DNA from: Actinomycetota bacterium
GTDB lineage: Bacteria > Actinomycetota > Geothermincolia > Geothermincolales > RBG-13-55-18
Direction: 5' to 3'
Assembly (NCBI GenBank): GCA_028697145.1
Contig: JAQVFR010000007.1
Location: 31,887-95,886 of the forward strand
Length of the DNA stretch: 64,000 nt
This document shows, in pieces, positions 1 through 64,000 of this stretch. The translations under genes were made by a program, and so were the position numbers. The notes under the pieces are model-generated. The model was given only the letters and a program-made list of their open reading frames with translations, searched no databases and was not told where the DNA came from. The stretch's first letter is position 1. Every line of letters begins with the position of its first letter.

Positions 1-2571
1 GCCGGGCCTTTCCCCCTCCGCGGTCAGGAAGGACAGGGTGACCTGGGCCGGGGCGTCCCCGGGGTTCTGCACCAGGATGAAGGTCTCCATGCCCCCCGCG
101 GTCGAGCCCTCGGCCAGGTACCAGGTGAGGGCGGGGGCGGTGATCCCGAAGGGCACGCCCCCGGAAGTGCCGCCGGGCGTGGTCACTCTCACCTCCGACT
201 CGCCCAGCATCGCCGCCGGTACGCGGCAGACGATGGCCGTGTCGGACCAGGAACCGTACAGGGTGGCCGGCACCCCCCCGAAGGAGACGTAGGAGCTGCC
301 CCGCGAGGGACCGAAGGCCGAGCCCTCGATGGTCACCTGCGCGCCGACCGGTCCGTAAGATGGGGAGGTGCCGTCCACCCGCGGCGTCACGCCGAAGGGA
401 ACCGCGTTGGACGTGCCGGCCGGCGTGGTCACCGTCACCTGCGTTTTCCCCGAGGCCCCCGCCGGGACGCGGCAGACGACGACCGTGTCGGACCATGAAA
501 CGTACTGCGCCGCCTGCACCCCCCCGAAGGAGACGTAGGAGCTGCCCCGCGAGGGACCGAAGGCGCTTCCGCCCACGGTGACCGGCGTGCCCACCTCACC
601 GTAGGTGGGAGCCAGGCCGTTAACCTCGGGGAAGGGCGGCATCTCCGTGAGGGTACGGTAGGCGTTGATGCGGCCGTAACCGAAGTAGTCGTCGCGGCCC
701 GGCGAGCCCAGGTCGTCGGCGGACTGCTCCATCCACTGCTCCACCTGGGCCGGGCCGTAGCGCGGTTCCGCCGAGCGCACCAGCGCGGCCAGCCCAGCGG
801 CCATGGGGGTGGCCATGGAGGTGCCCGAAAGGTAGTCGTAACCCTGCGCGTATTCCCAGCTGTTGAGGGCCACCGGGTAGGTGGGCATGGTGGAATATAT
901 CCCGAGGCCGGGCGCGGAGAGGTCCACGCTGGAGTTGTGGGTGGAGAAGCCGGCTATGACGTCGGTGTTGGTGGTAGCCCCCACGCCGATGACGTTGCCG
1001 CAGCCGGCGGGGTAGTGCATGGTGCTGTCGCCGCTGTTTCCGGAGGCGGCCAGGATCGCGGCCCCGGCCCCGTGGGCATAGTCCACCGCGTCCTGCAGTG
1101 CCTGGGAGTAGAACTCGCCCCCCAGGCTTATGTTGATGACCTCGGCCCCGTTGTCCGCCGCGTAGCGGATGGCGGCGACGATGCCCGCGTAGCTCCCGCT
1201 GCCGCTGCAGTCCAGAACCTTGAGGGGCATGATCTTGGCCCCGAACGATACCCCCACCCCGCCCTCCCCGTTCCCCTCCTCCGCCCCGGCGATGCCGGAT
1301 ACGTGGGTGCCGTGACCGTTGTCGTCGCGGGGGCTGGCGTTGGGATTGGTGCGGAAGTATAGGTCGTTGTCTGGAAAGTCTTCCCAGGCCGATTTCTGCC
1401 ATATCGAATCGTGCCCGTCACGGTAGGGATCGTACTGGTCTGTGTTCGGATCGGGCGTTCCGCGGTTCTCGAAGAGATAGTAGAAGTCGCTCGAGCTGTT
1501 GTTGGCGGTCTCGACGACCAGGTAATAGACCGTGCCCGCTTCCAGCATCACCGGGGTCGATAGGGGCTTGTAGATCTCGCTGTACAGGGGGTTCAGAATC
1601 CCGTTGTACGTGTCCACTTCCCCCGGCGTTATGGTGATCGCAGCCCGGTCCACGCCGTCCCGCGTGTCCCGCAGCGAGACCTTCACGTCCTGGGCGGGGC
1701 TGCCCTCCTTCTGCAGGATCAGGCCGACGTGGGTGAGCTGCCGCCCCGTCCCCAGGATCGACTGCGCGCATCTTCGCCCGGGGTAATCGCTGTATCCCAT
1801 GTACCTGATGGTCCAGTATTCCCGGCCTTCCGCGGAGTCGTAGTAACCATACAGGCTCTGGGTGATGCCCGCCCAGTTAAAGCCGGCGGCGTCGTCGGCG
1901 TAGCCGTTGCCGTCGTCGTCTGCCCCGTTCCCGGGTATATCCCCGGCGTTGTCCCATATCTTCCCATCCAGGTCGGGGTGGGTCGCGTCCACTCCGGTAT
2001 CGATCACCGCTACCGTGACCGGGTCGCTGAAGCCCCTCTCCATGTCCCAGGCGCCCGGCGCGTCAATATCCGCGCCGGGAGTGACGCTGTTGTTCATTCC
2101 CCACTGGTTCGGATAGCCGGGGTCCGCCGGCGTATAGGCCGCATGCGCGATGTAGTTAGGCTCCGCGTAGATTATCCCCGCCAGGGGAGAGAGCAGCCGC
2201 ACGGCGCCCTCCACCGGGACGCCCTCATCGAGCTCCAGGAGCGCCAGCACTTCCTCGCCCTCGCGGAAGACCTCCTCCATGACGCCGGCCAGGCCGGCGC
2301 CCTCGAGGAAGGCAGCGACGCGCGCGCCGACGTCGCCGCTGCTGAACCTGACCAGCACCTCTCCCGGCCTGTAGGGAAGAAGGCCTTCCCCTCCAGCCGG
2401 GGTATCCACCTCGAGTATCTCCCCGGTTTCCCGCGCCAGGGCACGCGCCGGGTTCAGCGCGGGGAGCAACACCAATAGCAGCGCCATGCAGAGGAGGAGG
2501 GCGGTGGAGGACGCGTGGGGTCCGGGCTTGCGGCAGCCGGGTTTTGCGCGCTCGCGATCATGCCTTCTCAT
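1..2571 (-). CDS. Secreted subtilisin-like (S8) serine peptidase, C-terminus beyond the window edge
   Basis: Reading from an ATG at 2571 the frame stays open to position 1 (857 residues seen), so the gene is cut by the left edge. Residues 20-45 form a hydrophobic signal segment, followed by an inhibitor-I9-like propeptide region. The catalytic triad of family S8 is visible: Asp191 in VIDTGVD, His420 in NGHGTH and Ser585 in GTSMA. About 230 residues separate Asp from His, far more than the roughly 40 usual in subtilases; the extra stretch (about 240-385) is rich in beta-type sequence and looks like an inserted beta-sandwich domain. After the peptidase come two IPT/TIG-like repeats (each with GSAFGPSRGSSYVSFGG, about 655-735 and 740-820) and the start of an AEGST repeat domain like those in the neighbouring hydrolase. 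An extracellular protease is certain; its target is unknown. It lies 66 bp downstream of the hydrolase gene and may be co-transcribed with it. Confidence 0.9.
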   Translation of the reverse strand, partial: MRRHDRERAKPGCRKPGPHASSTALLLCMALLLVLLPALNPARALARETGEILEVDTPAGGEGLLPYRPGEVLVRFSSGDVGARVAAFLEGAGLAGVMEEVFREGEEVLALLELDEGVPVEGAVRLLSPLAGIIYAEPNYIAHAAYTPADPGYPNQWGMNNSVTPGADIDAPGAWDMERGFSDPVTVAVIDTGVDATHPDLDGKIWDNAGDIPGNGADDDGNGYADDAAGFNWAGITQSLYGYYDSAEGREYWTIRYMGYSDYPGRRCAQSILGTGRQLTHVGLILQKEGSPAQDVKVSLRDTRDGVDRAAITITPGEVDTYNGILNPLYSEIYKPLSTPVMLEAGTVYYLVVETANNSSSDFYYLFENRGTPDPNTDQYDPYRDGHDSIWQKSAWEDFPDNDLYFRTNPNASPRDDNGHGTHVSGIAGAEEGNGEGGVGVSFGAKIMPLKVLDCSGSGSYAGIVAAIRYAADNGAEVINISLGGEFYSQALQDAVDYAHGAGAAILAASGNSGDSTMHYPAGCGNVIGVGATTNTDVIAGFSTHNSSVDLSAPGLGIYSTMPTYPVALNSWEYAQGYDYLSGTSMATPMAAGLAALVRSAEPRYGPAQVEQWMEQSADDLGSPGRDDYFGYGRINAYRTLTEMPPFPEVNGLAPTYGEVGTPVTVGGSAFGPSRGSSYVSFGGVQAAQYVSWSDTVVVCRVPAGASGKTQVTVTTPAGTSNAVPFGVTPRVDGTSPSYGPVGAQVTIEGSAFGPSRGSSYVSFGGVPATLYGSWSDTAIVCRVPAAMLGESEVRVTTPGGTSGGVPFGITAPALTWYLAEGSTAGGMETFILVQNPGDAPAQVTLSFLTAEGERPG

Positions 2572-2637
2572 CAGTCATACACCTGTCCCCAGATTAGACC
2601 CATCGGGCCGCCCGGGCAAATCCCATCGCGTGCCGCG

Positions 2638-5352
2638 TCAAGGCAGGTCGAAGGCGACGGCGTCGTGCCCGCCGTCGCGGCCTCCCCGCGAGAAGTACAT
2701 GGGCCTCTCGGCCACCAGCGGGGGCCCGGACAGCACGCGCAGGCGGCAGGAGAGCTGGTATCCCATGCCGGCATGCTCGCCCACGAAGATGTTCGCGCGG
2801 GTGCGGGCGGGAACGGTCAGCGTTCGCGCCGGCAGGGCTCCCTCCTCCCTGGTCAGGTACAGCACTTCGAGAAGCGCGTCCTCCGCACCCGGGTTCTGCA
2901 GGCATAGCCACTCGTGGAATCCCTCGCCCGTGTAGCCCTCGGCGAAAAACATCGCCGGGGTGGCGGATGCGGCTCCGATGACGCAGTGGCCGCCCTGCCA
3001 GTGCGCGGCCCCCATTCCCGCGTAGTCGAAATACATGGGCCGCTCGGCGAGGAACGTGGAGGAAGAGGAGAGCGCCACGGAGACATCCCTGTCCTTGCCG
3101 ACCTCGTCGGGCACGTACAGAGTGAGCCTCCTGCCTCCCTCCACGCGGTAGCTCTTCCTGGCGGATTCGCCCTGCCCCTGGCCGAAGTGGTATTCCGCCT
3201 CCACCTCGATGGGGTATGCGTGGGGGTTCTGGAGCGTCAGCCACTCTTCGAAACCTTCCCGCGTGGTCCCCTCGGCGAAGAAGAACTCCCCGGACAGCCG
3301 AGAGGCGCCCATAACGCAATGCCCTCCCCGCCAGTGGCGGTCGCCCCTTCCCTCGTAGTCGAAATACACGGGACGCTCCACCACCACGGGCCGTGACGAC
3401 TCCACCACGCACGAAGCCTGGTAGGCCCCTCCCAGGAGGTCGTTGACCTTGAAGGAGGCGCGCGAGCGCGGCCCCACCGAGAAGCCGCCCAGCACCTTCT
3501 CTCCCTCCTCCTCGGTCTGGAAGCGGAAGGTCAAACCGGCCGTTTCCTCCCCCGGGTTGAGCACGCAGAGCCACTCCTCGAAGCCCTCGCCGGTGTAGCC
3601 TTCGGCGAAAAAGATAGAGTCGGAAGGTTCCCCCGCTCCCACCACGACGTGGCCGCCCGTCCACCCCGGTCCGTAGCTGAAATACATGGGGCGCTCCGCC
3701 ACTATATCCTGGGGTGAGGTGACCACCATGGCCACCTCCACGCCCGCTCCCGCCACCGCGTTCACGTCCACGGTGGAACGGCATCCGGGCGGTATGCTTA
3801 GATGCAAATCCCTGGCGGAACCCGCGGCGAAGATGAACTCGATATCCACCTCCGCTTTCTCCGCGCCGGCGTTCCCCACGCAGAGGTATTCCTGGAAACC
3901 ATCCCCCGTGTACCCCTCGGCGAAATAGAAGGCGTTCACATCCGGCTCCGGTTCCGGCTCCGGTTCCGGCTCGGATCCCCTCCGCTCCAGCCGCAGTATC
4001 ACCGGGGTCATGCCGATGGGCAGCCCGGATAAGGTGACGTTCCCGGCGGCGTCGCGGGAGGTCCCGGGGGCTGGGCTCTCGGCCCCGCTGGCCGGGTCTA
4101 CAAGCACCGGGTCGGCCAGAGCGGGGTCGGGCACGCTCACACTGAGCGTATCGGGGGCATCGTCCGACTTCCAGGCGGATATGGCCAGGCCCCCTCCGGG
4201 GAGGCGGAATGCGTGGGCCTCGAGGGTGCCCGGGGCGGAGCAGGAGAAGGAAGCCGCGCCGGGTGCGGGGCCTTCCGCCGGACCGAAGGCCCGCATAAAG
4301 GTCGAGTAGAACGCGTAGGCGGGCCGGGGGGAGAAGTCCAGGCGGAGCAGGCCGTAGCGGTCCAGGTCGTTGAGCCAGGTGTCCCGCAGGTTGAACCAGA
4401 TGACGCGGTCCACGTCGGTGGCGGCGTAGCTCACCATGGTGCGCAGCAGGTAGGCGGCCTGGGCGGCCTCGTCCACCCCCGGCGGGCTCACCGAGCTGGT
4501 GGTCCAGCCCACCTCGGTGAGCCACACCTCGAGTTCCCTCTCCGTATGCTGGGCGATGAGCCAGTGCACGAAGTCCACCAGGTACCGGCACAGCTCCTCC
4601 TTGGGCCGGAGCAGGTCCTCCTCCGGCTGTCTCTCCACCCCGATGGTCTCGGCGTAGGGGTGGTAGGCCACGGCGTCTATGTATTCCGCCGCCCCCGCCG
4701 TGAGGTAGGCGTCGAGGTCGGCCGAGCCCAGGCCGGCCACGCCCCCCATGACCACGGTGGCCGCGGGGTCGGCCGCACGGATACGGGGGGAGGCCGAGGC
4801 CAGCAGGGTCACGTAAGCCACGGGGTCCGGCTCGGGCTGCCAGAAGGCGTGGATGTTCTGCTCGTTCCACACCTCCCAGGCCGCCACCCGCCCGCGGTAG
4901 CGGGAGACCACGGCGGAGACGTATCCCTCCCAGGCCGGGATGTCGCTGGGGGGCCAGTTCCAATCGTGCCCCCCGTTGGCCCAGAGAGGGGAGGAGCCCA
5001 GGATGCCTAGTATCTTCACGCCCCGCGCCTCGGCCTCGGCCACCACGCGGTCTGTTGCCGTGAAGTCCCACTCCCCCTGCACGGGTTCCAGGTCCACCCA
5101 TGCGAAGTCGCAGCGCAGCCACCCGATGCCGGCGGCCGCCAGTACGTCCAGCTCCGCCTGGACGGTGGGGGCGTCATAGAGCTTTATATGGCTGGAGGCG
5201 ACCCCGAAGCGCTCTCCCACCGTGCCGGGAGCGGGCATTGCCGCGGATTTCGCGACCTCCCGTTCCGCCAGTGCAGGAGCGGAAGGGAGTGCCGTAAGCA
5301 TGAACCCCAGCAGCAAAGAGAGCGGTGCTGAGAGAACGGCGTACCTGCGCAT
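2638..5352 (-). CDS. Secreted GH39-like glycoside hydrolase with four C-terminal AEGYTG repeats
   Basis: The 904-residue protein has a Sec signal peptide (residues 1-29, ending PALA). A TIM-barrel glycosidase domain spans about 45-360. The probable acid/base is Glu164 in WEVWNEQN and the nucleophile Glu280 in WLTEVGW, the spacing expected of clan A (GH39/GH5-like) retaining enzymes. A small beta domain (365-457) leads to a Glu-Pro linker (461-470). Then come four repeats of about 105 residues at 476, 580, 690 and 801. Each starts with F(F/Y)FAEG(Y/T)T, has E(W/Y)L.. near position 14 and ends with ERP(M/V)YF...GGH. The repeats probably bind a surface or polysaccharide, which is inference. The sugar specificity cannot be read from the sequence. 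The subtilase downstream carries the same kind of repeat, suggesting a shared extracellular role. Confidence 0.85.
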   Translation of the reverse strand: MRRYAVLSAPLSLLLGFMLTALPSAPALAEREVAKSAAMPAPGTVGERFGVASSHIKLYDAPTVQAELDVLAAAGIGWLRCDFAWVDLEPVQGEWDFTATDRVVAEAEARGVKILGILGSSPLWANGGHDWNWPPSDIPAWEGYVSAVVSRYRGRVAAWEVWNEQNIHAFWQPEPDPVAYVTLLASASPRIRAADPAATVVMGGVAGLGSADLDAYLTAGAAEYIDAVAYHPYAETIGVERQPEEDLLRPKEELCRYLVDFVHWLIAQHTERELEVWLTEVGWTTSSVSPPGVDEAAQAAYLLRTMVSYAATDVDRVIWFNLRDTWLNDLDRYGLLRLDFSPRPAYAFYSTFMRAFGPAEGPAPGAASFSCSAPGTLEAHAFRLPGGGLAISAWKSDDAPDTLSVSVPDPALADPVLVDPASGAESPAPGTSRDAAGNVTLSGLPIGMTPVILRLERRGSEPEPEPEPEPDVNAFYFAEGYTGDGFQEYLCVGNAGAEKAEVDIEFIFAAGSARDLHLSIPPGCRSTVDVNAVAGAGVEVAMVVTSPQDIVAERPMYFSYGPGWTGGHVVVGAGEPSDSIFFAEGYTGEGFEEWLCVLNPGEETAGLTFRFQTEEEGEKVLGGFSVGPRSRASFKVNDLLGGAYQASCVVESSRPVVVERPVYFDYEGRGDRHWRGGHCVMGASRLSGEFFFAEGTTREGFEEWLTLQNPHAYPIEVEAEYHFGQGQGESARKSYRVEGGRRLTLYVPDEVGKDRDVSVALSSSSTFLAERPMYFDYAGMGAAHWQGGHCVIGAASATPAMFFAEGYTGEGFHEWLCLQNPGAEDALLEVLYLTREEGALPARTLTVPARTRANIFVGEHAGMGYQLSCRLRVLSGPPLVAERPMYFSRGGRDGGHDAVAFDLP

Positions 5353-5400
5353 GAAGACCTCTCAAACCAAAAAAAGCGGCAGCGGCCGCGAACCCCTACT

Positions 5401-5414
5401 CGATACCGGTATCG
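5401..5414. promoter_or_regulatory. 14-bp perfect palindrome upstream of the hydrolase gene
   Basis: CGATACCGGTATCG is a perfect palindrome about 50 bp upstream of the start of the GH39-like gene (minus strand, start 5352). Its position fits an operator, but no second copy was found in the window and no regulator is encoded next to it. Confidence 0.25.
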
Positions 5415-5601
5415 GCCCGATCGACCCTTATCTGAAAGATATTACCCCGCCCCGCGGGGCCTCAACCGCGAGCTTCCGGCTCAGGCGGGAGGCGTCTTCT
5501 CGACTCGCGAAACGCCTCCCGGACCCCGGCGCCCCCTCTCCCCGGTGCGACCTTCAGACACCGTCCATCAAGGCGATGCAAGGACCGCCGCCTTAGTCGC
5601 C

Positions 5602-6240
5602 TTACTCCTGGGGGTTCTTGATACGGCCGTAATAGGAATCCGCGAGGTAGAGCGGCTGCATGGGACAGTGGCCGGTCACGCGGTCCTTGGTGGCCAGGAC
5701 GGTGGTGGGCACCCTGGTGGTGGCGAAGAAGATGGTGTCGTGTCCCACGCAAAGTCCCAGCAGCACGTTGAGCTCGCTGCCCTCCTTTTCCAGGGCCATG
5801 GCCTGTGCGGCGGGATTGCACGCGCCCTCGTAGGTGCCGGGGTTTATCTTCTCCCCGTCCTCGACGCCGAACTCCTCCTTGGCGATGCCGCCCAGCTTGC
5901 AGCACACCGATACCACCTCGAAGCCGTTCCCCTCCAGGACGTCGACGAGGGCCCCCGCCTCCCGGCGCAGCCCCACGCAAAAGGCGATGCCCAGCCTGCG
6001 CAGGCCGAGCCGCCGGGCGAAATCGACGAGTTCCTCGACCCTCGTCTTCTTGCAGTAACCGGCCGCCTCCACCACAGAGGAAATCCTGGCCACCTCCTTG
6101 AGGTCCCCCTCGATCACCTCCCGGCTGACCTCCTTTATCTCCCTTTCGTACCTGGTCGAAGGGCAGAAGGCGGGGGCATGGTCGAAGACGTTGAGATAAC
6201 AGAGGGGGGCGGCGCAGTCCGAGCACTTGGCGATTTTCAT
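5602..6240 (-). CDS. DUF1847 cysteine-rich metal-binding protein
   Basis: The start at 6240 is preceded by GGAG six bases upstream and gives a 212-residue protein beginning MKIAKCSDC. An upstream in-frame extension exists but lacks a ribosome site. Early cysteines (C6, C9, C14 and C26) and later ones in FCVG, VCCKLGG, GACNP, GLCVGHD and GHCP fit the DUF1847 family, small cytoplasmic proteins common in anaerobes that are thought to bind metal or Fe-S. The function of the family is not established. It is divergent from the methyltransferase gene that starts 194 bp away, so the two may share a control region. Confidence 0.8.
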   Translation of the reverse strand: MKIAKCSDCAAPLCYLNVFDHAPAFCPSTRYEREIKEVSREVIEGDLKEVARISSVVEAAGYCKKTRVEELVDFARRLGLRRLGIAFCVGLRREAGALVDVLEGNGFEVVSVCCKLGGIAKEEFGVEDGEKINPGTYEGACNPAAQAMALEKEGSELNVLLGLCVGHDTIFFATTRVPTTVLATKDRVTGHCPMQPLYLADSYYGRIKNPQE

Positions 6241-6433
6241 TGCGGCAGCTCCTTTCCGCGGTCCCATCCGGTTTTCCCGTCTGACCTTTATCATAGCAAC
6301 TACCAGGGTGCCGGCGGTCACAGCCCCCCACGGTCCGGTATCTCCACGGCCTGCAAGCAAGCCTTCCTTCCCGTCAAACGGGATGGTAACATTACGGCAC
6401 GGCTTACTGGCGGAGCAGGGTGGGGAGGAGAGC

Positions 6434-7582
6434 ATGTCCGTTTATCCCCGCATCGGAGGAAAACTCATCAGGCCGACGATGGGTATGATGAAGGCGGCCT
6501 CGGGTCTTTTCCGCCTGCACGGCAAGGTGGGCGAGCTGCTGCCCCTGGAAAGGGTGCTGTGCACCGCCTTCCACAAGGAGCCCGACCGCGTGCCCGTCAC
6601 CCACTTCCTCCTCGGCGCGGCGCGCAGGCTCACCGGCATATCTTACGAGCGGTTCTCCCGCGACCCGGAGATGGCGGCCGACGCATACATCGCCGCCAAC
6701 GAGATCCTCGGAGGGGACGTCCTTTACACGGTGATCGACCTCTCGGTGGAGGCGGCGGACTTCGGGCAGGAAATGGTATATCCGCAGTACAGCACCGCTC
6801 ACCCCGAGTACGGCAACCCTCTCATCGCCTCCCCCGGGGATTACGAGCGCCTCGAGGTGTTCGACCCTCGCAAGTCGCCGCGCATGGGCATGGGTATTGA
6901 GCTGGGAAGGATCCTCTCGAAGAAAGCTGGCATCCGCTACCCGGTCATGGGGTTCGTGTTCGGCCCCCTGGGGGTGCTGGCCATGATGCGAGGCGCCCAG
7001 AGGCTCTTTGTCGATTGCCTGAAGTACCCGGAGAGGGTGAAGGTGGCGCTGGAGACGATTACCGAGGTGCTCGTCGACTACGTACGGGCACAGTGCGACA
7101 CGGGCGTGGACGCGGTGATGCTGGACACGCTTTTCGGCTCGCAGTCGGGCATATCGCGCGAGCTGTGGGTGAAGATGGAGGGCGTCTATGCGAAGCGCAT
7201 CGCCGACGAGATCAGGCGCTGCGGTGCCCTGGTCGCCCTGCACAACTGCGGCACCGGCCCGTACCTCGACCTGCAGCTCGAGTACATGGAGCCGCTGATA
7301 GTGTCCCTGGCCGATGTACCTGACGACTGCCGCGACCTGGCGGACACCAAGGCGAAATACGGCGAAAGGGTCGCGCTGGCGGGCTTCATCCCCACGGATT
7401 CCCTGTGCTCGGAGTCTCCCGCGCGCATCATGGAGAAGGCGCGGGAGCAGATACGCGTCATGGCGCCGGGCGGCGGTTTCGTCCTCGCGCCGGCATGCGA
7501 ATACCCGCCCAACCTCGACCTGGCCAACGCCCTCGCCGTGGTGCGGGCGGCGCAGCTTTACGGCAGATACCCGATCAAGTGA
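6434..7582 (+). CDS. UroD/MtaA-family cobalamin methyltransferase
   Basis: ATG at 6434 follows GGGGAGGAG; the protein has 382 residues. It belongs to the uroporphyrinogen-decarboxylase fold family that includes MtaA/MtbA/CmuA methyltransferases. A zinc-site signature of those methyltransferases is present: HNCG, with a later Cys in PACEYPPN, corresponding to the H-x-C...C ligands of MtaA. The next gene, 10 bp downstream, is a corrinoid protein, the normal partner. The reaction is therefore probably methyl transfer between a corrinoid and a thiol or another methyl carrier. The thiol cannot be identified, and no MtaB or MttB type substrate-side methyltransferase is adjacent. A true UroD role in heme synthesis is unlikely in this context. 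Confidence 0.85.
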   Translation: MSVYPRIGGKLIRPTMGMMKAASGLFRLHGKVGELLPLERVLCTAFHKEPDRVPVTHFLLGAARRLTGISYERFSRDPEMAADAYIAANEILGGDVLYTVIDLSVEAADFGQEMVYPQYSTAHPEYGNPLIASPGDYERLEVFDPRKSPRMGMGIELGRILSKKAGIRYPVMGFVFGPLGVLAMMRGAQRLFVDCLKYPERVKVALETITEVLVDYVRAQCDTGVDAVMLDTLFGSQSGISRELWVKMEGVYAKRIADEIRRCGALVALHNCGTGPYLDLQLEYMEPLIVSLADVPDDCRDLADTKAKYGERVALAGFIPTDSLCSESPARIMEKAREQIRVMAPGGGFVLAPACEYPPNLDLANALAVVRAAQLYGRYPIK

Positions 7583-7592
7583 GGATGGACCC

Positions 7593-8234
7593 ATGGACGA
7601 CAAGAGAGACTTGCTGGACGCCATCGCCGCGGCGGTGAGGCGGGGGTCCGAGGAACAAGCGGTGGTCCTGTGCGAAAAGGCCGTCGACTCGGGCATGTAT
7701 GGCCGCGAGGTGATCCGGGAGGGCCTCTGCACCGGCATGCAGAAGGCTGGCGAACTCTACGAGAAGCACGAGTACTTCCTTCCCGAGCTCCTTCTCGCCT
7801 CGGAGACGATGCGCGCCGCCATCGAGGTCGTCGTCCCCTCGCTGCTGCCCGCGGAGAGGGCGGAGGCCGGAGAGGCCGTCGTGCTGGGTGTGGTCGCGGG
7901 CGACGTGCACGAGATCGGCAAGAACCTGGTGGCGGTGATGCTGGAGGCCGACGGCTACCGCGTCACGGACCTGGGATACGACGTGGCCCCCGAGAGGTTC
8001 ATCGCGGAGCTCGACAACGGTGGCGCCCGCATCCTGGCCCTCTCCACCATGATGACCACCACTTTGCCCAACATGCGCATGACGGTGGAGCTGGCGCGGG
8101 CGCTCGATCCCCGGCCCCTGATACTGGTGGGGGGCGCCCCGCTCTCCGCGAGCGTCGCCGCGGACATGGGCGCCGACGGCTACGAGGACAACGCCGCCAG
8201 GGTGCCCGCGCTCATCAGGAGATTGTTGCCGTAG
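7593..8234 (+). CDS. Corrinoid (B12-binding) methyltransferase protein, copy 1
   Basis: This 213-residue protein has the two domains of MtaC/MttC-type carriers: an N-terminal helical B12-binding-2 cap (about 1-85) and a Rossmann B12 domain. The cobalt-ligating motif D-x-H-x-x-G is GDVHEIG, with His106 as the lower ligand. Near the C-terminus lies the conserved LVGGAP and ADGYEDNA. It carries a methyl group on Co(I)/Co(III) for its neighbour, the UroD-type methyltransferase 10 bp upstream, and the two genes surely form an operon. Related copies lie at 26346 and 33092. No corrinoid reactivation protein (RamA or RACo type) is in the window. Confidence 0.92.
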   Translation: MDDKRDLLDAIAAAVRRGSEEQAVVLCEKAVDSGMYGREVIREGLCTGMQKAGELYEKHEYFLPELLLASETMRAAIEVVVPSLLPAERAEAGEAVVLGVVAGDVHEIGKNLVAVMLEADGYRVTDLGYDVAPERFIAELDNGGARILALSTMMTTTLPNMRMTVELARALDPRPLILVGGAPLSASVAADMGADGYEDNAARVPALIRRLLP

Positions 8235-8274
8235 TGCTCCGCCAGGTCATCACCGCGCGCCGAGTCTCCCAGGC

Positions 8275-9258
8275 TTATCCCAGGGCCTGCTTCACCAGCT
8301 CGATGATGTGGTGGTTCTCCAGTCCGGCCGCGGCGGCGGGCTTGCGCAGGTTGAGCATGCACAGGGGGCAGAGGTAGGCAATGGCCTGGGCGCCGTGTTT
8401 CACCGCGTCCTCCACGTTGCGCTCCTTTATGCGCATGGCCTTGTCGCGGTCGCGGGGCATCATTGGCGAGCCGCAGCAGAGGGCGAACCTGCGGTCGTGC
8501 TCTCTCTCCACTCTTTCCACCCCGATGAGTCGGAAGAGCTCGTCCAGTTGCTCGTCCTTCCAGGGGGTGTAGCGGGAGGCGCAGGGCTGCTGGTAGGCCA
8601 CATTTATCCCCAGGGGCTTCACCTCGTCCGCGTGGTCTTTCACGTATTCCAGGAGGTACTCGATGATGTGCACGGGGCGGAAGGGGACTTCGATGCCGTA
8701 ATCCTGGACCATGGAGGCGAGCAGGGCATAGCAGTCGTCGTGGTATAAGACGATCTCGTCCGCCCCTGCCGCGGCGAGGTTGTCCACCACCCTGCGGGCG
8801 CCCTCGCGCACCGGGGTCTCGTAGCCGAGATGCACCCATCCCACGTTGCAGAAATAATCCCCTCCCTTGAGCACGGTCATCCCCTCGAACAGGGGTCCAT
8901 CGAAAAGGCCGGGGATGAGGTCGCCCACGCTGCACAGCCCCAGGGCCGGTTTGTCCTCCTCGCCGGGGATGACCTGGCTGGGGGCATTGGGGAGATTGCG
9001 GAACATCTCCGTGTTCTGCTCAGGGATGTCGAGCACCCCCGTCTCCTCCTGGCGCTGGAGGATGAGGTCGAAGGGATTGGCCCCCTTGTCGCAGAACTGG
9101 TTGCAGGCCACGCAGGTCACGCACTGGCTCACTATCTCCGGGGTCTCGCCCTCCTTCAGCCGCCGGAACTGCCGTATGGACGCTTCCCGGTCGTAGTCCA
9201 CGTAGGGGCACATGAACACGCAGTCTCCGCACAGGTCGCATTTCTCCTCGATGAACAT
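8275..9258 (-). CDS. HdrB/HdrD-like Fe-S oxidoreductase with cysteine-rich CCG domain
   Basis: The start at 9258 has a strong AAAGGAGGG ribosome site and gives 327 residues; a longer in-frame extension has no such site. The N-terminus has two ferredoxin-type clusters (CDLCGDCVFMCP and CVTCVACNQFC). The C-terminal two thirds is a heterodisulfide-reductase-type domain with cysteines in HDDCYAL, QQPCASR, ALCCGSPMM and YLCPLCMLN. Such proteins relay electrons between ferredoxins and thiol/disulfide or quinone partners in the cytoplasm. It runs convergent with the methyltransferase/corrinoid operon and divergent from the 4Fe-4S gene at 9506. A role in methyltransferase redox chemistry is possible but is inference. 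Confidence 0.85.
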   Translation of the reverse strand: MFIEEKCDLCGDCVFMCPYVDYDREASIRQFRRLKEGETPEIVSQCVTCVACNQFCDKGANPFDLILQRQEETGVLDIPEQNTEMFRNLPNAPSQVIPGEEDKPALGLCSVGDLIPGLFDGPLFEGMTVLKGGDYFCNVGWVHLGYETPVREGARRVVDNLAAAGADEIVLYHDDCYALLASMVQDYGIEVPFRPVHIIEYLLEYVKDHADEVKPLGINVAYQQPCASRYTPWKDEQLDELFRLIGVERVEREHDRRFALCCGSPMMPRDRDKAMRIKERNVEDAVKHGAQAIAYLCPLCMLNLRKPAAAAGLENHHIIELVKQALG

Positions 9259-9505
9259 CTTTCCCTCCTTTGCCTTACGAGCCCATGCCCGTAATTTATC
9301 ATATGGCCGGGCCGGCTGCATCGCGGACCGCGACGTCCGCGTGACGCACGCCCGCAGCCGCCGGCAGGCCTGGACGCCGCCGGGCTTCCCCGCATCCCTC
9401 CGCCGTAAGTTACTCGCGCGAGGCCCCGGCCCGGGTATAGCCCCCTCCTCCATGCTATAATTATCTCGCTTTCTGCGGATTCTTTCCGGCATCTGGAGGG
9501 CCTCC

Positions 9506-10321
9506 ATGTGTGAGTTCTGCGCCAAGCACGGGCAGGGAAACCGCTGGTATCTCAACCCGGATAATTTCTCCGAGAAGATGATGGGGGATTCCCAGCGCGT
9601 GAAGACCCTGGAGAAGGTGGCGGGCTGGGGGATCGACTATTACATCGACTTCACCTCGCGGGTCACCCAACTGGTTAACTGGCCGGTCATCGGCAAGGCG
9701 GTCAAAGCCGCCATCAACCGCATGGCCCCCAACGAGCACGGCGGGCAGGTGGTCTCCCTCGAGGACTCCCTGCAGCTGCTGGAATACGCCAGGGATTTCG
9801 TGCTCCTTCCATGTGCCTGCCGCAAACTGGTAGGTCACCGCGACGACATGGTCTGCCTGAATTTCGGTCCCATAAAGGACATGCAGCGCCGCTTCATGCC
9901 CGAAGGGCCCATGGAGGAGATCACCCTGGAGGAGGCGCGGGAGATGGTGTTGCGCAGCGACGAGCGCGGACATTTTCACCAGGTGCTGTACGCCAAAGTC
10001 CCCTTCCCCATCTGCATCTGCAATTGCGACGCGCGCTACTGCACCTCACTCAAGCAGCGCTGGGCCAACAACGTGGAGGCGGCCATCTTCAAGGGGCACG
10101 AGGTGTGCGCGGTGGACGGCGAGCTGTGCCGCTTCTGCGAGGACCCGGTTTGCCTGACGCGATGCAGCTTCGGAGCCCTCCATTACGACCCCGGCGCGGG
10201 CAGGGTCCACGTGCACGCGGCCGACTGCTTCGGCTGCGGGCTGTGCCGCACCGCCTGTCCGCGCGGGGCGCTTTCCCTGGCCGCGCGCGACGGCGTGCCC
10301 GCGGCCGCGGGGATGTGGTGA
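9506..10321 (+). CDS. 4Fe-4S dicluster protein with CxC...CNC core, paralogue 1
   Basis: ATG at 9506 follows GGAGGG; 271 residues. The C-terminal third carries ferredoxin clusters (CRFCEDPVCLTRC and CFGCGLCRTACP). In front of them is an unusual cysteine set: PCACR at about 108 and ICICNC at about 172. This arrangement recurs in the proteins at 28851 and 49842, which makes them a paralogous family. There is no signal peptide, so it is cytoplasmic. It overlaps the next ferredoxin-like gene by four bases (GTGA). A TATAAT box lies at 9456-9461, without a good -35. The role is presumably electron transfer; the partner is unknown. Confidence 0.8.
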   Translation: MCEFCAKHGQGNRWYLNPDNFSEKMMGDSQRVKTLEKVAGWGIDYYIDFTSRVTQLVNWPVIGKAVKAAINRMAPNEHGGQVVSLEDSLQLLEYARDFVLLPCACRKLVGHRDDMVCLNFGPIKDMQRRFMPEGPMEEITLEEAREMVLRSDERGHFHQVLYAKVPFPICICNCDARYCTSLKQRWANNVEAAIFKGHEVCAVDGELCRFCEDPVCLTRCSFGALHYDPGAGRVHVHAADCFGCGLCRTACPRGALSLAARDGVPAAAGMW

Positions 10322-10599
10322 CCTTGGCGGGGTTCAAGATAAGGGTGACCGACTGCGACGCCGAGGCGTGCGGAAACCGCTGCCAGGAGGCGTGCCCGCA
10401 AGGTGTGTTCCTCGCGGTCCCCCGGGACAAGGACCGCGCCAGGCACGGCGCCGATCCCCGCTACCGCATAGTCCCCCGCTTCGCCTCCTTCTGCGACGGC
10501 TGCGGGGAATGCCTGTCCGTGTGCGGGCAGGACGCCATCCGTATCGTCTTCCGCGCGACGGGAGAGGCGATCGCCCAGGCGGTCGCGCCAGGGGGTTGA
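10318..10599 (+). CDS. Small ferredoxin-like protein
   Basis: A GTG start at 10318 overlaps the stop of the previous gene by 4 bp, which suggests translational coupling and decides the start. The 93-residue product has two cysteine groups, CDAEACGNRCQEACP and CDGCGECLSVCG, each able to hold a [4Fe-4S] cluster, though the first is irregularly spaced. Most likely it is an electron-transfer partner of the upstream Fe-S protein. Confidence 0.75.
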   Translation: MTLAGFKIRVTDCDAEACGNRCQEACPQGVFLAVPRDKDRARHGADPRYRIVPRFASFCDGCGECLSVCGQDAIRIVFRATGEAIAQAVAPGG

Positions 10600-10845
10600 G
10601 GGCGAGAGCGGCGGCGGTCGGGGAGGCCCGGGGACCAGGGGCCGCGCGGGGCCTCGGGGGCGCGGCGGGAAGGCTGGTGCCGGGCGGTGCGAGGGTATCA
10701 TCGCGGAGCGACGTATTAGTCTTCGAGGTTTGTGGAACATGTATTTGCATACCCGGATACTAAATCTATATATTGTTCATGTCAGTCAAATCTCGGCATA
10801 CCCGACGGCAGCAGGGCGAATCGGCTAATCTGAGGAGGGATACGT

Positions 10846-11409
10846 ATGGCATTGACCTACGGCACCGACGAGTGGAACCAGGCCTACGACGCGCTGGTGA
10901 AGGAACGGCTGGACAGCCAGTCCAAGCCCTACGTCATGGGCACCCCGGAATGGGTCAAGCAGTATGAGGAGCTTATCCAGAACGACGCGGAGTACAAGGA
11001 GGCCGCCAAGGACTGGGAGGGCTCGGTGGTCATCAAGATCCTGGCCAAGCCGGACATCGGGCTGGACAAAGACCTCTACATGTTCATGGACCTCTGGCAC
11101 GGCGACTGCCGCTTCGTGAAGATCGTTCCCGCCGAGGTCGGCGAGGCCGGCGATTTCGTCATCACCGGCGAATACGATCGCTGGAAGGCGGTCATGTCCA
11201 AGGAGCTGGACACCATCAAGGGCATGATGCAGGGCAAGCTCAAGCTCAAGGGAGACCTGCCCACCATCGTGCGCGCGGTGAAGGCGGCGTCGCGCCTGGT
11301 GGACCTCTCCGCCATCACGGAGCCGAGGTTCCCCGACGAGCTCGATGAGGCGGGTACCGAGGATCTGAGGGCTCTTCTCAAGAGGGCCGAGGACGAGCTC
11401 GGCATTTAG
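10846..11409 (+). CDS. SCP2 sterol-carrier-domain protein, copy 1
   Basis: ATG at 10846 follows GAGGAGGGATACGT; 187 residues, no signal peptide. The middle of the protein (about 60-150) fits the SCP2 fold: a conserved FVITGEYDRWKAVM segment is followed by the MQGKLKLKGD motif typical of SCP2 domains. SCP2 proteins bind fatty acyl or sterol-like ligands in a hydrophobic tunnel. It is followed by a strong hairpin and then by alcohol dehydrogenase, another SCP2 protein and aldehyde oxidoreductase, so it probably presents a hydrophobic substrate to those enzymes. Confidence 0.82.
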   Translation: MALTYGTDEWNQAYDALVKERLDSQSKPYVMGTPEWVKQYEELIQNDAEYKEAAKDWEGSVVIKILAKPDIGLDKDLYMFMDLWHGDCRFVKIVPAEVGEAGDFVITGEYDRWKAVMSKELDTIKGMMQGKLKLKGDLPTIVRAVKAASRLVDLSAITEPRFPDELDEAGTEDLRALLKRAEDELGI

Positions 11410-11435
11410 TCGAAGCCCTCGGGGAATAGCTCTTG

Positions 11436-11465
11436 CGAGTTCCCGGGCCTATGCCCGGGAACTCG
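11436..11465 (+). terminator. Perfect 13-bp hairpin after the SCP2 gene
   Basis: CGAGTTCCCGGGC is followed by a 4-base loop and its exact complement. It lies 26 bp after the SCP2 stop. No T-run follows, so it may be a partial terminator or an mRNA-stabilising stem. A smaller CCCGGGG/CCCCGGG stem follows at about 11520-11541, just before the dehydrogenase ribosome site. Confidence 0.55.
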
Positions 11466-11560
11466 TTGCCGAACGGTTCGCCGGCGCCATGGGGTGCCAG
11501 CGCGGTTTTCAATGCGACTTCCCGGGGAGAGGGTCCCCGGGTCAACCGGAGGAGGTACTC

Positions 11561-12724
11561 ATGGCCTACGACACGGATCTGTCATTCATCTACAAGAACC
11601 CCACGCGGATAGTCTTCGGCGTCAACTCGCTGAGGGACCTGGCCGCCGAGTGCAACGAGCTCAAATGCTCCAAGGCTTTCCTGGTCACGGACAAGGGGCT
11701 GGTCGAGGCGGGCCTGGCGGAGAAGGTGGAGGCGGCCCTGGGCAAACTGCACGTGGGCACCTTCGATGAATGCCCGCAAGACTCCGGCGTTCACATCGTG
11801 AACCAGGCCGCGGACATTGCCAGGGAAAAAGGCGCCGACATCCTCGTGAGCCTCGGGGGAGGAAGCGTCATAGATACGGCCAAGGGCGTGGCCATCCTCC
11901 TCAAGGAGGGGGGGAAGCTCGAGGACCACTACGGGCTGCAGCTGTTCACCCGCCCCCAGACACCCCACATCGCCATCCCCACCACCGCCGGCACGGGGAG
12001 CGAGGTGACCTGGGCCTACGTCGTGAAGGACTGGGAGAAGAACCAGAAGATACTGTGCGGCGACGACCATATCATCCCCAACACGGCGATCCTCGATCCC
12101 GTGCTCACCCAGGGCTTGCCGCCCAGGATCACCGCCTTCACCGGCATGGACGCCCTCACTCATGCCATCGAGGCCATACATGCCCTGCAGGCCGAGCCCA
12201 TCACCGACATCATGGCCTTCGGCGCTATCCGTCTGATCGTCCAGTACCTTCCCACCTGCGTGGAGAGCGGTGACGACCTCTTTGCCCGCGGGCAGCAGCA
12301 GATAGCCGCGACCACGGCCGGGATCGCCTTCTCCAACGCCCAGATCGGGCTGGTGCATGCCGCGGCCCATTCCGCGGGCGCGCTATACGGCGTGCCACAC
12401 GGGCTTGCCAACTCCATCCTCCTGCCCCACGTGATGAAGTACAACATGGACGAGTGCGCGGACCGCTACGCCCTGGTCGCCGACGCCATGGGGGTCAAGG
12501 AGAGGGGGATGGGGGACGAGGAGGCCACCCTGGCGGCGATAGACGCCGTATTCGCGTTGAGTAAGAGGATCGGCCTGCCGCAGAAACTCAGCGAGGTGGG
12601 CGTGGAGGAATCGGGCCTGGGGCAAGTGGCCGAGCTCTCTCTCTCCGATGGGGCCATCGTCTACAACCCGAAGCTCATCTACGAGTCCGAGCAGGTGATG
12701 GAGGTCCTGAAGGAAGCCTACTGA
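11561..12724 (+). CDS. Iron-containing (type III) alcohol dehydrogenase
   Basis: ATG at 11561 follows CCGGAGGAGG; 387 residues, the usual family length. The NAD-binding signature GGGSVIDTAKG lies at about 100-109. The metal ligands of group III dehydrogenases are Asp197 and His201 in DALTHAIEA, His266 in GLVHAAAH and His280 in GVPHG. It oxidises an alcohol to an aldehyde (or the reverse) with NAD(P). The aldehyde:ferredoxin oxidoreductase two genes downstream would take the aldehyde on to an acid. The flanking SCP2 proteins suggest a long-chain or polycyclic substrate. A 4-hydroxybutyrate-type substrate cannot be excluded. Confidence 0.92.
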   Translation: MAYDTDLSFIYKNPTRIVFGVNSLRDLAAECNELKCSKAFLVTDKGLVEAGLAEKVEAALGKLHVGTFDECPQDSGVHIVNQAADIAREKGADILVSLGGGSVIDTAKGVAILLKEGGKLEDHYGLQLFTRPQTPHIAIPTTAGTGSEVTWAYVVKDWEKNQKILCGDDHIIPNTAILDPVLTQGLPPRITAFTGMDALTHAIEAIHALQAEPITDIMAFGAIRLIVQYLPTCVESGDDLFARGQQQIAATTAGIAFSNAQIGLVHAAAHSAGALYGVPHGLANSILLPHVMKYNMDECADRYALVADAMGVKERGMGDEEATLAAIDAVFALSKRIGLPQKLSEVGVEESGLGQVAELSLSDGAIVYNPKLIYESEQVMEVLKEAY

Positions 12725-12777
12725 GAAACCCGCCCCCCATGGGGACCGCTGGCTGGAGTGCATCAAGGAGGTAAGAG

Positions 12778-13194
12778 ATGGCGGACGTGAAGCTTGCGCC
12801 CGGCGCCGAGGAGGTGGCCATGGCGGTCATGATCTCGGACATGCTCAAGGCGAACATCGAGAAGCCCGAGAAGCTGAAGGACTTCAACAAGCTCAAAGCG
12901 CGTGTTTACATCCAGGCGAAAGACGCCGAGACCGAGATGACCATGGTCTTCGACCGCGGGAGTCTCACCGTGTACGGGGGCAAGGAGGGAAATCCGGACA
13001 TCTCCATCATCACCGACGCCGCCACCCTGCTCGATCTCGCCAATATCAACATCAAGTACGGGATGCCATGGTATTTCGACGAGACGGGCATGGCGGTGGT
13101 CAAGAAGCTGCTGAAGGGCGAGCTGAAGCTGCAGGGCATGCTCACCCATTATTTCGCCCTCAACCGGCTGACCAAGATAATGTCATTGAACTGA
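12778..13194 (+). CDS. SCP2 sterol-carrier-domain protein, copy 2
   Basis: ATG at 12778 is preceded by AAGGAGG; 138 residues, essentially a lone SCP2 domain. The C-terminal half has the family pattern DAATLLDLA followed by LLKGELKLQGM. It is only distantly similar to the copy at 10846 and lacks that protein's N- and C-terminal extensions. It lies 53 bp after the alcohol dehydrogenase and upstream of the aldehyde oxidoreductase, with the same orientation throughout. A role as lipid or sterol-like ligand carrier is inferred from the fold. Confidence 0.8.
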   Translation: MADVKLAPGAEEVAMAVMISDMLKANIEKPEKLKDFNKLKARVYIQAKDAETEMTMVFDRGSLTVYGGKEGNPDISIITDAATLLDLANINIKYGMPWYFDETGMAVVKKLLKGELKLQGMLTHYFALNRLTKIMSLN

Positions 13195-13317
13195 GACCCG
13201 ACGCACGCGGCGACATCAAAGTGGGAGGAAACGCGGCGTGCGGGACCCGGGGGCCCGCTGCAGGTTTGGCGGGCTTTGCCGCCGTCCGCGCGCCAGGTGC
13301 AGAATGAGGTGATGACT

Positions 13318-15180
13318 ATGGCTTTCGGCAACATGGGCAAAGCCCTGGAGGTGGACCTGACCTCAGGCACGATGTCCGAGTTCGAGATCGACGAGGCAAC
13401 ATACCGGGACTACATCGGGGGCGCGGGCCTCGCGGCCAGGCTGCTCTTCGACCGCGGCAACCTGGATGCGGGTCCCCTGGACCCGGACAATCTGCTCATC
13501 TTCGCCACGGGGCCGCTCACCGGCATAGGCTTCTCGGGCTCGAGCCGCCTCTCGGTGGGGGCGCGTTCGCCCCTGACCGGCATCTGGGGGCAGGCGTCAT
13601 GCGGCGGCAATTTCGGTCCCGAGCTGAAGAGGTGCGGCTACGACGCCGTGATCTTCAAGGGTAAGGCGGAGGCTCCGGTCTTCCTGCTTCTGGGCAACGA
13701 CTCCGCGGACCTGCTCCCCGCCGACGACCTCTGGGGCATGGACACCTACGAGGCCACCGATGCCCTCAAGGAGAGGCAGGGCAAGCAGGCCAAGGTACTG
13801 GCCATCGGCCCCGCCTCGGAGAACCTCATCCCCTACGGCACCATCATCAACGATTACGGCCACATCTTCGGGAGGGCCGGCATGGGCACGGTGATGGGCT
13901 CGAAGAACCTCAAGGCCGTCGTGGCCCAGGGCGACAGGAAGCCGGAGTACGCTGACCCCGAGAAGGTCAAGGCCATGCAGGAGGAGCACCGCGAGCTGAT
14001 CAAGGAAACCATCTTCTGCGGCGCCCTCTCCGCCTTCGGAACCGGGGCCAACATGGAAGCCAAGATGTTCGAGGGAGACGTCCCCACCCGTAACTGGGGC
14101 CAGGGCCTGTGGGAAGAGGGAGCGGAGAAGCTCTCCGGTATCGCCCTCGCCGATAACTTCATCGTGGACCACGGCAGCTGCCGCGGTTGCGCCGTCAGGT
14201 GCAAACCCGTGGTGGAGGTAAAGGACGGCCCTTACGCCATCCCCCAGGGACCGGGGCCGGAATACGAGACCCAGGCCGCCTTCGGCACCATGCTCATGAA
14301 CGACGACCTTGCCGCGGTATGCAAGGCCAACGATTTCTGCAACCGCTCCGGCATGGACACCATCACCTGCGGGGCCACCTTCGCCTGGGCCATGGACTGC
14401 TTCGAGCAGGGCATACTGAAACCCGAGGACTACGACGGCATCAAGCTGGAGTGGGGCGACATAGGCAACGTCCTGCAGCTACTTCCCGGCATAGTGGCCA
14501 GGGACGGCAAGCTGGCACAGCTCCTGGCCAGGGGCTCCCGCGCCGCCGCCGAGGAGGTCGGAAACGGGGCTGACGCCTTCCTCACCGACTCCAAGGGGCT
14601 CGAGGCGCCCATGCACGACCCCCGCTGCAACTGGGGGGACGGGCTGGCCTATGCCATCTCCATCCGCGGCGCCTGCCACGTCTCCAACATGACCTTCCTG
14701 CTGGAGTGGGGGGCCATAGAGTACCCGGAGATAGGGCTGGACAAGAACTACCAGAACCAGTCCGCCGAGTTCAAGGCGGAGGCGGCGGCCCTCACCGCGG
14801 ACATCGGGTGCATCCTCAACTCCGCCTGCTGGTGTGAGTTCCCGGGTACCGCTTATACCGTGACGCAGTGGGCCGAGCTCTTCAGCGCCGTGGCCGGCTA
14901 CGGGTGGGACGTCGAGAAGATGATGGAGGCAGGGGCCCGCGTATGGTTCCTGCAGCGCAGCCTGGGTCATATCTGGGGCGCCACCGGCGCGGACGACCGC
15001 ATCGGCCAGCGCATCATGACCCCCGTGGAAGACGGCGGTATCGCCGGCTCCGTCCCCGACATGGACACCATGCTGCGCGAGTTCTACGAGTACCGCGGCA
15101 TGACGCCGGACGGCATGCCCACCCGCGAGGTGCTCGAGAAATACGGCCTCGGCGACGTCGCCGACAAGATTAACCTTTGA
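13318..15180 (+). CDS. Aldehyde:ferredoxin oxidoreductase (tungsten/molybdenum bis-pterin enzyme)
   Basis: Of two nearby ATGs, 13318 sits seven bases after GAGGT and is preferred over 13312; the protein has 620 residues, normal for AOR. The cluster ligands are at Cys288, Cys291 and Cys295 in CRGCAVRC, the same numbering as the Pyrococcus furiosus enzyme, and the fourth is one of Cys498, 504 or 506. The N-terminal AOR domain has GGAGLAARLL and GRAGMGTVMGSKNLKAV. The enzyme oxidises aldehydes to acids and passes electrons to ferredoxin in the cytoplasm. Its partners here are the alcohol dehydrogenase upstream and the SDR downstream. MobA and FdhD at 37-39 kb may help supply or insert its cofactor. 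Confidence 0.95.
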   Translation: MAFGNMGKALEVDLTSGTMSEFEIDEATYRDYIGGAGLAARLLFDRGNLDAGPLDPDNLLIFATGPLTGIGFSGSSRLSVGARSPLTGIWGQASCGGNFGPELKRCGYDAVIFKGKAEAPVFLLLGNDSADLLPADDLWGMDTYEATDALKERQGKQAKVLAIGPASENLIPYGTIINDYGHIFGRAGMGTVMGSKNLKAVVAQGDRKPEYADPEKVKAMQEEHRELIKETIFCGALSAFGTGANMEAKMFEGDVPTRNWGQGLWEEGAEKLSGIALADNFIVDHGSCRGCAVRCKPVVEVKDGPYAIPQGPGPEYETQAAFGTMLMNDDLAAVCKANDFCNRSGMDTITCGATFAWAMDCFEQGILKPEDYDGIKLEWGDIGNVLQLLPGIVARDGKLAQLLARGSRAAAEEVGNGADAFLTDSKGLEAPMHDPRCNWGDGLAYAISIRGACHVSNMTFLLEWGAIEYPEIGLDKNYQNQSAEFKAEAAALTADIGCILNSACWCEFPGTAYTVTQWAELFSAVAGYGWDVEKMMEAGARVWFLQRSLGHIWGATGADDRIGQRIMTPVEDGGIAGSVPDMDTMLREFYEYRGMTPDGMPTREVLEKYGLGDVADKINL

Positions 15181-15344
15181 ACGCAGGGGCGGCCAGGGCC
15201 GTTGCGTAACGGTCTCGCTCCGCTCCATGCGCTCCGCTCCGGCCGCAACAGTCGAGCCCGGGCAGGAGTTCTTGCATAGACGACGCGCCGATGGCCTTAC
15301 CGGGTTCGTTCGGTAGGAAGCTTCCAGTCAAGGAGGATACGACT

Positions 15345-16154
15345 ATGGAAAAGAACGTCAGGGGCAAGGTGTTCCTGGTGACGGGCGGAGCTATGGGCAT
15401 GGGCAAGCTCGTCGCGGAGCGGTTCGCTCGCGACGGTGCCAGGGTGGTCATCTGGGACATGAACAAGGACGCGCTCGAGAAGACCGAAGCCGAGTTCAAG
15501 GGCAGGGGCTACGACGTCACCACCTACACCGTCGATGTCTCGGACCGCGAGGCGGTCTACGCGGCGGCCGACAGGGTCAAAGCCGAGGTCGGCCAGGTCG
15601 ACGTGCTCATGAACAACGCAGGGATCGTCAGGGCCGGCCATTTCCTCGACACCGACGACGATGACAACTTCAACACTCTCAATATCAACTTCATAGCCCA
15701 GATGTGGACGTGTAAGGCGTTCCTTCCCGACATGGCGGCGCGGAACGACGGCCATGTAATAGCTCTGGCCTCGGCCGCGGCCATAACCCCGACCCCCGGC
15801 GCGTCCGCTTACGCGGCGAGCAAGGCCGCGGTGCGCCACTGGATGGACACCATCAGGTGGGAGTTCAAGGAGAAAGGCAGAGGCGGCGTCAAGTTCACCT
15901 CCGTCTGCCCTTCGATAGTGAGAACCGGCATGTTCGATGGCTGCAGGGAACCCATCCTTTCCCCGTTCATGGAGCCCGAGAAGATGGCGGACAAGATCTA
16001 TCAGGGCTACCACGCGAACAAGACCACGGTCATGGAGCCGTTCGTGGTCAAGTTCACCCCGCTCATGGCGGCGGTCCTTCCGGAGCCCATCCGCTACGTC
16101 ATGGGGAAGATGCTTAAGCTCAACTCGATGTTCGAAAGCTGGGTCGGCCACTAG
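15345..16154 (+). CDS. Short-chain dehydrogenase/reductase
   Basis: ATG at 15345 follows AAGGAGG; 269 residues. Classical SDR motifs are present: TGGAMGMG for the dinucleotide, DVSD, NNAG and the active-site YAASK, with the serine in ALASAAA. It oxidises or reduces a hydroxy/keto group with NAD(P). The C-terminal 60 residues (PEPIRYVMGKMLKLNSMFESWVGH end) are typical of lipid-acting SDRs, so a hydrophobic hydroxyacyl or steroid-like substrate is plausible. It closes the SCP2-ADH-SCP2-AOR run. Confidence 0.9.
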   Translation: MEKNVRGKVFLVTGGAMGMGKLVAERFARDGARVVIWDMNKDALEKTEAEFKGRGYDVTTYTVDVSDREAVYAAADRVKAEVGQVDVLMNNAGIVRAGHFLDTDDDDNFNTLNINFIAQMWTCKAFLPDMAARNDGHVIALASAAAITPTPGASAYAASKAAVRHWMDTIRWEFKEKGRGGVKFTSVCPSIVRTGMFDGCREPILSPFMEPEKMADKIYQGYHANKTTVMEPFVVKFTPLMAAVLPEPIRYVMGKMLKLNSMFESWVGH

Positions 16155-16383
16155 CCTACTCCCCTTAAAAGTTATAGAATATTAACGCTTGCTTAATACA
16201 AGCACCGTCCTTGGCGGCAGCGTTGTTTCATGTATTCGGGTGACAGTCCAGTAGCGATCCAATGCGCGTCTTTGCGCGACAAATTAGACCCACAGGGCTT
16301 ATCGAGCCTCGCGAGGAGGTGGTGAATGAAAGCGGCTTGACGGACTTCAGTGGCAGCACGGTCATAAAAGGGAGGTGAGGTAG

Positions 16384-16848
16384 TTGCCTAGCTGGAAGGA
16401 CGACGTGGAAGTACTGGTCGACGAGGGCAAGATTAGCGTCCCCTATTCCTGGACGGTGGGGAGCACTTTGAGCCGTTTCTACTGCGAACTGCGGGACAAC
16501 GGCAAGATCTGGGGCAACCGCTGCCCCAGCTGCGGTAAGGTCTTCGTCCCCCCCAAGATCAAGTGCATAGACTGCTACGAGGATCTCCGCGATTGGGTGA
16601 TGTTGCCGGGAACCGGCACGGTGGAGACCTACACGGTGGTTCGCTACCAGGAGCCCGTGCTCCATCCCCGCAAGGCGCCATTCGTCTACGGGGTGATAAA
16701 GCTGGATGGGGCGGACACGGGCATGGTCCACTTCATAGGCGGCGTGGACCCGGAAGAGGTAAAAGTCGGCATGCGTGTGGAAGCGGTAATCGAGGGTGAG
16801 CGCGAGGGTAACATCCTCGATATCAAGCACTTCCGCCCCATAAAGTAG
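16384..16848 (+). CDS. DUF35 OB-fold/zinc-ribbon protein A (thiolase-fold partner)
   Basis: A TTG start at 16384, eight bases after GGGAGG, gives 154 residues. The N-terminal helix leads to a rubredoxin-like zinc ribbon with Cys47, Cys50, Cys61 and Cys64, then an OB fold (about 70-150). DUF35 proteins form complexes with thiolase-superfamily enzymes, for example in archaeal acetoacetyl-CoA thiolase/HMG-CoA synthase, in BbsAB and in the steroid side-chain aldolase Ltp2-ChsH2. The thiolase-like gene starts 18 bp downstream, so a complex is likely. The 229 bp upstream are AT-rich and probably hold the promoter, but no clear boxes were found. Confidence 0.88.
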   Translation: MPSWKDDVEVLVDEGKISVPYSWTVGSTLSRFYCELRDNGKIWGNRCPSCGKVFVPPKIKCIDCYEDLRDWVMLPGTGTVETYTVVRYQEPVLHPRKAPFVYGVIKLDGADTGMVHFIGGVDPEEVKVGMRVEAVIEGEREGNILDIKHFRPIK

Positions 16849-16866
16849 GGAAGCGGGGTGAGATAC

Positions 16867-18009
16867 ATGGAAAAAGTAGCGATAATCGGCGTGGGCATGA
16901 CCAAATACGACCGCAACAGCCCGCTCACCTTCGCGGAGATGGTCTTCGAGGCCACGAGCAAGGCCATCGAGGACGCGGGGATATCCAAGGACGACGTGGA
17001 TAACGTCGTCACCGTCAGCAGCGACTTCTGGGACGGCCGCACCATCTCGACCATGGCCGTGACCGACGCCTCCAATGCCTACGGCAGGGATATCACCTGC
17101 GTCGAGGGCGACGGGACATTCGGAGCGCTCTACGGCATGATGCGCATCCTCTCGGGCACGTTCGGCATCACCATCGTCTGCGCCCATCACAAGGGCACCG
17201 AGAGCAGCATGAACGGCATAACCAACTGCGCCTTCGACCCCCTGGTGGAGAGGAAGCTCGGCCTCGACGCCGTCTCCTCGGCGGCGTTGCAGGCGCGCAG
17301 GTACATGGAAAAGCACGGCCTGCTGGAGGAGCAGTTCGCGCTGGTATCGGTGAAGAACCACGGCAATGCGATGCGCAATCCCCGGTCCCTCCTGCCCATG
17401 GAGATAACGGTGGACGACGTGATGAACTCGCGCAAGATCGCCGACCCGCTCAAGCTCCTCGACTGCTCCCCCGTGACCGATGGCGCCTGCACCCTGGTGC
17501 TGGCACCGGAGCGCCAGGCCAAGAAGCTTACCACCACCAAGAAGCGGGTATGGATGAAGGGCGTGGGCCACTGCACCGATGCTTTCCGCCTCGGGGACCG
17601 CGACCTGGCGGACACCCGGGCTTTGAAGAAAGCCGCTAAGCGCGCCTACGACATGGCCGGCATCGTCGATCCCCGCGAGGAGATCGACTTCGCCGAGGTC
17701 TACGACGCTTTCTCCTACATGGAGCCGCTGTGGCTGGAGGGGCTGGGCATCTGCGACGACGGCAAGGGCTGCGAGTACCTGGAGCGCGGCTGGTTCGACT
17801 ACGGCGGCAAGCTCCCCGTGAATCCCTCCGGCGGCCGCCTCTCGGCCAATCCCGTGCAGGCCGCCGGCCTCTACGCCATGGCCGAAGCCACGCTGCAGCT
17901 GCGCGGCAAGGCGGGGAAGCACCAGGTAAGGGGCGCCGGGACCGCGCTGGTCCACGGCATCAACGGCATGTGCGGTCAGTCCCACTGTGTCTGGATCCTG
18001 GGAAGATAA
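16867..18009 (+). CDS. Thiolase-fold protein A lacking the canonical catalytic Cys and His
   Basis: The ATG at 16867 sits behind GGGGTG and gives MEKVAIIGVG (380 residues); a GTG nine bases upstream is the alternative. It is a SCP-x/archaeal-type thiolase-superfamily protein. By eye, the nucleophilic-Cys loop reads CVEGDGTFGA, with Glu80 roughly where the Cys should be. The GHP histidine motif is replaced by SANP (Asn328). A C-terminal GMCGQSH could still hold a thiol. It therefore may catalyse something other than thiolysis, for example a retro-aldol cleavage as in Ltp2. It sits between DUF35 A and thiolase-fold protein B in a tight operon. Confidence 0.85.
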   Translation: MEKVAIIGVGMTKYDRNSPLTFAEMVFEATSKAIEDAGISKDDVDNVVTVSSDFWDGRTISTMAVTDASNAYGRDITCVEGDGTFGALYGMMRILSGTFGITIVCAHHKGTESSMNGITNCAFDPLVERKLGLDAVSSAALQARRYMEKHGLLEEQFALVSVKNHGNAMRNPRSLLPMEITVDDVMNSRKIADPLKLLDCSPVTDGACTLVLAPERQAKKLTTTKKRVWMKGVGHCTDAFRLGDRDLADTRALKKAAKRAYDMAGIVDPREEIDFAEVYDAFSYMEPLWLEGLGICDDGKGCEYLERGWFDYGGKLPVNPSGGRLSANPVQAAGLYAMAEATLQLRGKAGKHQVRGAGTALVHGINGMCGQSHCVWILGR

Positions 18010-18023
18010 GGAGGTGACGTGAA

Positions 18024-19178
18024 ATGGGTAAAAGAGTAGGTATCATCGGAGTAGGTCAGACCCACCACGCCGCCAAGCGCCTCGACGCCTCCGGAGTGGA
18101 GCTCATCGCCGAGGCCGTCACCCGGGCTCTGGACGACGCGCAGCTGACCATGGCCGATATCGACGCCATCGTCGTCGGCAACATGGACCACTTCGAGAAC
18201 ATCAACTACGTCGACGGCTGGGCGGTGGACGGGCTGGGCGCCTGCATGAAACCGGTGTTCAAGGTGACCACCGGCGGCACCACCGGTACCACCGTGGGCG
18301 CCTGCGGATACTACCATGCGGCCAGCGGGCTCTTCGACGTGGTCCTGGCCGTAGGCTGGGAGAAGAACTCCGAGTCCGACACGCAGGCGGCCATCGCCAC
18401 CTGCGCAAACCCGACGCTGGAGCGTGACCCCTTCGCCGGGGCTATCGGGCCCCTGGCCACCGAGTACTCCATGTACATGAAGGCCTTCGGGGCCACTGAG
18501 GAGGACTCCGCCAGGGTGGCGGCGAGAGACCGCAACAACGCCCTCAACAACCCCTACGCCCACTCGCGGCAGGCGGTGACCGTGGAGGATGTGCTCAACT
18601 CCCCCATGCTCTCCTATCCGGTGAAGTTCCTCGACATGTGCCCGCGTTCCGACGGGGCCTGCGCGGTCATCTTCGCCAACGAGGAGAAGGCCAAGAAGCT
18701 CTGCCCCAAGCCGGCATGGGTGCACTGCTCGGTGGTGCGCCACGACTACACCCACTTCGGGGACCTGGAGTGGAAGTTCATGCCCACCCTGGAGCGGGCT
18801 TCCGCGGAGGCTTACAGGCTGGCGGGCATCACCAATCCCCTCAAGGAGTTCGACGTGGCGGAACTCTACCTCCCCTGCTCCACATGCGGGGTGAAGTGGA
18901 TGGACTCCCTGTGGTTCTGCGAGCACGGCGGCGCACCGAAGCTCATCCGCAAGGGCACCTTCGACATGGACGGACAGCTGCCCATCAATCCATCCGGCGG
19001 GGTCATCTCCTGCAATCCCATCGGAGCCACCGCCCTCATCCGCGTGGGCGAGGCGGCCTGGCAGATCATGGGCAAGGCGGGCGACCGCCAGGTGCCGAAC
19101 GTGAAGAAAGCCCTGTGCACGGGGTTCGGCGGATGCAGCTGGACGGGCCTGATGATCCTGGGCGCGGACCTGCCCTGA
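18024..19178 (+). CDS. Thiolase-fold protein B lacking the canonical catalytic Cys and His
   Basis: ATG at 18024 follows AAGGAGGTGACGTGAA; 384 residues. Same superfamily as the preceding gene but clearly divergent. The segment aligned with the nucleophile loop is VTTGGTTG (residues 81-88), with no Cys, and the usual GHP is CNP (Asn331). The NPSGG stretch before it (322-326) is kept, so the fold is intact. It is followed 21 bp later by a second DUF35 protein. Proteins A and B may form a hetero-oligomer or two separate enzymes with their own DUF35 partners. The substrate is unknown, but the neighbouring CoA ligases and hydroxyacyl-CoA dehydrogenase point to an acyl-CoA. Confidence 0.85.
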   Translation: MGKRVGIIGVGQTHHAAKRLDASGVELIAEAVTRALDDAQLTMADIDAIVVGNMDHFENINYVDGWAVDGLGACMKPVFKVTTGGTTGTTVGACGYYHAASGLFDVVLAVGWEKNSESDTQAAIATCANPTLERDPFAGAIGPLATEYSMYMKAFGATEEDSARVAARDRNNALNNPYAHSRQAVTVEDVLNSPMLSYPVKFLDMCPRSDGACAVIFANEEKAKKLCPKPAWVHCSVVRHDYTHFGDLEWKFMPTLERASAEAYRLAGITNPLKEFDVAELYLPCSTCGVKWMDSLWFCEHGGAPKLIRKGTFDMDGQLPINPSGGVISCNPIGATALIRVGEAAWQIMGKAGDRQVPNVKKALCTGFGGCSWTGLMILGADLP

Positions 19179-19199
19179 GGCGTGGAGGAGGTGACATCC

Positions 19200-19787
19200 A
19201 TGGGAATGTATAAAGACAAGCGCAAGACGACGCACACCCCCGAGGGTTACGAGCTCCTGACCCACGAGTCCGGCCACCTGGAATACGACTTCCACTGGCA
19301 CATGGGATACTACTGGAGCAAGTACCTCTCCGAGCTGCGGGACAACAAACGCTTCATGGGCGTCAAGTGCCCGAAGTGCGGCACGGTATACAACCCACCG
19401 CGCGTGAACTGCGGCAAGTGCTTCGTGGAGATGAACGAATGGGTCGAACTGGCCGACGAGGGCACGCTCGAGGGATTCACCATCGTGCGCTTTCCCTACA
19501 TCGACCCCAACAACGGCGGCATGAAAGACGTGCCTTTCACCTCCATCTGGGTAACCCTGGACGGAGCTGACACACGCATGATGCATTTCTGCAACGTCTA
19601 CGACGAGAGAGACCTCGAGGTAGGGATGCGCATGCGCGCCGTCTGGAACGAGAAACGCACGGGAAGCATCCACGACGTGAAGTACTTCGAGGTGGTCGAG
19701 GAGGCGAAGCCGGCGAAGAAGGCCGCGAAGAAGCCGGCGAAGAAGGCCGCCGCGAAGAAGCCGGCGAAGAAGGCCGCTAAGAAATAG
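19200..19787 (+). CDS. DUF35 zinc-ribbon/OB protein B with Lys/Ala-rich histone-H1-like tail
   Basis: ATG at 19200 follows GGAGGAGGTGAC; 195 residues. The zinc ribbon has Cys57, Cys60, Cys71 and Cys74, followed by an OB fold to about residue 165. The last 28 residues are only Lys, Ala and Pro in PAKKA units, encoded by a tandem DNA repeat (GCCGGCGAAGAAGGCCGC type, about 19701-19784). Such tails are known from histone H1 and actinobacterial HU proteins, where they bind nucleic acid, but they are not expected on a DUF35 protein. The tail might bind DNA, RNA, CoA, polyphosphate or membranes, or might be neutral. A strong terminator follows, ending the operon. Confidence 0.88.
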   Translation: MGMYKDKRKTTHTPEGYELLTHESGHLEYDFHWHMGYYWSKYLSELRDNKRFMGVKCPKCGTVYNPPRVNCGKCFVEMNEWVELADEGTLEGFTIVRFPYIDPNNGGMKDVPFTSIWVTLDGADTRMMHFCNVYDERDLEVGMRMRAVWNEKRTGSIHDVKYFEVVEEAKPAKKAAKKPAKKAAAKKPAKKAAKK

Positions 19788-19810
19788 GCACAGACGATCC
19801 GGGGCGTGAA

Positions 19811-19837
19811 GAGGGGGCTGAGCAACTCAGCCCCCTC
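19811..19837 (+). terminator. Terminator closing the DUF35/thiolase-fold operon
   Basis: A perfect 12-bp stem (GAGGGGGCTGAG and complement) with a 3-base loop lies 24 bp after the DUF35 B stop. The following bases are TATAATCC rather than a clean T-run. Confidence 0.8.
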
Positions 19838-19885
19838 TATAATCCATGCAGGCGGAAGTCTCGTATGATCAAGGGGGTTCATGTC

Positions 19886-21451
19886 ATGTGGAACATGCTC
19901 GACGAGGCGGCACGGGAGTACCCGGAAAAGATCGCCATCGTGCACCGGGAGCGGCGCATCACTTATGCGGAATACCTCGCTGAGGTGAACCTGCTGGCGC
20001 GAGGCCTCATGGCCCTTGGGCTCGAGCCGGGGGAGAGAGTAGGCCTGCTCATGCCCACGGTGCCGGAGCATGCTTTCGCCTTCCATGCCGTCATCAAGGC
20101 GGGCGGCGAGGCGGTGCTCTTGAACAACCGCCTGCAGGTGGAGGAGATGGAGTACCTGCTGGACGACGCAAGACCTGCTTTTATCCTCATGAATCCGCGG
20201 TTTCGGGACACCGACTTCGCGGCCATGCTGGCGGAGCCCATTGCCCGCCGGCAGCATATCCGCAAGGTGGTGACGCTGGGCGACACCGACCTGCTGCCCC
20301 ATGTCACGTGGGACGTATTGAGGGAAGGTGGCGGCGAGGTGAGCGAGGAGGAACTCCGCCGGCGGGAGGAGTCGGATGACGAAAAACGCAGCGTTACCGT
20401 CATCTATACCTCCGGGACCACCGGCGTGCCCAAAGGGGCCATGATCAGCGCCCGCAACATAAAATCCAACCTGGACGCCTGGAACGAGCGGCTGGACGTC
20501 GGCGAGAACGACGTGGTGGGGGTCTTCTTCCCCCTCTTCCACTCCGCCGGCACCATCGGGGGCGTGTCGGGCTGCGCCTCCCTCAAGGCCACCATGGTCC
20601 TGGACGACTTCAGTCCGGCCGAGGTGCTGCGCTACATCCACGAGGAGGGCATCACCGTGCTCGGAGGCGTGGCGGCCATGGCCGCCATCCTGATGCTCAT
20701 GCCCGGCTTCGAGGAGTACGACCTTTCATCCCTGCGCTTCCTGTTCATGGGGGCCGGACCCTGCCCCCCGGAGATCCTCCGCGACGTGAAGGAGAAGATG
20801 GGGGCGGACACGGTTATCGGGTACGGCCTGACCGAGTCCACCATGGGCAACGTCACCACCACCCTGCTGGAGGACAGCGAGGAACACAAGCTCCATACCA
20901 TCGGCCTGCCCCTGCCCGGCGTTGAGGTGCGGGTGGTGGACGAGAACCGGCGCGAGGTGCCCAGGGGAGAGATCGGCGAGATCGCCATCAGTGGGGAGAC
21001 GGTCTTCCTCGGCTACCTCAACCACCCGCAGGAAACGGCCCGGGTCCTGGACGGCGAGGGATGGCTCTATACCGGCGACCTGGCTTCCATGGACGAGGAC
21101 GGCTACCTGCGCATGGCGGGCAGGAGCAAGGAGATGTACATCCGGGGCGGGGAGAACGTCTATCCAAGCGAGGTGGAGGAAGTCATCACCCGCCACCCGC
21201 AGGTGATGCTCGCCGCGGTCATCGGCGTACCCCACCCCGTTTACGGGGAGGTCGGGCGCGCTTACGTCATGAGCCCCGGCGGCGGCGTGACTCCGGACGA
21301 GATCAAGGAATGGGTGGCGGAGCGCCTCGCCGATTACAAGGTCCCGGAGGAGGTCATCATCCGCGACATGCTCCCCCTCACCCCCGTGGGCAAGGTGCTC
21401 AAAAAGGAGCTGGAGAAAGAGATCCGCCGCGAGCGGGAAGCCGGAGAATAA
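19886..21451 (+). CDS. AMP-forming acyl-CoA synthetase/ligase 1
   Basis: The ATG at 19886 sits eight bases after AAGGGGG and begins MWNMLDEAA (521 residues); an in-frame ATG at 19865 would add seven residues. ANL-superfamily motifs: the P-loop YTSGTTGVPKGA, the adenylate motif YGLTE, the hinge region GWLYTGD followed by GRSKEMYIRGGENVYPSEVE, and the C-terminal lysine in PVGKVLKKEL. It activates a carboxylate to acyl-AMP and then acyl-CoA. The substrate class (fatty, dicarboxylic or aromatic) cannot be read safely. It would feed the thiolase-fold/DUF35 operon just upstream. Confidence 0.92.
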   Translation: MWNMLDEAAREYPEKIAIVHRERRITYAEYLAEVNLLARGLMALGLEPGERVGLLMPTVPEHAFAFHAVIKAGGEAVLLNNRLQVEEMEYLLDDARPAFILMNPRFRDTDFAAMLAEPIARRQHIRKVVTLGDTDLLPHVTWDVLREGGGEVSEEELRRREESDDEKRSVTVIYTSGTTGVPKGAMISARNIKSNLDAWNERLDVGENDVVGVFFPLFHSAGTIGGVSGCASLKATMVLDDFSPAEVLRYIHEEGITVLGGVAAMAAILMLMPGFEEYDLSSLRFLFMGAGPCPPEILRDVKEKMGADTVIGYGLTESTMGNVTTTLLEDSEEHKLHTIGLPLPGVEVRVVDENRREVPRGEIGEIAISGETVFLGYLNHPQETARVLDGEGWLYTGDLASMDEDGYLRMAGRSKEMYIRGGENVYPSEVEEVITRHPQVMLAAVIGVPHPVYGEVGRAYVMSPGGGVTPDEIKEWVAERLADYKVPEEVIIRDMLPLTPVGKVLKKELEKEIRREREAGE

Positions 21452-21516
21452 AAGACCCCGGCTATTCGACGCATTATTATACATATGCCCGCCTGCATGC
21501 AGCGCCTTCGTGATTT

Positions 21517-21553
21517 CTATATACTGCGATATGTAAAAAACAAGACCTGACCC
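21517..21553 (+). repeat. Partial REP/MITE-like element, type A right end
   Basis: The sequence ATATGTAAAAAACAAGACCTGACCC repeats, with small changes, the right ends of the complete elements at 42056-42181 and 57037-57160. A small imperfect stem precedes it, as in the other copies. The left inverted end is missing. It lies between the CoA ligase and the compositionally foreign MATE gene. Confidence 0.65.
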
Positions 21554-21641
21554 ATGTCTGTGTTTGTTTAGGGGAGCGCCGTGCCTCCCTTAAATTTTGT
21601 TCCTGCGCACAGGAACCCGCTACACGAAGGAGCTGCCGTTC

Positions 21642-22976
21642 ATGGCCAAAGACATATTTGAAACAGCCTCCATACCACAGGCAGTCGCCAAAATGGTGGT
21701 CCCGAGTATCATGAGCATGCTGGTCCTGATCCTCTACAACATCGCGGATATCTTCTTCGTGGGCAAGACGGGTGATGCCAATCAGGTAGCCGCAGTATCT
21801 TTGACGATTCCGGTTTTTATGCTGTTCATAGCCGTGGGAAACATCTTCGGGATAGGCGGCAGTTCCGTAATATCCAGATCGATCGGCCGGGGGGACAAAG
21901 CAAGAGCGGCCCGCATCAGCAGCTTCTGCTTTTATGCTTCGATCGTCTCCGGCCTTATCATGATCGCATTATTCCTGTTGGGCATGGGCGTCATCTCGAG
22001 GATCATCGGTACGAACGAGAAGACCGTCGACTTCGCCAGGTCCTACCTTACGTATATCGCCGTTGGCGCGCCATTCATCATCATACCAGCGGCATTCGGC
22101 CATATAGTAAGAGGAGAAGGCGCTCCCAAGCAGGCCATGATCGGCATGATGATTGGAACCATCATCAACATCATCCTCGATCCGATCATGATCCTGGCCA
22201 TGGACATGGGGGTTGCGGGCGCCGCATTGGCCACGGTCATCGGTAATGTCGTCGGGAGCATCTACTTCATACACTATCTGGTCGGCAAGAAGACCCTGCT
22301 GTCCATAAGGTTACGGGACGCGAAGATCGACCGCGACGATGCGTCGGGGGTTTTCGGCATCGGTATTCCTGCTTCTTTGAACAGCGTGTTGATGAGCACG
22401 GCTTTCATTCTCCTCAACAACGTCCTGAACGGATATGCGGACGGCGAGATATATATCGCGGCGATGGGTGTCGCCAAGAGGGCGGGCATATTCCTGATAT
22501 TCACGCAGCTGGGTTTTGCCATGGGTATCCAACCTTTGGTCGGCTATTGTTACGGCGCCAGAAACATGGAACGCCTGAAGAAGATCATACGGTTTTCATT
22601 CATATGCACGGCGGTGCTGGGGATAATCTCCACGATCGTGTACGCATTGGCGGCAGACGTTATCATCAAGGCATTTATCGCCGATGAAGCGGTCGTGGAA
22701 AACGGCGTAAAGATAATGCATGCACTCATCATTTCGTATCCCGTAATCGGCGTTCTCTTTGTCATCACCTTTTCGTTCCAGGCAATGGGCATGGTTGGAA
22801 GCTCTTTATTGCTGAATGTGAGCAGGCAGGGACTCGTGTTCATCCCGTTACTGTATATTTTCAATGCGACTGTCGGCCTTGGTGGAGTCTACTATTCCCA
22901 GGCCATTGCGGATTACGTCTCCGTATTCATAGCCATCACATTGTTTGTACTGGCGATGAAAAAGGCCGCCAGGTAA
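21642..22976 (+). CDS. MATE-family multidrug/cation antiporter, probably horizontally acquired
   Basis: ATG at 21642 follows GAAGGAG; 444 residues with about 12 hydrophobic segments, the standard MATE layout of two six-helix halves. The N-terminal MVVPSIMSMLV and the VRGEGAPKQAMIG segment are typical of the bacterial MepA/DinF-like branch. Such proteins export drugs or metabolites using Na+ or H+. The base composition is visibly lower in GC than all neighbours, with many AT-ending codons (ATA, TTT, TAT). A repeat-element fragment lies just upstream. I infer recent transfer. The neighbouring metabolic genes give no hint of its substrate. Confidence 0.92.
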   Translation: MAKDIFETASIPQAVAKMVVPSIMSMLVLILYNIADIFFVGKTGDANQVAAVSLTIPVFMLFIAVGNIFGIGGSSVISRSIGRGDKARAARISSFCFYASIVSGLIMIALFLLGMGVISRIIGTNEKTVDFARSYLTYIAVGAPFIIIPAAFGHIVRGEGAPKQAMIGMMIGTIINIILDPIMILAMDMGVAGAALATVIGNVVGSIYFIHYLVGKKTLLSIRLRDAKIDRDDASGVFGIGIPASLNSVLMSTAFILLNNVLNGYADGEIYIAAMGVAKRAGIFLIFTQLGFAMGIQPLVGYCYGARNMERLKKIIRFSFICTAVLGIISTIVYALAADVIIKAFIADEAVVENGVKIMHALIISYPVIGVLFVITFSFQAMGMVGSSLLLNVSRQGLVFIPLLYIFNATVGLGGVYYSQAIADYVSVFIAITLFVLAMKKAAR

Positions 22977-23126
22977 ACCGCTCACCCCAATCGCACGCGC
23001 GGACCGGGCCGAGGTACCGTCTTTGACCATGAAGGGCCTGGAGCCGGTCGCTTCGCCCCTTGAGGAAGATACCGGCGGTCTCCATACTGTAGAAAGAAGA
23101 GCAGGCCCTGGAGAAGGAGGGACGGG

Positions 23127-24350
23127 GTGGATAAAAGGAACGTCTTCGTGGCGGGCGCGGGGTACATGGGAAACGGCATCGCCCAGGTGGCGGCCCTGGC
23201 GGGATACGAGGTCGTGATGTGCGACGTCAGCGAGGGGTGCCTCGCCTCGGGCATGGAGGCCATCGAGAGTTCACTGGGCAAGCTCCTCTCCCGGGAGAAG
23301 ATCAGCGGGGAACAGGCCGAGAGGGCCCTGGCCTGCATAAGGACTACCTGCGACCTGAAGGAGGCCGCCGCAGCGGACATCGTTATCGAGGCCGTCCACG
23401 AGAATATAGAACTCAAGAAGGAGGTGTTCGCCAGGCTGGACGGGATCTGCCCGCCCCATACCATCATCGGGACCAATACCTCGGCCATCCCCATATCCTC
23501 CATCGCCGCCGCCACGTCCCGGCCTGACAGGGTGGTGGGCATCCACTTCTTCGGCCCCGTGCCGCTCATGAGACTGGTGGAGGTGATCAAGGGCCTGCTC
23601 ACCTCGGAGGAGACCATGGCCGCCGCGGACAACTGGGCGCGCAGCCTGGGCAAGGAGACGGTGCTGGTATTGAGGGATCATGCGGGCTTCGTGGCCAACC
23701 GCGCCAGCATGCCCTCCACCATCGAGGCGGTGTGCATGGTGGACGAGGGGCTGGCCACGCCCGAGGACATCGACCGCGCCACCGGCGGCTTCGACTTCGG
23801 GGTGGGGCCGCTGCAGATCATCGACAACGCGGGCCTGGACGTGGGCACAGGCGCGGCCATGGCCATCTACGAGGACACCCGCGACCCCAAGTTCTTTCCT
23901 CCCCCCCTGATGCGCCGCATGGTGACGGCGGGACTGCTGGGGCGCAAGAGCGGCAAGGGTTTCTACGCATATTCCGGCGGCAAGCGCGAGAGCTACCTGA
24001 ACGCCGGGAAGTTCGCCCACGAATCGAAGGACGAGCGTTCCCGCAGGCTGGCCATGCTGCTGCAGCGCTTCATCATACCCAACATGTTCGAGTCCGTTCG
24101 CCTGCTGGAGTCCGGGGTCTCCACGGCCCGGGATATCGACAAGGCCATCCGCCTGGGGTTCAACCTTCCCCAGGGGTTTTTAGAGATGGCCGACAGCCTG
24201 GGCCTGGATGCGGTCGTGGAGATGGGCACGGGGTTCTACGAGGAGACCGGGAGCGACAAGTTCTTCTCCCCTCCCCTGCTGCGGCGCATGGTGGCTGCAG
24301 GCCTGCTGGGGCGCAAGAGCGGCAGGGGGTTCTACGAGTACGAAGCCTGA
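23127..24350 (+). CDS. 3-hydroxyacyl-CoA dehydrogenase (HAD)
   Basis: A GTG at 23127 with AGAAGGAGGG upstream starts a 407-residue protein. The N-terminal Rossmann domain has GAGYMGNGIAQ; catalytic residues are His in HFFGP and the conserved Asn and Ser of TNTSA. Two 3HCDH C-terminal domains follow, each ending in GLLGRKSG(K/R)GFY, so the second is a duplicate of the first. It oxidises L-3-hydroxyacyl-CoA to 3-ketoacyl-CoA with NAD in beta-oxidation. No enoyl-CoA hydratase is fused or adjacent. It fits a pathway with the acyl-CoA ligases on both sides and the acyl-CoA dehydrogenase at 29943. Confidence 0.93.
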   Translation: MDKRNVFVAGAGYMGNGIAQVAALAGYEVVMCDVSEGCLASGMEAIESSLGKLLSREKISGEQAERALACIRTTCDLKEAAAADIVIEAVHENIELKKEVFARLDGICPPHTIIGTNTSAIPISSIAAATSRPDRVVGIHFFGPVPLMRLVEVIKGLLTSEETMAAADNWARSLGKETVLVLRDHAGFVANRASMPSTIEAVCMVDEGLATPEDIDRATGGFDFGVGPLQIIDNAGLDVGTGAAMAIYEDTRDPKFFPPPLMRRMVTAGLLGRKSGKGFYAYSGGKRESYLNAGKFAHESKDERSRRLAMLLQRFIIPNMFESVRLLESGVSTARDIDKAIRLGFNLPQGFLEMADSLGLDAVVEMGTGFYEETGSDKFFSPPLLRRMVAAGLLGRKSGRGFYEYEA

Positions 24351-24374
24351 TGCGGAGAGACTAGCGGGCCGCGC

Positions 24375-24402
24375 TTGAGGGTACACGCGCATTAAGTATA
24401 AT
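24375..24402 (+). promoter_or_regulatory. Sigma70-like promoter for acyl-CoA ligase 2
   Basis: TTGAGG, a 16-bp spacer and TATAAT are seen here. The position gives a 5' leader of roughly 140 bases before the ligase start at 24552. Confidence 0.5.
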
Positions 24403-24551
24403 GGTTTCGTCGGCTGGATGAAGGGAAATTACCGCATATCTCCGCGCATAGCGCCGGATCGATCTCTACGATCAGGCGTTGAGCGTGACGGAGGGGCGGG
24501 CTCGTGCGCAAGACCGCCGGGGAGGACGCATCAGATCGACAGGAGGGGAAC

Positions 24552-26207
24552 ATGGAAAAAATATGGCTGGAAAACTACGATTTCTTCGTGCCGGAGAGTA
24601 TCCGCTACCCTAAGATACCCCTGTATCAGCTGCTGGAGCTCACCTGCGTCAAGTACGACGAGAACGTGGCCACTATCTTTTTCGACCAGAAGCTGACCTA
24701 CGGTGAGCTGCGTGACCACGTACGCCGCATGGCCGCAGCCCTCAAGGGCATGGGGGTGGGCAAGGGCGACCGCGTAGCCCTCATGCTTCCCAACTGTCCC
24801 CAGTTCATCATCTCCTATTACGCCGTGCTGGAAGCCGGCGGCGTGGTGGTGAACGTGAGCCCCCTGCACGTGGAGCGGGAGCTGGAATACGAGTTCAACG
24901 ACTCGGGCGCGGAGACCCTGATCTATCTCGACCTCTTCGACGCGCGCATCCAGGCGGTGAAGGGCTCGAGCCCCCTCAAGCGCCTCATCGTCACCAGCAT
25001 CACCGATTACATGGAGACACCGGCGGACCCCTCGGCGGCCAAGGGACCGGACACCTTCTGGTTCCGGGAGGTCATCGCGGGCTCCAGCCCCGAGGTGCCC
25101 GACGTGGACATCGATCCCGGGGAGGACCTCGCCGCCCTGCAGTACACCGGCGGCACCACCGGCCTTCCCAAGGGGGTCATGCTCACCCACCGCAACCTGC
25201 TGGCCAATGCCTTGCAGTGCGCCCTGTGGGCCAAGGAGTTCTCGGAGCCGGGAAAGGACGTCTATCTCGACGTCATCCCCTTCTTCCACTCCTACGGCCA
25301 GACGGTGGGCATGAACAACGCCATCTTCAACGCCGCGACCATGCTGCTCATCCCGCAGTTCGAGATCAACATGATGCTGCAGGCCATCCAGAAGCACAAG
25401 CCCAACTTCTTCCCCGGGGTTCCGACCCTGTATGTGGCGATCCTCAGCCATCCCGAGGCCCTGAACTACGGCGTGGACAAGCTGAGGCTGTGCAACTCCG
25501 GGTCGGCGCCCATCCCCGTAGAGGTCATCAAGCAGTTCAGCGCCATATCCGGCGGCATCTTCAGCGAGGGCTACGGGCTCTCCGAGGCCTCGCCGGTGAC
25601 CCACTCCAACCCCATCATGGGCATGAGGAAGGTGGGCTCCATCGGGGTGCCCTTCCCGGACACCGAGGCCAAGATCGTGGACGCGGAGACGGGGACGCAG
25701 GAGCTGGGGGTGAACGAGCCGGGCGAGCTCATCATCCGCGGCCCCCAGGTGATGAAGGGCTACTGGGAGAAGCCGGAGGAGACGGAGGCGACGCTCAGGG
25801 ACGGCTGGCTCTACACCGGCGACATCGGCACCATGGACGAGGACGGTTACTTCTACATCGTGGACCGCAAGAAGGACATGATCATCGCCGGCGGCTTCAA
25901 CATCTACCCGCGCGAGGTGGACGAGGTCCTCTACGAGCACCCCAAGGTGCAGGAAGCCGTCACCGTGGGCATCCCCGACGAATACCGCGGCGAGACGGTG
26001 AAGGTGTACATCGTGCTCAAGGAGGGCATGGAGTGCACCGAGGAGGAGATCATCGCCTACTGCCGCGAGCGCCTCGCCGCCTACAAGGCGCCGCGCCTGG
26101 TGGAGTTCCGCGCCGAGCTGCCCAAGACCATGGTGGGGAAGATCCTGCGCAGGTCGCTGCGCGAGGAGGAGATCGCCAAGCGGAAGGCGGAGAAGGGCGA
26201 GGGCTAG
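24552..26207 (+). CDS. AMP-forming long-chain acyl-CoA ligase 2
   Basis: ATG at 24552 follows AGGAGGGG; 551 residues. A GTG at 24504 is in frame but has no good ribosome site. ANL motifs: YTGGTTGLPKGVMLTH for ATP, EGYGLSEASPV, GWLYTGDIG, DRKKDMIIAGGFNIYPREVDEV and the C-terminal lysine in MVGKILRRSL. The layout is that of long-chain fatty-acid CoA ligases (FadD-like), more so than ligase 1. It activates a carboxylic acid with ATP and CoA. It has its own promoter and terminator and so appears monocistronic. Confidence 0.94.
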   Translation: MEKIWLENYDFFVPESIRYPKIPLYQLLELTCVKYDENVATIFFDQKLTYGELRDHVRRMAAALKGMGVGKGDRVALMLPNCPQFIISYYAVLEAGGVVVNVSPLHVERELEYEFNDSGAETLIYLDLFDARIQAVKGSSPLKRLIVTSITDYMETPADPSAAKGPDTFWFREVIAGSSPEVPDVDIDPGEDLAALQYTGGTTGLPKGVMLTHRNLLANALQCALWAKEFSEPGKDVYLDVIPFFHSYGQTVGMNNAIFNAATMLLIPQFEINMMLQAIQKHKPNFFPGVPTLYVAILSHPEALNYGVDKLRLCNSGSAPIPVEVIKQFSAISGGIFSEGYGLSEASPVTHSNPIMGMRKVGSIGVPFPDTEAKIVDAETGTQELGVNEPGELIIRGPQVMKGYWEKPEETEATLRDGWLYTGDIGTMDEDGYFYIVDRKKDMIIAGGFNIYPREVDEVLYEHPKVQEAVTVGIPDEYRGETVKVYIVLKEGMECTEEEIIAYCRERLAAYKAPRLVEFRAELPKTMVGKILRRSLREEEIAKRKAEKGEG

Positions 26208-26232
26208 AACCACGTCCGCAGGCAACACATTC

Positions 26233-26260
26233 GGGGCGCGGCGCGAGCCGCGCCCCTTTT
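26233..26260 (+). terminator. Rho-independent terminator after acyl-CoA ligase 2
   Basis: A 10-bp GC stem (GGGGCGCGGC and complement) with a 4-base loop is followed directly by TTTT, 25 bp after the stop codon. Confidence 0.9.
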
Positions 26261-26345
26261 CTATATCAATGACACGCCGGCCTGAAATGAATAGAATATG
26301 CGGAGCAGCGTTCACGGGACTTGGATGAAAGGGCAGGTCGTGAAG

Positions 26346-26984
26346 ATGGATTGGGAGATTGAGCTAAAGCAGGCCATAAGCGAGGGAGACGAGATAAAGG
26401 CCGATGAGATAACGGCCAAGGCCCTGGAGGAGGGCGCCGCGCCCAAGGACCTCCTGGAGAAAGGGGCGGTGGCCGGAATCTACGAGGCGGGCAGGTTATG
26501 GCAGGAGGGCACTTATTTTCTTCCCGACATCATCCTCGCCACCGAGGCCTACAAAGAGGTGATGAAACGCATCGAGCCCCTGCTGAAGAGCGGCGACGTA
26601 TCCTACAAGGGAAAGGTGGTCATCGGCTCGATAGAGGGCGACGCCCACGACATCGGCAAGAACATCGTCATCGCCCTGCTGCGCAGCGCCTCCTACGAGG
26701 TGGTGGACCTGGGCGTGGACGTGCCCCTCGCGAGCTTCGTTGACAAAGCGCGCGAGGTGGAGGCCGACGTGCTGGGCATGGGCGCTTACATGACCACCAC
26801 CATGCGCGGCATGGAGGAGGTCATGCGGCTGCTGGCCGAGGCGGGCCTGCGGGACAGGGTGAAGGTCATAGTAGGTGGAGCGGCAGTGACCCGCGATTAC
26901 GCCGGGCAGATCGGCGCCGACGGCTACGGGGACAACGCCGCCGAGACGGTGGAGCTGGTGGACCGGCTGCTGGGGGTGGTCTAG
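26346..26984 (+). CDS. Corrinoid (B12-binding) methyltransferase protein, copy 2
   Basis: The ATG at 26346 (MDWEIELKQ) gives 212 residues, matching the lengths of the two other copies; earlier in-frame ATGs at 26298 and 26325 have no better ribosome site. It has a helical cap, then the Rossmann domain with GDAHDIGKN, His101 being the cobalt ligand, and IVGGAAVTR plus ADGYGDNA near the end. The stop codon abuts the ATG of the UroD-type gene at 26985, so the two are translationally linked. It shuttles a methyl group to or from that partner. Confidence 0.92.
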   Translation: MDWEIELKQAISEGDEIKADEITAKALEEGAAPKDLLEKGAVAGIYEAGRLWQEGTYFLPDIILATEAYKEVMKRIEPLLKSGDVSYKGKVVIGSIEGDAHDIGKNIVIALLRSASYEVVDLGVDVPLASFVDKAREVEADVLGMGAYMTTTMRGMEEVMRLLAEAGLRDRVKVIVGGAAVTRDYAGQIGADGYGDNAAETVELVDRLLGVV

Positions 26985-28253
26985 ATGGCGGACCTGGGCG
27001 CGATCAAACAGCAGATGAAGGTGATGATGAAACTGAGCAAGGCCATGGCCTACGCCTACGGTCTGCGCCTGGGGAAGCTCGACGGCTACGAGCGCCTCAT
27101 CGCGGGCATCTACGGCACCCCCGACCGCATCCCCATCCTCGCCCAGCCCTACACCTACGCCATGGGCATGCACGGCCTTTCGGCCCGGACCTTCTTCAGC
27201 GAGCCCAAGCCGTTCATCAACGCCTCCAGCAACTTCGCCCGCTACTTCGGCATCGATTTCTGGTCGCCGGTGTTCGACTTCTACAACATCGAGCTGGAGG
27301 CCATGGGGCAGAAGCTCATCTGGCGCGACCGCAGCGAGCCCGACGTGGACACCTCCGATCCCCTGATCAAAAGCGAGGACGACTTCGGGCGGCTGCGCCC
27401 CCCGGCCCCCGGGAAAGACGCCCGCATGCCATACGTGCTGGAATCATACCGGCGTTACCTGGACATCATGGGGGTCCCGCCCATGGTCTACGCCTGCTCT
27501 CCCTTCACCATGGCCGTGCTCATCCGCGGCTACGTGAATTTCGTGCGGGACATGCGCCGCAACCCCGCCTTCGCCCACCGCCTCATGGAGTTCCTGAGCA
27601 TGGAGGTGGTGGTGCCCTGGATCGACAAGATGGTCGAGGTAACCGGCGCCTCCATCTTGATCATGTCCGACGCCTGGGCCTCGCAGCCCAACGTCACCAC
27701 CGACATGGTGCGCGAGTTCTGCCTCCCTTACGTCGAGAAGATCATCCGCGCCACCAACTCGCCCCTGCGCACGGTGATGGACACGGGCAGCTGGGGCGAG
27801 CGCGCGGTGGATGATCCGCGCGAGGTGCTGGACATCAAGATGGACATGATGCTGCCCGGCAACGCCTTCAAGGCCCTGCGCCCCTTCTTCCTCCTGGTGT
27901 GGAACGAGGACTACGAGGAGGTGGGCATCCCCTTCGTGAAGGCCTACGCCGAGGAGAAGAAGGTCTGCCTGCTCGTCAACGTGCGACCCGACCTCATCGA
28001 GTCGGGGCCTCCCGAGGCCATCGTGGAGAACGTGCGCAAGCTCGTGCGGGAGGGGGCGGGCAGGGGCCAGACCGCCCTGCTCATCAACCTCGTGCCCATC
28101 GGCACACCGGTGGAGCACGTGCACGCGGCGGTGGCGGCGGCCAGGCAGTTCGGCGTCTATCCCATCATCCCAGACCTGGACACCCAGACCTTCCTCGCGC
28201 CGGAGTTCGTCCCCTTCGACGAGTGGGTGAGGAAGGAAGGCCTGCCGGTTTAA
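26985..28253 (+). CDS. UroD-fold corrinoid-associated protein without the MtaA zinc motif
   Basis: The gene starts at the base after the corrinoid-protein stop. The 422-residue product has the uroporphyrinogen-decarboxylase fold pattern (PDRIPILAQP near the N-terminus and a C-terminal VAAARQFGVYP), with a roughly 40-residue N-terminal extension. Unlike the homologue at 6434, the segment that should carry H-x-C reads TVMDTGSW and no late Cys is found, so a thiol-activating zinc site is probably absent. It may act on the methyl donor side, or use another activation mode. It is tightly paired with its own corrinoid protein, so a methyl-transfer role is well supported by context even though the substrate is not. 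Confidence 0.82.
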   Translation: MADLGAIKQQMKVMMKLSKAMAYAYGLRLGKLDGYERLIAGIYGTPDRIPILAQPYTYAMGMHGLSARTFFSEPKPFINASSNFARYFGIDFWSPVFDFYNIELEAMGQKLIWRDRSEPDVDTSDPLIKSEDDFGRLRPPAPGKDARMPYVLESYRRYLDIMGVPPMVYACSPFTMAVLIRGYVNFVRDMRRNPAFAHRLMEFLSMEVVVPWIDKMVEVTGASILIMSDAWASQPNVTTDMVREFCLPYVEKIIRATNSPLRTVMDTGSWGERAVDDPREVLDIKMDMMLPGNAFKALRPFFLLVWNEDYEEVGIPFVKAYAEEKKVCLLVNVRPDLIESGPPEAIVENVRKLVREGAGRGQTALLINLVPIGTPVEHVHAAVAAARQFGVYPIIPDLDTQTFLAPEFVPFDEWVRKEGLPV

Positions 28254-28275
28254 GCCGCTGGCATGAAATCAAAAA

Positions 28276-28309
28276 GGGGCCGGTCGTAAACCGGCCCCGT
28301 TTGCTTTTT
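28276..28309 (+). terminator. Rho-independent terminator after corrinoid/UroD operon 2
   Basis: The stem GGGGCCGGT/ACCGGCCCC with a 5-base loop is followed by GTTTGCTTTTT, 23 bp after the stop. Confidence 0.92.
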
Positions 28310-28387
28310 ACCCCGCGCCTTTCCCGGTTGTTGCCGATGGATGCTGACGCCGAAGCGGGAGGCTTGATGCCCGCGTCCGGGACGGCT

Positions 28388-28675
28388 TCATTCGTTGTCA
28401 GCGGGCCGGACGTACAGACGGTACATCCGTTCGCCCCCGGCCTTGAAGCAGTCAGAGCAACCTTCGATGCCCTCCGGGCGCAGCTCCTCCAGGAGACACT
28501 CGAACCCGAGTTCCCCGTACTCGCTCAGAACACGGGAAAGATGGTCTCCGCCGGAGATCAAGGCCTCCCTCCAGCCGCCTTCCCCTATCTCCGCTTGCTC
28601 TTGCAGCAGTCGGCAGTGCGGCGGAAAGTTCACCTCGTCGCGCGCTTCACTGTCTTTCATGCGAGTACTTGCCAT
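28388..28675 (-). CDS. Small hypothetical protein with CxxC motif
   Basis: A start at 28675 with CCGGAG five bases upstream gives 95 residues. The sequence is acidic in the middle and ends with CSDCFKAGGERMYRLYVRP. The Cys pair could bind a metal. I do not recognise the family. Codon use resembles its neighbours, and the opposite strand offers no better gene. It reads in the same direction as the 4Fe-4S gene upstream, 175 bp away. A start at 28660 is possible. Confidence 0.5.
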   Translation of the reverse strand: MASTRMKDSEARDEVNFPPHCRLLQEQAEIGEGGWREALISGGDHLSRVLSEYGELGFECLLEELRPEGIEGCSDCFKAGGERMYRLYVRPADNE

Positions 28676-28850
28676 TCTTCTCCGGCAGGCGCCCACCGGG
28701 GCGTTCCGTTACGCCGGGCCGCCACCGGCCCGGGAACCGGGGGTCGTTCCGAAGCGACCTCCGCGAGCGGCACAAGTGAGAGAAGGCTGACCGCTGGACC
28801 CGTACGACCTGCGAGTGCGGAGAGGGGGCCGCATGCCCCGGGCCCGGGCC

Positions 28851-29708
28851 CTAGCGCTTTACCATGCTGTTGGCCTGGTTGGGGCAGACCCTCACGCATT
28901 GCCCGCATCCCTGGCAGTCGAGCACCTGAGCATGACCGTCCCGGAGCCTTCTCTCCTCGAAGGCGCATACCTCGACGCATTTCCCGCATCCCTCGCACTT
29001 CCCCACGTCCACGACGGAGCGGTAGACGGAGGGGATGAACTTGAAGCCGGTGCCCTTGTAGTATATGTAGCCGTTTATGGGCAGGCAGGAGCATCCGCAG
29101 CAGTTGCAGATGACGAAGTAGTTGGCGCTGCCGCGGTAATACATGTGCCGGTCCAGCATGGGCACGAGAGCCAGCTCGTAACACTCCCTGACCTTCTCCT
29201 TCGCTTCCTCCCTGGAGATGACGCGGTAATCCCCGGGGAAGAGGTCCAACCATATCTGCGTGCCGGTCATGATCACGATATCTGTCTCCATGGGGTGGTC
29301 ACAGGCATGGGTGGCGAGGCGGCAGCGGCAGGGCCCCACCGCTACGCGGCTGTCCTCCGGCAGATCGTCGATGAACGCGAGCATCTCCTCCAGGGTCATG
29401 ACCTGGCCGGCGACCATGCGCTCGCCCACGAACTTGCCTGCCAGTAGATAGGACAGCTTCCTTGCCAACGGCTTGCCGAACACGGGATACCTGTCCCGGA
29501 GGTTGAGCACCCAGTAGAGTACCCTCAGGAAACGGACCTCGATCCAGGCGTAGCGCTTGAGCATGAACAGGCGCAGCGGGCTCTTTTCCCCTATGAGCGG
29601 GTCCCCCCAGTGGAGGGTCACCGTCCGCTGCAACATCACCAGCAGCAACGGCATAAAGAGCAGCCTTGCGATGGGACCTTCCTTGCGTCTTGCCGTGCGA
29701 GATACCAT
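28851..29708 (-). CDS. 4Fe-4S dicluster protein with CxC...CNCCGC core, paralogue 2
   Basis: The ATG at 29708 is six bases after GGGAGG (a GTG two codons upstream is possible); 285 residues. A basic N-terminus with a hydrophobic stretch (LLFMPLLLVMLQ, about 18-29) may touch the membrane. The middle has PCRCR and a further C/H group, then ICNCCGCSC at about 203. The C-terminus has two [4Fe-4S] sets (CEGCGKCVEVC and CQGCGQCVRVCP). The central CxC and CNCC groups are shared with the proteins at 9506 and 49842. It probably transfers electrons, possibly in connection with the acyl-CoA dehydrogenase that is divergently transcribed from 29943. Confidence 0.8.
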   Translation of the reverse strand: MVSRTARRKEGPIARLLFMPLLLVMLQRTVTLHWGDPLIGEKSPLRLFMLKRYAWIEVRFLRVLYWVLNLRDRYPVFGKPLARKLSYLLAGKFVGERMVAGQVMTLEEMLAFIDDLPEDSRVAVGPCRCRLATHACDHPMETDIVIMTGTQIWLDLFPGDYRVISREEAKEKVRECYELALVPMLDRHMYYRGSANYFVICNCCGCSCLPINGYIYYKGTGFKFIPSVYRSVVDVGKCEGCGKCVEVCAFEERRLRDGHAQVLDCQGCGQCVRVCPNQANSMVKR

Positions 29709-29942
29709 CTCCACCTCCCGCGATCGATGTCCTTCCTTCTTCCTCGGATACTAGCATTTTATCACTACGGAGCCGGTGCAAAGTGAGAAGCGTCAACGGC
29801 CGGCGATAGGAAACAGAGGCGGGATGATATAATACGGCACGGGGAAAGTCTCAGCAGCACCGGCAACACGCGGCGGCCGCAACATATGCCGTCCTTCTCC
29901 TGACCCATCCGGCGACGGCGATCCATGTTTCAGGGGGTAGAG

Positions 29943-31421
29943 ATGTCTCGAGAACGACTCAGCGATACCGGCAGGCAGTTGCTGCACGATTTTCCAGCCC
30001 TGGCCAAGCTGCGCAAACTCGACCGCAGCAACATAGACAACGTGATAGCCCTGGTCGACAACTGCGCCGCCTTCAACCGCGAACACGCGGAGCCGGTGGC
30101 GCTGGAGCTGGACGAGCGCATCGGCCGTGACACGGACTATTTCGACTGGGACCTCGCCCGGGAGGCGGGATATCACCGGCTCTTCTCCCTGGTCATACCC
30201 GAGGTCGTGGGCGGACTGGCAGGGAAGTATATGCTCACGGCGGGCTACCTGGCTTTCGAGGAGCTGTGCTCGTGCTGTGCCGGTATAGGCAACATGATCG
30301 CCGCCACCGCGCTGGGGATCTCGCCCATGATCACGCCGGGAGGACTGGCGTACTGGGACACCATCCTGCGCGAGATCATGGAGGGAGAGAAGACAGGCAA
30401 GCCGGTGCTCATGGCCTACGCCATCACCGAGCCGTCGGCGGGGACCGACGTCGAGGAGCCCGATTTCCTGGCCAGGGCCAGGATCAACATGGAGGCTAAG
30501 AAGGTCAAAGGGGGGTATCTCCTCAACGGGCGCAAGGTGTTCATCTCCGGCGGCAGGGAGGCAAAGTACCTCACCGTCTGCGCCGCCACCGAGCGGGACC
30601 GGCCGCTCGATACCTGGAGCCTCTTCATGGTGGAAAGGGAAAGGGAGGGAGTCTCCGTCCCCAGGGTGGAGAGGAAGATGGGACAGCGCGCCTGCCACGC
30701 CGCCGAGCTGCTCTTCGAGGACGTATTCATACCCGACGCCAACCTGTTGGGTCAGGAGGGGGACGGCATGGCCACCGGCATACTCTCCATCATGTCCGCC
30801 TCCCGCGGCGCCGTGGGCGGGGTGGGGAGCGGGATAGCCCGGGGCGCCTTCAGGCATTTCCTGGCCTGGGCCAGGGAAGCGAAAAACGGCCGCAAGCCCA
30901 TAGGCGAGCAGCGCATACAGATGGCCCTCGCCGACATGCAGTCCGCCGTCCAGCAGTCGCGGGGGTTGTGCCTGAGCCACGGCCTGGCCGGAGACGAGGT
31001 GTTCGGCGCGCTCATGATCAATCCGCTGGTGAAAGGGCTTTTCAGCCTGCCCCGGGCGGTGCGCCTCTCCCGGCCATACCGCTCTTTCCTGCACTCCTCG
31101 GCGGGGAGGGTCTTCACCGGGCAGATGCTGCGCGTCCTGGTGGACGAGGACGAGCTGACCCACATCCTCTCCCTGGCCTCCCTGGCCAAGTTCTCAGCCA
31201 CGGACAAAGCGGTGTGGGTCGCGTCGCGGGCCCTGGAGCTCATGGGCACGGACGACTCCGTCCACCGGCGCTGGGTGGAGAAGAACTTCCGCGACGCCAA
31301 GCTGACCCAGATCTACGAGGGCACGAACCAGTTGAACCGCCTCACCCATTACCTTATAGAGCTGGCCGGGACGCTCAAGGTGGAGCTGCCGCGGCCCCTG
31401 GAACGCGTGGGCCGGGATTAG
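29943..31421 (+). CDS. Acyl-CoA dehydrogenase family flavoprotein
   Basis: ATG at 29943 sits behind AGGGGG; 492 residues, about 110 longer than common acyl-CoA dehydrogenases. The flavin-loop YAITEPSAGTDVE, the beta-domain KVFISGG and the C-terminal YEGTNQLNR (Glu459, likely the catalytic base) are present. The extra length is spread over the N-terminus and a region around 340-400 (FSLPRAVRLSRP) in the helical C-domain. It introduces a 2,3-double bond in an acyl-CoA using FAD. The electron acceptor is not obvious: no EtfAB is in the window, but a 4Fe-4S protein is divergent from it. A TATAAT box is at 29828-29833. Confidence 0.92.
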   Translation: MSRERLSDTGRQLLHDFPALAKLRKLDRSNIDNVIALVDNCAAFNREHAEPVALELDERIGRDTDYFDWDLAREAGYHRLFSLVIPEVVGGLAGKYMLTAGYLAFEELCSCCAGIGNMIAATALGISPMITPGGLAYWDTILREIMEGEKTGKPVLMAYAITEPSAGTDVEEPDFLARARINMEAKKVKGGYLLNGRKVFISGGREAKYLTVCAATERDRPLDTWSLFMVEREREGVSVPRVERKMGQRACHAAELLFEDVFIPDANLLGQEGDGMATGILSIMSASRGAVGGVGSGIARGAFRHFLAWAREAKNGRKPIGEQRIQMALADMQSAVQQSRGLCLSHGLAGDEVFGALMINPLVKGLFSLPRAVRLSRPYRSFLHSSAGRVFTGQMLRVLVDEDELTHILSLASLAKFSATDKAVWVASRALELMGTDDSVHRRWVEKNFRDAKLTQIYEGTNQLNRLTHYLIELAGTLKVELPRPLERVGRD

Positions 31422-31462
31422 TGACGGGGCCGATGGATCAGGACGTGGCACGGGGTGAAGCC

Positions 31463-32224
31463 ATGAAAGTACCGGAGAACCTGGCGCGGAAGTTCCTCTA
31501 TTACCCCGACCGCCTGCCCCCCGACATGCCCCCTCCCCGCTGGGCGGGAGGCGCGGAGGAGGTTTGGATGGAATGCGACGACGGGGTGAACATCCACGGC
31601 CTGTGGTGGCCCGAGCCGCAGGGCGCGCCGGTCATCCTCTTCCTGCACGGCAACGCGCAGGAGGTCTACAGTTGGTCGCTGGTGCACGAGGAGCTGGCCA
31701 CCACCGGCTGCCGCCTGCTCCTCATCGACTTCCACGGCTACGGAAAGAGCGGCGGCGTGCCCCACGAGGCCGGCCTCTACCTCGACGGCAAGGCTGCCCT
31801 GGGGTGGCTGCGGGAGAGGGACGTCGGGGACTCCGACATCGTCGTCTTCGGTAAATCACTGGGGGGAGGAGTGGCCTGCGAGATAGCCCGGGGCAGGCAG
31901 TTCAAGACCCTGGTGCTCGAGTCCACTTTCACCTCGCTGGCGAGCGTGGCTCGCAATCTCTTTCCATTTCTTCCCAAGGGCGTCCCCCTGGGAGAGGCGT
32001 ACGACTCCATCTCCAAGCTGCCGCAGGCCCGCAGCCCCGTGCTGGTCATCCACGGCGAGAGGGACGAACTCATACCCGTGAGCGAGGGGCAGGCCCTCTT
32101 CGACGCCGCGCCCGAAGCGAAGGAGTTCTACCTGGTGCCGGGGGCCGGGCACAACGATGTCTCCCTGGTGGCTGGACCGGAGTACGCGCGCCGCATCGCC
32201 ACCTTCCTTGGGGTCAGCCCTTAA
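31463..32224 (+). CDS. Alpha/beta hydrolase (Bem46/ABHD13-like)
   Basis: ATG at 31463 follows GGGGTGAAG; 253 residues (an ATG at 31433 would add ten). The oxyanion strand LFLHGNAQ, nucleophile Ser132 in GKSLGGG, Asp201 in GERDELIP and His230 in GAGHND make up the triad. The closest general type is the membrane-associated serine hydrolase group of Bem46/ABHD13, although no transmembrane helix is seen. It could be a thioesterase or esterase for the acyl-CoA pathway, lying 41 bp after the dehydrogenase. Confidence 0.88.
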   Translation: MKVPENLARKFLYYPDRLPPDMPPPRWAGGAEEVWMECDDGVNIHGLWWPEPQGAPVILFLHGNAQEVYSWSLVHEELATTGCRLLLIDFHGYGKSGGVPHEAGLYLDGKAALGWLRERDVGDSDIVVFGKSLGGGVACEIARGRQFKTLVLESTFTSLASVARNLFPFLPKGVPLGEAYDSISKLPQARSPVLVIHGERDELIPVSEGQALFDAAPEAKEFYLVPGAGHNDVSLVAGPEYARRIATFLGVSP

Positions 32225-32390
32225 CATTCATCATTTATTTAGCAGTGGCAAGTTTTCCGCAGCTGAAGGCGAAGGAGAATCCGTTTGAAAGAGCGTACGT
32301 ATTCTGCAGATATGCTAACAAGGGATCATTCTACCGGGGGTGGATTGATTAGTAAAGCTAACGTTATGATTAATGTTAAGGGCTGACCCC

Positions 32391-32996
32391 ATGTGGTGGC
32401 AGGCGCTGGTGGCCGCGTTCGGCCTGACGTTCGTGGCGGAGCTGGGGGACAAGACCCAGCTGATAATCCTCACCCTTTCCGCCAGGCACGGGTTCAGGCA
32501 GGTCTTCCTGGGGGCGGCGGCCGCTTTCGCGCTCCTCAACGCCCTGGCCGTCTCGGTGGGCGTTATCCTCTATGAGTTCGTTCCCGACAGCGTCATAAAA
32601 TACACCGTCTCCGGCATCTTCATCCTCTTCGGGATATTCATGTTGCTGCCCGAGCGGGGAAAGGAGGGGGGCGCTGGGGAGGGCGGCTCATCTGACCCTG
32701 AACCCGGCAGCGGGGAAACGGGGGCGAAGAAGGGGCGCGGCCCTATACTCACCGCCTTTCTCCTCGTCTGCCTGATGGAACTGGGGGACAAGACGCAGCT
32801 CTCGCTGTTGGCGCTCACCGCGAAGTATTCCAGTCCCGTGTTCGTCTTTGTCGGCGGGACGGTGGCGCTCTGGGCCACCTCGCTCATCGGCGCCCTCATC
32901 GGCGGCGGGGTGGGAAGGTTCATCCCCCAGGTATGGATGCGCCGCATCTCCGGCGTCATCTTCATCGCCTTCGGGGTGATCAACCTCTTCTGGTAA
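32391..32996 (+). CDS. GDT1/TMEM165 family (UPF0016) cation exporter
   Basis: ATG at 32391 gives 201 residues; an ATG at 32373 adds six. There are six hydrophobic helices in two halves, each with the family motif E-x-G-D-K-T (ELGDKTQ appears in both). Between the halves lies a Gly/Glu-rich cytoplasmic loop of about 35 residues. Members transport Mn2+ or Ca2+ out of the cytoplasm. The AT-rich 160 bp upstream probably hold the promoter, and the genes on either side give no further clue. Confidence 0.9.
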   Translation: MWWQALVAAFGLTFVAELGDKTQLIILTLSARHGFRQVFLGAAAAFALLNALAVSVGVILYEFVPDSVIKYTVSGIFILFGIFMLLPERGKEGGAGEGGSSDPEPGSGETGAKKGRGPILTAFLLVCLMELGDKTQLSLLALTAKYSSPVFVFVGGTVALWATSLIGALIGGGVGRFIPQVWMRRISGVIFIAFGVINLFW

Positions 32997-33091
32997 CCCT
33001 CAGCCCATCCTTGCGTCTCGAGTCGCAGGCGCAAAACGAGAAGGCCTGGCTTCGTTTCCCATTACTTCAAAGGCGTGGGGAGAAGCGAGCT

Positions 33092-33718
33092 TCACCCCAG
33101 CAACTCCCTCGCTTTCTTCGCGGCCTCGAAAGCGTTGGGGGCGTAGCCGTCGGCGCCCGACTGGTCCGCGAACTCCTGGGTCACCGGGGCTCCACCCACC
33201 ATGATCACCGCCGCCTTGTCCTCGGCGCGCACCGCCTCCACCACCTCGGGGATGCGCTGCATGGTCGAGCTGAGCAGGGCGGACAGCCCCAGGATGTCAG
33301 GCCGGTGCTCGCGGTAGGCCTCGACGAACCGCTCCGTCTTAACGTCCTCGCCTACGTCCACCACCTCGAAACCGGTCCCCTCCAGGCACATGCGCACCAG
33401 GTTCTTGCCGATGGAGTGGATGTCGCCGTGCACCGTGCCCAGCAGCACCAGGCCGCTGCCCCTCTCGGGCCCGCCCAGGTGCGGCTTGAGCACCTCCATG
33501 CCCCGCTGCATGGCCTCGGCGGCCACGATGAGCTCGGGTATGAAGGCCTCGCCCCGCGAGAAGCGCTCCCCGATGTCCTCCATGGCGGGCATCATGGCCC
33601 CCTCCATGATCCGCCTCGGCTCCAATCCCTTCTCCAGGCCGTCGCCAACCAGTCTCCGCGCGTCCTCCTCCTCGCCCGCCAGTATCGCCTGCCTGATGCC
33701 GTCCAGGATGTCCTGCAT
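33092..33718 (-). CDS. Corrinoid (B12-binding) methyltransferase protein, copy 3
   Basis: 208 residues with AAGGAGG before the ATG. Cap domain, then GDIHSIGKN with His101 as the cobalt ligand and MVGGAPVT plus ADGYAPNA near the C-terminus. It follows the UroD-type gene by only 10 bp on the minus strand, so here the order is methyltransferase then corrinoid, as in copy 1. It carries a methyl group for that partner. It differs enough from copies 1 and 2 to suggest a different substrate system rather than a recent duplication. Confidence 0.92.
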   Translation of the reverse strand: MQDILDGIRQAILAGEEEDARRLVGDGLEKGLEPRRIMEGAMMPAMEDIGERFSRGEAFIPELIVAAEAMQRGMEVLKPHLGGPERGSGLVLLGTVHGDIHSIGKNLVRMCLEGTGFEVVDVGEDVKTERFVEAYREHRPDILGLSALLSSTMQRIPEVVEAVRAEDKAAVIMVGGAPVTQEFADQSGADGYAPNAFEAAKKARELLG

Positions 33719-33728
33719 GTCCGCCTCC

Positions 33729-34826
33729 TTATTCCTCGATGCTGATGGGGTAGGCGCCGTATCGTCGGGCCGCCTTGACCATGGCGACGTAGTTCTCCGG
33801 CTTCACCCCGGGGTGGATGGAGTTGGAAGAGCTTATGATGTACCCACCACCCGGAGCCGCCACCCTTATGGTCTCCTTCACCGATTCCGCCACCTCCTCC
33901 TCGCTGCCGAAGGGCAGGAGATAGGTGCAGTCGATGTTCCCCAGGATGCACAGGCGGTCGCCGTACCTCTTTTTCACCTCGCCGATGTCCATGCACTGGG
34001 GCTGTACGGGATGGAAGCCGTCGAAGCCCGCGTCGGCGATGCCGTCCATGATCGGCCACATGTTGCCGTCGGAGTGCTTGAAGATGAGCTTGCCGCGGCG
34101 GTGGGCGTGCTCGGTTATCTGCTGGTGGTAAGGGAAAATGAACTCCTCGTACTGGGCGGGCGATATCAGCGTGGTCTGGTTGAAGGCGAGGTCTCCGTCC
34201 AGCCCGATGATGTCCGCCCCGTTGTCGTAGGCCATGTCCACGACCTCCAGGATATAGTCTGTGACCACCTGTGCCAGGTCCTTCACGAAGGAGGGATTCT
34301 TGATGTAGTGGTAGAGGAGCTTCTCCATGCTCCCCATCAGGCTCCAGCTCTCGCGGAAGGGACCGGGCTGCACCAGCACCTGGGCGACATCGGTGCCCAG
34401 GTTGCCCGCGGCGGCCATGAGCATGAGGAAGTCCGTGGGTTGGGGGTGGTAGGCCTCGAGGCCCTTGAGGTCGGAGGGTTCCCGCACCGGGCCTCCCACC
34501 GCGGTGGCCTCCCCCTCCTCGCTCACGCGCAGGATGCGCCCCCAGCCGTCCCTGACGTGCTCGTCGTCCACCGGTTCCGTCCCCAGCAGGCCGATGGAGG
34601 AGATGCCGTCCAGCTCCAGCTCCCTGGCCACGGTAAAGAGGGTGGTGAGCAGCTTCACCTTCTCCTCCATGGTCATCTGCTGGGCGAACTTCATGGGCGG
34701 CAGGTCGTCGGTGTACAGCGCCCCCAGCTTGATGATGGACTCCTCGTTAAAGGCCATCTCCCACACCGGCACGCGGTCCGGCTCCCTGCGGGCGAAGGCC
34801 TCCAGCATCCTATCCTTGCCGGTCAT
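33729..34826 (-). CDS. UroD-fold corrinoid-associated methyltransferase-like protein with HSDG motif
   Basis: The start at 34826 has GAAGGAGGG upstream; 365 residues. N-terminal REPDRVPVWE is the common UroD-family opening. Where MtaA has H-x-C, this protein has KHSDGN, and the late Cys position reads SSSNSIHPGV. This HSDG type is found in many corrinoid-linked UroD-like proteins of unknown substrate. The adjacent corrinoid gene supports methyl transfer. Zinc-thiolate chemistry as in MtaA is not supported. Confidence 0.85.
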   Translation of the reverse strand: MTGKDRMLEAFARREPDRVPVWEMAFNEESIIKLGALYTDDLPPMKFAQQMTMEEKVKLLTTLFTVARELELDGISSIGLLGTEPVDDEHVRDGWGRILRVSEEGEATAVGGPVREPSDLKGLEAYHPQPTDFLMLMAAAGNLGTDVAQVLVQPGPFRESWSLMGSMEKLLYHYIKNPSFVKDLAQVVTDYILEVVDMAYDNGADIIGLDGDLAFNQTTLISPAQYEEFIFPYHQQITEHAHRRGKLIFKHSDGNMWPIMDGIADAGFDGFHPVQPQCMDIGEVKKRYGDRLCILGNIDCTYLLPFGSEEEVAESVKETIRVAAPGGGYIISSSNSIHPGVKPENYVAMVKAARRYGAYPISIEE

Positions 34827-34877
34827 GATCTTCCCTCCTTCTTTCGATATATCACAGGTTCGTTCCATTCCCCGAAG

Positions 34878-34955
34878 GGTGGGGTCAGGTGTTGCGTTTT
34901 GCGCCGCAGGCGCGAGATGTCAAGACCTGACCACGTTTCCCATTGCTCAAGACCA
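34878..34955. repeat. REP/MITE-like element, type B copy 1
   Basis: About 78 bp between two minus-strand genes. It begins GGTGGGGTCAGGTGTTGCG and holds CAAGACCTGACC, an imperfect inverted repeat of the first end, then ends TCAAGACCA. It aligns over its full length with 48607-48684. Confidence 0.75.
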
Positions 34956-34977
34956 ACGCCGGGTCGTGACAGAGCCC

Positions 34978-37176
34978 CTACTTCGATCCCGGCTCTACCA
35001 ATTTATAGTTCCCCGCCAGCCAGTCTTCCACACCAGAGGCGTACAGTGGCGAGGTGGGCTTCTCTGACGGGCCCCCGGCCAGGCAGGAAAAGTACCTGCT
35101 CGAGGACATGTCGCTTATGAACCGGATGGTGGCTGAGAAGGTGCCGGTCCTCCCGCCCGGAGCATGGAATATGGCGCCCTGGGCAACCGTGCCCCTGCAT
35201 CCGATGATCTCGATGGGGCCGTAGTTGAAATCGGGCATCATGTCCCCGTAGACCAGGTTCTTCATCACCACCTTGCGCGTGTCCCCGAAACACCCGGCCT
35301 CCATCTCCAGGCCCCTGGCCACGGCCTCTCCGAAGACCTCATCCCGCTCCTTGCCGGCGAGCCACAGGGATTCCTCGCGGTGCAGCACGTGGTCGAACTG
35401 CCCGTAGTACATGTAATAGAGCTCGGAGTTGTCCAGGATATATTCTATGACCTCCCTGCCCACGCCGTAGTCCCCGAACACCGTTTTCACCAGCTCGAAG
35501 TAGACGTTCTCGAAGATGCTCGCGGCCACACAATCGGAGCCGTAGACGAGGTCCCACTCCCGCAGAAGCCTGCCGTTGCCGTCCTCGGGCAGCAGGTGGC
35601 GGATGAGGGGCATGGTCCACTCCGCGTGCTTGCTGTACACGTCGTACTGCATCTTCATCATGCTCTCCACCGAGTGGTCTTCCCGCTCCGCCAGCAGGTC
35701 GGCGATGCGCGTGGCGCGGTCGTCGCTCATGGGCATGGTCTGGATACGCACGTCGGAGAGGTGGTTGAGGTCCTGGTTGGAGGTGCCGAAAAAGCCGCTC
35801 TCCGGGTTGAGGAGGCGGGGATTCTTTTCCGGCGGGTAGAAGCCCTTCCAGTCGTAGGCCTCGTCCCATCCCGGCAGCGGCAGGACTCCGACCCAGTCGT
35901 CCGGCCTGATGGGACAGCGTCCGCTCATCTGGTAGCCGATGCTTCCCGAGGAGTCCGCCAGGCCCCAGTTGAAGCTGAGGGCATCGCATCGGGAAAGGTG
36001 GTCCATGGACTCCTCCACGGTGCGGCTGCGGTAGTGGCGGCTGAACTCGGCGAAGGTCACGGCGCCGGCATCGCGGTGGGAGATGGCCAGGCAGAGATAA
36101 TAACCGTCCTCCGCCGGATCTCCCTCCAGCACCCCGTGCACGTTCTCGTAATAGCGCACGGTCACCGGCTCAGCGTCCTTGATCCTGATGACCTCCTCCC
36201 GCACCTCGAAGGGCACCCACTCGTCGCCACGACGGTGCTTGCCGCCGGCGACCTCCTCGAGAAAGTAGTTCATGACGTCCATACAGCTGTAGGTGGCGCT
36301 CCAGGAGAGGTGCTCCGTCCTCCCCAGGGCCGGCAGCGGTATCCCCGGGATGTAAACGCCCATGCAGTAGAAGTCGCCGGCGTAGAGGAGCACCTCCTGC
36401 CACAGGGCGGGAAGCCGGGCTGTATCCAGCTCGGGGCTGCCGCAGAGGATGGGTTTGCCCGTGTCCGTGCGCGAGCCCGCCAGCATCCAGTGGCTGCTGG
36501 TCTTCTCCCTGGGGATGATGGCCCACTTCACCGTCTCCGGCACATACGGATCGGGTATCCTCACCTGACGCAGTTTGTCCAGGTAATCTTCGTCCGGTTC
36601 CTCGGTCATGTAGGTGAAGACCTCCCTGAGCATGGCGGGGGTGACGCCCTTCTGGACCATCTGCACGATGAGCTTCCTGATCCAGCCCTGGGTCTCGTCC
36701 ATGTCCACAATGGACATGATCTTGCCGATGGCGATGCAGTCCGCCGGTCTCCACGGCTCCGGCACGTAGCCGATGAGGCCGAATTCGGCGGGAGGGGACT
36801 CCGCGAACTGGTCGTTCACGCCGCGGCAGAAGGCCTCCATCTCCTTCCGCGCGCCCTCCTCGAGTATCTTCTCCTGCTTGCACGAGAAGCCCCAGATATC
36901 GTACTTGCGCATGGTCCTGTCCATGGCGACGAAGTCCTCGTCGGGGGGAAGGTGCTCGGCCATCCGGCCCCGCGCGACAAGGCGTGTGAGCTCCATCTGC
37001 ATGCCGCGGTCGAAGGCATGCACCATGCCCAGCCCGTAGAGGGCGTCCGGGAAATCCTCCGCTTTGATCACCGGGGTACCATGTTCGTCGCGCTTTATGG
37101 ACACCTCGCCGCTGACGGCCTTGATGCGCTGCTCCTGGGTATCGAGTTCGAGCACGGCCATCCACCTCCCATCCAT
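34978..37176 (-). CDS. Penicillin acylase-family N-terminal nucleophile amidohydrolase, no signal peptide
   Basis: ATG at 37176 follows CCGGAGG; 732 residues. The alpha-subunit region has DEHGTPVIKA and GMVHAFDRGMQMELTRL (the family pattern of YAxDRxxQM). The predicted autoprocessing site is at TSSHW (about residue 232), where the new N-terminal Ser would be the nucleophile, followed by GSRTDTGKPIL as in known beta subunits. A later FNWGLAD and FGTSNQDLN agree with the family. Most members are exported, but no signal sequence is visible, so this one may act in the cytoplasm. Substrates of the family include acylated homoserine lactones, lipopeptides and beta-lactams; the specificity here is unknown. 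Confidence 0.9.
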   Translation of the reverse strand: MDGRWMAVLELDTQEQRIKAVSGEVSIKRDEHGTPVIKAEDFPDALYGLGMVHAFDRGMQMELTRLVARGRMAEHLPPDEDFVAMDRTMRKYDIWGFSCKQEKILEEGARKEMEAFCRGVNDQFAESPPAEFGLIGYVPEPWRPADCIAIGKIMSIVDMDETQGWIRKLIVQMVQKGVTPAMLREVFTYMTEEPDEDYLDKLRQVRIPDPYVPETVKWAIIPREKTSSHWMLAGSRTDTGKPILCGSPELDTARLPALWQEVLLYAGDFYCMGVYIPGIPLPALGRTEHLSWSATYSCMDVMNYFLEEVAGGKHRRGDEWVPFEVREEVIRIKDAEPVTVRYYENVHGVLEGDPAEDGYYLCLAISHRDAGAVTFAEFSRHYRSRTVEESMDHLSRCDALSFNWGLADSSGSIGYQMSGRCPIRPDDWVGVLPLPGWDEAYDWKGFYPPEKNPRLLNPESGFFGTSNQDLNHLSDVRIQTMPMSDDRATRIADLLAEREDHSVESMMKMQYDVYSKHAEWTMPLIRHLLPEDGNGRLLREWDLVYGSDCVAASIFENVYFELVKTVFGDYGVGREVIEYILDNSELYYMYYGQFDHVLHREESLWLAGKERDEVFGEAVARGLEMEAGCFGDTRKVVMKNLVYGDMMPDFNYGPIEIIGCRGTVAQGAIFHAPGGRTGTFSATIRFISDMSSSRYFSCLAGGPSEKPTSPLYASGVEDWLAGNYKLVEPGSK

Positions 37177-37436
37177 CTGCAGCCTCCGGGGGTGGAGGCT
37201 GTGCCGACCTGCCTTGTTATATTATAGGGGTCAGCCCACTATTTTCCACAAAGTGCCAGGCCTCAACATCCGTTGCGGGGTGAATCCCATGGGCAGTGGG
37301 AATCGCTGCACCCTGGCAAAGAACAAACGGAGAAGCAGCCTGCATGATGATTGATCAAGCAGTACCTGGCGTTAAGCGCTGCTGACTTAGCGGGAGAACG
37401 GGGGGAATCCTGATAGAGAATGGAGGGGTGGCCCCC

Positions 37437-38051
37437 TTAGAAAGCGGCTTCGAGGTCCTCGGGGGTGTTGATGTTGAAGAAGGAGCGGAAACCGGGGTCG
37501 CAGGCGGCTATCTCATCTTCCTCGAGGTAGCGCACGTCCAGTTCTTCGATGAGTTCGTGTATCTTCAGTCGGCCCTCCTCGATACGGGCTTGTATGCTGT
37601 CCGCGATGTCCCGCCTGTAGACGGCGAAAAGGGGCTCGATGTATTCGCCGCGCTTCGGGACCACGGCATCCGCCCCCGGCGCCATGGACAGCATGCGGCA
37701 TATGAGCTCGCGGCTCGGGTACGGCATGTCGCAGGCCATGACGAAGACGTAGGGGGCGGGCGAGTTGCGCAGGGCCGTATAGATTCCCACCAACGGGCCC
37801 TTTCCGGGTATGACGTCCGCTACGACCTTCACCTCGTCGTCCTCCCTGGCAGCAAGGGGCGAGCCGGCTTCCTGGACCACCAGCAGGATGAGCGGGAACA
37901 TCCCCCTGAGGGTCGCGAGGATCTTATCCAGGAGCGAGCAAGCGCCGATCTGCAGCGTGGCCTTGTCCATGCCCAGGCGTTTTCCCTGCCCGCCGGCGAG
38001 CACGGCAGCGATGAATTCCGCCTTCCCCCCGTCCAGGCGGCCGTCGCTCAT
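37437..38051 (-). CDS. mobA: Molybdenum cofactor guanylyltransferase
   Basis: 204 residues starting at 38051, with the ATG overlapping the fdhD stop as ATGA. The nucleotide-binding loop AAVLAGGQGKRLGMDKA and the later GPLVGIYTAL and ACDMPYP match MobA. It transfers GMP from GTP to molybdopterin, making the bis-MGD-type cofactor. With fdhD directly upstream it points to a bis-pterin enzyme such as formate dehydrogenase. None is in the window; the aldehyde oxidoreductase at 13318 uses a related pterin but normally lacks the guanine nucleotide. Confidence 0.9.
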   Translation of the reverse strand: MSDGRLDGGKAEFIAAVLAGGQGKRLGMDKATLQIGACSLLDKILATLRGMFPLILLVVQEAGSPLAAREDDEVKVVADVIPGKGPLVGIYTALRNSPAPYVFVMACDMPYPSRELICRMLSMAPGADAVVPKRGEYIEPLFAVYRRDIADSIQARIEEGRLKIHELIEELDVRYLEEDEIAACDPGFRSFFNINTPEDLEAAF

Positions 38052-38881
38052 CACGGCACGATCCTCCGGGGATGGGTATAGACGTTGAAGCGCTTCCCAT
38101 CGGAGAAGCCAATGACCGTCAGGCCCGCCCTCTCGGCTACCCGCAGCCCCAGCGAGGTGGGAGCGGCCATGGAAACGAGCACCGGTAGCCCGACCCTCGC
38201 CGTTTTCAGGGCCATCTCGTAGCTGACGCGCCCCGAGAGGATCAGGACCTTGTCCGCTATGGATATGCCGCGCAGGGCGCACCAGCCCACCGCCTTGTCC
38301 AGGGCGTTGTGCCTGCCCACGTCCTCTGCCACGACCACGGCCTCGCCGTCCGCGGTGAAGATCCCCGCGCCGTGGGTGCCGCCCGTTCCCCGGAAAACGT
38401 CCTGGCGGCCCGTCAGCTCCTCCCCCAGGCGGTATATCACCTCTTCCTTCACCTGCAGCTCCGAGGTGATCTCCCCTTCGTTATAGTCCTCGATAGCGGA
38501 GATGTCCGCGCCGCCGCAGCCGGTGCGCACCAGGAAGGTGGAGCCGAAGCGCTCGCGCTCCCCGGGCGAATCCACCTCCATGTCCACCACGTTGCCGCGG
38601 TCCAGTTCGGTGCTCTCCACCTCCCTCCCCTCGCCTATCTCCCGCTCCATGCTGCCGCAGTGCTTGAGCAGTCTTATCTGGGACGGGCTGGCGATGACCT
38701 TCTCGGTGAGGCAGAAGCCCGCCGCCAGCTCCTTGTCCATCCCCGGCAGGCGCATGAGGGCCACCAGGGGCTTGCCGTTGACCCTTATCTCCAGGGGGAG
38801 CTCCACCACCACGCGGTCGGCAGCCCCCTCCGGCTCGCCTCCCCGGCGGTGTCTTGTTATGTGCCATTCCGTCGTAGACAT
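38051..38881 (-). CDS. fdhD: Formate dehydrogenase accessory sulfurtransferase FdhD
   Basis: A start at 38881 has AAAGG seven bases upstream (MSTTEWHIT, 276 residues); ATGs at 38887, 38905 and 38911 are alternatives. The family core is present: LPGMDKELAAGFCLTEKV, TGGTHGAG, AEDVGRHNALDKAVG and SGRVSYEM. FdhD moves sulfur from IscS to the pterin metal centre. In E. coli the loop has two functional cysteines, C-x-x-C. Here the loop reads RTGCGGAD, keeping the first Cys but replacing the second with Ala. It is coupled by overlap to mobA. Confidence 0.92.
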   Translation of the reverse strand: MSTTEWHITRHRRGGEPEGAADRVVVELPLEIRVNGKPLVALMRLPGMDKELAAGFCLTEKVIASPSQIRLLKHCGSMEREIGEGREVESTELDRGNVVDMEVDSPGERERFGSTFLVRTGCGGADISAIEDYNEGEITSELQVKEEVIYRLGEELTGRQDVFRGTGGTHGAGIFTADGEAVVVAEDVGRHNALDKAVGWCALRGISIADKVLILSGRVSYEMALKTARVGLPVLVSMAAPTSLGLRVAERAGLTVIGFSDGKRFNVYTHPRRIVP

Positions 38882-38923
38882 ACGCATGCCTTTCGCTTTG
38901 TTCATCCCCATGATAGGCGCCGT

Positions 38924-39313
38924 TCAAGGGGCGGCGCAATCGGCCGCGTCAGCCCCTCGCGGGGGAAGGGCGTCCAGCATGTCCCCCACCCGTGTACCCG
39001 TCTCCGCCGCCTTGCCGGCGGGAAGCTCGACGGCCGCCCGGGCCCTGATGACCAGCGCGCCCAGCCTCCCCGGCCTCATGCCGCCGACCACCCGTTTCAC
39101 CTTCCATGCTTCGTCCACGAAGACGACGTCTATGGCATAGCGCATGCCGAAGGTGTGCACCTGGCGGCAAGGCACGATGAGCAGGCCGCATCCGTCCGCG
39201 AGTGAGTCGGTGCCAAGAAGCCCGCGATTCCGCGCACGCGGCGTCTCAGCCACCGCCGCCCTCTCCGCCAGCACGGCCTCCCTGGTGAGATTGACAAGCC
39301 TTACTTCCCGCAT
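38924..39313 (-). CDS. DUF192 family protein
   Basis: ATG at 39313 gives 129 residues; a GTG at 39328 is possible. The pattern RNRGLLGTDSL...GLLIVPCRQVHTFGMRYAIDVVFVD is that of DUF192, a small beta-rich domain of unknown function. In other phyla DUF192 proteins are often exported, but no signal peptide is seen here. It lies 42 bp upstream of the fdhD start on the same strand, so they may be co-transcribed. Confidence 0.8.
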   Translation of the reverse strand: MREVRLVNLTREAVLAERAAVAETPRARNRGLLGTDSLADGCGLLIVPCRQVHTFGMRYAIDVVFVDEAWKVKRVVGGMRPGRLGALVIRARAAVELPAGKAAETGTRVGDMLDALPPRGADAADCAAP

Positions 39314-39411
39314 GCATGAAGGATACACCTTACCCGGAACTGGGGTCAGCCCCCATTGACCCCGCCAGCGTTAGCGTAAAGAATAGATGCGGGTACAAGA
39401 ATGGAGACGTC

Positions 39412-40362
39412 ATGGAGGATATCTATAACCGCGTGCTCGACGGCGACAGGCGCGCCGTCGCCAGGCTCATCACCATGGTCGAGAATGGGGACCCGGCGGC
39501 CGCGGAGCCCATAAGGCACCTGCACGAGCATACCGGCCGCGCCCACATCGTGGGCGTCACAGGCGCCACCGGCTCGGGCAAGAGCACCCTGGTCTCCTCC
39601 CTCACCAAGGTCCTGCGCGGCTGGGAGATGAGCGTAGGCATCATCGCCGTCGATCCCACCAGCCCTTTCAGCGGAGGTGCCATACTGGGCGATCGCATCC
39701 GCATGCAGGACCTCACCACCGATCCCGGGGTCTTCATCCGCTCCATGGGCACCCGAGGTGCCCTGGGCGGGATCTCCGTCGCCACCAACGACGCCGTCAA
39801 CATCCTCGACGCCTTCGGGGAGGACATCGTGATCGTGGAGACGGTCGGGGCGGGGCAGGTGGAGGTGGACATAGTGAAGCTGGCCCACACCTCGGTGGTG
39901 GTGACCATGCCCGGGGGAGGCGACGAGATCCAGGCGATCAAGTCCGGGATCATGGAGATAGGCGACATCTTCGTCGTCAACAAGGCGGACCGTGCCGATG
40001 CTGGCCGCACCTACGCCGAGATAACCATGATGCTGGAGTTGTCTGACCGCAAAGACGGGCACCTCCCGCCCGTCATCCGCACCGTTGCGACCACGGGCGA
40101 GGGCGTCGAGGATCTGGCCCTGGCCATCCTGGACCACCGCCGCTTCCTCGAGGCCGAGGGCCTGCTGGAACAGAAAGCCCGGGAGCGCATCATCGCCGAG
40201 ATGCTGGAGATCATAAACCGCCGGGTGGGCGACACGGTGGTCAAGGCCCTGCGGGAAGACCCGGAGATGATCGACCTCATGCGCAGGCTGGTGGACACGC
40301 GGGAGATAGACCCCCACTCCGGGGCGCGGATGGTCATCCGCCACCTGCTGAAGAAAGGCTAG
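39412..40362 (+). CDS. meaB: MeaB/ArgK-family G3E GTPase (B12-enzyme chaperone)
   Basis: ATG at 39412 with GGAG five bases upstream; 316 residues. Walker A is GATGSGKST, the metal-binding switch is VDPTSPFSGGAILGDR, then ETVGAGQ and NKADRAD for guanine recognition. MeaB proteins load and protect adenosylcobalamin in methylmalonyl-CoA mutase or isobutyryl-CoA mutase. No such mutase or its small subunit is in this window, so either the mutase lies elsewhere or the protein serves one of the corrinoid systems. It converges with the next gene over a shared terminator. Confidence 0.9.
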   Translation: MEDIYNRVLDGDRRAVARLITMVENGDPAAAEPIRHLHEHTGRAHIVGVTGATGSGKSTLVSSLTKVLRGWEMSVGIIAVDPTSPFSGGAILGDRIRMQDLTTDPGVFIRSMGTRGALGGISVATNDAVNILDAFGEDIVIVETVGAGQVEVDIVKLAHTSVVVTMPGGGDEIQAIKSGIMEIGDIFVVNKADRADAGRTYAEITMMLELSDRKDGHLPPVIRTVATTGEGVEDLALAILDHRRFLEAEGLLEQKARERIIAEMLEIINRRVGDTVVKALREDPEMIDLMRRLVDTREIDPHSGARMVIRHLLKKG

Positions 40363-40394
40363 GGAACTGCCCGTTCCCCACGGGCTGGCGCGAA

Positions 40395-40422
40395 CGAGGC
40401 CCCGCACCGCGGCGGGGCCTCG
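40395..40422. terminator. Bidirectional terminator between meaB and the glutamine synthetase homologue
   Basis: An 11-bp perfect stem CGAGGCCCCGC/GCGGGGCCTCG with a 6-base loop lies between two convergent genes. T-runs are weak on both sides. Confidence 0.75.
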
Positions 40423-40449
40423 ATATGTTCGTGCCGTACCGGCCCCCCG

Positions 40450-41946
40450 TCAGGCACAGTACAGATACTGGTCGACCAGCTTCTGGATCTCGGCTTTGTT
40501 GCCGTAGAGGCGCTCGCTCAGGTCCGCGTCCTCGTAGCTGCGCAGCATCTCCACCGTGCCGTCGATGACCGCTGGCGAGAACACCCCGTCCCGCTGGTAT
40601 ATCTCGCGGTCGTCGAGGAGGCACTGGGCGGATTCCCAGCAGGAACCCGGGAGCTGGGGCAGCGATTTTTGCAGCTGCTTGTACTCATCATCGAATATGT
40701 TCACGTCCACGTAGAGCTTGTCCGCGTACGCGATGGCGTCCTCCATCTCCATGCCGTACTTCGCGGCCACCACCAGCCCCGCCAGCAGGTAGTATATGCT
40801 GGCGGACCCGTCCGGCGCGCGGAACTCGATAGTCTGTTTCTCCCCCTGGGTCACGAAATCGCTGGTCTCCTGGGGATTGGCGTGCCTGACCATGTCGTTC
40901 ACGCCCAGCCAGCCCAGGGGCACCCTCACCAGAGTCGAGCGGTTGCGGTCTCCCCAGCAGATGTTGGTGGGAGCCTCCTGGTGGGGGACCAGGCGCAGGT
41001 AGGAGAGGGGGATGGTGTTGCCGAAAGCGGTGATCGACTTGGCCAGGCGCAGGTAACCGGCTATGACCTTCCTGGCGGTATCGCTGAGATGGTCGCCTTC
41101 CACCAGAACGTTCTGCTCGCCCCTGGTCAAGCGGGTGTGGATGTGCAGCCCGCTTCCAGCGTGACCGACAACTATCTTGGGGGCATAGCTTATGGGCACG
41201 TTGTGTTTGTAACCCATCATCCTCAGGATGGACTTGGCGATGACCAATTGGTCCGCGGCGTCCTCGACGGGCACCGGCTGGAACTCGATCTCGTGCTGCT
41301 CCATCTCCTGGTCTCCCTCGGAGATGAAGCCGACCTCGGTATGGCCGTACTTGATTAGCCCCCCGGACTCGGCGATGGTCTTCATGGCCTCGTAGCGGAG
41401 CTGTTCCCACTTGGAGAAGGGGGGCGATTCGTGGTAGCCCTTCTGGGGATCTGTTGGGTAGACCTTCTGCCGGTTCGAGAAGACGTAATACTCCAGCTCC
41501 CCCAGGGCCTCGAACTCCATGCCCGTGGTGGCCTTCAGCGACTCGACCGCCTTGCGCAGGACGTTCTCGGGGGCGCTCGGGAGCGGCTCGCCGTCCTTGG
41601 TGTAATAGGAGCACAGCAGATCCAGCGTGGGCCGGCTCGTGAAGGGATTGACGTAGGCGGTCTTGTAACGGGGGATGACGTAGAGATCGCTGGATGCGGC
41701 GTCTATGTAGGAGAAGAGGCTGGAGCCGTCCACCCTCTCCCCCACCGACAGCAGCATGTCCAGGTCCTCCTTGCTGTTGATGACGAAGTTGAGCATCTTC
41801 AACCTGCCGTCGCCGCCCACGTAGCGGAAGTTGACCATCTCGATGCCGTTCTCCTCGACGAACCTGATTATGTCCCGCTTCGTGAACTCCTCCGGCGGTT
41901 TACCCAGGAAACGCACCAGGCGATTCGGGTTCATCTCTACGTCCAT
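40450..41946 (-). CDS. Divergent glutamine synthetase-family ligase
   Basis: ATG at 41946 has AGGAGGAGG upstream; 498 residues. The GS beta-grasp plus catalytic domain pattern is present: GELEYYVF (metal Glu), EQHEIEF, HAGSGLHIH (in place of NGSGMHxH), PTNICWGDRNRSTLVRVP and IEFRAPDGS. The region equivalent to YKRLVPGYEAP is LRLVPHQEAP. These changes around the glutamate/ammonia site suggest a GS-like enzyme that may ligate an amine or another acid, such as gamma-glutamyl-polyamine ligases, rather than a second housekeeping GlnA. A clear type I GlnA is at 57174, beside glnB and amt. This gene has no nitrogen-regulatory neighbours. Confidence 0.8.
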   Translation of the reverse strand: MDVEMNPNRLVRFLGKPPEEFTKRDIIRFVEENGIEMVNFRYVGGDGRLKMLNFVINSKEDLDMLLSVGERVDGSSLFSYIDAASSDLYVIPRYKTAYVNPFTSRPTLDLLCSYYTKDGEPLPSAPENVLRKAVESLKATTGMEFEALGELEYYVFSNRQKVYPTDPQKGYHESPPFSKWEQLRYEAMKTIAESGGLIKYGHTEVGFISEGDQEMEQHEIEFQPVPVEDAADQLVIAKSILRMMGYKHNVPISYAPKIVVGHAGSGLHIHTRLTRGEQNVLVEGDHLSDTARKVIAGYLRLAKSITAFGNTIPLSYLRLVPHQEAPTNICWGDRNRSTLVRVPLGWLGVNDMVRHANPQETSDFVTQGEKQTIEFRAPDGSASIYYLLAGLVVAAKYGMEMEDAIAYADKLYVDVNIFDDEYKQLQKSLPQLPGSCWESAQCLLDDREIYQRDGVFSPAVIDGTVEMLRSYEDADLSERLYGNKAEIQKLVDQYLYCA

Positions 41947-42055
41947 CTATCATCCTCCTCCTGGAGACCCGGCATGGGCCTCCGACCGCAGGCGGGTTTT
42001 TAATGCACAAATACTACTGCAAGCGGACCCCGCTGTCACCCGCTTTTTTGAGGGA

Positions 42056-42181
42056 GGGGCCAGGTTTTGAATCTTACGCTCAATGCCCACTACACGCCAT
42101 GCATAATACCAGCTTGGAGGGGCTATTTTAACATATTATTTCGAAGCATACCGGGGTATGCAAAAAACAAGACCTGGCCCC
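42056..42181. repeat. REP/MITE-like element, type A complete copy
   Basis: A 126-bp element with 14-bp inverted ends GGGGCCAGGTTTTG and CAAGACCTGGCCCC. The right part has a perfect 7-bp stem GCATACC/GGTATGC before CAAAAAACAAGACC. It ends exactly against the ychF stop codon. Confidence 0.8.
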
Positions 42182-43273
42182 TCAAGAGAAGCGGAAGAGG
42201 ATGACGTCGCCGTCATGCACGACGTAGTCCCTGCCCTCGACCCGGACGGCGCCCTTGTCCCTCGCGGCATGAAAGGAGCCGTGCCCGAGAAATTCCTTCC
42301 AGCTTATGACCTCGGCGCGGATGAAACCGCGCTCCATGTCGGTGTGGATCTTACCCGCCGCCTGCACGGCGGTGCTGCCCTGCGGCAGCGGCCAGGCGCG
42401 GCACTCCCCTGATTCGGTGGTGAAGAAGGTGATCAGCCCCAGGAGGGAGTAACAGCGCGACGTGAACTCCTCGAGGCCCAGGCTCTCGATGCCGTACGCC
42501 TCGAGAAACTCCTCCACCTCGTCGGGCTCCAGGTCCTCGATCTCCGCCTCCAGCCTGGCGCTGAAGGCCACCATACCGGCCCCCTCCGAGGCCGCGATAT
42601 CCCGTACCGCACGCAGCATGGGCCCGTCCTCCCCCAGCTGCTCCTCCCCCAGGTTAGCCACGTAGATCACCGGTTTGGCCGTGAGCAGGAAGAGGCCGGA
42701 GACGATCTCCTCCTCATGCGGTGAGAGCGCCATGCGGCGCACCGGCACCTCCCGGTCCAGTTCCGCCGCCACCTTTTCCAGCAGTTCCAGCTCGCGCGCC
42801 TTGTCGCGGTCCCCCGTCTTCGCCGCCTTGGCTATCCTGTCCCTGCGCCTCTCCACCGCCGCCAGGTCGGCCAGGATGAGCTCGGTGTTGACCACCGCGA
42901 TGTCGAGCTCGGGATCGATATCCGCCCTCACGTGGGCCACATCGGGTGAGGAGAAAAGGCGCACCGCATGGGCCAGGGCGTCCACCTCCCGGATGTGGGC
43001 CAGGAACTGGTTGCCAAGCCCCTCGCCGTGGTGCGCCCCCTCCACCAGCCCCGCTATATCCACCACGCGCAGGTCGGCGGGGACGATCCTGGAGCACCCC
43101 GCGGCGGAAGCGACCTCCTGGAGGCGTTCGTCGGGCACCGGCGCCACGCCGACATTGGGGTCCACGGTGGAGAAGGGATAACCCGCCACCTGCGCCCCGG
43201 CGCGGGTCAGAGCGTTGAAGATGGTCGATTTCCCGGAGTTGGGCAGTCCTATGATCCCGACCTGCAAAGCCAT
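42182..43273 (-). CDS. ychF: YchF/OLA1 family translation-associated ATPase
   Basis: ATG at 43273 follows AAGGAG; 363 residues, the standard YchF length. G1 is GLPNSGKSTIFNALT, G3 is DIAGLVEGAHHGEGLGN, and the base-specificity position reads VANLGEEQ, as in the ATP-preferring YchF family (N-x-x-E instead of NKxD). The C-terminal TGS domain holds ITFFTTESGECRAWPL and DYVVHDGDVILFRFS. It is a conserved ribosome-linked ATPase in stress and redox responses. It is divergent from the histidine kinase gene. Confidence 0.95.
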   Translation of the reverse strand: MALQVGIIGLPNSGKSTIFNALTRAGAQVAGYPFSTVDPNVGVAPVPDERLQEVASAAGCSRIVPADLRVVDIAGLVEGAHHGEGLGNQFLAHIREVDALAHAVRLFSSPDVAHVRADIDPELDIAVVNTELILADLAAVERRRDRIAKAAKTGDRDKARELELLEKVAAELDREVPVRRMALSPHEEEIVSGLFLLTAKPVIYVANLGEEQLGEDGPMLRAVRDIAASEGAGMVAFSARLEAEIEDLEPDEVEEFLEAYGIESLGLEEFTSRCYSLLGLITFFTTESGECRAWPLPQGSTAVQAAGKIHTDMERGFIRAEVISWKEFLGHGSFHAARDKGAVRVEGRDYVVHDGDVILFRFS

Positions 43274-43367
43274 GGTTTCTCCTTACCGTACATAATATCC
43301 CACACCTCTCTCGTTTGCATCGCGAAAGCGATTGCGACGCCCGCGGGGCGGCGCCAAAGTATCCAGC

Positions 43368-43394
43368 GCCAGTCCTGGCGAAGCCAGGCCTGGC
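43368..43394. other. Long imperfect hairpin between ychF and the histidine kinase
   Basis: GCCAGTCCTGGC, a GAA loop and GCCAGGCCTGGC form a 12-bp stem with one mismatch. Short AAGTAT/ATACTT arms further out (43358 and 43404) could extend it. It lies in the 216-bp divergent region and may be a control structure; no copy was seen elsewhere. Confidence 0.4.
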
Positions 43395-43489
43395 CTGGCA
43401 CCCATACTTGCGACCGTGAAAAACAGCATTGTCAAGTTTGGTTGCGCCGATTTCGATATAAAACCAGACGTTGAAAAGGGGAAAATAGC

Positions 43490-46489
43490 ATGAAGTCTGC
43501 CAAGCTTCTCCCGCTGTCCCACTGGATAGCCTTCCTGGTGGCAGGATTCTACCCACTGTACTCCGGGGGGGGCATAGAGTACTGGCCCTGGATAGTCACC
43601 ATCGCGGCGATGGCGGCCCTGGGCGCCGGTTACCACGCCATACGGCGTTTCATGGCCTCGGCGAACGTAGATCCATGGGGTATCTCCCTGCTGGGACTCG
43701 ATGCCCTGCTCGTCTGCTTCCTCATCTTCTACAGCGGCGGCATCGCCAGCCCCTTCTTCCCCCTTATCTTCCTTCTCTGCGCCACGGCATCCCTCTACGA
43801 CCGCTGGACCAAGGCGCTGTCCCTGGCGGGCGTGATAAGCGCCAGCTACGCCATCGCCTGCGTGGGCCGGGACATGGCGCTGGAGGATGACGGCACCCGA
43901 CTCCTCATCAATGTGGTCGTCCTCATCGGCGCCGCGGTCATCCTCTCCTACCTGGCCGAACTCGACCGGCGCGAACACGGCAAGGCGGAGAGGGTGGAGG
44001 CACTCTACCAGCTAAGCTCCTCGCTGATGGAGAAGGTCGACCTCAAGGAGACCCTGCATCATCTCCTCTCCTCCACCTCCTCTTTCTTCCAGACCGACGT
44101 GAGCTCCGTGCGCCTACTGGACCGCAAGACCGGCGTCCTTGTGCTCGAGGCTTCGGGGGCTCCCTCGAACGAGGCGGATGATGCGGCGGACATCTCGGTG
44201 GGCGAAGGTTTCATCGGCTGGGTGGCAAAGGAGAAACGCCCCATCCTCGTCAACGACGTCGCTCGGGATGCCCGCTTCGCCGGTTTCCCCCAGGCGCGCC
44301 TGAAGATACGCTCGGCCCTCGCGGCTCCAATCATGGTGGGCGGAGAGCTCATGGGAGTGCTCAGCTTCGCCAACACCGAGCCGCGCAATTTCTCCTCCGA
44401 GGACCTGCAGATGCTGGTGACCATATCCAACCTGGCCGCCTCCCTCATCGCCCGGGCCGAGCTCTACCACATGGTGCTCTCCCGCAGCGAGGTCATCGTG
44501 GCCAGCATGAGCAGCGGACTCCTGGTGACGGACTCGGGGGGTAAGGTGGCCATGGCCAACCAGGCGGCAAGGGACCTCCTGGGATTGGAGAGCATTCCCC
44601 GCGACGTTTCCCTGCGCGGGCTTCTGGAGCCCACCCTGTTGGACACGGACCTTCTGTGGGGATTCCTCGAGGGGGAAACCGCCACGGGTTCCGAGTACTC
44701 CCAGGCCCACCTGGAGGTGCGCCTGCGGGGCACGCCGGAGCGCATACTCTCGGTGAGCGCATCGCCTATCCGCGCCGGATACGAGCCCAACAGCGGCTCC
44801 GTGGTCATCCTCGAGGACATCACCGAGCGGGTGAAGGTCGACGAGATCCGCGACGACCTCATGCTGCTCATCGCCCGCCGAGTCGAAGAGCAGACGACCC
44901 TCTATGAGGTCGGCAAGTCGCTCATCGACGAGGTGGACACGAGAAACCTGCTGGAGTTCCTGCTGGACAAGGCGGTGGACCTGGCGGACGCAGAGCTGGG
45001 CGCGCTCTCCCTTCGCGAGGAAGAAGGGATCTTCCGCGTGCGGGCGCTGCACGGCGTGGACGCGGACAAGCTCGGCCTGTCCTACCGGCAGGGAGAGTTC
45101 CTGCCGGGGGAGACCGCCGCGCAGGAGGCGCCGCTGCGCCGCCTGGAGGTGGACCCGGCCCTGGCCACGCCCTGGGGCAAGGAGCTCGGCTATCCCATAT
45201 CCTATCTGGCCGCTCCGATAACCTGGCAGGGCGTGGTCAAGGGCGTGATCGAGGTCGCATCCCCGTCTTCCGCCCGCGCCTTCGGGGAAGACGACCTTAG
45301 GCTGCTCAGCCTCTTCGTCAACCAGGCGGCCATCGCGCTGGAGAACTCCAACCTGTACAGGCGCATAACCGAGGACCAGCGGCGCATGGAGGCCATGCTG
45401 CACTCCATCAACGACGGCGTGATCGCGGTGAACAACGAGGCGCAGGTCATCCTGGTGAACGCGGCGGCGGAGAGGATCCTCGACCTGCGACCCTTCTCGG
45501 AAACGGAGAAGCTCCACGTCAACGAGGTCATCCACATCCAGAACCTGGCCAACCTGTTCCTCAAGAGCCTCAACACCCGCAGGGAACTGGAGGAGCAGAT
45601 ATGGCTCGAGCCGCCGGACAAGCGTCTCCTCGAGGTCGAGACCTCCCTCATCGAGACCAGCCCGGGAGAGCGCATCGGCATCATCGCCATCATCCGCGAC
45701 ATCACCGCCCTGCGCGAGCTGGAGCAGGCCAAGTCGGATTTCGTGTCGACGGTCTCGCACGAGCTCCGTACCCCCCTGACCTCCATAAAGGCCTACACCG
45801 CCACCCTGCGCCGCCGCGACGTCGATTTCGACGAGAGCACCCGCCAGGGCTTCCTGCAGGTGATCGAGGAGGAAACGGACCGGCTGACCCGATTGGTGGC
45901 AGACATCCTCGACGTCTCCCGCATCGAGTCGGGGAGGCTGACGCTGAAGAAGCGCGATTTCGACCTCTCCAAGCTGGTGCGCATCATCATCGGCAAGCTG
46001 CAGTCACAGTTCTCCAACCACGAGATCGAGCTCGACGCACCGGAGAGCATGGAGACGGTGCGTGCCGATCCCGACAAGATCGAGCAGGTACTGGTGAACC
46101 TGGTGGATAACGCGGCCAAGTATTCGCCTTCGGGGGGAGAGATAAGGCTCACCCTGGAAGCCAATCCCCGCGGCGTGGAATGCAGCGTCAGCGATTCGGG
46201 GGTGGGGATCCCGGAGGAACACCTGTCGAATATCTTCGAGAAATTCCACCGCGTGGACAACCGGGCCACACGCGAGATATACGGGACCGGTCTGGGCCTC
46301 TACGTCAGCAAGAGCATCGTGGAGGCGCACGGCGGGACCATCTGGGCGGAGAGCGTGCTCGGGGAGGGCAGCACCTTCCACTTCACCCTTCCGCTTTCCT
46401 CCCGTGCCGAACGCGGGGGCCGCGGCGACGTTTCGCAGCCGCCCGAGGTGGAAAGGGACGGGGCAGGGAACCGAAAGGAGACCTCATGA
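43490..46489 (+). CDS. Multi-sensor histidine kinase (5-6 TM, GAF-PAS-GAF-PAS-HisKA-HATPase)
   Basis: ATG at 43490 behind AAAGGGG; 999 residues. About five or six membrane helices fill residues 8-155. Then GAF1 (170-324), PAS1 (331-450), GAF2 (467-620), PAS2 (633-745), the dimerisation domain with His757 in SHELRTPLTS, and the ATPase domain with the N-box NLVDNAAKYS (about 868) and GTGLGLYVSK (about 933). It senses an internal or membrane signal and phosphorylates a response regulator. It overlaps the REC-GGDEF gene by ATGA, so that protein is the most likely partner, with the LytTR regulator as a second. None of the GAF or PAS domains shows a recognisable cofactor motif. Confidence 0.93.
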   Translation: MKSAKLLPLSHWIAFLVAGFYPLYSGGGIEYWPWIVTIAAMAALGAGYHAIRRFMASANVDPWGISLLGLDALLVCFLIFYSGGIASPFFPLIFLLCATASLYDRWTKALSLAGVISASYAIACVGRDMALEDDGTRLLINVVVLIGAAVILSYLAELDRREHGKAERVEALYQLSSSLMEKVDLKETLHHLLSSTSSFFQTDVSSVRLLDRKTGVLVLEASGAPSNEADDAADISVGEGFIGWVAKEKRPILVNDVARDARFAGFPQARLKIRSALAAPIMVGGELMGVLSFANTEPRNFSSEDLQMLVTISNLAASLIARAELYHMVLSRSEVIVASMSSGLLVTDSGGKVAMANQAARDLLGLESIPRDVSLRGLLEPTLLDTDLLWGFLEGETATGSEYSQAHLEVRLRGTPERILSVSASPIRAGYEPNSGSVVILEDITERVKVDEIRDDLMLLIARRVEEQTTLYEVGKSLIDEVDTRNLLEFLLDKAVDLADAELGALSLREEEGIFRVRALHGVDADKLGLSYRQGEFLPGETAAQEAPLRRLEVDPALATPWGKELGYPISYLAAPITWQGVVKGVIEVASPSSARAFGEDDLRLLSLFVNQAAIALENSNLYRRITEDQRRMEAMLHSINDGVIAVNNEAQVILVNAAAERILDLRPFSETEKLHVNEVIHIQNLANLFLKSLNTRRELEEQIWLEPPDKRLLEVETSLIETSPGERIGIIAIIRDITALRELEQAKSDFVSTVSHELRTPLTSIKAYTATLRRRDVDFDESTRQGFLQVIEEETDRLTRLVADILDVSRIESGRLTLKKRDFDLSKLVRIIIGKLQSQFSNHEIELDAPESMETVRADPDKIEQVLVNLVDNAAKYSPSGGEIRLTLEANPRGVECSVSDSGVGIPEEHLSNIFEKFHRVDNRATREIYGTGLGLYVSKSIVEAHGGTIWAESVLGEGSTFHFTLPLSSRAERGGRGDVSQPPEVERDGAGNRKETS

Positions 46490-47433
46490 CGAAGACAGGG
46501 GATACCCCCATCAAGGTCCTGGTCGTGGACGACGAGAAGAACATCCTTGATATCATCAAGTTCAACCTCGAGGTCGAGGGCTACGAGGTCATCACCTCCC
46601 GCGACGGCGAAGAGGCCCTGCGGCTGGTGCGGGAGCTCAGGCCCGACCTCATCCTGTGCGACATCATGATGCCGGATCTGGACGGGCTGGAGGTTTGCCG
46701 CCGCCTCAAGGCGGACAGCCGCACCAACCAGATCCCGGTGGTCATGCTCTCCGCCAGGACGCAGGCCCAGGACAAGGTGGCCAGCATCGAGGCGGGGGCG
46801 GACGACTTCATCACCAAGCCCTTCGATTTCTCCGACCTGGTGGCGCGCATCACCATCAACCTCATCCGCACGCGCCAGAAACGGGACGTCAGCCCCCTCA
46901 CCGGCCTTCCGGGGAGTATCTCCATCGACGCCGAGACCAAGCGGCGCATATCCAGAAACCTCCTCTTCGCCACCCTGTACATAGACATGGACAACTTCAA
47001 ACCCTTCAACGACATCTACGGGTTCCCCACCGGGGACAAGGCGATCAGGATGCTCGCGTCCATCGTCGATGACGCGGTGAAGAAAGCCGGCAACCTCGAC
47101 GATTTCATCGGGCACGGCGGCGGGGACGACTTCGTGGTCATCACCTCGCCCGAGAAGGCCAGCGCCATCGCCGAGTCCGTGATCACCGACTTCGACGAGC
47201 AGATCTCCTCCCTCTACCAGGAGGAGGACCTGAGGCGCGGGTATTCCATATACATCGACCGCCTCGGGAGGGACAACTATATCCCCATCATGACGCTGAG
47301 CATCGGCATAGCGAGCAATTACCGCAGGCGCATCACCACCCACTGGGAGGTGGGCGAGATAGCCAAGGAGACCCTAAACTACGCCAAGTCCATCCCCGGC
47401 AGCACGTATTTCGTCGACCGCAGAACGAAATGA
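46486..47433 (+). CDS. Response regulator with C-terminal GGDEF-like domain (GGDDF variant)
   Basis: ATG at 46486 overlaps the kinase stop (ATGA), with AAAGGAG upstream; 315 residues. The receiver domain (1-125) has DD at 15-16, phospho-acceptor Asp59 in LCDIMMPD and KPFDF. The second domain begins PLTGLPG and has the active-site loop HGGGDDF where GG(D/E)EF is expected. The catalytic Glu is thus Asp, so diguanylate cyclase activity is uncertain. It may make, bind or merely relay c-di-GMP signals. It is coupled to the kinase and followed 177 bp later by a LytTR regulator. Confidence 0.9.
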   Translation: MTKTGDTPIKVLVVDDEKNILDIIKFNLEVEGYEVITSRDGEEALRLVRELRPDLILCDIMMPDLDGLEVCRRLKADSRTNQIPVVMLSARTQAQDKVASIEAGADDFITKPFDFSDLVARITINLIRTRQKRDVSPLTGLPGSISIDAETKRRISRNLLFATLYIDMDNFKPFNDIYGFPTGDKAIRMLASIVDDAVKKAGNLDDFIGHGGGDDFVVITSPEKASAIAESVITDFDEQISSLYQEEDLRRGYSIYIDRLGRDNYIPIMTLSIGIASNYRRRITTHWEVGEIAKETLNYAKSIPGSTYFVDRRTK

Positions 47434-47610
47434 CAGGCATGGATCATTATGGTCCGCGTCATCGCGAGAAGCCGGGGGCGGGGCGATCCCGCCTTCGACA
47501 GGCCCAGCCGCCCGATCGTGCCCGGCGATTAGTATCAAGGTGACGGGGCGGGATGACGAAACCTCTATTGACACTGGTTGAACACCTGATCCGGGGGTAG
47601 CGCGGAGAAG

Positions 47611-48378
47611 ATGAACGAGCGCAGAGAGAGCAAGTATCGCATACTCCTCATCGAGGACGATCCGGCCATCTCCAACGTGGTCGAGCTCAACCTCAAGCTG
47701 GATAACTACGAGGTCTTCCTGGCCGCGGACGGCGAGGAGGGCCTGAACATGGTCGCGGAGACCGATCCCGACCTCGTTATCCTCGACGTCATGATGCCCA
47801 AGATGGACGGCTGGCAGGTGCTCATGCAGCTCAAGTCGGACGACAAGACCAGCGATATACCGGTGATCATGCTCACGGCCATTGACGACGAGCAGTCCAA
47901 GGTCATCGGCCTGCGCGGGGGGGCCGACGACTACGTGCCCAAGCCCTTCAGCCCCCTGGAGCTGGCCGCCAGGGTGAAGGTGGTCCTCGACCGCGTCGGC
48001 AGGGCCCGCCGCATGAGCGCCGAGGCGGCGAAGGAGACGGTGCGCCTGGAGCAGATCCCGGTGCAGAAGGGGGACACCATCAAGCTCATCCCCATGGAGG
48101 ACATCTTCTACATAGACACCAAGCACGAGTACGCCAACCTGCACACCGCCTCCGATGCCTATCTCACCACCTACAGCCTGTCGGAGCTGGAAAGGGTCCT
48201 GGACCGCAAGACCTTCTTCCGCACCCACCGCAGCTTCATCGTCAACCTGAAGAAGGTCAACCAGATCATCAAGCTCTCGCGCAACAGCCTTATCGTGACC
48301 TTGAAAGACGAGAACGAGAGCCGCGTCCCGGTATCGCGCCGGCAGGCTTCCGCCCTTCGCGACATGCTCGGACTCTGA
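47611..48378 (+). CDS. LytTR-family response regulator
   Basis: ATG at 47611 follows CGGAG; 255 residues. The receiver has Asp59 in LDVMMPKMD and KPFSPLE. The C-terminal LytTR DNA-binding domain starts near residue 155, with EDIFYIDTKHEYANL and FFRTHRSFIVNLKKV. Such regulators bind direct repeats and often control their own operon or extracellular functions. The gap upstream of the gene (177 bp) may contain a separate promoter. No LytTR-type direct repeats were identified with confidence. Confidence 0.93.
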   Translation: MNERRESKYRILLIEDDPAISNVVELNLKLDNYEVFLAADGEEGLNMVAETDPDLVILDVMMPKMDGWQVLMQLKSDDKTSDIPVIMLTAIDDEQSKVIGLRGGADDYVPKPFSPLELAARVKVVLDRVGRARRMSAEAAKETVRLEQIPVQKGDTIKLIPMEDIFYIDTKHEYANLHTASDAYLTTYSLSELERVLDRKTFFRTHRSFIVNLKKVNQIIKLSRNSLIVTLKDENESRVPVSRRQASALRDMLGL

Positions 48379-48504
48379 TCGAAAAAAGATTAAAGGCGCC
48401 AGCCCGTTCTTCCGAGAATAATATTGAGGTAGCTAGGTATCCCCCATGAGTTTACCGGCAATTTCCCTCAATGGGTGCAAGCATGCAGACTAGCTGCCAA
48501 GTAA

Positions 48505-48540
48505 AGACCCCGTTCCCCCCAACGGGGTCTTCTCCTTTTA
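48505..48540 (+). terminator. Rho-independent terminator downstream of the two-component genes
   Basis: The stem AGACCCCGTT/AACGGGGTCT has a C6 loop and is followed by TCTCCTTTTA. It ends either the LytTR transcript or a small RNA. Confidence 0.85.
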
Positions 48541-48606
48541 TTCTCAGCGTGTCAGCGCCTCCACATTTCCGAATGTGCAGGCCTGACGCCTGTCGAACAT
48601 CTTGCA

Positions 48607-48684
48607 GGGTGGGATCAGGCGTTGCGCCCGAGCCGCAGGCGAGGGATGTCAAGGCCTGATCCCAATCGCCATTACATAAGACCA
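48607..48684. repeat. REP/MITE-like element, type B copy 2
   Basis: GGTGGGATCAGGCGTTGCG...GATGTCAAGGCCTGATCCC...AAGACCA aligns with 34878-34955. It lies against the 3' end of the phosphoesterase gene. Its ends carry compensating changes (ATCAGG with CCTGAT), suggesting selection for pairing. Confidence 0.75.
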
Positions 48685-48690
48685 GGGACA

Positions 48691-49518
48691 CTACAGCCGT
48701 ATTACCTCCTCGCTCACCTCGTCACCCCTGACCGTGACGCGCAGGAAGTGATCGTACCCTCCCGATTGCTCGGAAACGTGCGGCTTGGCGCCCGCACCCC
48801 CGGTAACCACCACGCGGGGAGGGCCCGAGCCGTAGAGCATGTATGCGTGTATGTGGCCGCAATAGAGGACGGGAGCGCCGGCCTGTCCCAGGATATCCAG
48901 CATCTCCCTGGCGCTCTCCGTCTCCCTTTCCTGGAAACCGCTGCGCCCCACGTCCACCGGCGCGCCGGGAGGCACGTGCGCGAAGGCGATGAGGACCTTG
49001 CCCTCCCCCATACCGGCCAGGTCCGAGCGCAGCCAGGAGAGGCACTCGTCCGGGCAACCCGTTCCGATAACGGCGTCGTTTAAGAAAACGAGGTGGCAAT
49101 CCTCCTTGTCCAGGGAATAGTAATCCGCCCCGAAGACGGACTTGAAAACGGTTGCATCACCCGCGGGCATGTCGTTGTCCCCCGGGATGACGTGGTATTC
49201 CAGGCCGGAGGCATCGAGAAAATCCTTCATGCCCTGCATCTCCTCGAGCCCCTTGCCGGTGCTGACGTCTCCCGCTATGACCAGGAACTCCCCCTCCCTG
49301 GCCTCGCCCGCTATCCTCTGCAGGAGGTCGGTCCTGGCGTGGGGATCGCCGCAGACGAGGAAGGAGAATTCGTTTCGCGGCCTGTCCTGCGCGCTCCCGC
49401 CGCCCCCGCCCCCGCCGGTTACAGTTCCTGCGCAGGAGGACAGGAGCAGGGCCCCCGCCGTCAACACGACCGGGATGAGGGCCCGGAGCGGATAGCGCCG
49501 CCTCTCGATTTCCTTCAT
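48691..49518 (-). CDS. Lipoprotein calcineurin-like metallophosphoesterase
   Basis: The start at 49518 (MKEIERRR) gives 275 residues. A lipoprotein signal ends in LLLSSC, so Cys28 or nearby is lipidated, and a Gly-rich linker follows. Metal-binding motifs of the family: CGDPHAR (in place of GDxH), AGDVSTG, GDND, AFAHVP and YCGHIHAY. It hydrolyses phosphoester or phosphodiester bonds outside the cell, but the substrate is unknown. An upstream in-frame extension to 49659 lacks a signal sequence and is rejected. Confidence 0.88.
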   Translation of the reverse strand: MKEIERRRYPLRALIPVVLTAGALLLSSCAGTVTGGGGGGGSAQDRPRNEFSFLVCGDPHARTDLLQRIAGEAREGEFLVIAGDVSTGKGLEEMQGMKDFLDASGLEYHVIPGDNDMPAGDATVFKSVFGADYYSLDKEDCHLVFLNDAVIGTGCPDECLSWLRSDLAGMGEGKVLIAFAHVPPGAPVDVGRSGFQERETESAREMLDILGQAGAPVLYCGHIHAYMLYGSGPPRVVVTGGAGAKPHVSEQSGGYDHFLRVTVRGDEVSEEVIRL

Positions 49519-49727
49519 ATGCCGTACCTTGTTCCTTCCGTCCCCGCCGCCGGCATCAAGGATACTTTTCCACCTCCACCCGCGGCCGGCAATGATTGGA
49601 CGCACGGCCGGGGCCGGCGGTTTCCGGCGCGCGAGGCCTTGCAGCGGATGTCGGCGCACGCTGATCGCGGGGGAAACGGCTTATGGAACCGCGCATGCCC
49701 GTTCTGATAGAATAACCCTGCACGCAT

Positions 49728-49802
49728 GGGGCCGTAGCTCAGTGGGAGAGCGCTGCCTTCGCACGGCAGAGGTCGTGGGTTCAAATCCCATCGGCTCCAC
49801 CA
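49728..49802 (+). tRNA. tRNA-Ala (anticodon CGC)
   Basis: A 75-base cloverleaf: acceptor GGGGCCG pairs with CGGCTCC, D-arm GCTC...GAGC, anticodon stem CTGCC/GGCAG with loop TTCGCAC (anticodon CGC, reading GCG), and T-arm GTGGGTTCAAATCCCAT. CCA is encoded. A terminator follows. Confidence 0.96.
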
Positions 49803-49812
49803 GGCATGCCTC

Positions 49813-49834
49813 AAGCCCTCTCGCGAGGGCTTTT
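49813..49834 (+). terminator. Terminator after tRNA-Ala
   Basis: Stem AAGCCCTC/GAGGGCTT with loop TCGC followed by TTTT. It also lies just downstream of the convergent Fe-S gene and may serve both. Confidence 0.88.
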
Positions 49835-49841
49835 CGCTGAT

Positions 49842-50909
49842 CTACAGCTTGCCCCTTTCCGCCAGCACGGTCATCCCCAGCTCGGCTATGTTTCCGGCCG
49901 GCGCCTTCCAGTCCTCCCGCACCCGGACCGAAATGGCCAGGGAGGGGCAATTGGAGACGCAGAGCCCGCAGCCTATGCATTTCTCGCCGGCGATCACCGC
50001 CAGCTCGTCCTCCAGCCTGATCGCCTTCATGTGGCAGACGTCCAGGCATGTCCCGCACCCGTTGCACAGGTCGGAGTCCACGCCGGCGGTGTAGCGCGAG
50101 CTGGCGACGGCGCCGGATATGTTCAACCTGGTCATGGTGCCCAGAAAGCCACAACAGCAGCCGCAGCAGTTGCATATGAAGTTGATCTTCTCCTGAATGT
50201 TGTCGGTCACGTGCACCAGCCCCGCCTTCTCCGCCCGGTCCAGGGCATCGAGGACCTCCTCCACGCTGGCCTTGCGGGCGAAGCCCCTCTCGACCAGGAA
50301 CTCGGCGAAGGGGCCGAAGCACATGCAGACGTCCTTGGGCGCCCCGCAGGACTTGCCCAGCAGCTCGGCCTCGTGGCGGCAGAAGCAGGTGGTGAGGGCC
50401 ATGTAGGTGGATTCCTTGATGAACTCGCTGACCTTCTCGTAGGGCAGGACCTCCTCGCCGCGGGGGATCTCCTCCTCCACCATCATCACCCGCGCCAAGG
50501 CGGTCTTGGAGGTGAAGCTATCCTGTCCCCAACCCTCGTAGTAGTACTCGTCGAAGAGCTCGGCGATCTTCCTCTTGCGGGGAGTGACCTCGCCCTTCAT
50601 GAACTGCAACTCGAAGATGCCCGGCAGGAGGGGAAGGAGGTTGTAATAACGCTTGCCTCCCTTCTCGCGCGCCAGGACGAGGCCCTTGTCCGCCATCGTC
50701 TCCAGCATCCCTCGCAGCTCGTCTTCGTTTCTACCGGTCCTGCCTGCGATGGAGCCCAACTCCTCGAGGGCGGACGGCAGGTCGAGAGCCAGCTCCGCCT
50801 CCTCCGCATCGAAGATCATGCGCAGGATCCCCAGCAGGTGCTCCGATCCCAGCGCCCCCGCCGGAAAATCGTCCATGCGCTTCATGAGCCGGTTGTAGAC
50901 ATCATCCAT
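49842..50909 (-). CDS. 4Fe-4S dicluster protein with helical N-domain and CxC...CNCCGCCC core, paralogue 3
   Basis: ATG at 50909 follows AAGGAGG; 355 residues. The N-terminal 100 residues look like a winged-helix-type domain (ELGSIAGRTGRNEDEL...KGLVLAREKGGKRYYNL). The middle has TTCFCRHE and later ICNCCGCCCGF, the same core as in the proteins at 9506 and 28851. Two C-terminal clusters follow (CNGCGTCLDVC and CIGCGLCVSNCP). It is probably an electron carrier or redox sensor in the cytoplasm. The winged-helix part suggests a regulatory or docking role, but no DNA-binding evidence is available. Confidence 0.83.
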   Translation of the reverse strand: MDDVYNRLMKRMDDFPAGALGSEHLLGILRMIFDAEEAELALDLPSALEELGSIAGRTGRNEDELRGMLETMADKGLVLAREKGGKRYYNLLPLLPGIFELQFMKGEVTPRKRKIAELFDEYYYEGWGQDSFTSKTALARVMMVEEEIPRGEEVLPYEKVSEFIKESTYMALTTCFCRHEAELLGKSCGAPKDVCMCFGPFAEFLVERGFARKASVEEVLDALDRAEKAGLVHVTDNIQEKINFICNCCGCCCGFLGTMTRLNISGAVASSRYTAGVDSDLCNGCGTCLDVCHMKAIRLEDELAVIAGEKCIGCGLCVSNCPSLAISVRVREDWKAPAGNIAELGMTVLAERGKL

Positions 50910-51065
50910 GGGTGCCTCCTTGACCTAAAGCATGTGCGCGCGCCATCCGATTTCAAATACTGGCTGAATGATAACACAAGCCGACGGCGGGTCGGTTGAT
51001 TTTGAATCTGAAGTATATATCATATAACGAGAGGCCGGGATGGCAGGATAAGGGATTAGAGCCAT

Positions 51066-51380
51066 ATGGTGGATTTTCTGGAAGAGCTGAACGACTACTA
51101 CGTCAGGAACCGCGGCAAGCGGATAAAGCAGGAGTTCCGCGAGGTCCTGGCAAAGGAGCCCGATGAACTGACGGGCACGCAGAGGCATATATACGAGATA
51201 TACATAGAGCCCAACCTGAACCAGCTCCAGAACACCCTGTACGAAGCCTTCAAGGAGGCGAACAGCCCCCTCGAGGCCTGGCGCGCGGCAATACTGGAGA
51301 ATCCGGCCAGCATCATCAACCACGTCGCCAAGAAGATGATCATCCGCGCCATCCGGGACATGGACACCGGCTCGTTCTGA
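51066..51380 (+). CDS. Small hypothetical helical protein
   Basis: 104 residues, mostly amphipathic helix with no Cys, no signal and no family I recognise. Features include DYYVRNRGKRIKQEF and a C-terminal HVAKKMIIRAIRDMD. An AT-rich stretch about 50 bp upstream (TATATATCATATAAC) probably includes the promoter. The ribosome site is weak (AAGGG about 12 bases away). Codon use is typical of the window, and the reverse frame is an equally long shadow, so the call is moderate. Confidence 0.6.
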   Translation: MVDFLEELNDYYVRNRGKRIKQEFREVLAKEPDELTGTQRHIYEIYIEPNLNQLQNTLYEAFKEANSPLEAWRAAILENPASIINHVAKKMIIRAIRDMDTGSF

Positions 51381-51562
51381 CACATACCCTTCCGTGGCCA
51401 TATCCGCGCGTCCGCGCGCCGAACACCATCCCCCTCCGCTTCAAGCCCTCCGCGCCCCCGGTCGATACCTAACCTGGTTACCCTGGCGAGACGCGCCGCG
51501 CAGCGACGCCGGGATGAAAAAGGCGGGACAAGGGGATTCGAGCGGGATCGGAGGTCGCGACG

Positions 51563-51889
51563 ATGAAAAGCTGGGCTGTGATTCTGGCGATACTGGCCCT
51601 CACGGTCGTCTTCGTGTCTGGCTGCGGAGGAGGAGGCGATGCGGCGGAGGAGCGCAACGGGGATGCGGAACGGGGCGGCCCCGTGGGCCAGGCGGATGCT
51701 GCCGCCTGCGCTTCAAACCGCAACATCGTCTCCGCCGCCGCCCAGCAGTATTACTACACGGAAGGGGCCTATCCCACTTCCATCCAGGCGCTGGTCCCCG
51801 GTTACCTGCAGAGCGTTCCCGCGTGTCCGGCAGGGGGCACGTACGCGCTGTGGGAGAGCACGGCGACCTGTTCCATACACGGCAAGTAG
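51563..51889 (+). CDS. Lipoprotein with pilin/pseudopilin-like C-terminal domain
   Basis: ATG at 51563 follows GGAGG; 108 residues. The signal sequence ends in VFVSGC, a lipobox with Cys21. The rest resembles the globular part of type II secretion pseudopilins and type IV pilins: ACASNRNIVSAAAQQYYYTEG, YPTSIQALVPGYL, and a CPAGGTYALW...TCSIHGK end. The N-terminal prepilin helix is absent, replaced by a lipid anchor. It would sit outside the cell, not in a pilus. No other pilus genes are in the window. Confidence 0.78.
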   Translation: MKSWAVILAILALTVVFVSGCGGGGDAAEERNGDAERGGPVGQADAAACASNRNIVSAAAQQYYYTEGAYPTSIQALVPGYLQSVPACPAGGTYALWESTATCSIHGK

Positions 51890-51904
51890 AACGGGCACGA
51901 GAGA

Positions 51905-51925
51905 GGGGGCGCATCCCGCGCCCCC
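51905..51925. terminator. Bidirectional terminator between lipoprotein and rubredoxin
   Basis: GGGGGCGC/GCGCCCCC with a 5-base loop lies between two convergent genes. T-runs are absent on both sides. Confidence 0.65.
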
Positions 51926-51962
51926 ATCCGCATGGAGGCAGTCTTCGGCGAGGCCCGGCTAC

Positions 51963-52121
51963 CTAGATCTTCTCGAACATATCCTTATCCGCTCCGCACT
52001 GGGGGCATACCCAGTCGTCCGGAAGGTCCTCGAAACGCGTGCCCGGCTCTATCCCGCCCTCGGGATCGCCTTTGTCAGGGTCGTAGATATAACCGCAGAC
52101 GGTGCATTCATACTTGTCCAC
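51963..52121 (-). CDS. Rubredoxin
   Basis: A GTG start with AGGAGG upstream gives 52 residues beginning (M)[10 protein letters not shown]. The iron ligands are Cys6, Cys9, Cys39 and Cys42, with [17 protein letters not shown], the canonical rubredoxin pattern. It carries single electrons in the cytoplasm, typically to oxygen- or peroxide-detoxifying enzymes or to acyl-CoA chemistry. It is divergent from the 2-hydroxyacyl-CoA dehydratase pair. Because of its short length and GTG start it is easily missed. Confidence 0.96.
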
Positions 52122-52276
52122 AATCTTCCTCCTCTTTCTCCAGATGCTTTCCTGTTTACCGATTCGGGCATGGCGGTTTAATATAATATACCCGGAAACG
52201 GTCCGATCCTATCAGTTGCCCGGCCCGGGACACTGATCTTGATCAGCGGCCCGCAGATCGCGGCGGAAAGGCGGTC

Positions 52277-53293
52277 ATGAGTGGCGCGCCCGCAGGCGGG
52301 GACCTCGTCTCCTGGTTCTGCACCTACACACCCCTGGAGATACTGGATGCGGCGGGATTGGTCCCGGCGCGGAGGTTTGGAGACCCCGCGTCCCTGGAAT
52401 CCTCCGATACCCTTCTCCACCCGGCCATCTGCCCCTACGTGCGCGCCTGCCTGGCGGAAGAGATGGCGGGGGGCGGGCCTCATCATCCTGCCGTCTTCGT
52501 CAATTCCTGCGACGGCATGCGCCGGCTGTACGACGCCTGGAAGGACCGTTTCCGCGATGATCTCGTATATCTCGTGGACCTCCCGCGCAATACGGGGGCA
52601 GGCGCAGAGCGCCTGCTGTCTTTGGAGTTTTGCAGGCTTGCCCGGGCTCTGGCCGGATTGACGGGAACCGAGGTCACCGCGGAGGGCCTGCAGGAGGCCG
52701 CGCACGCGAGGGAGGAGCGCCGCCTCGCGTATCTCGCCGCCGCTGACGGCACGAGCGGGGAAACGCGCCTCCGCCTGGCCATGGGCTTCCACGCCCCGGC
52801 GCCCGACGGCATGCCGGCGGGGCTCGGGGGGGAGGATGAAGGGGGTGGAGTCCCGGTAGTGCTCACCGGGAACCTGCTCAACCCTGCGGGCCTGGTGGCC
52901 GGTCTGGACCGGGCGGGGGCGCGGGTGGCATGGATCGACCTCTGCAACGGCGACCGCGCTTTCGCGACATCCACCCTGCCCGAGGGGGAGGACCTCGACG
53001 GCCTGTTCGCCTCGCTGGCGAGAAAGTACCTCGAACGCCATCCCTGTGCCAGGATGGCGGATGCCGGGCGCCGCCACGACCTTCTGGTCGAGGCGGTCAG
53101 GGAGACCGGCGCCAGAGGGGTCGTCTACGCGTCCCTCAAGTTCTGCGACGCCTACCTCTATGACTTCCCGGCCGTCCAGGAAAAGCTCGGGAGCGAGGGC
53201 ATACCCGTCCTGCGCCTGGAGAGCGATTACGCGGACGGCCACGCGGGGCAGGTGCTCACCCGCGTCGAGGCCTTCCTGGAGATGCTGGATTGA
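52277..53293 (+). CDS. 2-Hydroxyacyl-CoA dehydratase D-family subunit (HgdB/BcrC-like), first subunit
   Basis: 338 residues from an ATG at 52277. The pattern WFCTYTPLEILDAAGLVPAR, AICPYVRAC, VNSCDGMRRLYD and SLKFCDAYLYD is that of the HgdB/FldB/BcrB-BcrC family, with Cys residues placed to hold a [4Fe-4S] cluster. Members remove water from 2-hydroxyacyl-CoA or reduce benzoyl-CoA rings after an activator injects an electron. The partner subunit follows 33 bp downstream. No HgdC/BcrA-type ATPase activator is in the window. Confidence 0.88.
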   Translation: MSGAPAGGDLVSWFCTYTPLEILDAAGLVPARRFGDPASLESSDTLLHPAICPYVRACLAEEMAGGGPHHPAVFVNSCDGMRRLYDAWKDRFRDDLVYLVDLPRNTGAGAERLLSLEFCRLARALAGLTGTEVTAEGLQEAAHAREERRLAYLAAADGTSGETRLRLAMGFHAPAPDGMPAGLGGEDEGGGVPVVLTGNLLNPAGLVAGLDRAGARVAWIDLCNGDRAFATSTLPEGEDLDGLFASLARKYLERHPCARMADAGRRHDLLVEAVRETGARGVVYASLKFCDAYLYDFPAVQEKLGSEGIPVLRLESDYADGHAGQVLTRVEAFLEMLD

Positions 53294-53326
53294 CGGGTCA
53301 GGCACGAAGACCGCGAAGGAGGATCG

Positions 53327-54598
53327 ATGGGACTGGTTGAGTCCATCAGGGACCGCTTCGCCGACCGCCTGGAGCCTTCCACCTTCCGCTCCAGGTTCTT
53401 CTGGAAGACGGCCGAGAGCCTCGCCCGCTCGCCCCTGAACCGCCCGCAGTGGAAGGCGGACCGCGTCTCCCTCTCCCATTTCCTCGCCATCACCCGCGAC
53501 GCTTACCTGGGCAAGGGCCCGGTGGTATGGTGCAACCTTCTCGTCCCCAGCGAACTGGTCCTCGGGCTGGGATGCATCCCCTTCTACCCGGAGATGGCCG
53601 CGGCGGTTGTGGCATCGGCGGGCATGGGGCCCCGCTTCATCGACCGCGCGACGGAGGCCGGCTTCTCGCCGGACGCCTGCTCTTTCCACCGCTGCACCCT
53701 CGGCCTGTCGCTGGAGGGTTTCATGCCCGAGCCGGCGATGCTGCTCGCCGTCAACTATCCCTGCGACTCCGCTCCCCTCTCCTTCGCCTTCTGCGCCGAT
53801 ATTTTCGGCGCGCCGCAGGTCACCGTGGACATCCCCCTGCCCGGGCGCCGGGACGGGCGGCGGCTGCTGGCGGCGCAGCTCGGGGAGACCGCCGCGCGCC
53901 TGGCTTCTTTCTCCGGCCGCAGGGGCCACGAGATCGAGAGGGGCCTGGCGAAGGCAATCGACCTCTCCAACCAGGCCCTGCACCACCTGCACGAGGTGGA
54001 GCAGATACGCAAGCGCGACGACTGCACCCTGGACGGCGTGGACGCCATGGGGGGCATCAGCGTCCTCTACGGCAGCCTGGGGTCCAGGGCGGGAGCGGAC
54101 TTCTACCGCCTGCTCGCGCGGGAGCTGCGGGAGCGGGGATGCGCGGGCGGAGATTCCATCCGCCTCATGTGGATGCATATAAAGCCCTGGTATAGGCAGG
54201 GGATCTTCGGCACCCTCGCGCGCCACGGCGCGCGCCTGGTATGCGAGGAATACACCCATGCCACCTGGGGGACCATGGACCCGCGTGACCCGTACGACTC
54301 CCTCGCCGCCAAGCTGGAAAGCCATTTCCTGGTGGGCCCGGTGGAGAGGAGGGCATCCCATCTCGCCACCCTGGCCGAGGAATACCGCGTGGACGGGGCA
54401 ATCCACTACAACCACTGGGGCTGCCGCCAGAGCTGCGGCGGGGCGGCGCTGGTCAAGCAGGCGCTGCAGGCCAGGGGCGTCCCGACCCTTATCCTGGATG
54501 GGGACTGCGTGGACGAGAGGGAATACCAGGAGGGGCAGATATCCACCCGCCTGGAGGCATTCCTGGAGTCGTTGGATTCCCGAGCCCGGCCCGCGTGA
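53327..54598 (+). CDS. 2-Hydroxyacyl-CoA dehydratase D-family subunit, second subunit
   Basis: ATG at 53327 with AAGGAGG; 423 residues. Family pattern: VVWCNLLVPSELVLGLGCIPFYPE, CSFHRCTLG, YPCDSAP, HYNHWGCRQSCG and LDGDCVD. It is longer and more divergent than its upstream partner. The two would form the catalytic heterodimer. A benzoyl-CoA reductase-like role is possible as well as a dehydratase role, because BcrB/BcrC belong to the same family. Without the activator gene the function stays open. Confidence 0.85.
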   Translation: MGLVESIRDRFADRLEPSTFRSRFFWKTAESLARSPLNRPQWKADRVSLSHFLAITRDAYLGKGPVVWCNLLVPSELVLGLGCIPFYPEMAAAVVASAGMGPRFIDRATEAGFSPDACSFHRCTLGLSLEGFMPEPAMLLAVNYPCDSAPLSFAFCADIFGAPQVTVDIPLPGRRDGRRLLAAQLGETAARLASFSGRRGHEIERGLAKAIDLSNQALHHLHEVEQIRKRDDCTLDGVDAMGGISVLYGSLGSRAGADFYRLLARELRERGCAGGDSIRLMWMHIKPWYRQGIFGTLARHGARLVCEEYTHATWGTMDPRDPYDSLAAKLESHFLVGPVERRASHLATLAEEYRVDGAIHYNHWGCRQSCGGAALVKQALQARGVPTLILDGDCVDEREYQEGQISTRLEAFLESLDSRARPA

Positions 54599-54969
54599 TC
54601 GAAAAATCGCTTTGCCCGCCCGGGGCCTCCAGGTAACGGTCCCGCTCGCAAGGCCTCGCGGAGACCGACCTGGTAGTCCCCGGGCTGGTGGCAGGCCAGA
54701 TGGATGTCTGAGGACCGCTGCCTGAGCTCGGGAAGTGGTTTTTGTATAGTCTGCAAGGGGCCAAGGCCAACAAGATGAGCGGCGGCGAGAAGCAGCGTGA
54801 GGCGGGGCAGCCGGTCCGACCGGATCCCCGCGGGGGAACCCGCCGCCCCGGAAGGAGGATCGGCGGTATCCACAGCCCGCGAAGACCGCGCGATTCCGAT
54901 GCAGTTATAATCTATTCCTGATGATCTCCCTTGAAGGCTTTGCCGAGAATAAAGACAGGAGGAAAGAAG
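54599..54969. other. Gene-free stretch of 371 bp
   Basis: No convincing gene, RNA or terminator was found. A short plus-strand frame contains MSGGEKQR (54776-54799), reminiscent of an ABC-transporter signature, but it is stopped just upstream and has no Walker motifs. It may be a relic or chance. Composition here is GC-rich and the codon pattern is poor in all frames. Confidence 0.4.
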
Positions 54970-55245
54970 ATGAAACCGCTGGAGCCCCCGCCGGAGATAA
55001 AGGAGATGGCCGGGACGGACGAGGTCAGGCTGAAGACGGTGCCGGCCCGGGAGGTGGCCTACCTCGTGCACAAGGGGCCCTATTCCGGGGTGCAGGACTC
55101 GCAGCTCAAGCTGATGCGCTGGCTCGGGGAGAACGGCTACGAGCTCATGGGGCCGGGGATAGCCGTCTTCCACAACGACCTCATCATCACGCGCAACGAG
55201 GAGGACCTCATCACCGAGCTGCAGTTCCCGGTGCGCAAGAAGTAG
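54970..55245 (+). CDS. GyrI-like/AraC effector-binding-domain protein
   Basis: ATG at 54970 follows AGGAGG; 91 residues. The pattern VPAREVAYLVHKGPYSGVQDS...ENGYELMGPGIAVFHND...TELQFPV is that of a stand-alone SHS2/GyrI-like ligand-binding domain. Such domains bind hydrophobic small molecules and are often attached to AraC-type activators, but no DNA-binding domain is present here. It ends 41 bp before the 3' end of the convergent nadE. Confidence 0.78.
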   Translation: MKPLEPPPEIKEMAGTDEVRLKTVPAREVAYLVHKGPYSGVQDSQLKLMRWLGENGYELMGPGIAVFHNDLIITRNEEDLITELQFPVRKK

Positions 55246-55286
55246 GCGGCCGCGGGACCGCGGGGGGCGGGAAGCGCGGGCCGTTT

Positions 55287-57020
55287 TCAGGTCCCGGCGC
55301 GCGGACGGTGAATCGAGATGGGGAGGCGCCAGTCGCGGCCGAAGGCGCGCGGGGTGATCTTTATCCCCACCGGGGCCTGGCGCCGCTTGTACTCGTTGGC
55401 GTCCACGCGGCGCACCACCTCCTCGACCAGCCCCCTGTCGTACCCCTTCGCCGCCATCTCGGCGACGGTCAGGCCGTTCTCGATGTAGTCCTCGAGGATG
55501 GGGTCGAGCATCTCGTAGGGGGGCAGGGAATCGGTGTCCCTCTGGCCCTCCCGCAGCTCGGCTGACGGCTCTCTCTCCAGGATGGCGGCCGGGATGACCT
55601 CCCTTCCCTCGCGCTCGTTGATGTAGCGGGAGAGGCGGTAGACCTCGCACTTCAGCAGGTCCTTGATCACCGCGTAACCCCCGGCCATGTCGCCATAGAG
55701 GGTGCAGTACCCCATGGACAGCTCGCTCTTGTTGCCGGTGGCCAGCACCAGCCATCCCCGGCTGTTGGAGATGCTCATGAGCACGTTGCCCCGGATGCGC
55801 GCCTGCAGGTTCTCCAGGGCCAACTCCTCCCCCGCGCCCCTCAGGCTGCCGGCGGCGTGGCCGAGGTAGGACTCCAGGATCTCGTCGATGTCGTAGGTCT
55901 CGAGCGAGATCCCCAGCGCCTCCACCAGCGAGAGCGTTCCCTCACGCGACAGCGGCGAGGTGAACCGCGAGGGGAGAAATACCCCGTGGACCCGCTCCGG
56001 CCCCAGGGCCATGGCCGCCAGCGCCGCCGTGAGGGCGGAATCGATCCCGCCCGAGATCCCGAAGAGGACTTGCGTGAAGCCGTTCTTGCGCACGTAGTCG
56101 CTGAGCCCCTGCAGCAGCGCCCTCAATACTTCCTCCTCGTCCCGCAATTCCGGCGCCTCCATCCTCTTTATGGGCGGACGCTCCCCTGCCGGCGGACTCC
56201 CCTGCCCTTCCAGCTCCAAGACCCGCGTCGGCACGGGGAGAGCGCCGGTCTTTACGTACCTGTGCGTGGGCTCGGTCATGCGGCGGGACAACAGGCCTGA
56301 CGTGTCCACGTCGTGCACGAGGACGCATTCCTCGAAGCGCGGGGCGCGGGCGATTATCCCCTCGCGGGGGTGCACGATCATCGAGCCGCCGTCGAACACC
56401 AGCTCGTCCTGTCCTCCGACGCAGGAGACGTAGGCCACCAGCGCCGTGGCGTCCACGGCCCGCGATTCGACCAGCTTCTCCCTCGTCTCCTGCTTGCCCC
56501 GCTGATAGGGAGACGCGGATATGTTCACCACCAGTTCCGCGCCGCCGGCCACCTCCGATTCCAGGGGCCCGCCGGGATACCAGATGTCCTCGCACACGGT
56601 GATCCCCACCCACGCGCCGCTTATCTTCACCACCAGGCCCTCCTCCCCCGGCGCGAAGTAGCGGTTCTCGTCGAAGACGCCGTAGTTGGGAAGGAACCTC
56701 TTTCGGTACATGGCGACGACAGCGCCGCGGTAAAGGACGGCTGCGGCGTTGAAGACGTCCTCGGCGAACTGCGGGGTCCCCACCACCACCGCCACGTCAT
56801 CCACCTCGCGCGCCAGCTCCCGCAGGGCGCTTGAACAGTCGGCCAGGAAGTCGCGCTTGAGAAGCAGGTCCTCGGGGGGATACCCGCATAGGGACAGCTC
56901 CGGAAAACATACCAGGTCGGCTCCGGCGGCCTCCGCCTCCCGCAGCCTCGCGATAATGAGACCGCGGTTGCCGTCCAGGTCTCCCAGCGTCGTGTTTATC
57001 TGCGCCAGCGCGATTCTCAT
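55287..57020 (-). CDS. nadE: Glutamine-dependent NAD+ synthetase
   Basis: 577 residues from an ATG at 57020. The N-terminal nitrilase-type glutaminase has the Glu-Lys-Cys triad in FPELSLCGYPP, KRFLPNYGVFDE and VCEDIWYPG. The C-terminal synthetase has the PP-loop GISGGIDSAL and the NAD-synthase segment TGNKSELSMGYCTLYGDMAGG. It amidates nicotinic acid adenine dinucleotide with ATP and glutamine nitrogen. An ammonia tunnel between domains is known for the family. A complete type A repeat separates it from glnA. Confidence 0.96.
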   Translation of the reverse strand: MRIALAQINTTLGDLDGNRGLIIARLREAEAAGADLVCFPELSLCGYPPEDLLLKRDFLADCSSALRELAREVDDVAVVVGTPQFAEDVFNAAAVLYRGAVVAMYRKRFLPNYGVFDENRYFAPGEEGLVVKISGAWVGITVCEDIWYPGGPLESEVAGGAELVVNISASPYQRGKQETREKLVESRAVDATALVAYVSCVGGQDELVFDGGSMIVHPREGIIARAPRFEECVLVHDVDTSGLLSRRMTEPTHRYVKTGALPVPTRVLELEGQGSPPAGERPPIKRMEAPELRDEEEVLRALLQGLSDYVRKNGFTQVLFGISGGIDSALTAALAAMALGPERVHGVFLPSRFTSPLSREGTLSLVEALGISLETYDIDEILESYLGHAAGSLRGAGEELALENLQARIRGNVLMSISNSRGWLVLATGNKSELSMGYCTLYGDMAGGYAVIKDLLKCEVYRLSRYINEREGREVIPAAILEREPSAELREGQRDTDSLPPYEMLDPILEDYIENGLTVAEMAAKGYDRGLVEEVVRRVDANEYKRRQAPVGIKITPRAFGRDWRLPISIHRPRAGT

Positions 57021-57036
57021 GACGCGTCGCCCCTAC

Positions 57037-57160
57037 GGGGTCAGGTCTTGCCGTGTGCCTTCCATGATATGTTTATTGCAGCAAAAGTGCTGCATACAAG
57101 CGGGCATATGTGCATTAACCTTTCTCATACCGGAGTATGCAAAAAACAAGACCTGACCCC
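57037..57160. repeat. REP/MITE-like element, type A complete copy
   Basis: 124 bp bounded by perfect 14-bp inverted repeats GGGGTCAGGTCTTG and CAAGACCTGACCCC. Inside, CATACCGGAGTATG forms a small stem just before the right end, as in the copy at 42056-42181; GCAGCA...TGCTGC may form another. No coding capacity. Confidence 0.85.
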
Positions 57161-57173
57161 TTTTTTCCCTTTT

Positions 57174-58505
57174 TTACAGGACGGGGAGGTAGTTCTCTTT
57201 CTCCCACTCGGTTACCTGCGAGCGGTAACGCTCCCATTCGATCTTCTTGTTTTCGATCAGCGACTCGAAGACGGCGTCCCCCAGCGTCCTGCGCAGGATC
57301 TCACTCTTCTCCGCCACCTGGATGGCCTCCCACAGGTCCTCCGGCAACTGTCCGATGCCGAGTTCCTCCCTCTCGCTCGCGCTCATCTCGTAGACGTTGC
57401 GCTCGACTGAATCCGCCAGCTCGTAACCCTTCTCTATGCCCTCCAGTCCGGCGGACAGCATGCACGCGAATGCCAGGTAGGGGTTGCAGGCGGGGTCCGG
57501 GGAGCGGAACTCGACGCGCGTCGCCTTCTCCCTCCCCGGCTTGTACTCGGGAACGCGCACAAGGTCGGAGCGGTTGCGCACCGCCCAGGAGAGATAGACC
57601 GGCGCCTCGTATCCCGGCACCAGCCTCTTATAGGAGTTCACCCACTGGTTGCACACCAGGGTTATCTCCGGCGCGTGTTTGAGCAGGCCGGCTATGAACA
57701 TCCTGGCCGTGGCGGAGAGAAGGTTCATGTCGGAGGGGTCGAAGAAGGCGTTTCGATCCCCCTTGAAGAGGGACATGTGGGTGTGCATCCCGCTGCCGTT
57801 GTGCCCGTAGAGCGGCTTGGGCATGAAGGTGGCATAGACCCCGTTGAGCAGGGCGATCTCCTTGACCACCAGGCGGAAGGTCATGGCGTTGTCCGCCATG
57901 GTCAGGGCATCGGTATAACGCATGTCTATCTCGTGCTGGCTGGGCCCGACCTCGTGGTGGCTGTATTCCACCCCGATGCCCAGCTCCTCCAGGGCGATGA
58001 CGGTATCGCGGCGCAGGTCGCTGGCCACGTCCAGGGGGGTGAGGTCGAAGTAACCGCCCCGGTCCAGCACCTCGGTGTCCTCCGGGGTCCTGAAATAGAA
58101 ATACTCCAGCTCCGGCCCGACGTAATACGTGTACCCCATCTCCGCGGCCCGCGCCAGGTTCCTCTTGAGGACGTAGCGAGGGTCCTTGTCGTAGGGCTCG
58201 CCGCCCGGTTTCACGATGTCGCAGAACATGCGCCCCACCGCGTTGTGCTCGCGCGGCCTCCAGGGGAGGATGACGAAGGTTCCGGGATCGGGCACGGCCA
58301 TCATGTCGCTCTCGTCGATGCGCGCGTAGCCCTCGATGGACGAGCCGTCGAACCCCATGCCGTCCTCCATGGCCTCCTCCAGCTCGCTTACGGTGATGGC
58401 AAAGCTCTTGAGGAAGCCGAGTATGTCCGTGAACCACAGCCGGATGAAGCGGACGTCGTTCTCCCTCGCCATCTTGAGCACGTATTCCTTGTCCTTGGCG
58501 GTCAT
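57174..58505 (-). CDS. glnA: Type I glutamine synthetase
   Basis: 443 residues; ATG at 58505 follows AAGGAGGAGAGG. Standard GS motifs: GFDGSSIEGYARI, GPELEYFYF, HHEVGPSQHEID, NGSGMHTHMS, YKRLVPGYEAP, RNRSDLVRVP and RVEFRSPDPACNPYLA. The length and the lack of the adenylylation loop (no NLYDLPP tyrosine) place it in the GSI-alpha group, controlled by transcription or PII rather than adenylylation. It makes glutamine from glutamate, ammonia and ATP. It sits downstream of glnB and amt, with a TTAAA direct repeat in its upstream gap. Confidence 0.96.
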   Translation of the reverse strand: MTAKDKEYVLKMARENDVRFIRLWFTDILGFLKSFAITVSELEEAMEDGMGFDGSSIEGYARIDESDMMAVPDPGTFVILPWRPREHNAVGRMFCDIVKPGGEPYDKDPRYVLKRNLARAAEMGYTYYVGPELEYFYFRTPEDTEVLDRGGYFDLTPLDVASDLRRDTVIALEELGIGVEYSHHEVGPSQHEIDMRYTDALTMADNAMTFRLVVKEIALLNGVYATFMPKPLYGHNGSGMHTHMSLFKGDRNAFFDPSDMNLLSATARMFIAGLLKHAPEITLVCNQWVNSYKRLVPGYEAPVYLSWAVRNRSDLVRVPEYKPGREKATRVEFRSPDPACNPYLAFACMLSAGLEGIEKGYELADSVERNVYEMSASEREELGIGQLPEDLWEAIQVAEKSEILRRTLGDAVFESLIENKKIEWERYRSQVTEWEKENYLPVL

Positions 58506-58600
58506 TTCCTCTCCTCCTTATTCGCGTTTGCTTACCATTATTATGTTCATCCTCGCCTGAGATTATGTATGTACCGTGTTTCGCCTCTTTTGCCTTGATA

Positions 58601-58617
58601 TTAAATCCTCGTTAAAT
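58601..58617. promoter_or_regulatory. TTAAAT direct repeat (11-bp spacing) upstream of glnA
   Basis: TTAAATCCTCGTTAAAT carries two TTAAAT half-sites one helical turn apart, at the glnB-glnA junction. On the minus strand this reads ATTTAAC...ATTTAA. A very similar pair is upstream of amt. The spacing fits an OmpR/GlnR-type dimer. Confidence 0.5.
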
Positions 58618-58950
58618 CGCGTTGAAGCCGGCTTCCCCGGTGCGTATGCGCACGGCGTCGGCGACGTCGTAGACAAAGATCTTGCCGTCGCCTATGGAGC
58701 CGGTTCGGGCGGCCCTGATCAGGGCGTTCACCACCCTGCCCACGTCCTCCGACAGCACCACCGCCTCCACCTTGAGCTTGGGGAGGAACTCCACGCGGTA
58801 CTCGGCGCCCCTCCACATATGGGTGACCCCTTTCTGCTTGCCGTGCCCCTTGACCTCGGTGATGGTCACGCCGGGATAACCCAGCTTGCGCAGCTCCTCC
58901 ATGACCGGCTCCAGGCGCTCTGGCCGGATCAGCGCCTCCACCTTCTTCAT
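58612..58950 (-). CDS. glnB: Nitrogen regulatory PII protein
   Basis: 112 residues. The T-loop GHGKQKGVTHMWRGAEYRVEFLPK has Tyr51 for uridylylation or adenylylation, and the C-loop signature GSIGDGKIFVYDVADAVRIRTGE is complete. PII senses 2-oxoglutarate and ATP/ADP and blocks Amt or controls GlnA. It starts one base after the amt stop region, so amt-glnB is an operon and the protein could equally be called GlnK. Confidence 0.96.
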   Translation of the reverse strand: MKKVEALIRPERLEPVMEELRKLGYPGVTITEVKGHGKQKGVTHMWRGAEYRVEFLPKLKVEAVVLSEDVGRVVNALIRAARTGSIGDGKIFVYDVADAVRIRTGEAGFNAI

Positions 58951-58951
58951 G

Positions 58952-60328
58952 CTATATCACTCCCTTCTCGGAGATCGTTGGCTGGAAGTCCGGGTAGGCC
59001 TCCAGGTTGTGCTCGGTTATGTCCAGGCCGGCCTTCTGCCCCTCGTCGTCAACGCGGATGCCCACCGTCTTTTTGAGGGCGAAGAAGAGCGCAGTGGAGG
59101 TCACGGCGACCCAGGCGACCACGGACACGACGCCCAGGAGCTGCCTGCCGAGCTGTGCCACGCCTCCCCCGAAGAAGAGGCCGCTGACCGCCGCCACCCC
59201 GTTCGCCTCGCCCAGGGAAGCCTGAGCGAACAGCCCCACGGCGACGGTACCCCAGATGCCGTTGACCGCGTGCACCGAGATGGCGCCCACGGGGTCGTCC
59301 ACCCCGAGCCTGCGCTCGATGAACTCCACCGCGAACACCACCAGCAGGCCCGCCACGCCTCCGATGACCGCCGCGCTGACCATGCTGACGTAGGCGCATC
59401 CCGCGGTTATGGCCACCAGGCCCGCAAGGGCGCCGTTGAAGGACATGGAGACGTCGGGCTTACCGTAGCGGATCCAGGTCAGGAACATGGCGACTACTGC
59501 CCCGGCGGAGGCCGCCAGGGTGGTGGTCATGGCGATGGTGGCGATGGCGGGAGAGGCCTTGAGGGTGCTGCCGGGGTTGAAACCGTACCATCCCAGCCAG
59601 AGGATGAAGGTGCCCAGCGCGGCCATGGGGATGTTGTGCCCAGGGATGGCGTTGGGGCTGCGGTCAGGATTGAACTTGCCGGTGCGCGGGCCCACCATCC
59701 AGGCGCCAACCAGGGCGCATATCCCGCCGACGGTATGCACCACCGTCGAACCGGCGAAGTCGAGCATGCCCCGGTCGTAGAGCCAGCCGCCCTCGGCCCA
59801 GATCCAGTGACCGACCACCGGGTAGATGAGTCCGGTTATGCACACCGTCGCTATGCAGTAAGCGGAGAACTTGATGCGTTCCGCGACCGCGCCGGCCAGG
59901 ATGGTGGCGGCAGCTCCGGCGAAGGCGATCTGGAAGAGCAGAAAGGCGTAGAGCGGCAGCCCATTCCAGTCGGCGCCGGCCATGTTGGCGAGGAAACCGC
60001 TCGTCCCCACGAATCCTCCCCGATCGAAGCCGAACATGAAGGCGAAGCCGATCATCCAGAAGACCAGGGCCCCCAGGCAGAAGTCCATGACCCCCTTGAG
60101 CATGGCGTTGGACACGTTCTTAGCCCGGGTCAGACCTCCCTCCAGGAAGAAGAATCCCGCCTGCATGAAGAAGACGAGCGCGGCGGCTATGAGCACCCAT
60201 ACCGTGTCCAGCGAGGTGACGCTGCTCTCCGGGGTCCTGGCTTCGCCCTCCTCCCCGGCCAGCGCGGGCGTGGCGAAGAGCGCCAGGAACACCGCGGCGA
60301 GCGCGAGCACGACGAGGGTTCTTCTCAA
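58952..60328 (-). CDS. amt: Ammonium transporter with signal peptide
   Basis: A TTG at 60328 behind GGAGGGGGTG gives 458 residues. A cleavable signal peptide (1-25, ending PALA) precedes eleven helices. Amt signatures: GFAMLEGG-like FFFLEGGLTRAKNVSN, DFAGSTVVHTVGG (pore His), HNIPMAALGTFILWLGWYGFNPGS and the second pore His in ISVHAVNGIWGT. It takes up ammonium. glnB follows directly. Confidence 0.95.
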   Translation of the reverse strand: MRRTLVVLALAAVFLALFATPALAGEEGEARTPESSVTSLDTVWVLIAAALVFFMQAGFFFLEGGLTRAKNVSNAMLKGVMDFCLGALVFWMIGFAFMFGFDRGGFVGTSGFLANMAGADWNGLPLYAFLLFQIAFAGAAATILAGAVAERIKFSAYCIATVCITGLIYPVVGHWIWAEGGWLYDRGMLDFAGSTVVHTVGGICALVGAWMVGPRTGKFNPDRSPNAIPGHNIPMAALGTFILWLGWYGFNPGSTLKASPAIATIAMTTTLAASAGAVVAMFLTWIRYGKPDVSMSFNGALAGLVAITAGCAYVSMVSAAVIGGVAGLLVVFAVEFIERRLGVDDPVGAISVHAVNGIWGTVAVGLFAQASLGEANGVAAVSGLFFGGGVAQLGRQLLGVVSVVAWVAVTSTALFFALKKTVGIRVDDEGQKAGLDITEHNLEAYPDFQPTISEKGVI

Positions 60329-60482
60329 GGCGCGTCACCCCCTCCGGAGACCTCCCGCGCACGACACGTGATCCTGCGTTCCACATATGCCATTTCCTTC
60401 CACCTGCCTTTTTCTCTTCCCGCCATACTTCATCTAAGGCACGAGTCTAGGCTGGCAGTGTTTCATGAGCTTTATGGCGTGG

Positions 60483-60498
60483 TTAAATCACGGTTAAA
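60483..60498. promoter_or_regulatory. TTAAA direct repeat (11-bp spacing) upstream of amt
   Basis: TTAAATCACGGTTAAA lies in the 266-bp gap between the GlnR-like gene and amt, about 155 bp upstream of amt. It has the same half-site and spacing as the pair before glnA. The rest of the gap shows no gene. Confidence 0.5.
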
Positions 60499-60594
60499 GG
60501 CCTGTTTCGGGATTATTAAACCGCGCGCTTGCCGGGAGGACGATCCCGTCCGGCGTCCCGGGTGGGCGCCCCGCCCGTCCGCGGAGCGCGGGGA

Positions 60595-61242
60595 TCAGTC
60601 CATGCAGCGGTGCTCGAAGATGTAACCCACGCCCCTTATGGTGCGGATATAGGCATGGCCCTCACGCTCGATCTTGGCGCGTATGCGGCGGACGTGCACG
60701 TCCACGGTGCGGGCGCCGCCGAAGTAGTCGTACCCCCACACCTGCTCGAGGAGCACCTCGCGCGTGAAGACCTTGCCGGGGCGGGACACGAGGAAGCGCA
60801 GCAGCTCGAATTCCTTGAAGGTGAGGTCGACTATGGCGCCGCCCACTCTTACCTCGTAGCGGTCCTCGTCCACCTCCAGTTCACCCACCGCCGCGGCCTC
60901 CCTCTCCTCCAGGGACATGAGGCGCAGGCGCGCCCTGATCTCCTCGCCCGTGCCCCCGTCGGCCACGAAATCGTCCAGCCTGGCGCGGTTGTCCAGGGAG
61001 CGTATCTGCTCGTAGCGCAGGACCGCCAGGATCTTCACCTCTTCCCCGAGCCCCCGCCGCAGCGTTTCGAGCTGGCCGTGCCAGTCCTCCGTCTTCGCCG
61101 CAGCCAGATCCACCAGCACCACGTCGCCGGCGCCGGGCTCCGCATGCCCCCCGGGCGGAAACGTGCCCAGCGCGAAGTCCGCCTCCAGGATATCGCGGAA
61201 GTACCCCTCCCTATCCTCCCCGCAGCGCAGATATATCCTCAT
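60595..61242 (-). CDS. GlnR-like OmpR-family orphan response regulator
   Basis: ATG at 61242 (MRIYLRCGE) with GAGG six bases upstream; 215 residues. The N-terminal receiver-like domain is degenerate: DLAAAKTEDW holds the only Asp near the acceptor position, and the acidic pair is missing. The C-terminal winged helix has LTFKEFELLRFLVSRPGKVFTREVLLEQVWGYDYFGGARTVDVHVRRIRAKIE split over 130-200. Actinobacterial GlnR has this architecture and activates amtB, glnK and glnA without a cognate kinase. The amt-glnB-glnA genes directly downstream support that role. Confidence 0.85.
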   Translation of the reverse strand: MRIYLRCGEDREGYFRDILEADFALGTFPPGGHAEPGAGDVVLVDLAAAKTEDWHGQLETLRRGLGEEVKILAVLRYEQIRSLDNRARLDDFVADGGTGEEIRARLRLMSLEEREAAAVGELEVDEDRYEVRVGGAIVDLTFKEFELLRFLVSRPGKVFTREVLLEQVWGYDYFGGARTVDVHVRRIRAKIEREGHAYIRTIRGVGYIFEHRCMD

Positions 61243-61361
61243 GTCTGACCTCGAGCCCTGTTCCCCTCTGGTTGCGATGAACCGCCCGGCGGTTGTTGGT
61301 GAGCGCGCCCCGGCGTTTTCCACTCCCGCGCACCGCCCGTTTCGCGGGCACCGGCGCTTCG

Positions 61362-61387
61362 AACAAAACAGCCGGCGCGCGCCGGCT
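61362..61387 (-). terminator. Terminator after the glutamate-synthase domain-3 gene
   Basis: An 18-bp perfect palindrome AGCCGGCGCGCGCCGGCT is followed on the minus strand by GTTTTGTT, 28 bp after the stop. It separates the glutamate-synthase operon from the GlnR-like gene. Confidence 0.85.
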
Positions 61388-61414
61388 CGTGAAAGCCCGG
61401 GGCCCGACCCATTC

Positions 61415-62335
61415 TCAGTAGGCGTACAGGCCCTCGAACGGGCGAGACGACCTGGGCCAAAGCCTGATGAACCTCGAGCTGAGTATGTCGTCCGCGTTTC
61501 CGCCGAAATAGTCGACGTACTCCTCGACGTATGGCCTTATCGCCGCGATGTCATCCCGTGAGGCCGGCTCGCAGGCCGCTTCCTTGCCAAGCTGGTGTTC
61601 CTCCACCTCGCCGCGGATGAAGATGAGGCCGCCGTGCATGCCCGTCCCTATGTGCCTGGCGGTGAACCTGGAGTCGCCGTTTGCGGTCAGGCCCAGGGCG
61701 ATGACGATGCCGCCGGCCATGTATTCACCCAGGAAATCCTGGGTCTCGCCTCCGACGACGAGCACCGGCATGTGCTTGCGGTATTCCTTCATGTGGATGG
61801 CCGCGCGGTAGCCGACGCTCTCCTTGATGAAAATCTTTCCTCCGCGCATGCCCATGCCTACGATATCGCCGGCGCGGCCGTGCACCACGATGGTGCCGTT
61901 GTTCATGGTGTTTCCGACCCCGTCCTGCGCGTTGCGCTCGACGATGATCTTCGGGCCGTCCATGAAGGCTCCCAGGTCGTTGCCGGGCACGCCGTGCACG
62001 ACTATCTTTACCGGCTTGCGTATGCCGGAGCCGATGTAACGCTGGCCGTAGATGTTATCCAGCTCGATCTCCTCCGTGCCCTCCGCTACGGCTCCCTTGA
62101 CCATGTTGTTGAGTTCGCGGTAATGGAGCTGGCCGGCATCGATCTGCACCTTGCCGTTCTTGCGCACGAAAACCCCCGGCAACGCGGCATGATGATCGAT
62201 TTCGATTTTCATCTCTTTCCCTACCTCTTCCTCCTCGTTTGCACCACTCTTTTCGCCCGACTTCTTCTCCGCCGGCGGCGGATTTTCCTTTACCCATCCT
62301 GGTTTCTGACTCCACTCCTTTTTCTTCTGTTCCAT
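61415..62335 (-). CDS. Glutamate synthase-like GXGXG (domain 3) protein
   Basis: A start at 62335 gives 306 residues, including about 40 charged residues rich in Lys, Glu and Pro; the core starts at MKIEIDHH (62212), which is the alternative start. The body is the right-handed beta-helix of GltB domain 3, with repeats such as GNTMNNGTIVVHGRAGD, GMGMRGGKIFIKE and GTGMHGGLIFIRGE. In archaeal-type or Glx-type glutamate synthases this domain is a separate subunit (GlxC-like). It pairs with the FMN-domain protein upstream. The glutaminase domain, if any, lies outside the window. Confidence 0.88.
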   Translation of the reverse strand: MEQKKKEWSQKPGWVKENPPPAEKKSGEKSGANEEEEVGKEMKIEIDHHAALPGVFVRKNGKVQIDAGQLHYRELNNMVKGAVAEGTEEIELDNIYGQRYIGSGIRKPVKIVVHGVPGNDLGAFMDGPKIIVERNAQDGVGNTMNNGTIVVHGRAGDIVGMGMRGGKIFIKESVGYRAAIHMKEYRKHMPVLVVGGETQDFLGEYMAGGIVIALGLTANGDSRFTARHIGTGMHGGLIFIRGEVEEHQLGKEAACEPASRDDIAAIRPYVEEYVDYFGGNADDILSSRFIRLWPRSSRPFEGLYAY

Positions 62336-62493
62336 ATCACGACTTCCTGCGTCTGGCCGTCCTCTTCCCCGGGGTCCTTCCACCTCCCGCCGCGTCCGAT
62401 TCCACCCGGGCGCCTCACCGCTCCCGGTGAGGAGCGGGAGCGCGCGAGCTCGCGTTCTCCGCGGCGCCTTTCCCGATCGAGGCCGCCACGTAG

Positions 62494-64000
62494 TTACGCC
62501 CCCGCGTGCTTTATCCCCAGCATGTCCAGCTCCTCCCGGGTGAGGCCGACGCCGCGCAGGCGCAGGCGGTTGCCGCGCAGGCTCTCGATGGCGTTGATGC
62601 CCATGCCGCCCAGGATCTCCATGATCTCGTGCGACCATGCCGTGAGCAGGTTCACCAGGCGCCGCGTCCCCACCTCCGGGTTGAGGCGCTTGGTCAGGTA
62701 GGGGTCCTGGGTGGCGATGCCCCAGTTGCACTTCCCCGTGTAGCACTTCTGGCACACGTGGCAGCCCAGGGCCACCAGGGCCGCGGTGCCGATGTACACG
62801 GCGTCCGCGCCCAGGGCGACGGCCTTGACCACGTCGGCGGAGGAGCGTATCCCTCCGGCGACGACCACGCTGGCGCGGTTGCGGATGCCCTCCTCGCGGA
62901 GGCGGGCGTCCACGGCCGCCAGGGCCAGCTCGATGGGGATGCCCACGTTGTCGCGGATCATGGTGGGCGCCGCCCCCGTGCCCCCCCGGATGCCGTCCAG
63001 GGCGATGATGTCCGCGCCCGCCCGCACCATGCCCGAGGCGATGGCGGCCGAGTTGTGCACCGCCGCTATCTTCACCGATACCGGTTTCTGCCAACCGGTC
63101 GCCTCCTTGAGGGCATAGATGAGCTGCGCGAGGTCCTCGATGGAATAGATGTCGTGGTGCGGCGCGGGGGAGAGGGCGTCCGTGCCCTTCGGGATCATGC
63201 GCGTGCGCGATATCTCCTCGCTCACCTTCTCACCCGGCAGGTGCCCGCCGATCCCCGGCTTCGCCCCCTGCCCGATCTTTATCTCCAGGGCCGCCGCCGC
63301 CTCCAGGTAATCGGCATGCACGCCGAAGCGGCCGGACGCCACCTGGCAGATGGTGTGGCCGCCGTACCTGTAGAGGTCGCGGTGCAGGCCGCCCTCACCG
63401 GTGTTGTAACAGGTGCCCACCTCCGCCGCCGCGCGCGCCAGGCACTCGCAGGTGTTGTAACTGATGGCCCCGTAGGACAGGGCGGAGAACATGATGGGCG
63501 TTTCCAGGCGCAACTGGGGCGCCAGCCTGGTCTCGAGCTCGTGCCTGCCCCTTCCGCCGCCGATCTCCACCGCGTCGGGTTTCGACCCGAGGTAGGTGCG
63601 CAGCTCCATGGGCTCGCGCAGGGGATCGATGGAGGGGTTGGTGACCTGGGAGGCGTCCAGGGTGATGCGGTCCCAGTAGTTGCGGTACTCCTTGTCGCAG
63701 CCCATGCCGGTGAGCAGCACTCCCCCCGTCTCCGCCTGCTTGTAGATGTTGTGCAGCACCTCGCGGGTCCAGTTGGCATTGGCGGGCACACGGGTGGGGT
63801 TGTCCCGCACCACCAGGGCGTTGGTGGGGCAGAGGGTGACGCAGCGCAGGCAGCCCACGCACTTGTCCTCATGCGCGAATACCTCGTCCTCCTCCTCGTC
63901 GTAGCGGTGCACATCGAAGGCGCACTGGCGCACGCAGACCTCGCAGCGGATGCAGTGGTGGTCGTCCCTCTCGACCAGGAACTCCGGTATTATGTAGCTC
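62494..64000 (-). CDS. Glutamate synthase-like FMN-domain protein with ferredoxin clusters, 5' end beyond the window
   Basis: The frame is open to 64000, so the start is missing; about 501 residues are seen. It begins within HCIRCEVCVRQC and CVGCLRCVTLCP, two [4Fe-4S] clusters. The TIM-barrel synthase domain follows, with SYGAISYN, KIGQGAKPGIGGHLPG, SPAPHHDIYSIEDL, VKIAAVHNSAAIASG, DGIRGGTGAAP and the Fe-S loop CHVCQKCYTGKCNWGIATQ. It is the archaeal-type GltB/GlxD protein, combining 2-oxoglutarate and ammonia to glutamate with electrons from its own clusters. Its product would feed the downstream nitrogen genes. Confidence 0.93.
   Translation of the reverse strand, partial: SYIIPEFLVERDDHHCIRCEVCVRQCAFDVHRYDEEEDEVFAHEDKCVGCLRCVTLCPTNALVVRDNPTRVPANANWTREVLHNIYKQAETGGVLLTGMGCDKEYRNYWDRITLDASQVTNPSIDPLREPMELRTYLGSKPDAVEIGGGRGRHELETRLAPQLRLETPIMFSALSYGAISYNTCECLARAAAEVGTCYNTGEGGLHRDLYRYGGHTICQVASGRFGVHADYLEAAAALEIKIGQGAKPGIGGHLPGEKVSEEISRTRMIPKGTDALSPAPHHDIYSIEDLAQLIYALKEATGWQKPVSVKIAAVHNSAAIASGMVRAGADIIALDGIRGGTGAAPTMIRDNVGIPIELALAAVDARLREEGIRNRASVVVAGGIRSSADVVKAVALGADAVYIGTAALVALGCHVCQKCYTGKCNWGIATQDPYLTKRLNPEVGTRRLVNLLTAWSHEIMEILGGMGINAIESLRGNRLRLRGVGLTREELDMLGIKHAGA

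Follow-up and report, generated by a model that had tools for sequence, protein, structure and literature searches.

A DUF35-thiolase-thiolase-DUF35 operon related by sequence to the Ltp3/Ltp4 pair as a probable CoA-ester aldolase

What reaction might be encoded by an operon in which two thiolase-fold proteins, both lacking the thiolase nucleophile, are bracketed by two DUF35 proteins? This question is raised by a four-gene locus in the window, by which we mean the whole 64,000-nucleotide stretch of an Actinomycetota (Geothermincolia) genome analyzed here. Four open reading frames on the plus strand fill positions 16384-19787, separated by gaps of only 9, 14 and 3 nt. The first encodes DUF35a (16384..16848; 154 aa; Pfam PF12172 and PF01796), a zinc ribbon and OB-fold protein whose TTG start is preceded by a GGGAGGTG site and whose zinc ligands (CPSC...CIDC) are all present. 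It is followed by ThA (16858..18009; 383 aa; Thiolase_C_1 at 138 bits), the Ltp4-side thiolase-fold subunit, by ThB (18024..19178; 384 aa), the Ltp3-side subunit and our proposed catalytic subunit, and by DUF35b (19182..19787; 201 aa), a second zinc ribbon and OB-fold protein by Pfam, which ends in a Lys/Ala-rich tail found in some relatives only. Genes were called with a codon-usage caller, as greedy longest-ORF calling gives wrong frames in this GC-rich genome. Pfam assigns zf-ChsH2 and OB_ChsH2_C to both outer genes and Thiolase_N and Thiolase_C_1 to both inner genes, bearing out the gene order proposed in a first-pass annotation of the locus. All four genes are under purifying selection, with dN/dS values of 0.03-0.27.

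AlphaFold2 models of ThA and ThB confidently show a thiolase fold (pLDDT 91.3 and 90.6, respectively), with nearest solved relatives that include SCP2-thiolases and archaeal thiolases as much as Ltp2. Aligned to solved thiolases, both proteins carry Gly in the nucleophile column: Gly86 in the ThA loop VEGDGTFG (17101..17124, plus strand), where it follows Asp85 and precedes a three-residue deletion, and the corresponding residue of VTTGGTTG in ThB (loop TTGGTTG at 18267..18287, plus strand). The HDCF motif is YDAF in ThA (17701..17712, plus strand) and YLPC in ThB, and the GHP motif is ANP in ThA (Asn331; 17848..17850, plus strand) and CNP in ThB (Asn331; 19014..19016, plus strand), so that neither protein possesses the nucleophile Cys, HDCF His or GHP His of SCP2-type thiolases. 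The first-pass annotation had read both proteins as lacking the Cys and carrying Asn for the GHP His, and had named recovery of a Cys and a His by structural alignment as the outcome that would overturn this reading; the alignment instead returned Gly, Tyr and Asn.

The nucleophile Cys is likewise absent from all 58 ThA and all 61 ThB relatives, and conservation of the remaining site differs sharply between the two subunits. In ThB, whose orthologues across the class are 79-96% identical, Gly for Cys, Tyr282 for the HDCF His (18867..18869, plus strand) and Asn331 for the GHP His are each constant in 61/61 sequences. In ThA, the HDCF His position is variously Tyr, Ser or His (Tyr, as in the window protein, in only 28/58), and the GHP position is His in 27 and Asn in 26 of the 58. 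ThA instead conserves residues of its own: Asp56 and Gln374 (58/58 each), the latter in a C-terminal loop (17977..17979, plus strand), and Asp85 and Gln145 (57/58 each). As judged from these sequences, an aldolase-type site is constant in ThB only and the two subunits are not equivalent; that ThA is simply inert is made less attractive by its invariant Asp85, Gln145 and Gln374, and it may not be passive. We also considered hidden nucleophiles. Cys206 of ThB is invariant, but it lies in a CPxSDGA turn that also carries Cys in the SCP2-thiolase 6HSJ and in TcLtp2, and so is not the nucleophile, and neither Cys371 nor Cys285 is conserved.

The first-pass annotation compared the locus with Ltp2-type retro-aldolases, and for ThB the comparison is apt. 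TcLtp2 and CtSal are proven aldolases that share with ThB a Gly for the Cys and a Tyr for the HDCF His; Tyr282 of ThB aligns with Tyr294 of TcLtp2 and Tyr302 of CtSal, the YDxF-motif residues that mutagenesis has shown to be catalytic. Both enzymes pair a thiolase fold with a DUF35 protein (Ltp2-ChsH2, PDB 6OK1; Sal-Shy, PDB 9MYR), yet each contains one kind of thiolase-fold chain, a dimer in the case of Ltp2, and depends on a second catalytic residue, Tyr344 in Ltp2 and the essential Cys304 in Sal, where ThB has Asn331 and Pro, respectively. These single-chain enzymes, Ltp2 in a clade with SCP2-thiolases, fall outside the ThA and ThB clades in our tree, as do SCP2-thiolases themselves.

A closer relative is the Ltp3-Ltp4 pair, which has been described as a heteromeric aldol-lyase acting on C24-branched sterol side chains (PMC6678751, PMC6593523). 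In the published scheme, carboxylation at C28 and hydration are followed by C24-C25 cleavage and then thioesterification (PMC6678751); the aldol-lyase role of Ltp3/Ltp4 (Rv3523/Rv3522) with Rv3521 is credited to Wilbrink 2012, as cited in PMC6678751. In Tsukamurella, as in M. tuberculosis, the locus encodes an F420 oxidoreductase, a crotonase, a ligase, a double DUF35 protein, Ltp4 and Ltp3. Like the window locus, it thus combines two adjacent, unlike, Cys-less thiolase-fold subunits with two DUF35 domains and nearby CoA ligases, the DUF35 domains being fused there and encoded by separate genes here. The fused protein of Tsukamurella, a 309-aa OB-fold protein, is matched by DUF35s in both its halves; DUF35a aligns to each half, and DUF35b also aligns to P0005. 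ThB is 41% identical to Tsukamurella Ltp3 over its full length and ThA 27% identical to Ltp4. In an IQ-TREE phylogeny, ThB groups with Ltp3 (100/99) and ThA with Ltp4 (97/96), the other groupings reaching 100/99; a divergent pair, G037, is unresolved, so the branches that take it in are weakly supported (47/24 and 70/93). The best NCBIfam model for ThB is PRK08313, at 366 bits against a cut-off of 514, and ThA scores 164 against the PRK07937 cut-off of 419, while the Tsukamurella proteins exceed both cut-offs (734 and 593).

Sequence comparison therefore places the quartet in the Ltp3/Ltp4 plus double-DUF35 clade in the wide sense, an ancient family that it shares with the actinobacterial pair from sterol degradation, and the NCBIfam cut-offs leave it outside Ltp3/Ltp4 proper. 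Most likely it is a diverged, anaerobic offshoot of a kind that is known but poorly characterized biochemically, and the suggestion of new enzymology made for this locus is not supported if it is taken to mean unlike anything known. The idea that two thiolase-fold proteins and two DUF35s form a unit fares better: among database loci with complete flanks, in bacteria and archaea, the two thiolase-fold genes are accompanied in 60 of 62 by two DUF35 domains, neither more nor fewer, and the source genome itself encodes four such quartets.

We propose that the operon probably encodes a (retro-)aldolase that acts on CoA esters, is heterotetrameric and has ThB as its catalytic subunit. DUF35a, ThA, ThB and DUF35b would form one heterotetramer, a two-gene counterpart to the (DUF35-aldolase)2 assemblies formed by Ltp2 and Sal, in which each DUF35 braces one thiolase-fold chain, and would catalyze a reversible aldol reaction in which a beta-hydroxyacyl-CoA breaks into a carbonyl compound and a shorter acyl-CoA, or is assembled from them. 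ThB would hold the active site, with Gly in place of the nucleophile, Tyr282 accepting or donating the beta-hydroxyl proton and Asn331, standing in for the GHP His, perhaps keeping the thioester enolate in place; ThA would be needed as a partner but has no constant site of either the thiolase or the aldolase type. Fold, family placement, residue replacements, gene order and conservation are direct observations, and from them we infer complex formation, residue roles, reaction direction and substrate. Several observations weigh against this model: ThB has no counterpart of the second catalytic residue of Ltp2 and Sal, ThA is distant from Ltp4 and both proteins score below their family cut-offs, ThA carries invariant residues of its own, and the Ltp3-Ltp4 reference reaction is itself grounded in genetics and reviews.

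The surroundings of the window quartet are of an anaerobe type, unlike the sterol-catabolic setting of Ltp3/Ltp4: its neighbors include an aldehyde:ferredoxin oxidoreductase (AOR; 13297..15180), Fe-ADH, SCP2 proteins, CoA ligases, HBDH and corrinoid proteins, and no P450 or other sterol genes were seen among them. The CoA ligases and hydroxyacyl-CoA dehydrogenase noted earlier are confirmed by profile matches as two ligases (19865-21451 and 24504-26207) and one 3-hydroxyacyl-CoA dehydrogenase (23127-24350), with a MATE transporter between the first ligase and the dehydrogenase (within 19865..26207), all on the plus strand like the AOR gene; the order of ligase and dehydrogenase is mostly retained in the family. 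Because AOR, Fe-ADH and CoA ligases lie nearby, the carbonyl product of the window copy may be an aldehyde, which would be oxidized with ferredoxin and then re-activated with CoA. Several members of the family have AOR next to the quartet, and so, separately, do two Anaerolineae loci (L086 and L089). Its proximity inside one family is inherited rather than independent, and with only 2 of 29 anaerobe-type loci showing it, AOR is a local trait and not a general partner of the quartets.

A special case of the aldolase model is tentatively suggested by a different neighbor. Of 49 ThB genes in anaerobes, 28 have a gene for a beta-keto-acid cleavage enzyme (BKACE) no more than 10 kb away, where 0.9 would be expected; these cases cover 20 of 22 genomes, and the association was noticed post hoc in genomes picked via ThB. 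The acyl-CoA carboxyltransferase used as a comparison gene is that close to 0/49. BKACE-DUF35 fusions occur in five loci (L088 and L094-L097), and we found no publication joining the two in the literature searched. This link suggests that, as with HMG-CoA lyase, the product is a beta-keto acid. The quartet could then, though we hold this doubtful, release a beta-keto acid and an acyl-CoA from a 3-hydroxy-3-(carboxymethyl)acyl-CoA, the beta-keto acid passing in anaerobes to BKACE (which with acetyl-CoA would give acyl-CoA and acetoacetate) and elsewhere to a CoA ligase or transferase plus thiolase. Quartet neighbors do include pairs of CoA-transferase genes and a thiolase that has its Cys, and by our own bookkeeping the published Ltp3-Ltp4 scheme (PMC6678751) would also yield a beta-keto acid. 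Against this, no BKACE lies beside the window quartet, though the genome has three, no linked acyl-CoA carboxylase that could supply carboxylated substrates lies within 10 kb of the 49 ThB genes, and BKACE could serve a different step of the same pathway. A bolder extension, to which we give somewhat less credence still, would make the quartet the thiolase-fold equivalent of HMG-CoA lyase, namely a heterotetramer ranging from actinobacteria to archaea that converts 3-hydroxy-3-carboxymethyl-type acyl-CoAs to beta-keto acids, with DUF35 fusions coupling BKACE physically. If true, anaerobes could break down branched acids with no ATP cost for re-activation, and Ltp3-Ltp4, the enzyme for sterols, would be one specialization.

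The conserved residues of ThA raise an unlikely alternative, in which ThA is also an enzyme that employs two of them, Asp85 and Gln374, in its thiolase pocket, and the two subunits catalyze successive steps. The position of Asp85 next to the lost nucleophile and the conservation of Gln145 and Asp56 are in keeping with it; yet ThA tolerates various residues at its HDCF His and GHP positions, as a functional thiolase-fold pocket does not, and its invariant residues may serve the dimer interface. Improbable is a C-acyltransferase or Claisen-type complex like PhlACB or BbsAB. BbsB, PhlC and archaeal thiolase are structural neighbors with the same fold and a DUF35 partnership, and BbsAB (benzoylsuccinyl-CoA thiolase, PDB 7PXP) likewise joins a zinc-ribbon OB protein to an SCP2-type thiolase fold in anaerobic catabolism. 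However, such thiolases need the Cys missing from every ThA and ThB, BbsAB has a single thiolase chain, and equivalog scores of 147 (ThA) and 120 (ThB) fall far under the cut-off of 750; the DUF35-partnered thiolase that works with an HMG-CoA synthase subunit, similar in fold (TM 0.91-0.93), also retains its Cys (EAACASG). A non-catalytic carrier or scaffold built from thiolase relics, as loss of the classical catalytic residues might imply, is very improbable given the purifying selection, the retention of four quartets in one genome and the invariance of the Tyr, Asn and Gly of ThB over bacteria and archaea.

This analysis sets Ltp3/Ltp4, which are known through genetic studies of actinobacteria that degrade sterols and have no structure in the PDB copy searched, within a far wider family of fixed two-plus-two make-up. 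Together with a probable catalytic subunit, ThB, and an unexpected, statistically strong BKACE link that includes real gene fusions, this makes the reaction testable with a few thioesters. The quartet may supply missing steps of anaerobic branched- or cyclic-acid degradation in lineages such as Geothermincolia and sulfate reducers. Farther upstream in the window, two SCP2 lipid-binding proteins (10846-11409 and 12778-13194) flank the Fe-ADH gene (11561-12724), all on the plus strand and in an order kept in the family; in one other locus (L095), SCP2 domains are fused to DUF35.

The DUF35-thiolase-thiolase-DUF35 operon proposed in the first-pass annotation (16384-19787) was confirmed in place and order: the window sequence holds four + strand genes separated by 3-14 nt, with two inner Thiolase_C_1 proteins of thiolase fold, ThA (16858-18009, + strand) and ThB (18024-19178, + strand), between DUF35 proteins (zinc ribbon plus OB fold) whose CxxC pairs are complete. 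AlphaFold2 predicts both inner proteins with high confidence (mean pLDDT 91.3 for ThA, 90.6 for ThB), the models resembling the structures of SCP2-thiolase, archaeal thiolase, BbsB, Ltp2 and Sal at TM-scores of roughly 0.8-0.93, and dN/dS of 0.03-0.27 across all four genes indicates purifying selection. Alignment with solved thiolases bears out the claim that both proteins lack the nucleophile Cys and carry Asn at the GHP His: Gly, Tyr and Asn fill the columns where an active-site Cys and His might have appeared, with Gly at the nucleophile position and the HDCF motif reading YDAF in ThA and YLPC in ThB. The second DUF35 protein, DUF35b (19182-19787), ends in a histone-H1-like Lys/Ala/Pro repeat, AKKPAKKAA, that is longer in L052 and L059 and missing from other relatives.

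Judged by sequence, the earlier retro-aldolase reading appears right in kind, but the quartet represents a divergent offshoot, in anaerobes, of a known, poorly characterised class, Ltp3/Ltp4. On a Tsukamurella tyrosinosolvens plasmid, near a P450 and a steroid 3-ketoacyl-CoA thiolase, genes for an F420 oxidoreductase, a crotonase, an AMP ligase, a 309-aa OB-fold protein and thiolase-fold proteins of 359 and 390 aa follow in that order; the Mtb stretch fadD19, echA19, Rv3520c, Rv3521, ltp4, ltp3 comprises the same genes (PMC6429209), and the Tsukamurella thiolase-fold pair exceeds the NCBIfam cut-offs for PRK07937 and PRK08313. ThB shares 41% identity with Tsukamurella Ltp3 over its full length and ThA 27% with Ltp4, while each window DUF35 matches both halves of the 309-aa protein. 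A 65-protein tree joins ThB to Ltp3 (100/99) and ThA to Ltp4 (97/96), and places the proven single-chain aldolases Ltp2 and Sal apart, among SCP2-thiolases. Because ThA and ThB fall below both cut-offs, we assign them to the wider two-thiolase/two-DUF35 clade, not to Ltp3/Ltp4 proper. Ltp3-Ltp4 has been described as a heteromeric aldol-lyase that splits the C24-C25 bond in the side chains of sitosterol and campesterol (PMC6678751; PMC6593523); a PDB search found no structure of either protein.

All 61 ThB proteins compared have Gly for the nucleophile Cys, Tyr for the HDCF His and Asn for the GHP His, and 58 have Pro for the HDCF Cys. None of 58 ThA proteins has the nucleophile Cys; their HDCF His position is Tyr in 28, Ser in 14 and still His in 11, and the GHP position is His in 27 and Asn in 26, with Asp56, Asp85, Gln145 and Gln374 also conserved. 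TcLtp2 and CtSal share the Gly and Tyr of ThB, and this Tyr (Tyr294 and Tyr302, respectively) is catalytic by mutagenesis (PMC12329534). Because ThB has this constant aldolase-type half-site, it is the likely catalyst of the quartet. The second Ltp2/Sal residue (Tyr344 or Cys304) has no counterpart in ThB, and we infer that invariant Asn331 or another residue must fill its role.

In our best model, DUF35a-ThA-ThB-DUF35b would form a heterotetramer in which ThB Tyr282 takes the beta-hydroxyl proton of a beta-hydroxyacyl-CoA; cleavage between C-alpha and C-beta would follow, leaving an acyl-CoA enolate to be protonated, and the reaction would be reversible. Quartets of the window's family are preceded by SCP2, Fe-ADH, SCP2 and aldehyde:ferredoxin oxidoreductase (AOR) genes and followed by CoA ligase, hydroxyacyl-CoA dehydrogenase and CoA ligase genes; AOR also adjoins the quartet in Anaerolineae, and the set is mostly missing outside the window's family. 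These neighbours would fit an aldehyde product, which AOR could oxidise with ferredoxin and a ligase re-activate, much as aldehyde dehydrogenase (Sad) and a ligase act after Sal in bile-acid breakdown (PMC6678751). The window also holds three corrinoid-protein and UroD-like methyltransferase pairs (6434-8234, 26325-28253 and 33092-34826).

The source genome (2.98 Mb) encodes 13 Thiolase_C_1 proteins, eight of them in four quartets of identical DUF35-ThA-ThB-DUF35 order; 10 of the 13 appear Cys-less. Two single thiolase-fold genes without Cys have loops VEGGGGTGG (L019:5268-7023, C45) and VDSGGNSSS (L017:6946-8133, C49). Among 198 genomes sampled from the phylum, every listed member of the class had a match, and ThB orthologues within the class Geothermincolia are 79-96% identical; named relatives (Ca. 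Solincola and Ca. Geohydrothermomicrobium) put the lineage within or beside Candidatus Geothermincolia, Actinomycetota. Carriers of the unit in a GTDB genome scan include deltaproteobacteria (Desulfatibacillum, Desulfobacterales, Syntrophales and others), Spirochaetes, Anaerolineae, Acidobacteriota, Myxococcota, Acidimicrobiia, many Actinomycetes and, among archaea, Jordarchaeia. Exactly two DUF35 domains, as separate genes or one double-domain protein, accompany the thiolase-fold pair in 60 of 62 full-flank loci, the exceptions being a third DUF35 and a stand-alone ThB. Extra ThB genes, 78-80% identical to window ThB, occur at L078:6973-8124, L079:871-2022, G019:C7:206743, G020:C34:144428, G022:C41:10853 and G027:C226:8590; those inspected (L069, L070, L078 and L079) stand alone, with no adjoining ThA or DUF35. 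A divergent pair in G037 (L068:1567-5277), its ThB fused to DUF35, has no firm placing in either clade.

Beta-keto acid cleavage enzyme (BKACE, PF05853) adjoins the quartet in 18 of 29 anaerobe-type loci. Genome-wide counts in 22 genomes put 28 of 49 ThB genes (20 genomes) within 10 kb of BKACE, against 0.9 expected by chance and a maximum of 5 in 5000 simulations, for a link noticed post hoc among genomes related to one another; carboxyltransferase genes lay within 10 kb of none of these 49. BKACE is fused to DUF35 in five loci (L088 and L094-L097; e.g. L094:1255-2628), and at L089:10636-11499 its gene instead shares a few bases with that of DUF35b; we found no description of such a fusion or overlap in the literature searched. 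By our own bookkeeping, the published Ltp3-Ltp4 scheme should yield a beta-keto acid, and this expectation together with the BKACE link suggests an HMG-CoA-lyase-like reaction, at least for BKACE-linked members. There is no BKACE near the window's own quartet; in Geothermincolia relatives (G001, G005, G009 and G019) it is the C13-type quartet, rather than the window-type one, that has BKACE within 4-8 kb.

In L095, the other DUF35 carries a fusion to two SCP2 lipid-binding domains (2635-3825) and belongs to a second quartet in tandem with the first. A putative methylmalonyl-CoA-mutase-like pair lies beside a Jordarchaeia quartet on the opposite strand (L080:4209-6296), and a predicted fusion of an HMG-CoA-synthase-like protein with a DUF35-like domain, followed by a Cys-bearing thiolase, lies a few kb away from the C50 quartet (L015:2771-5384).
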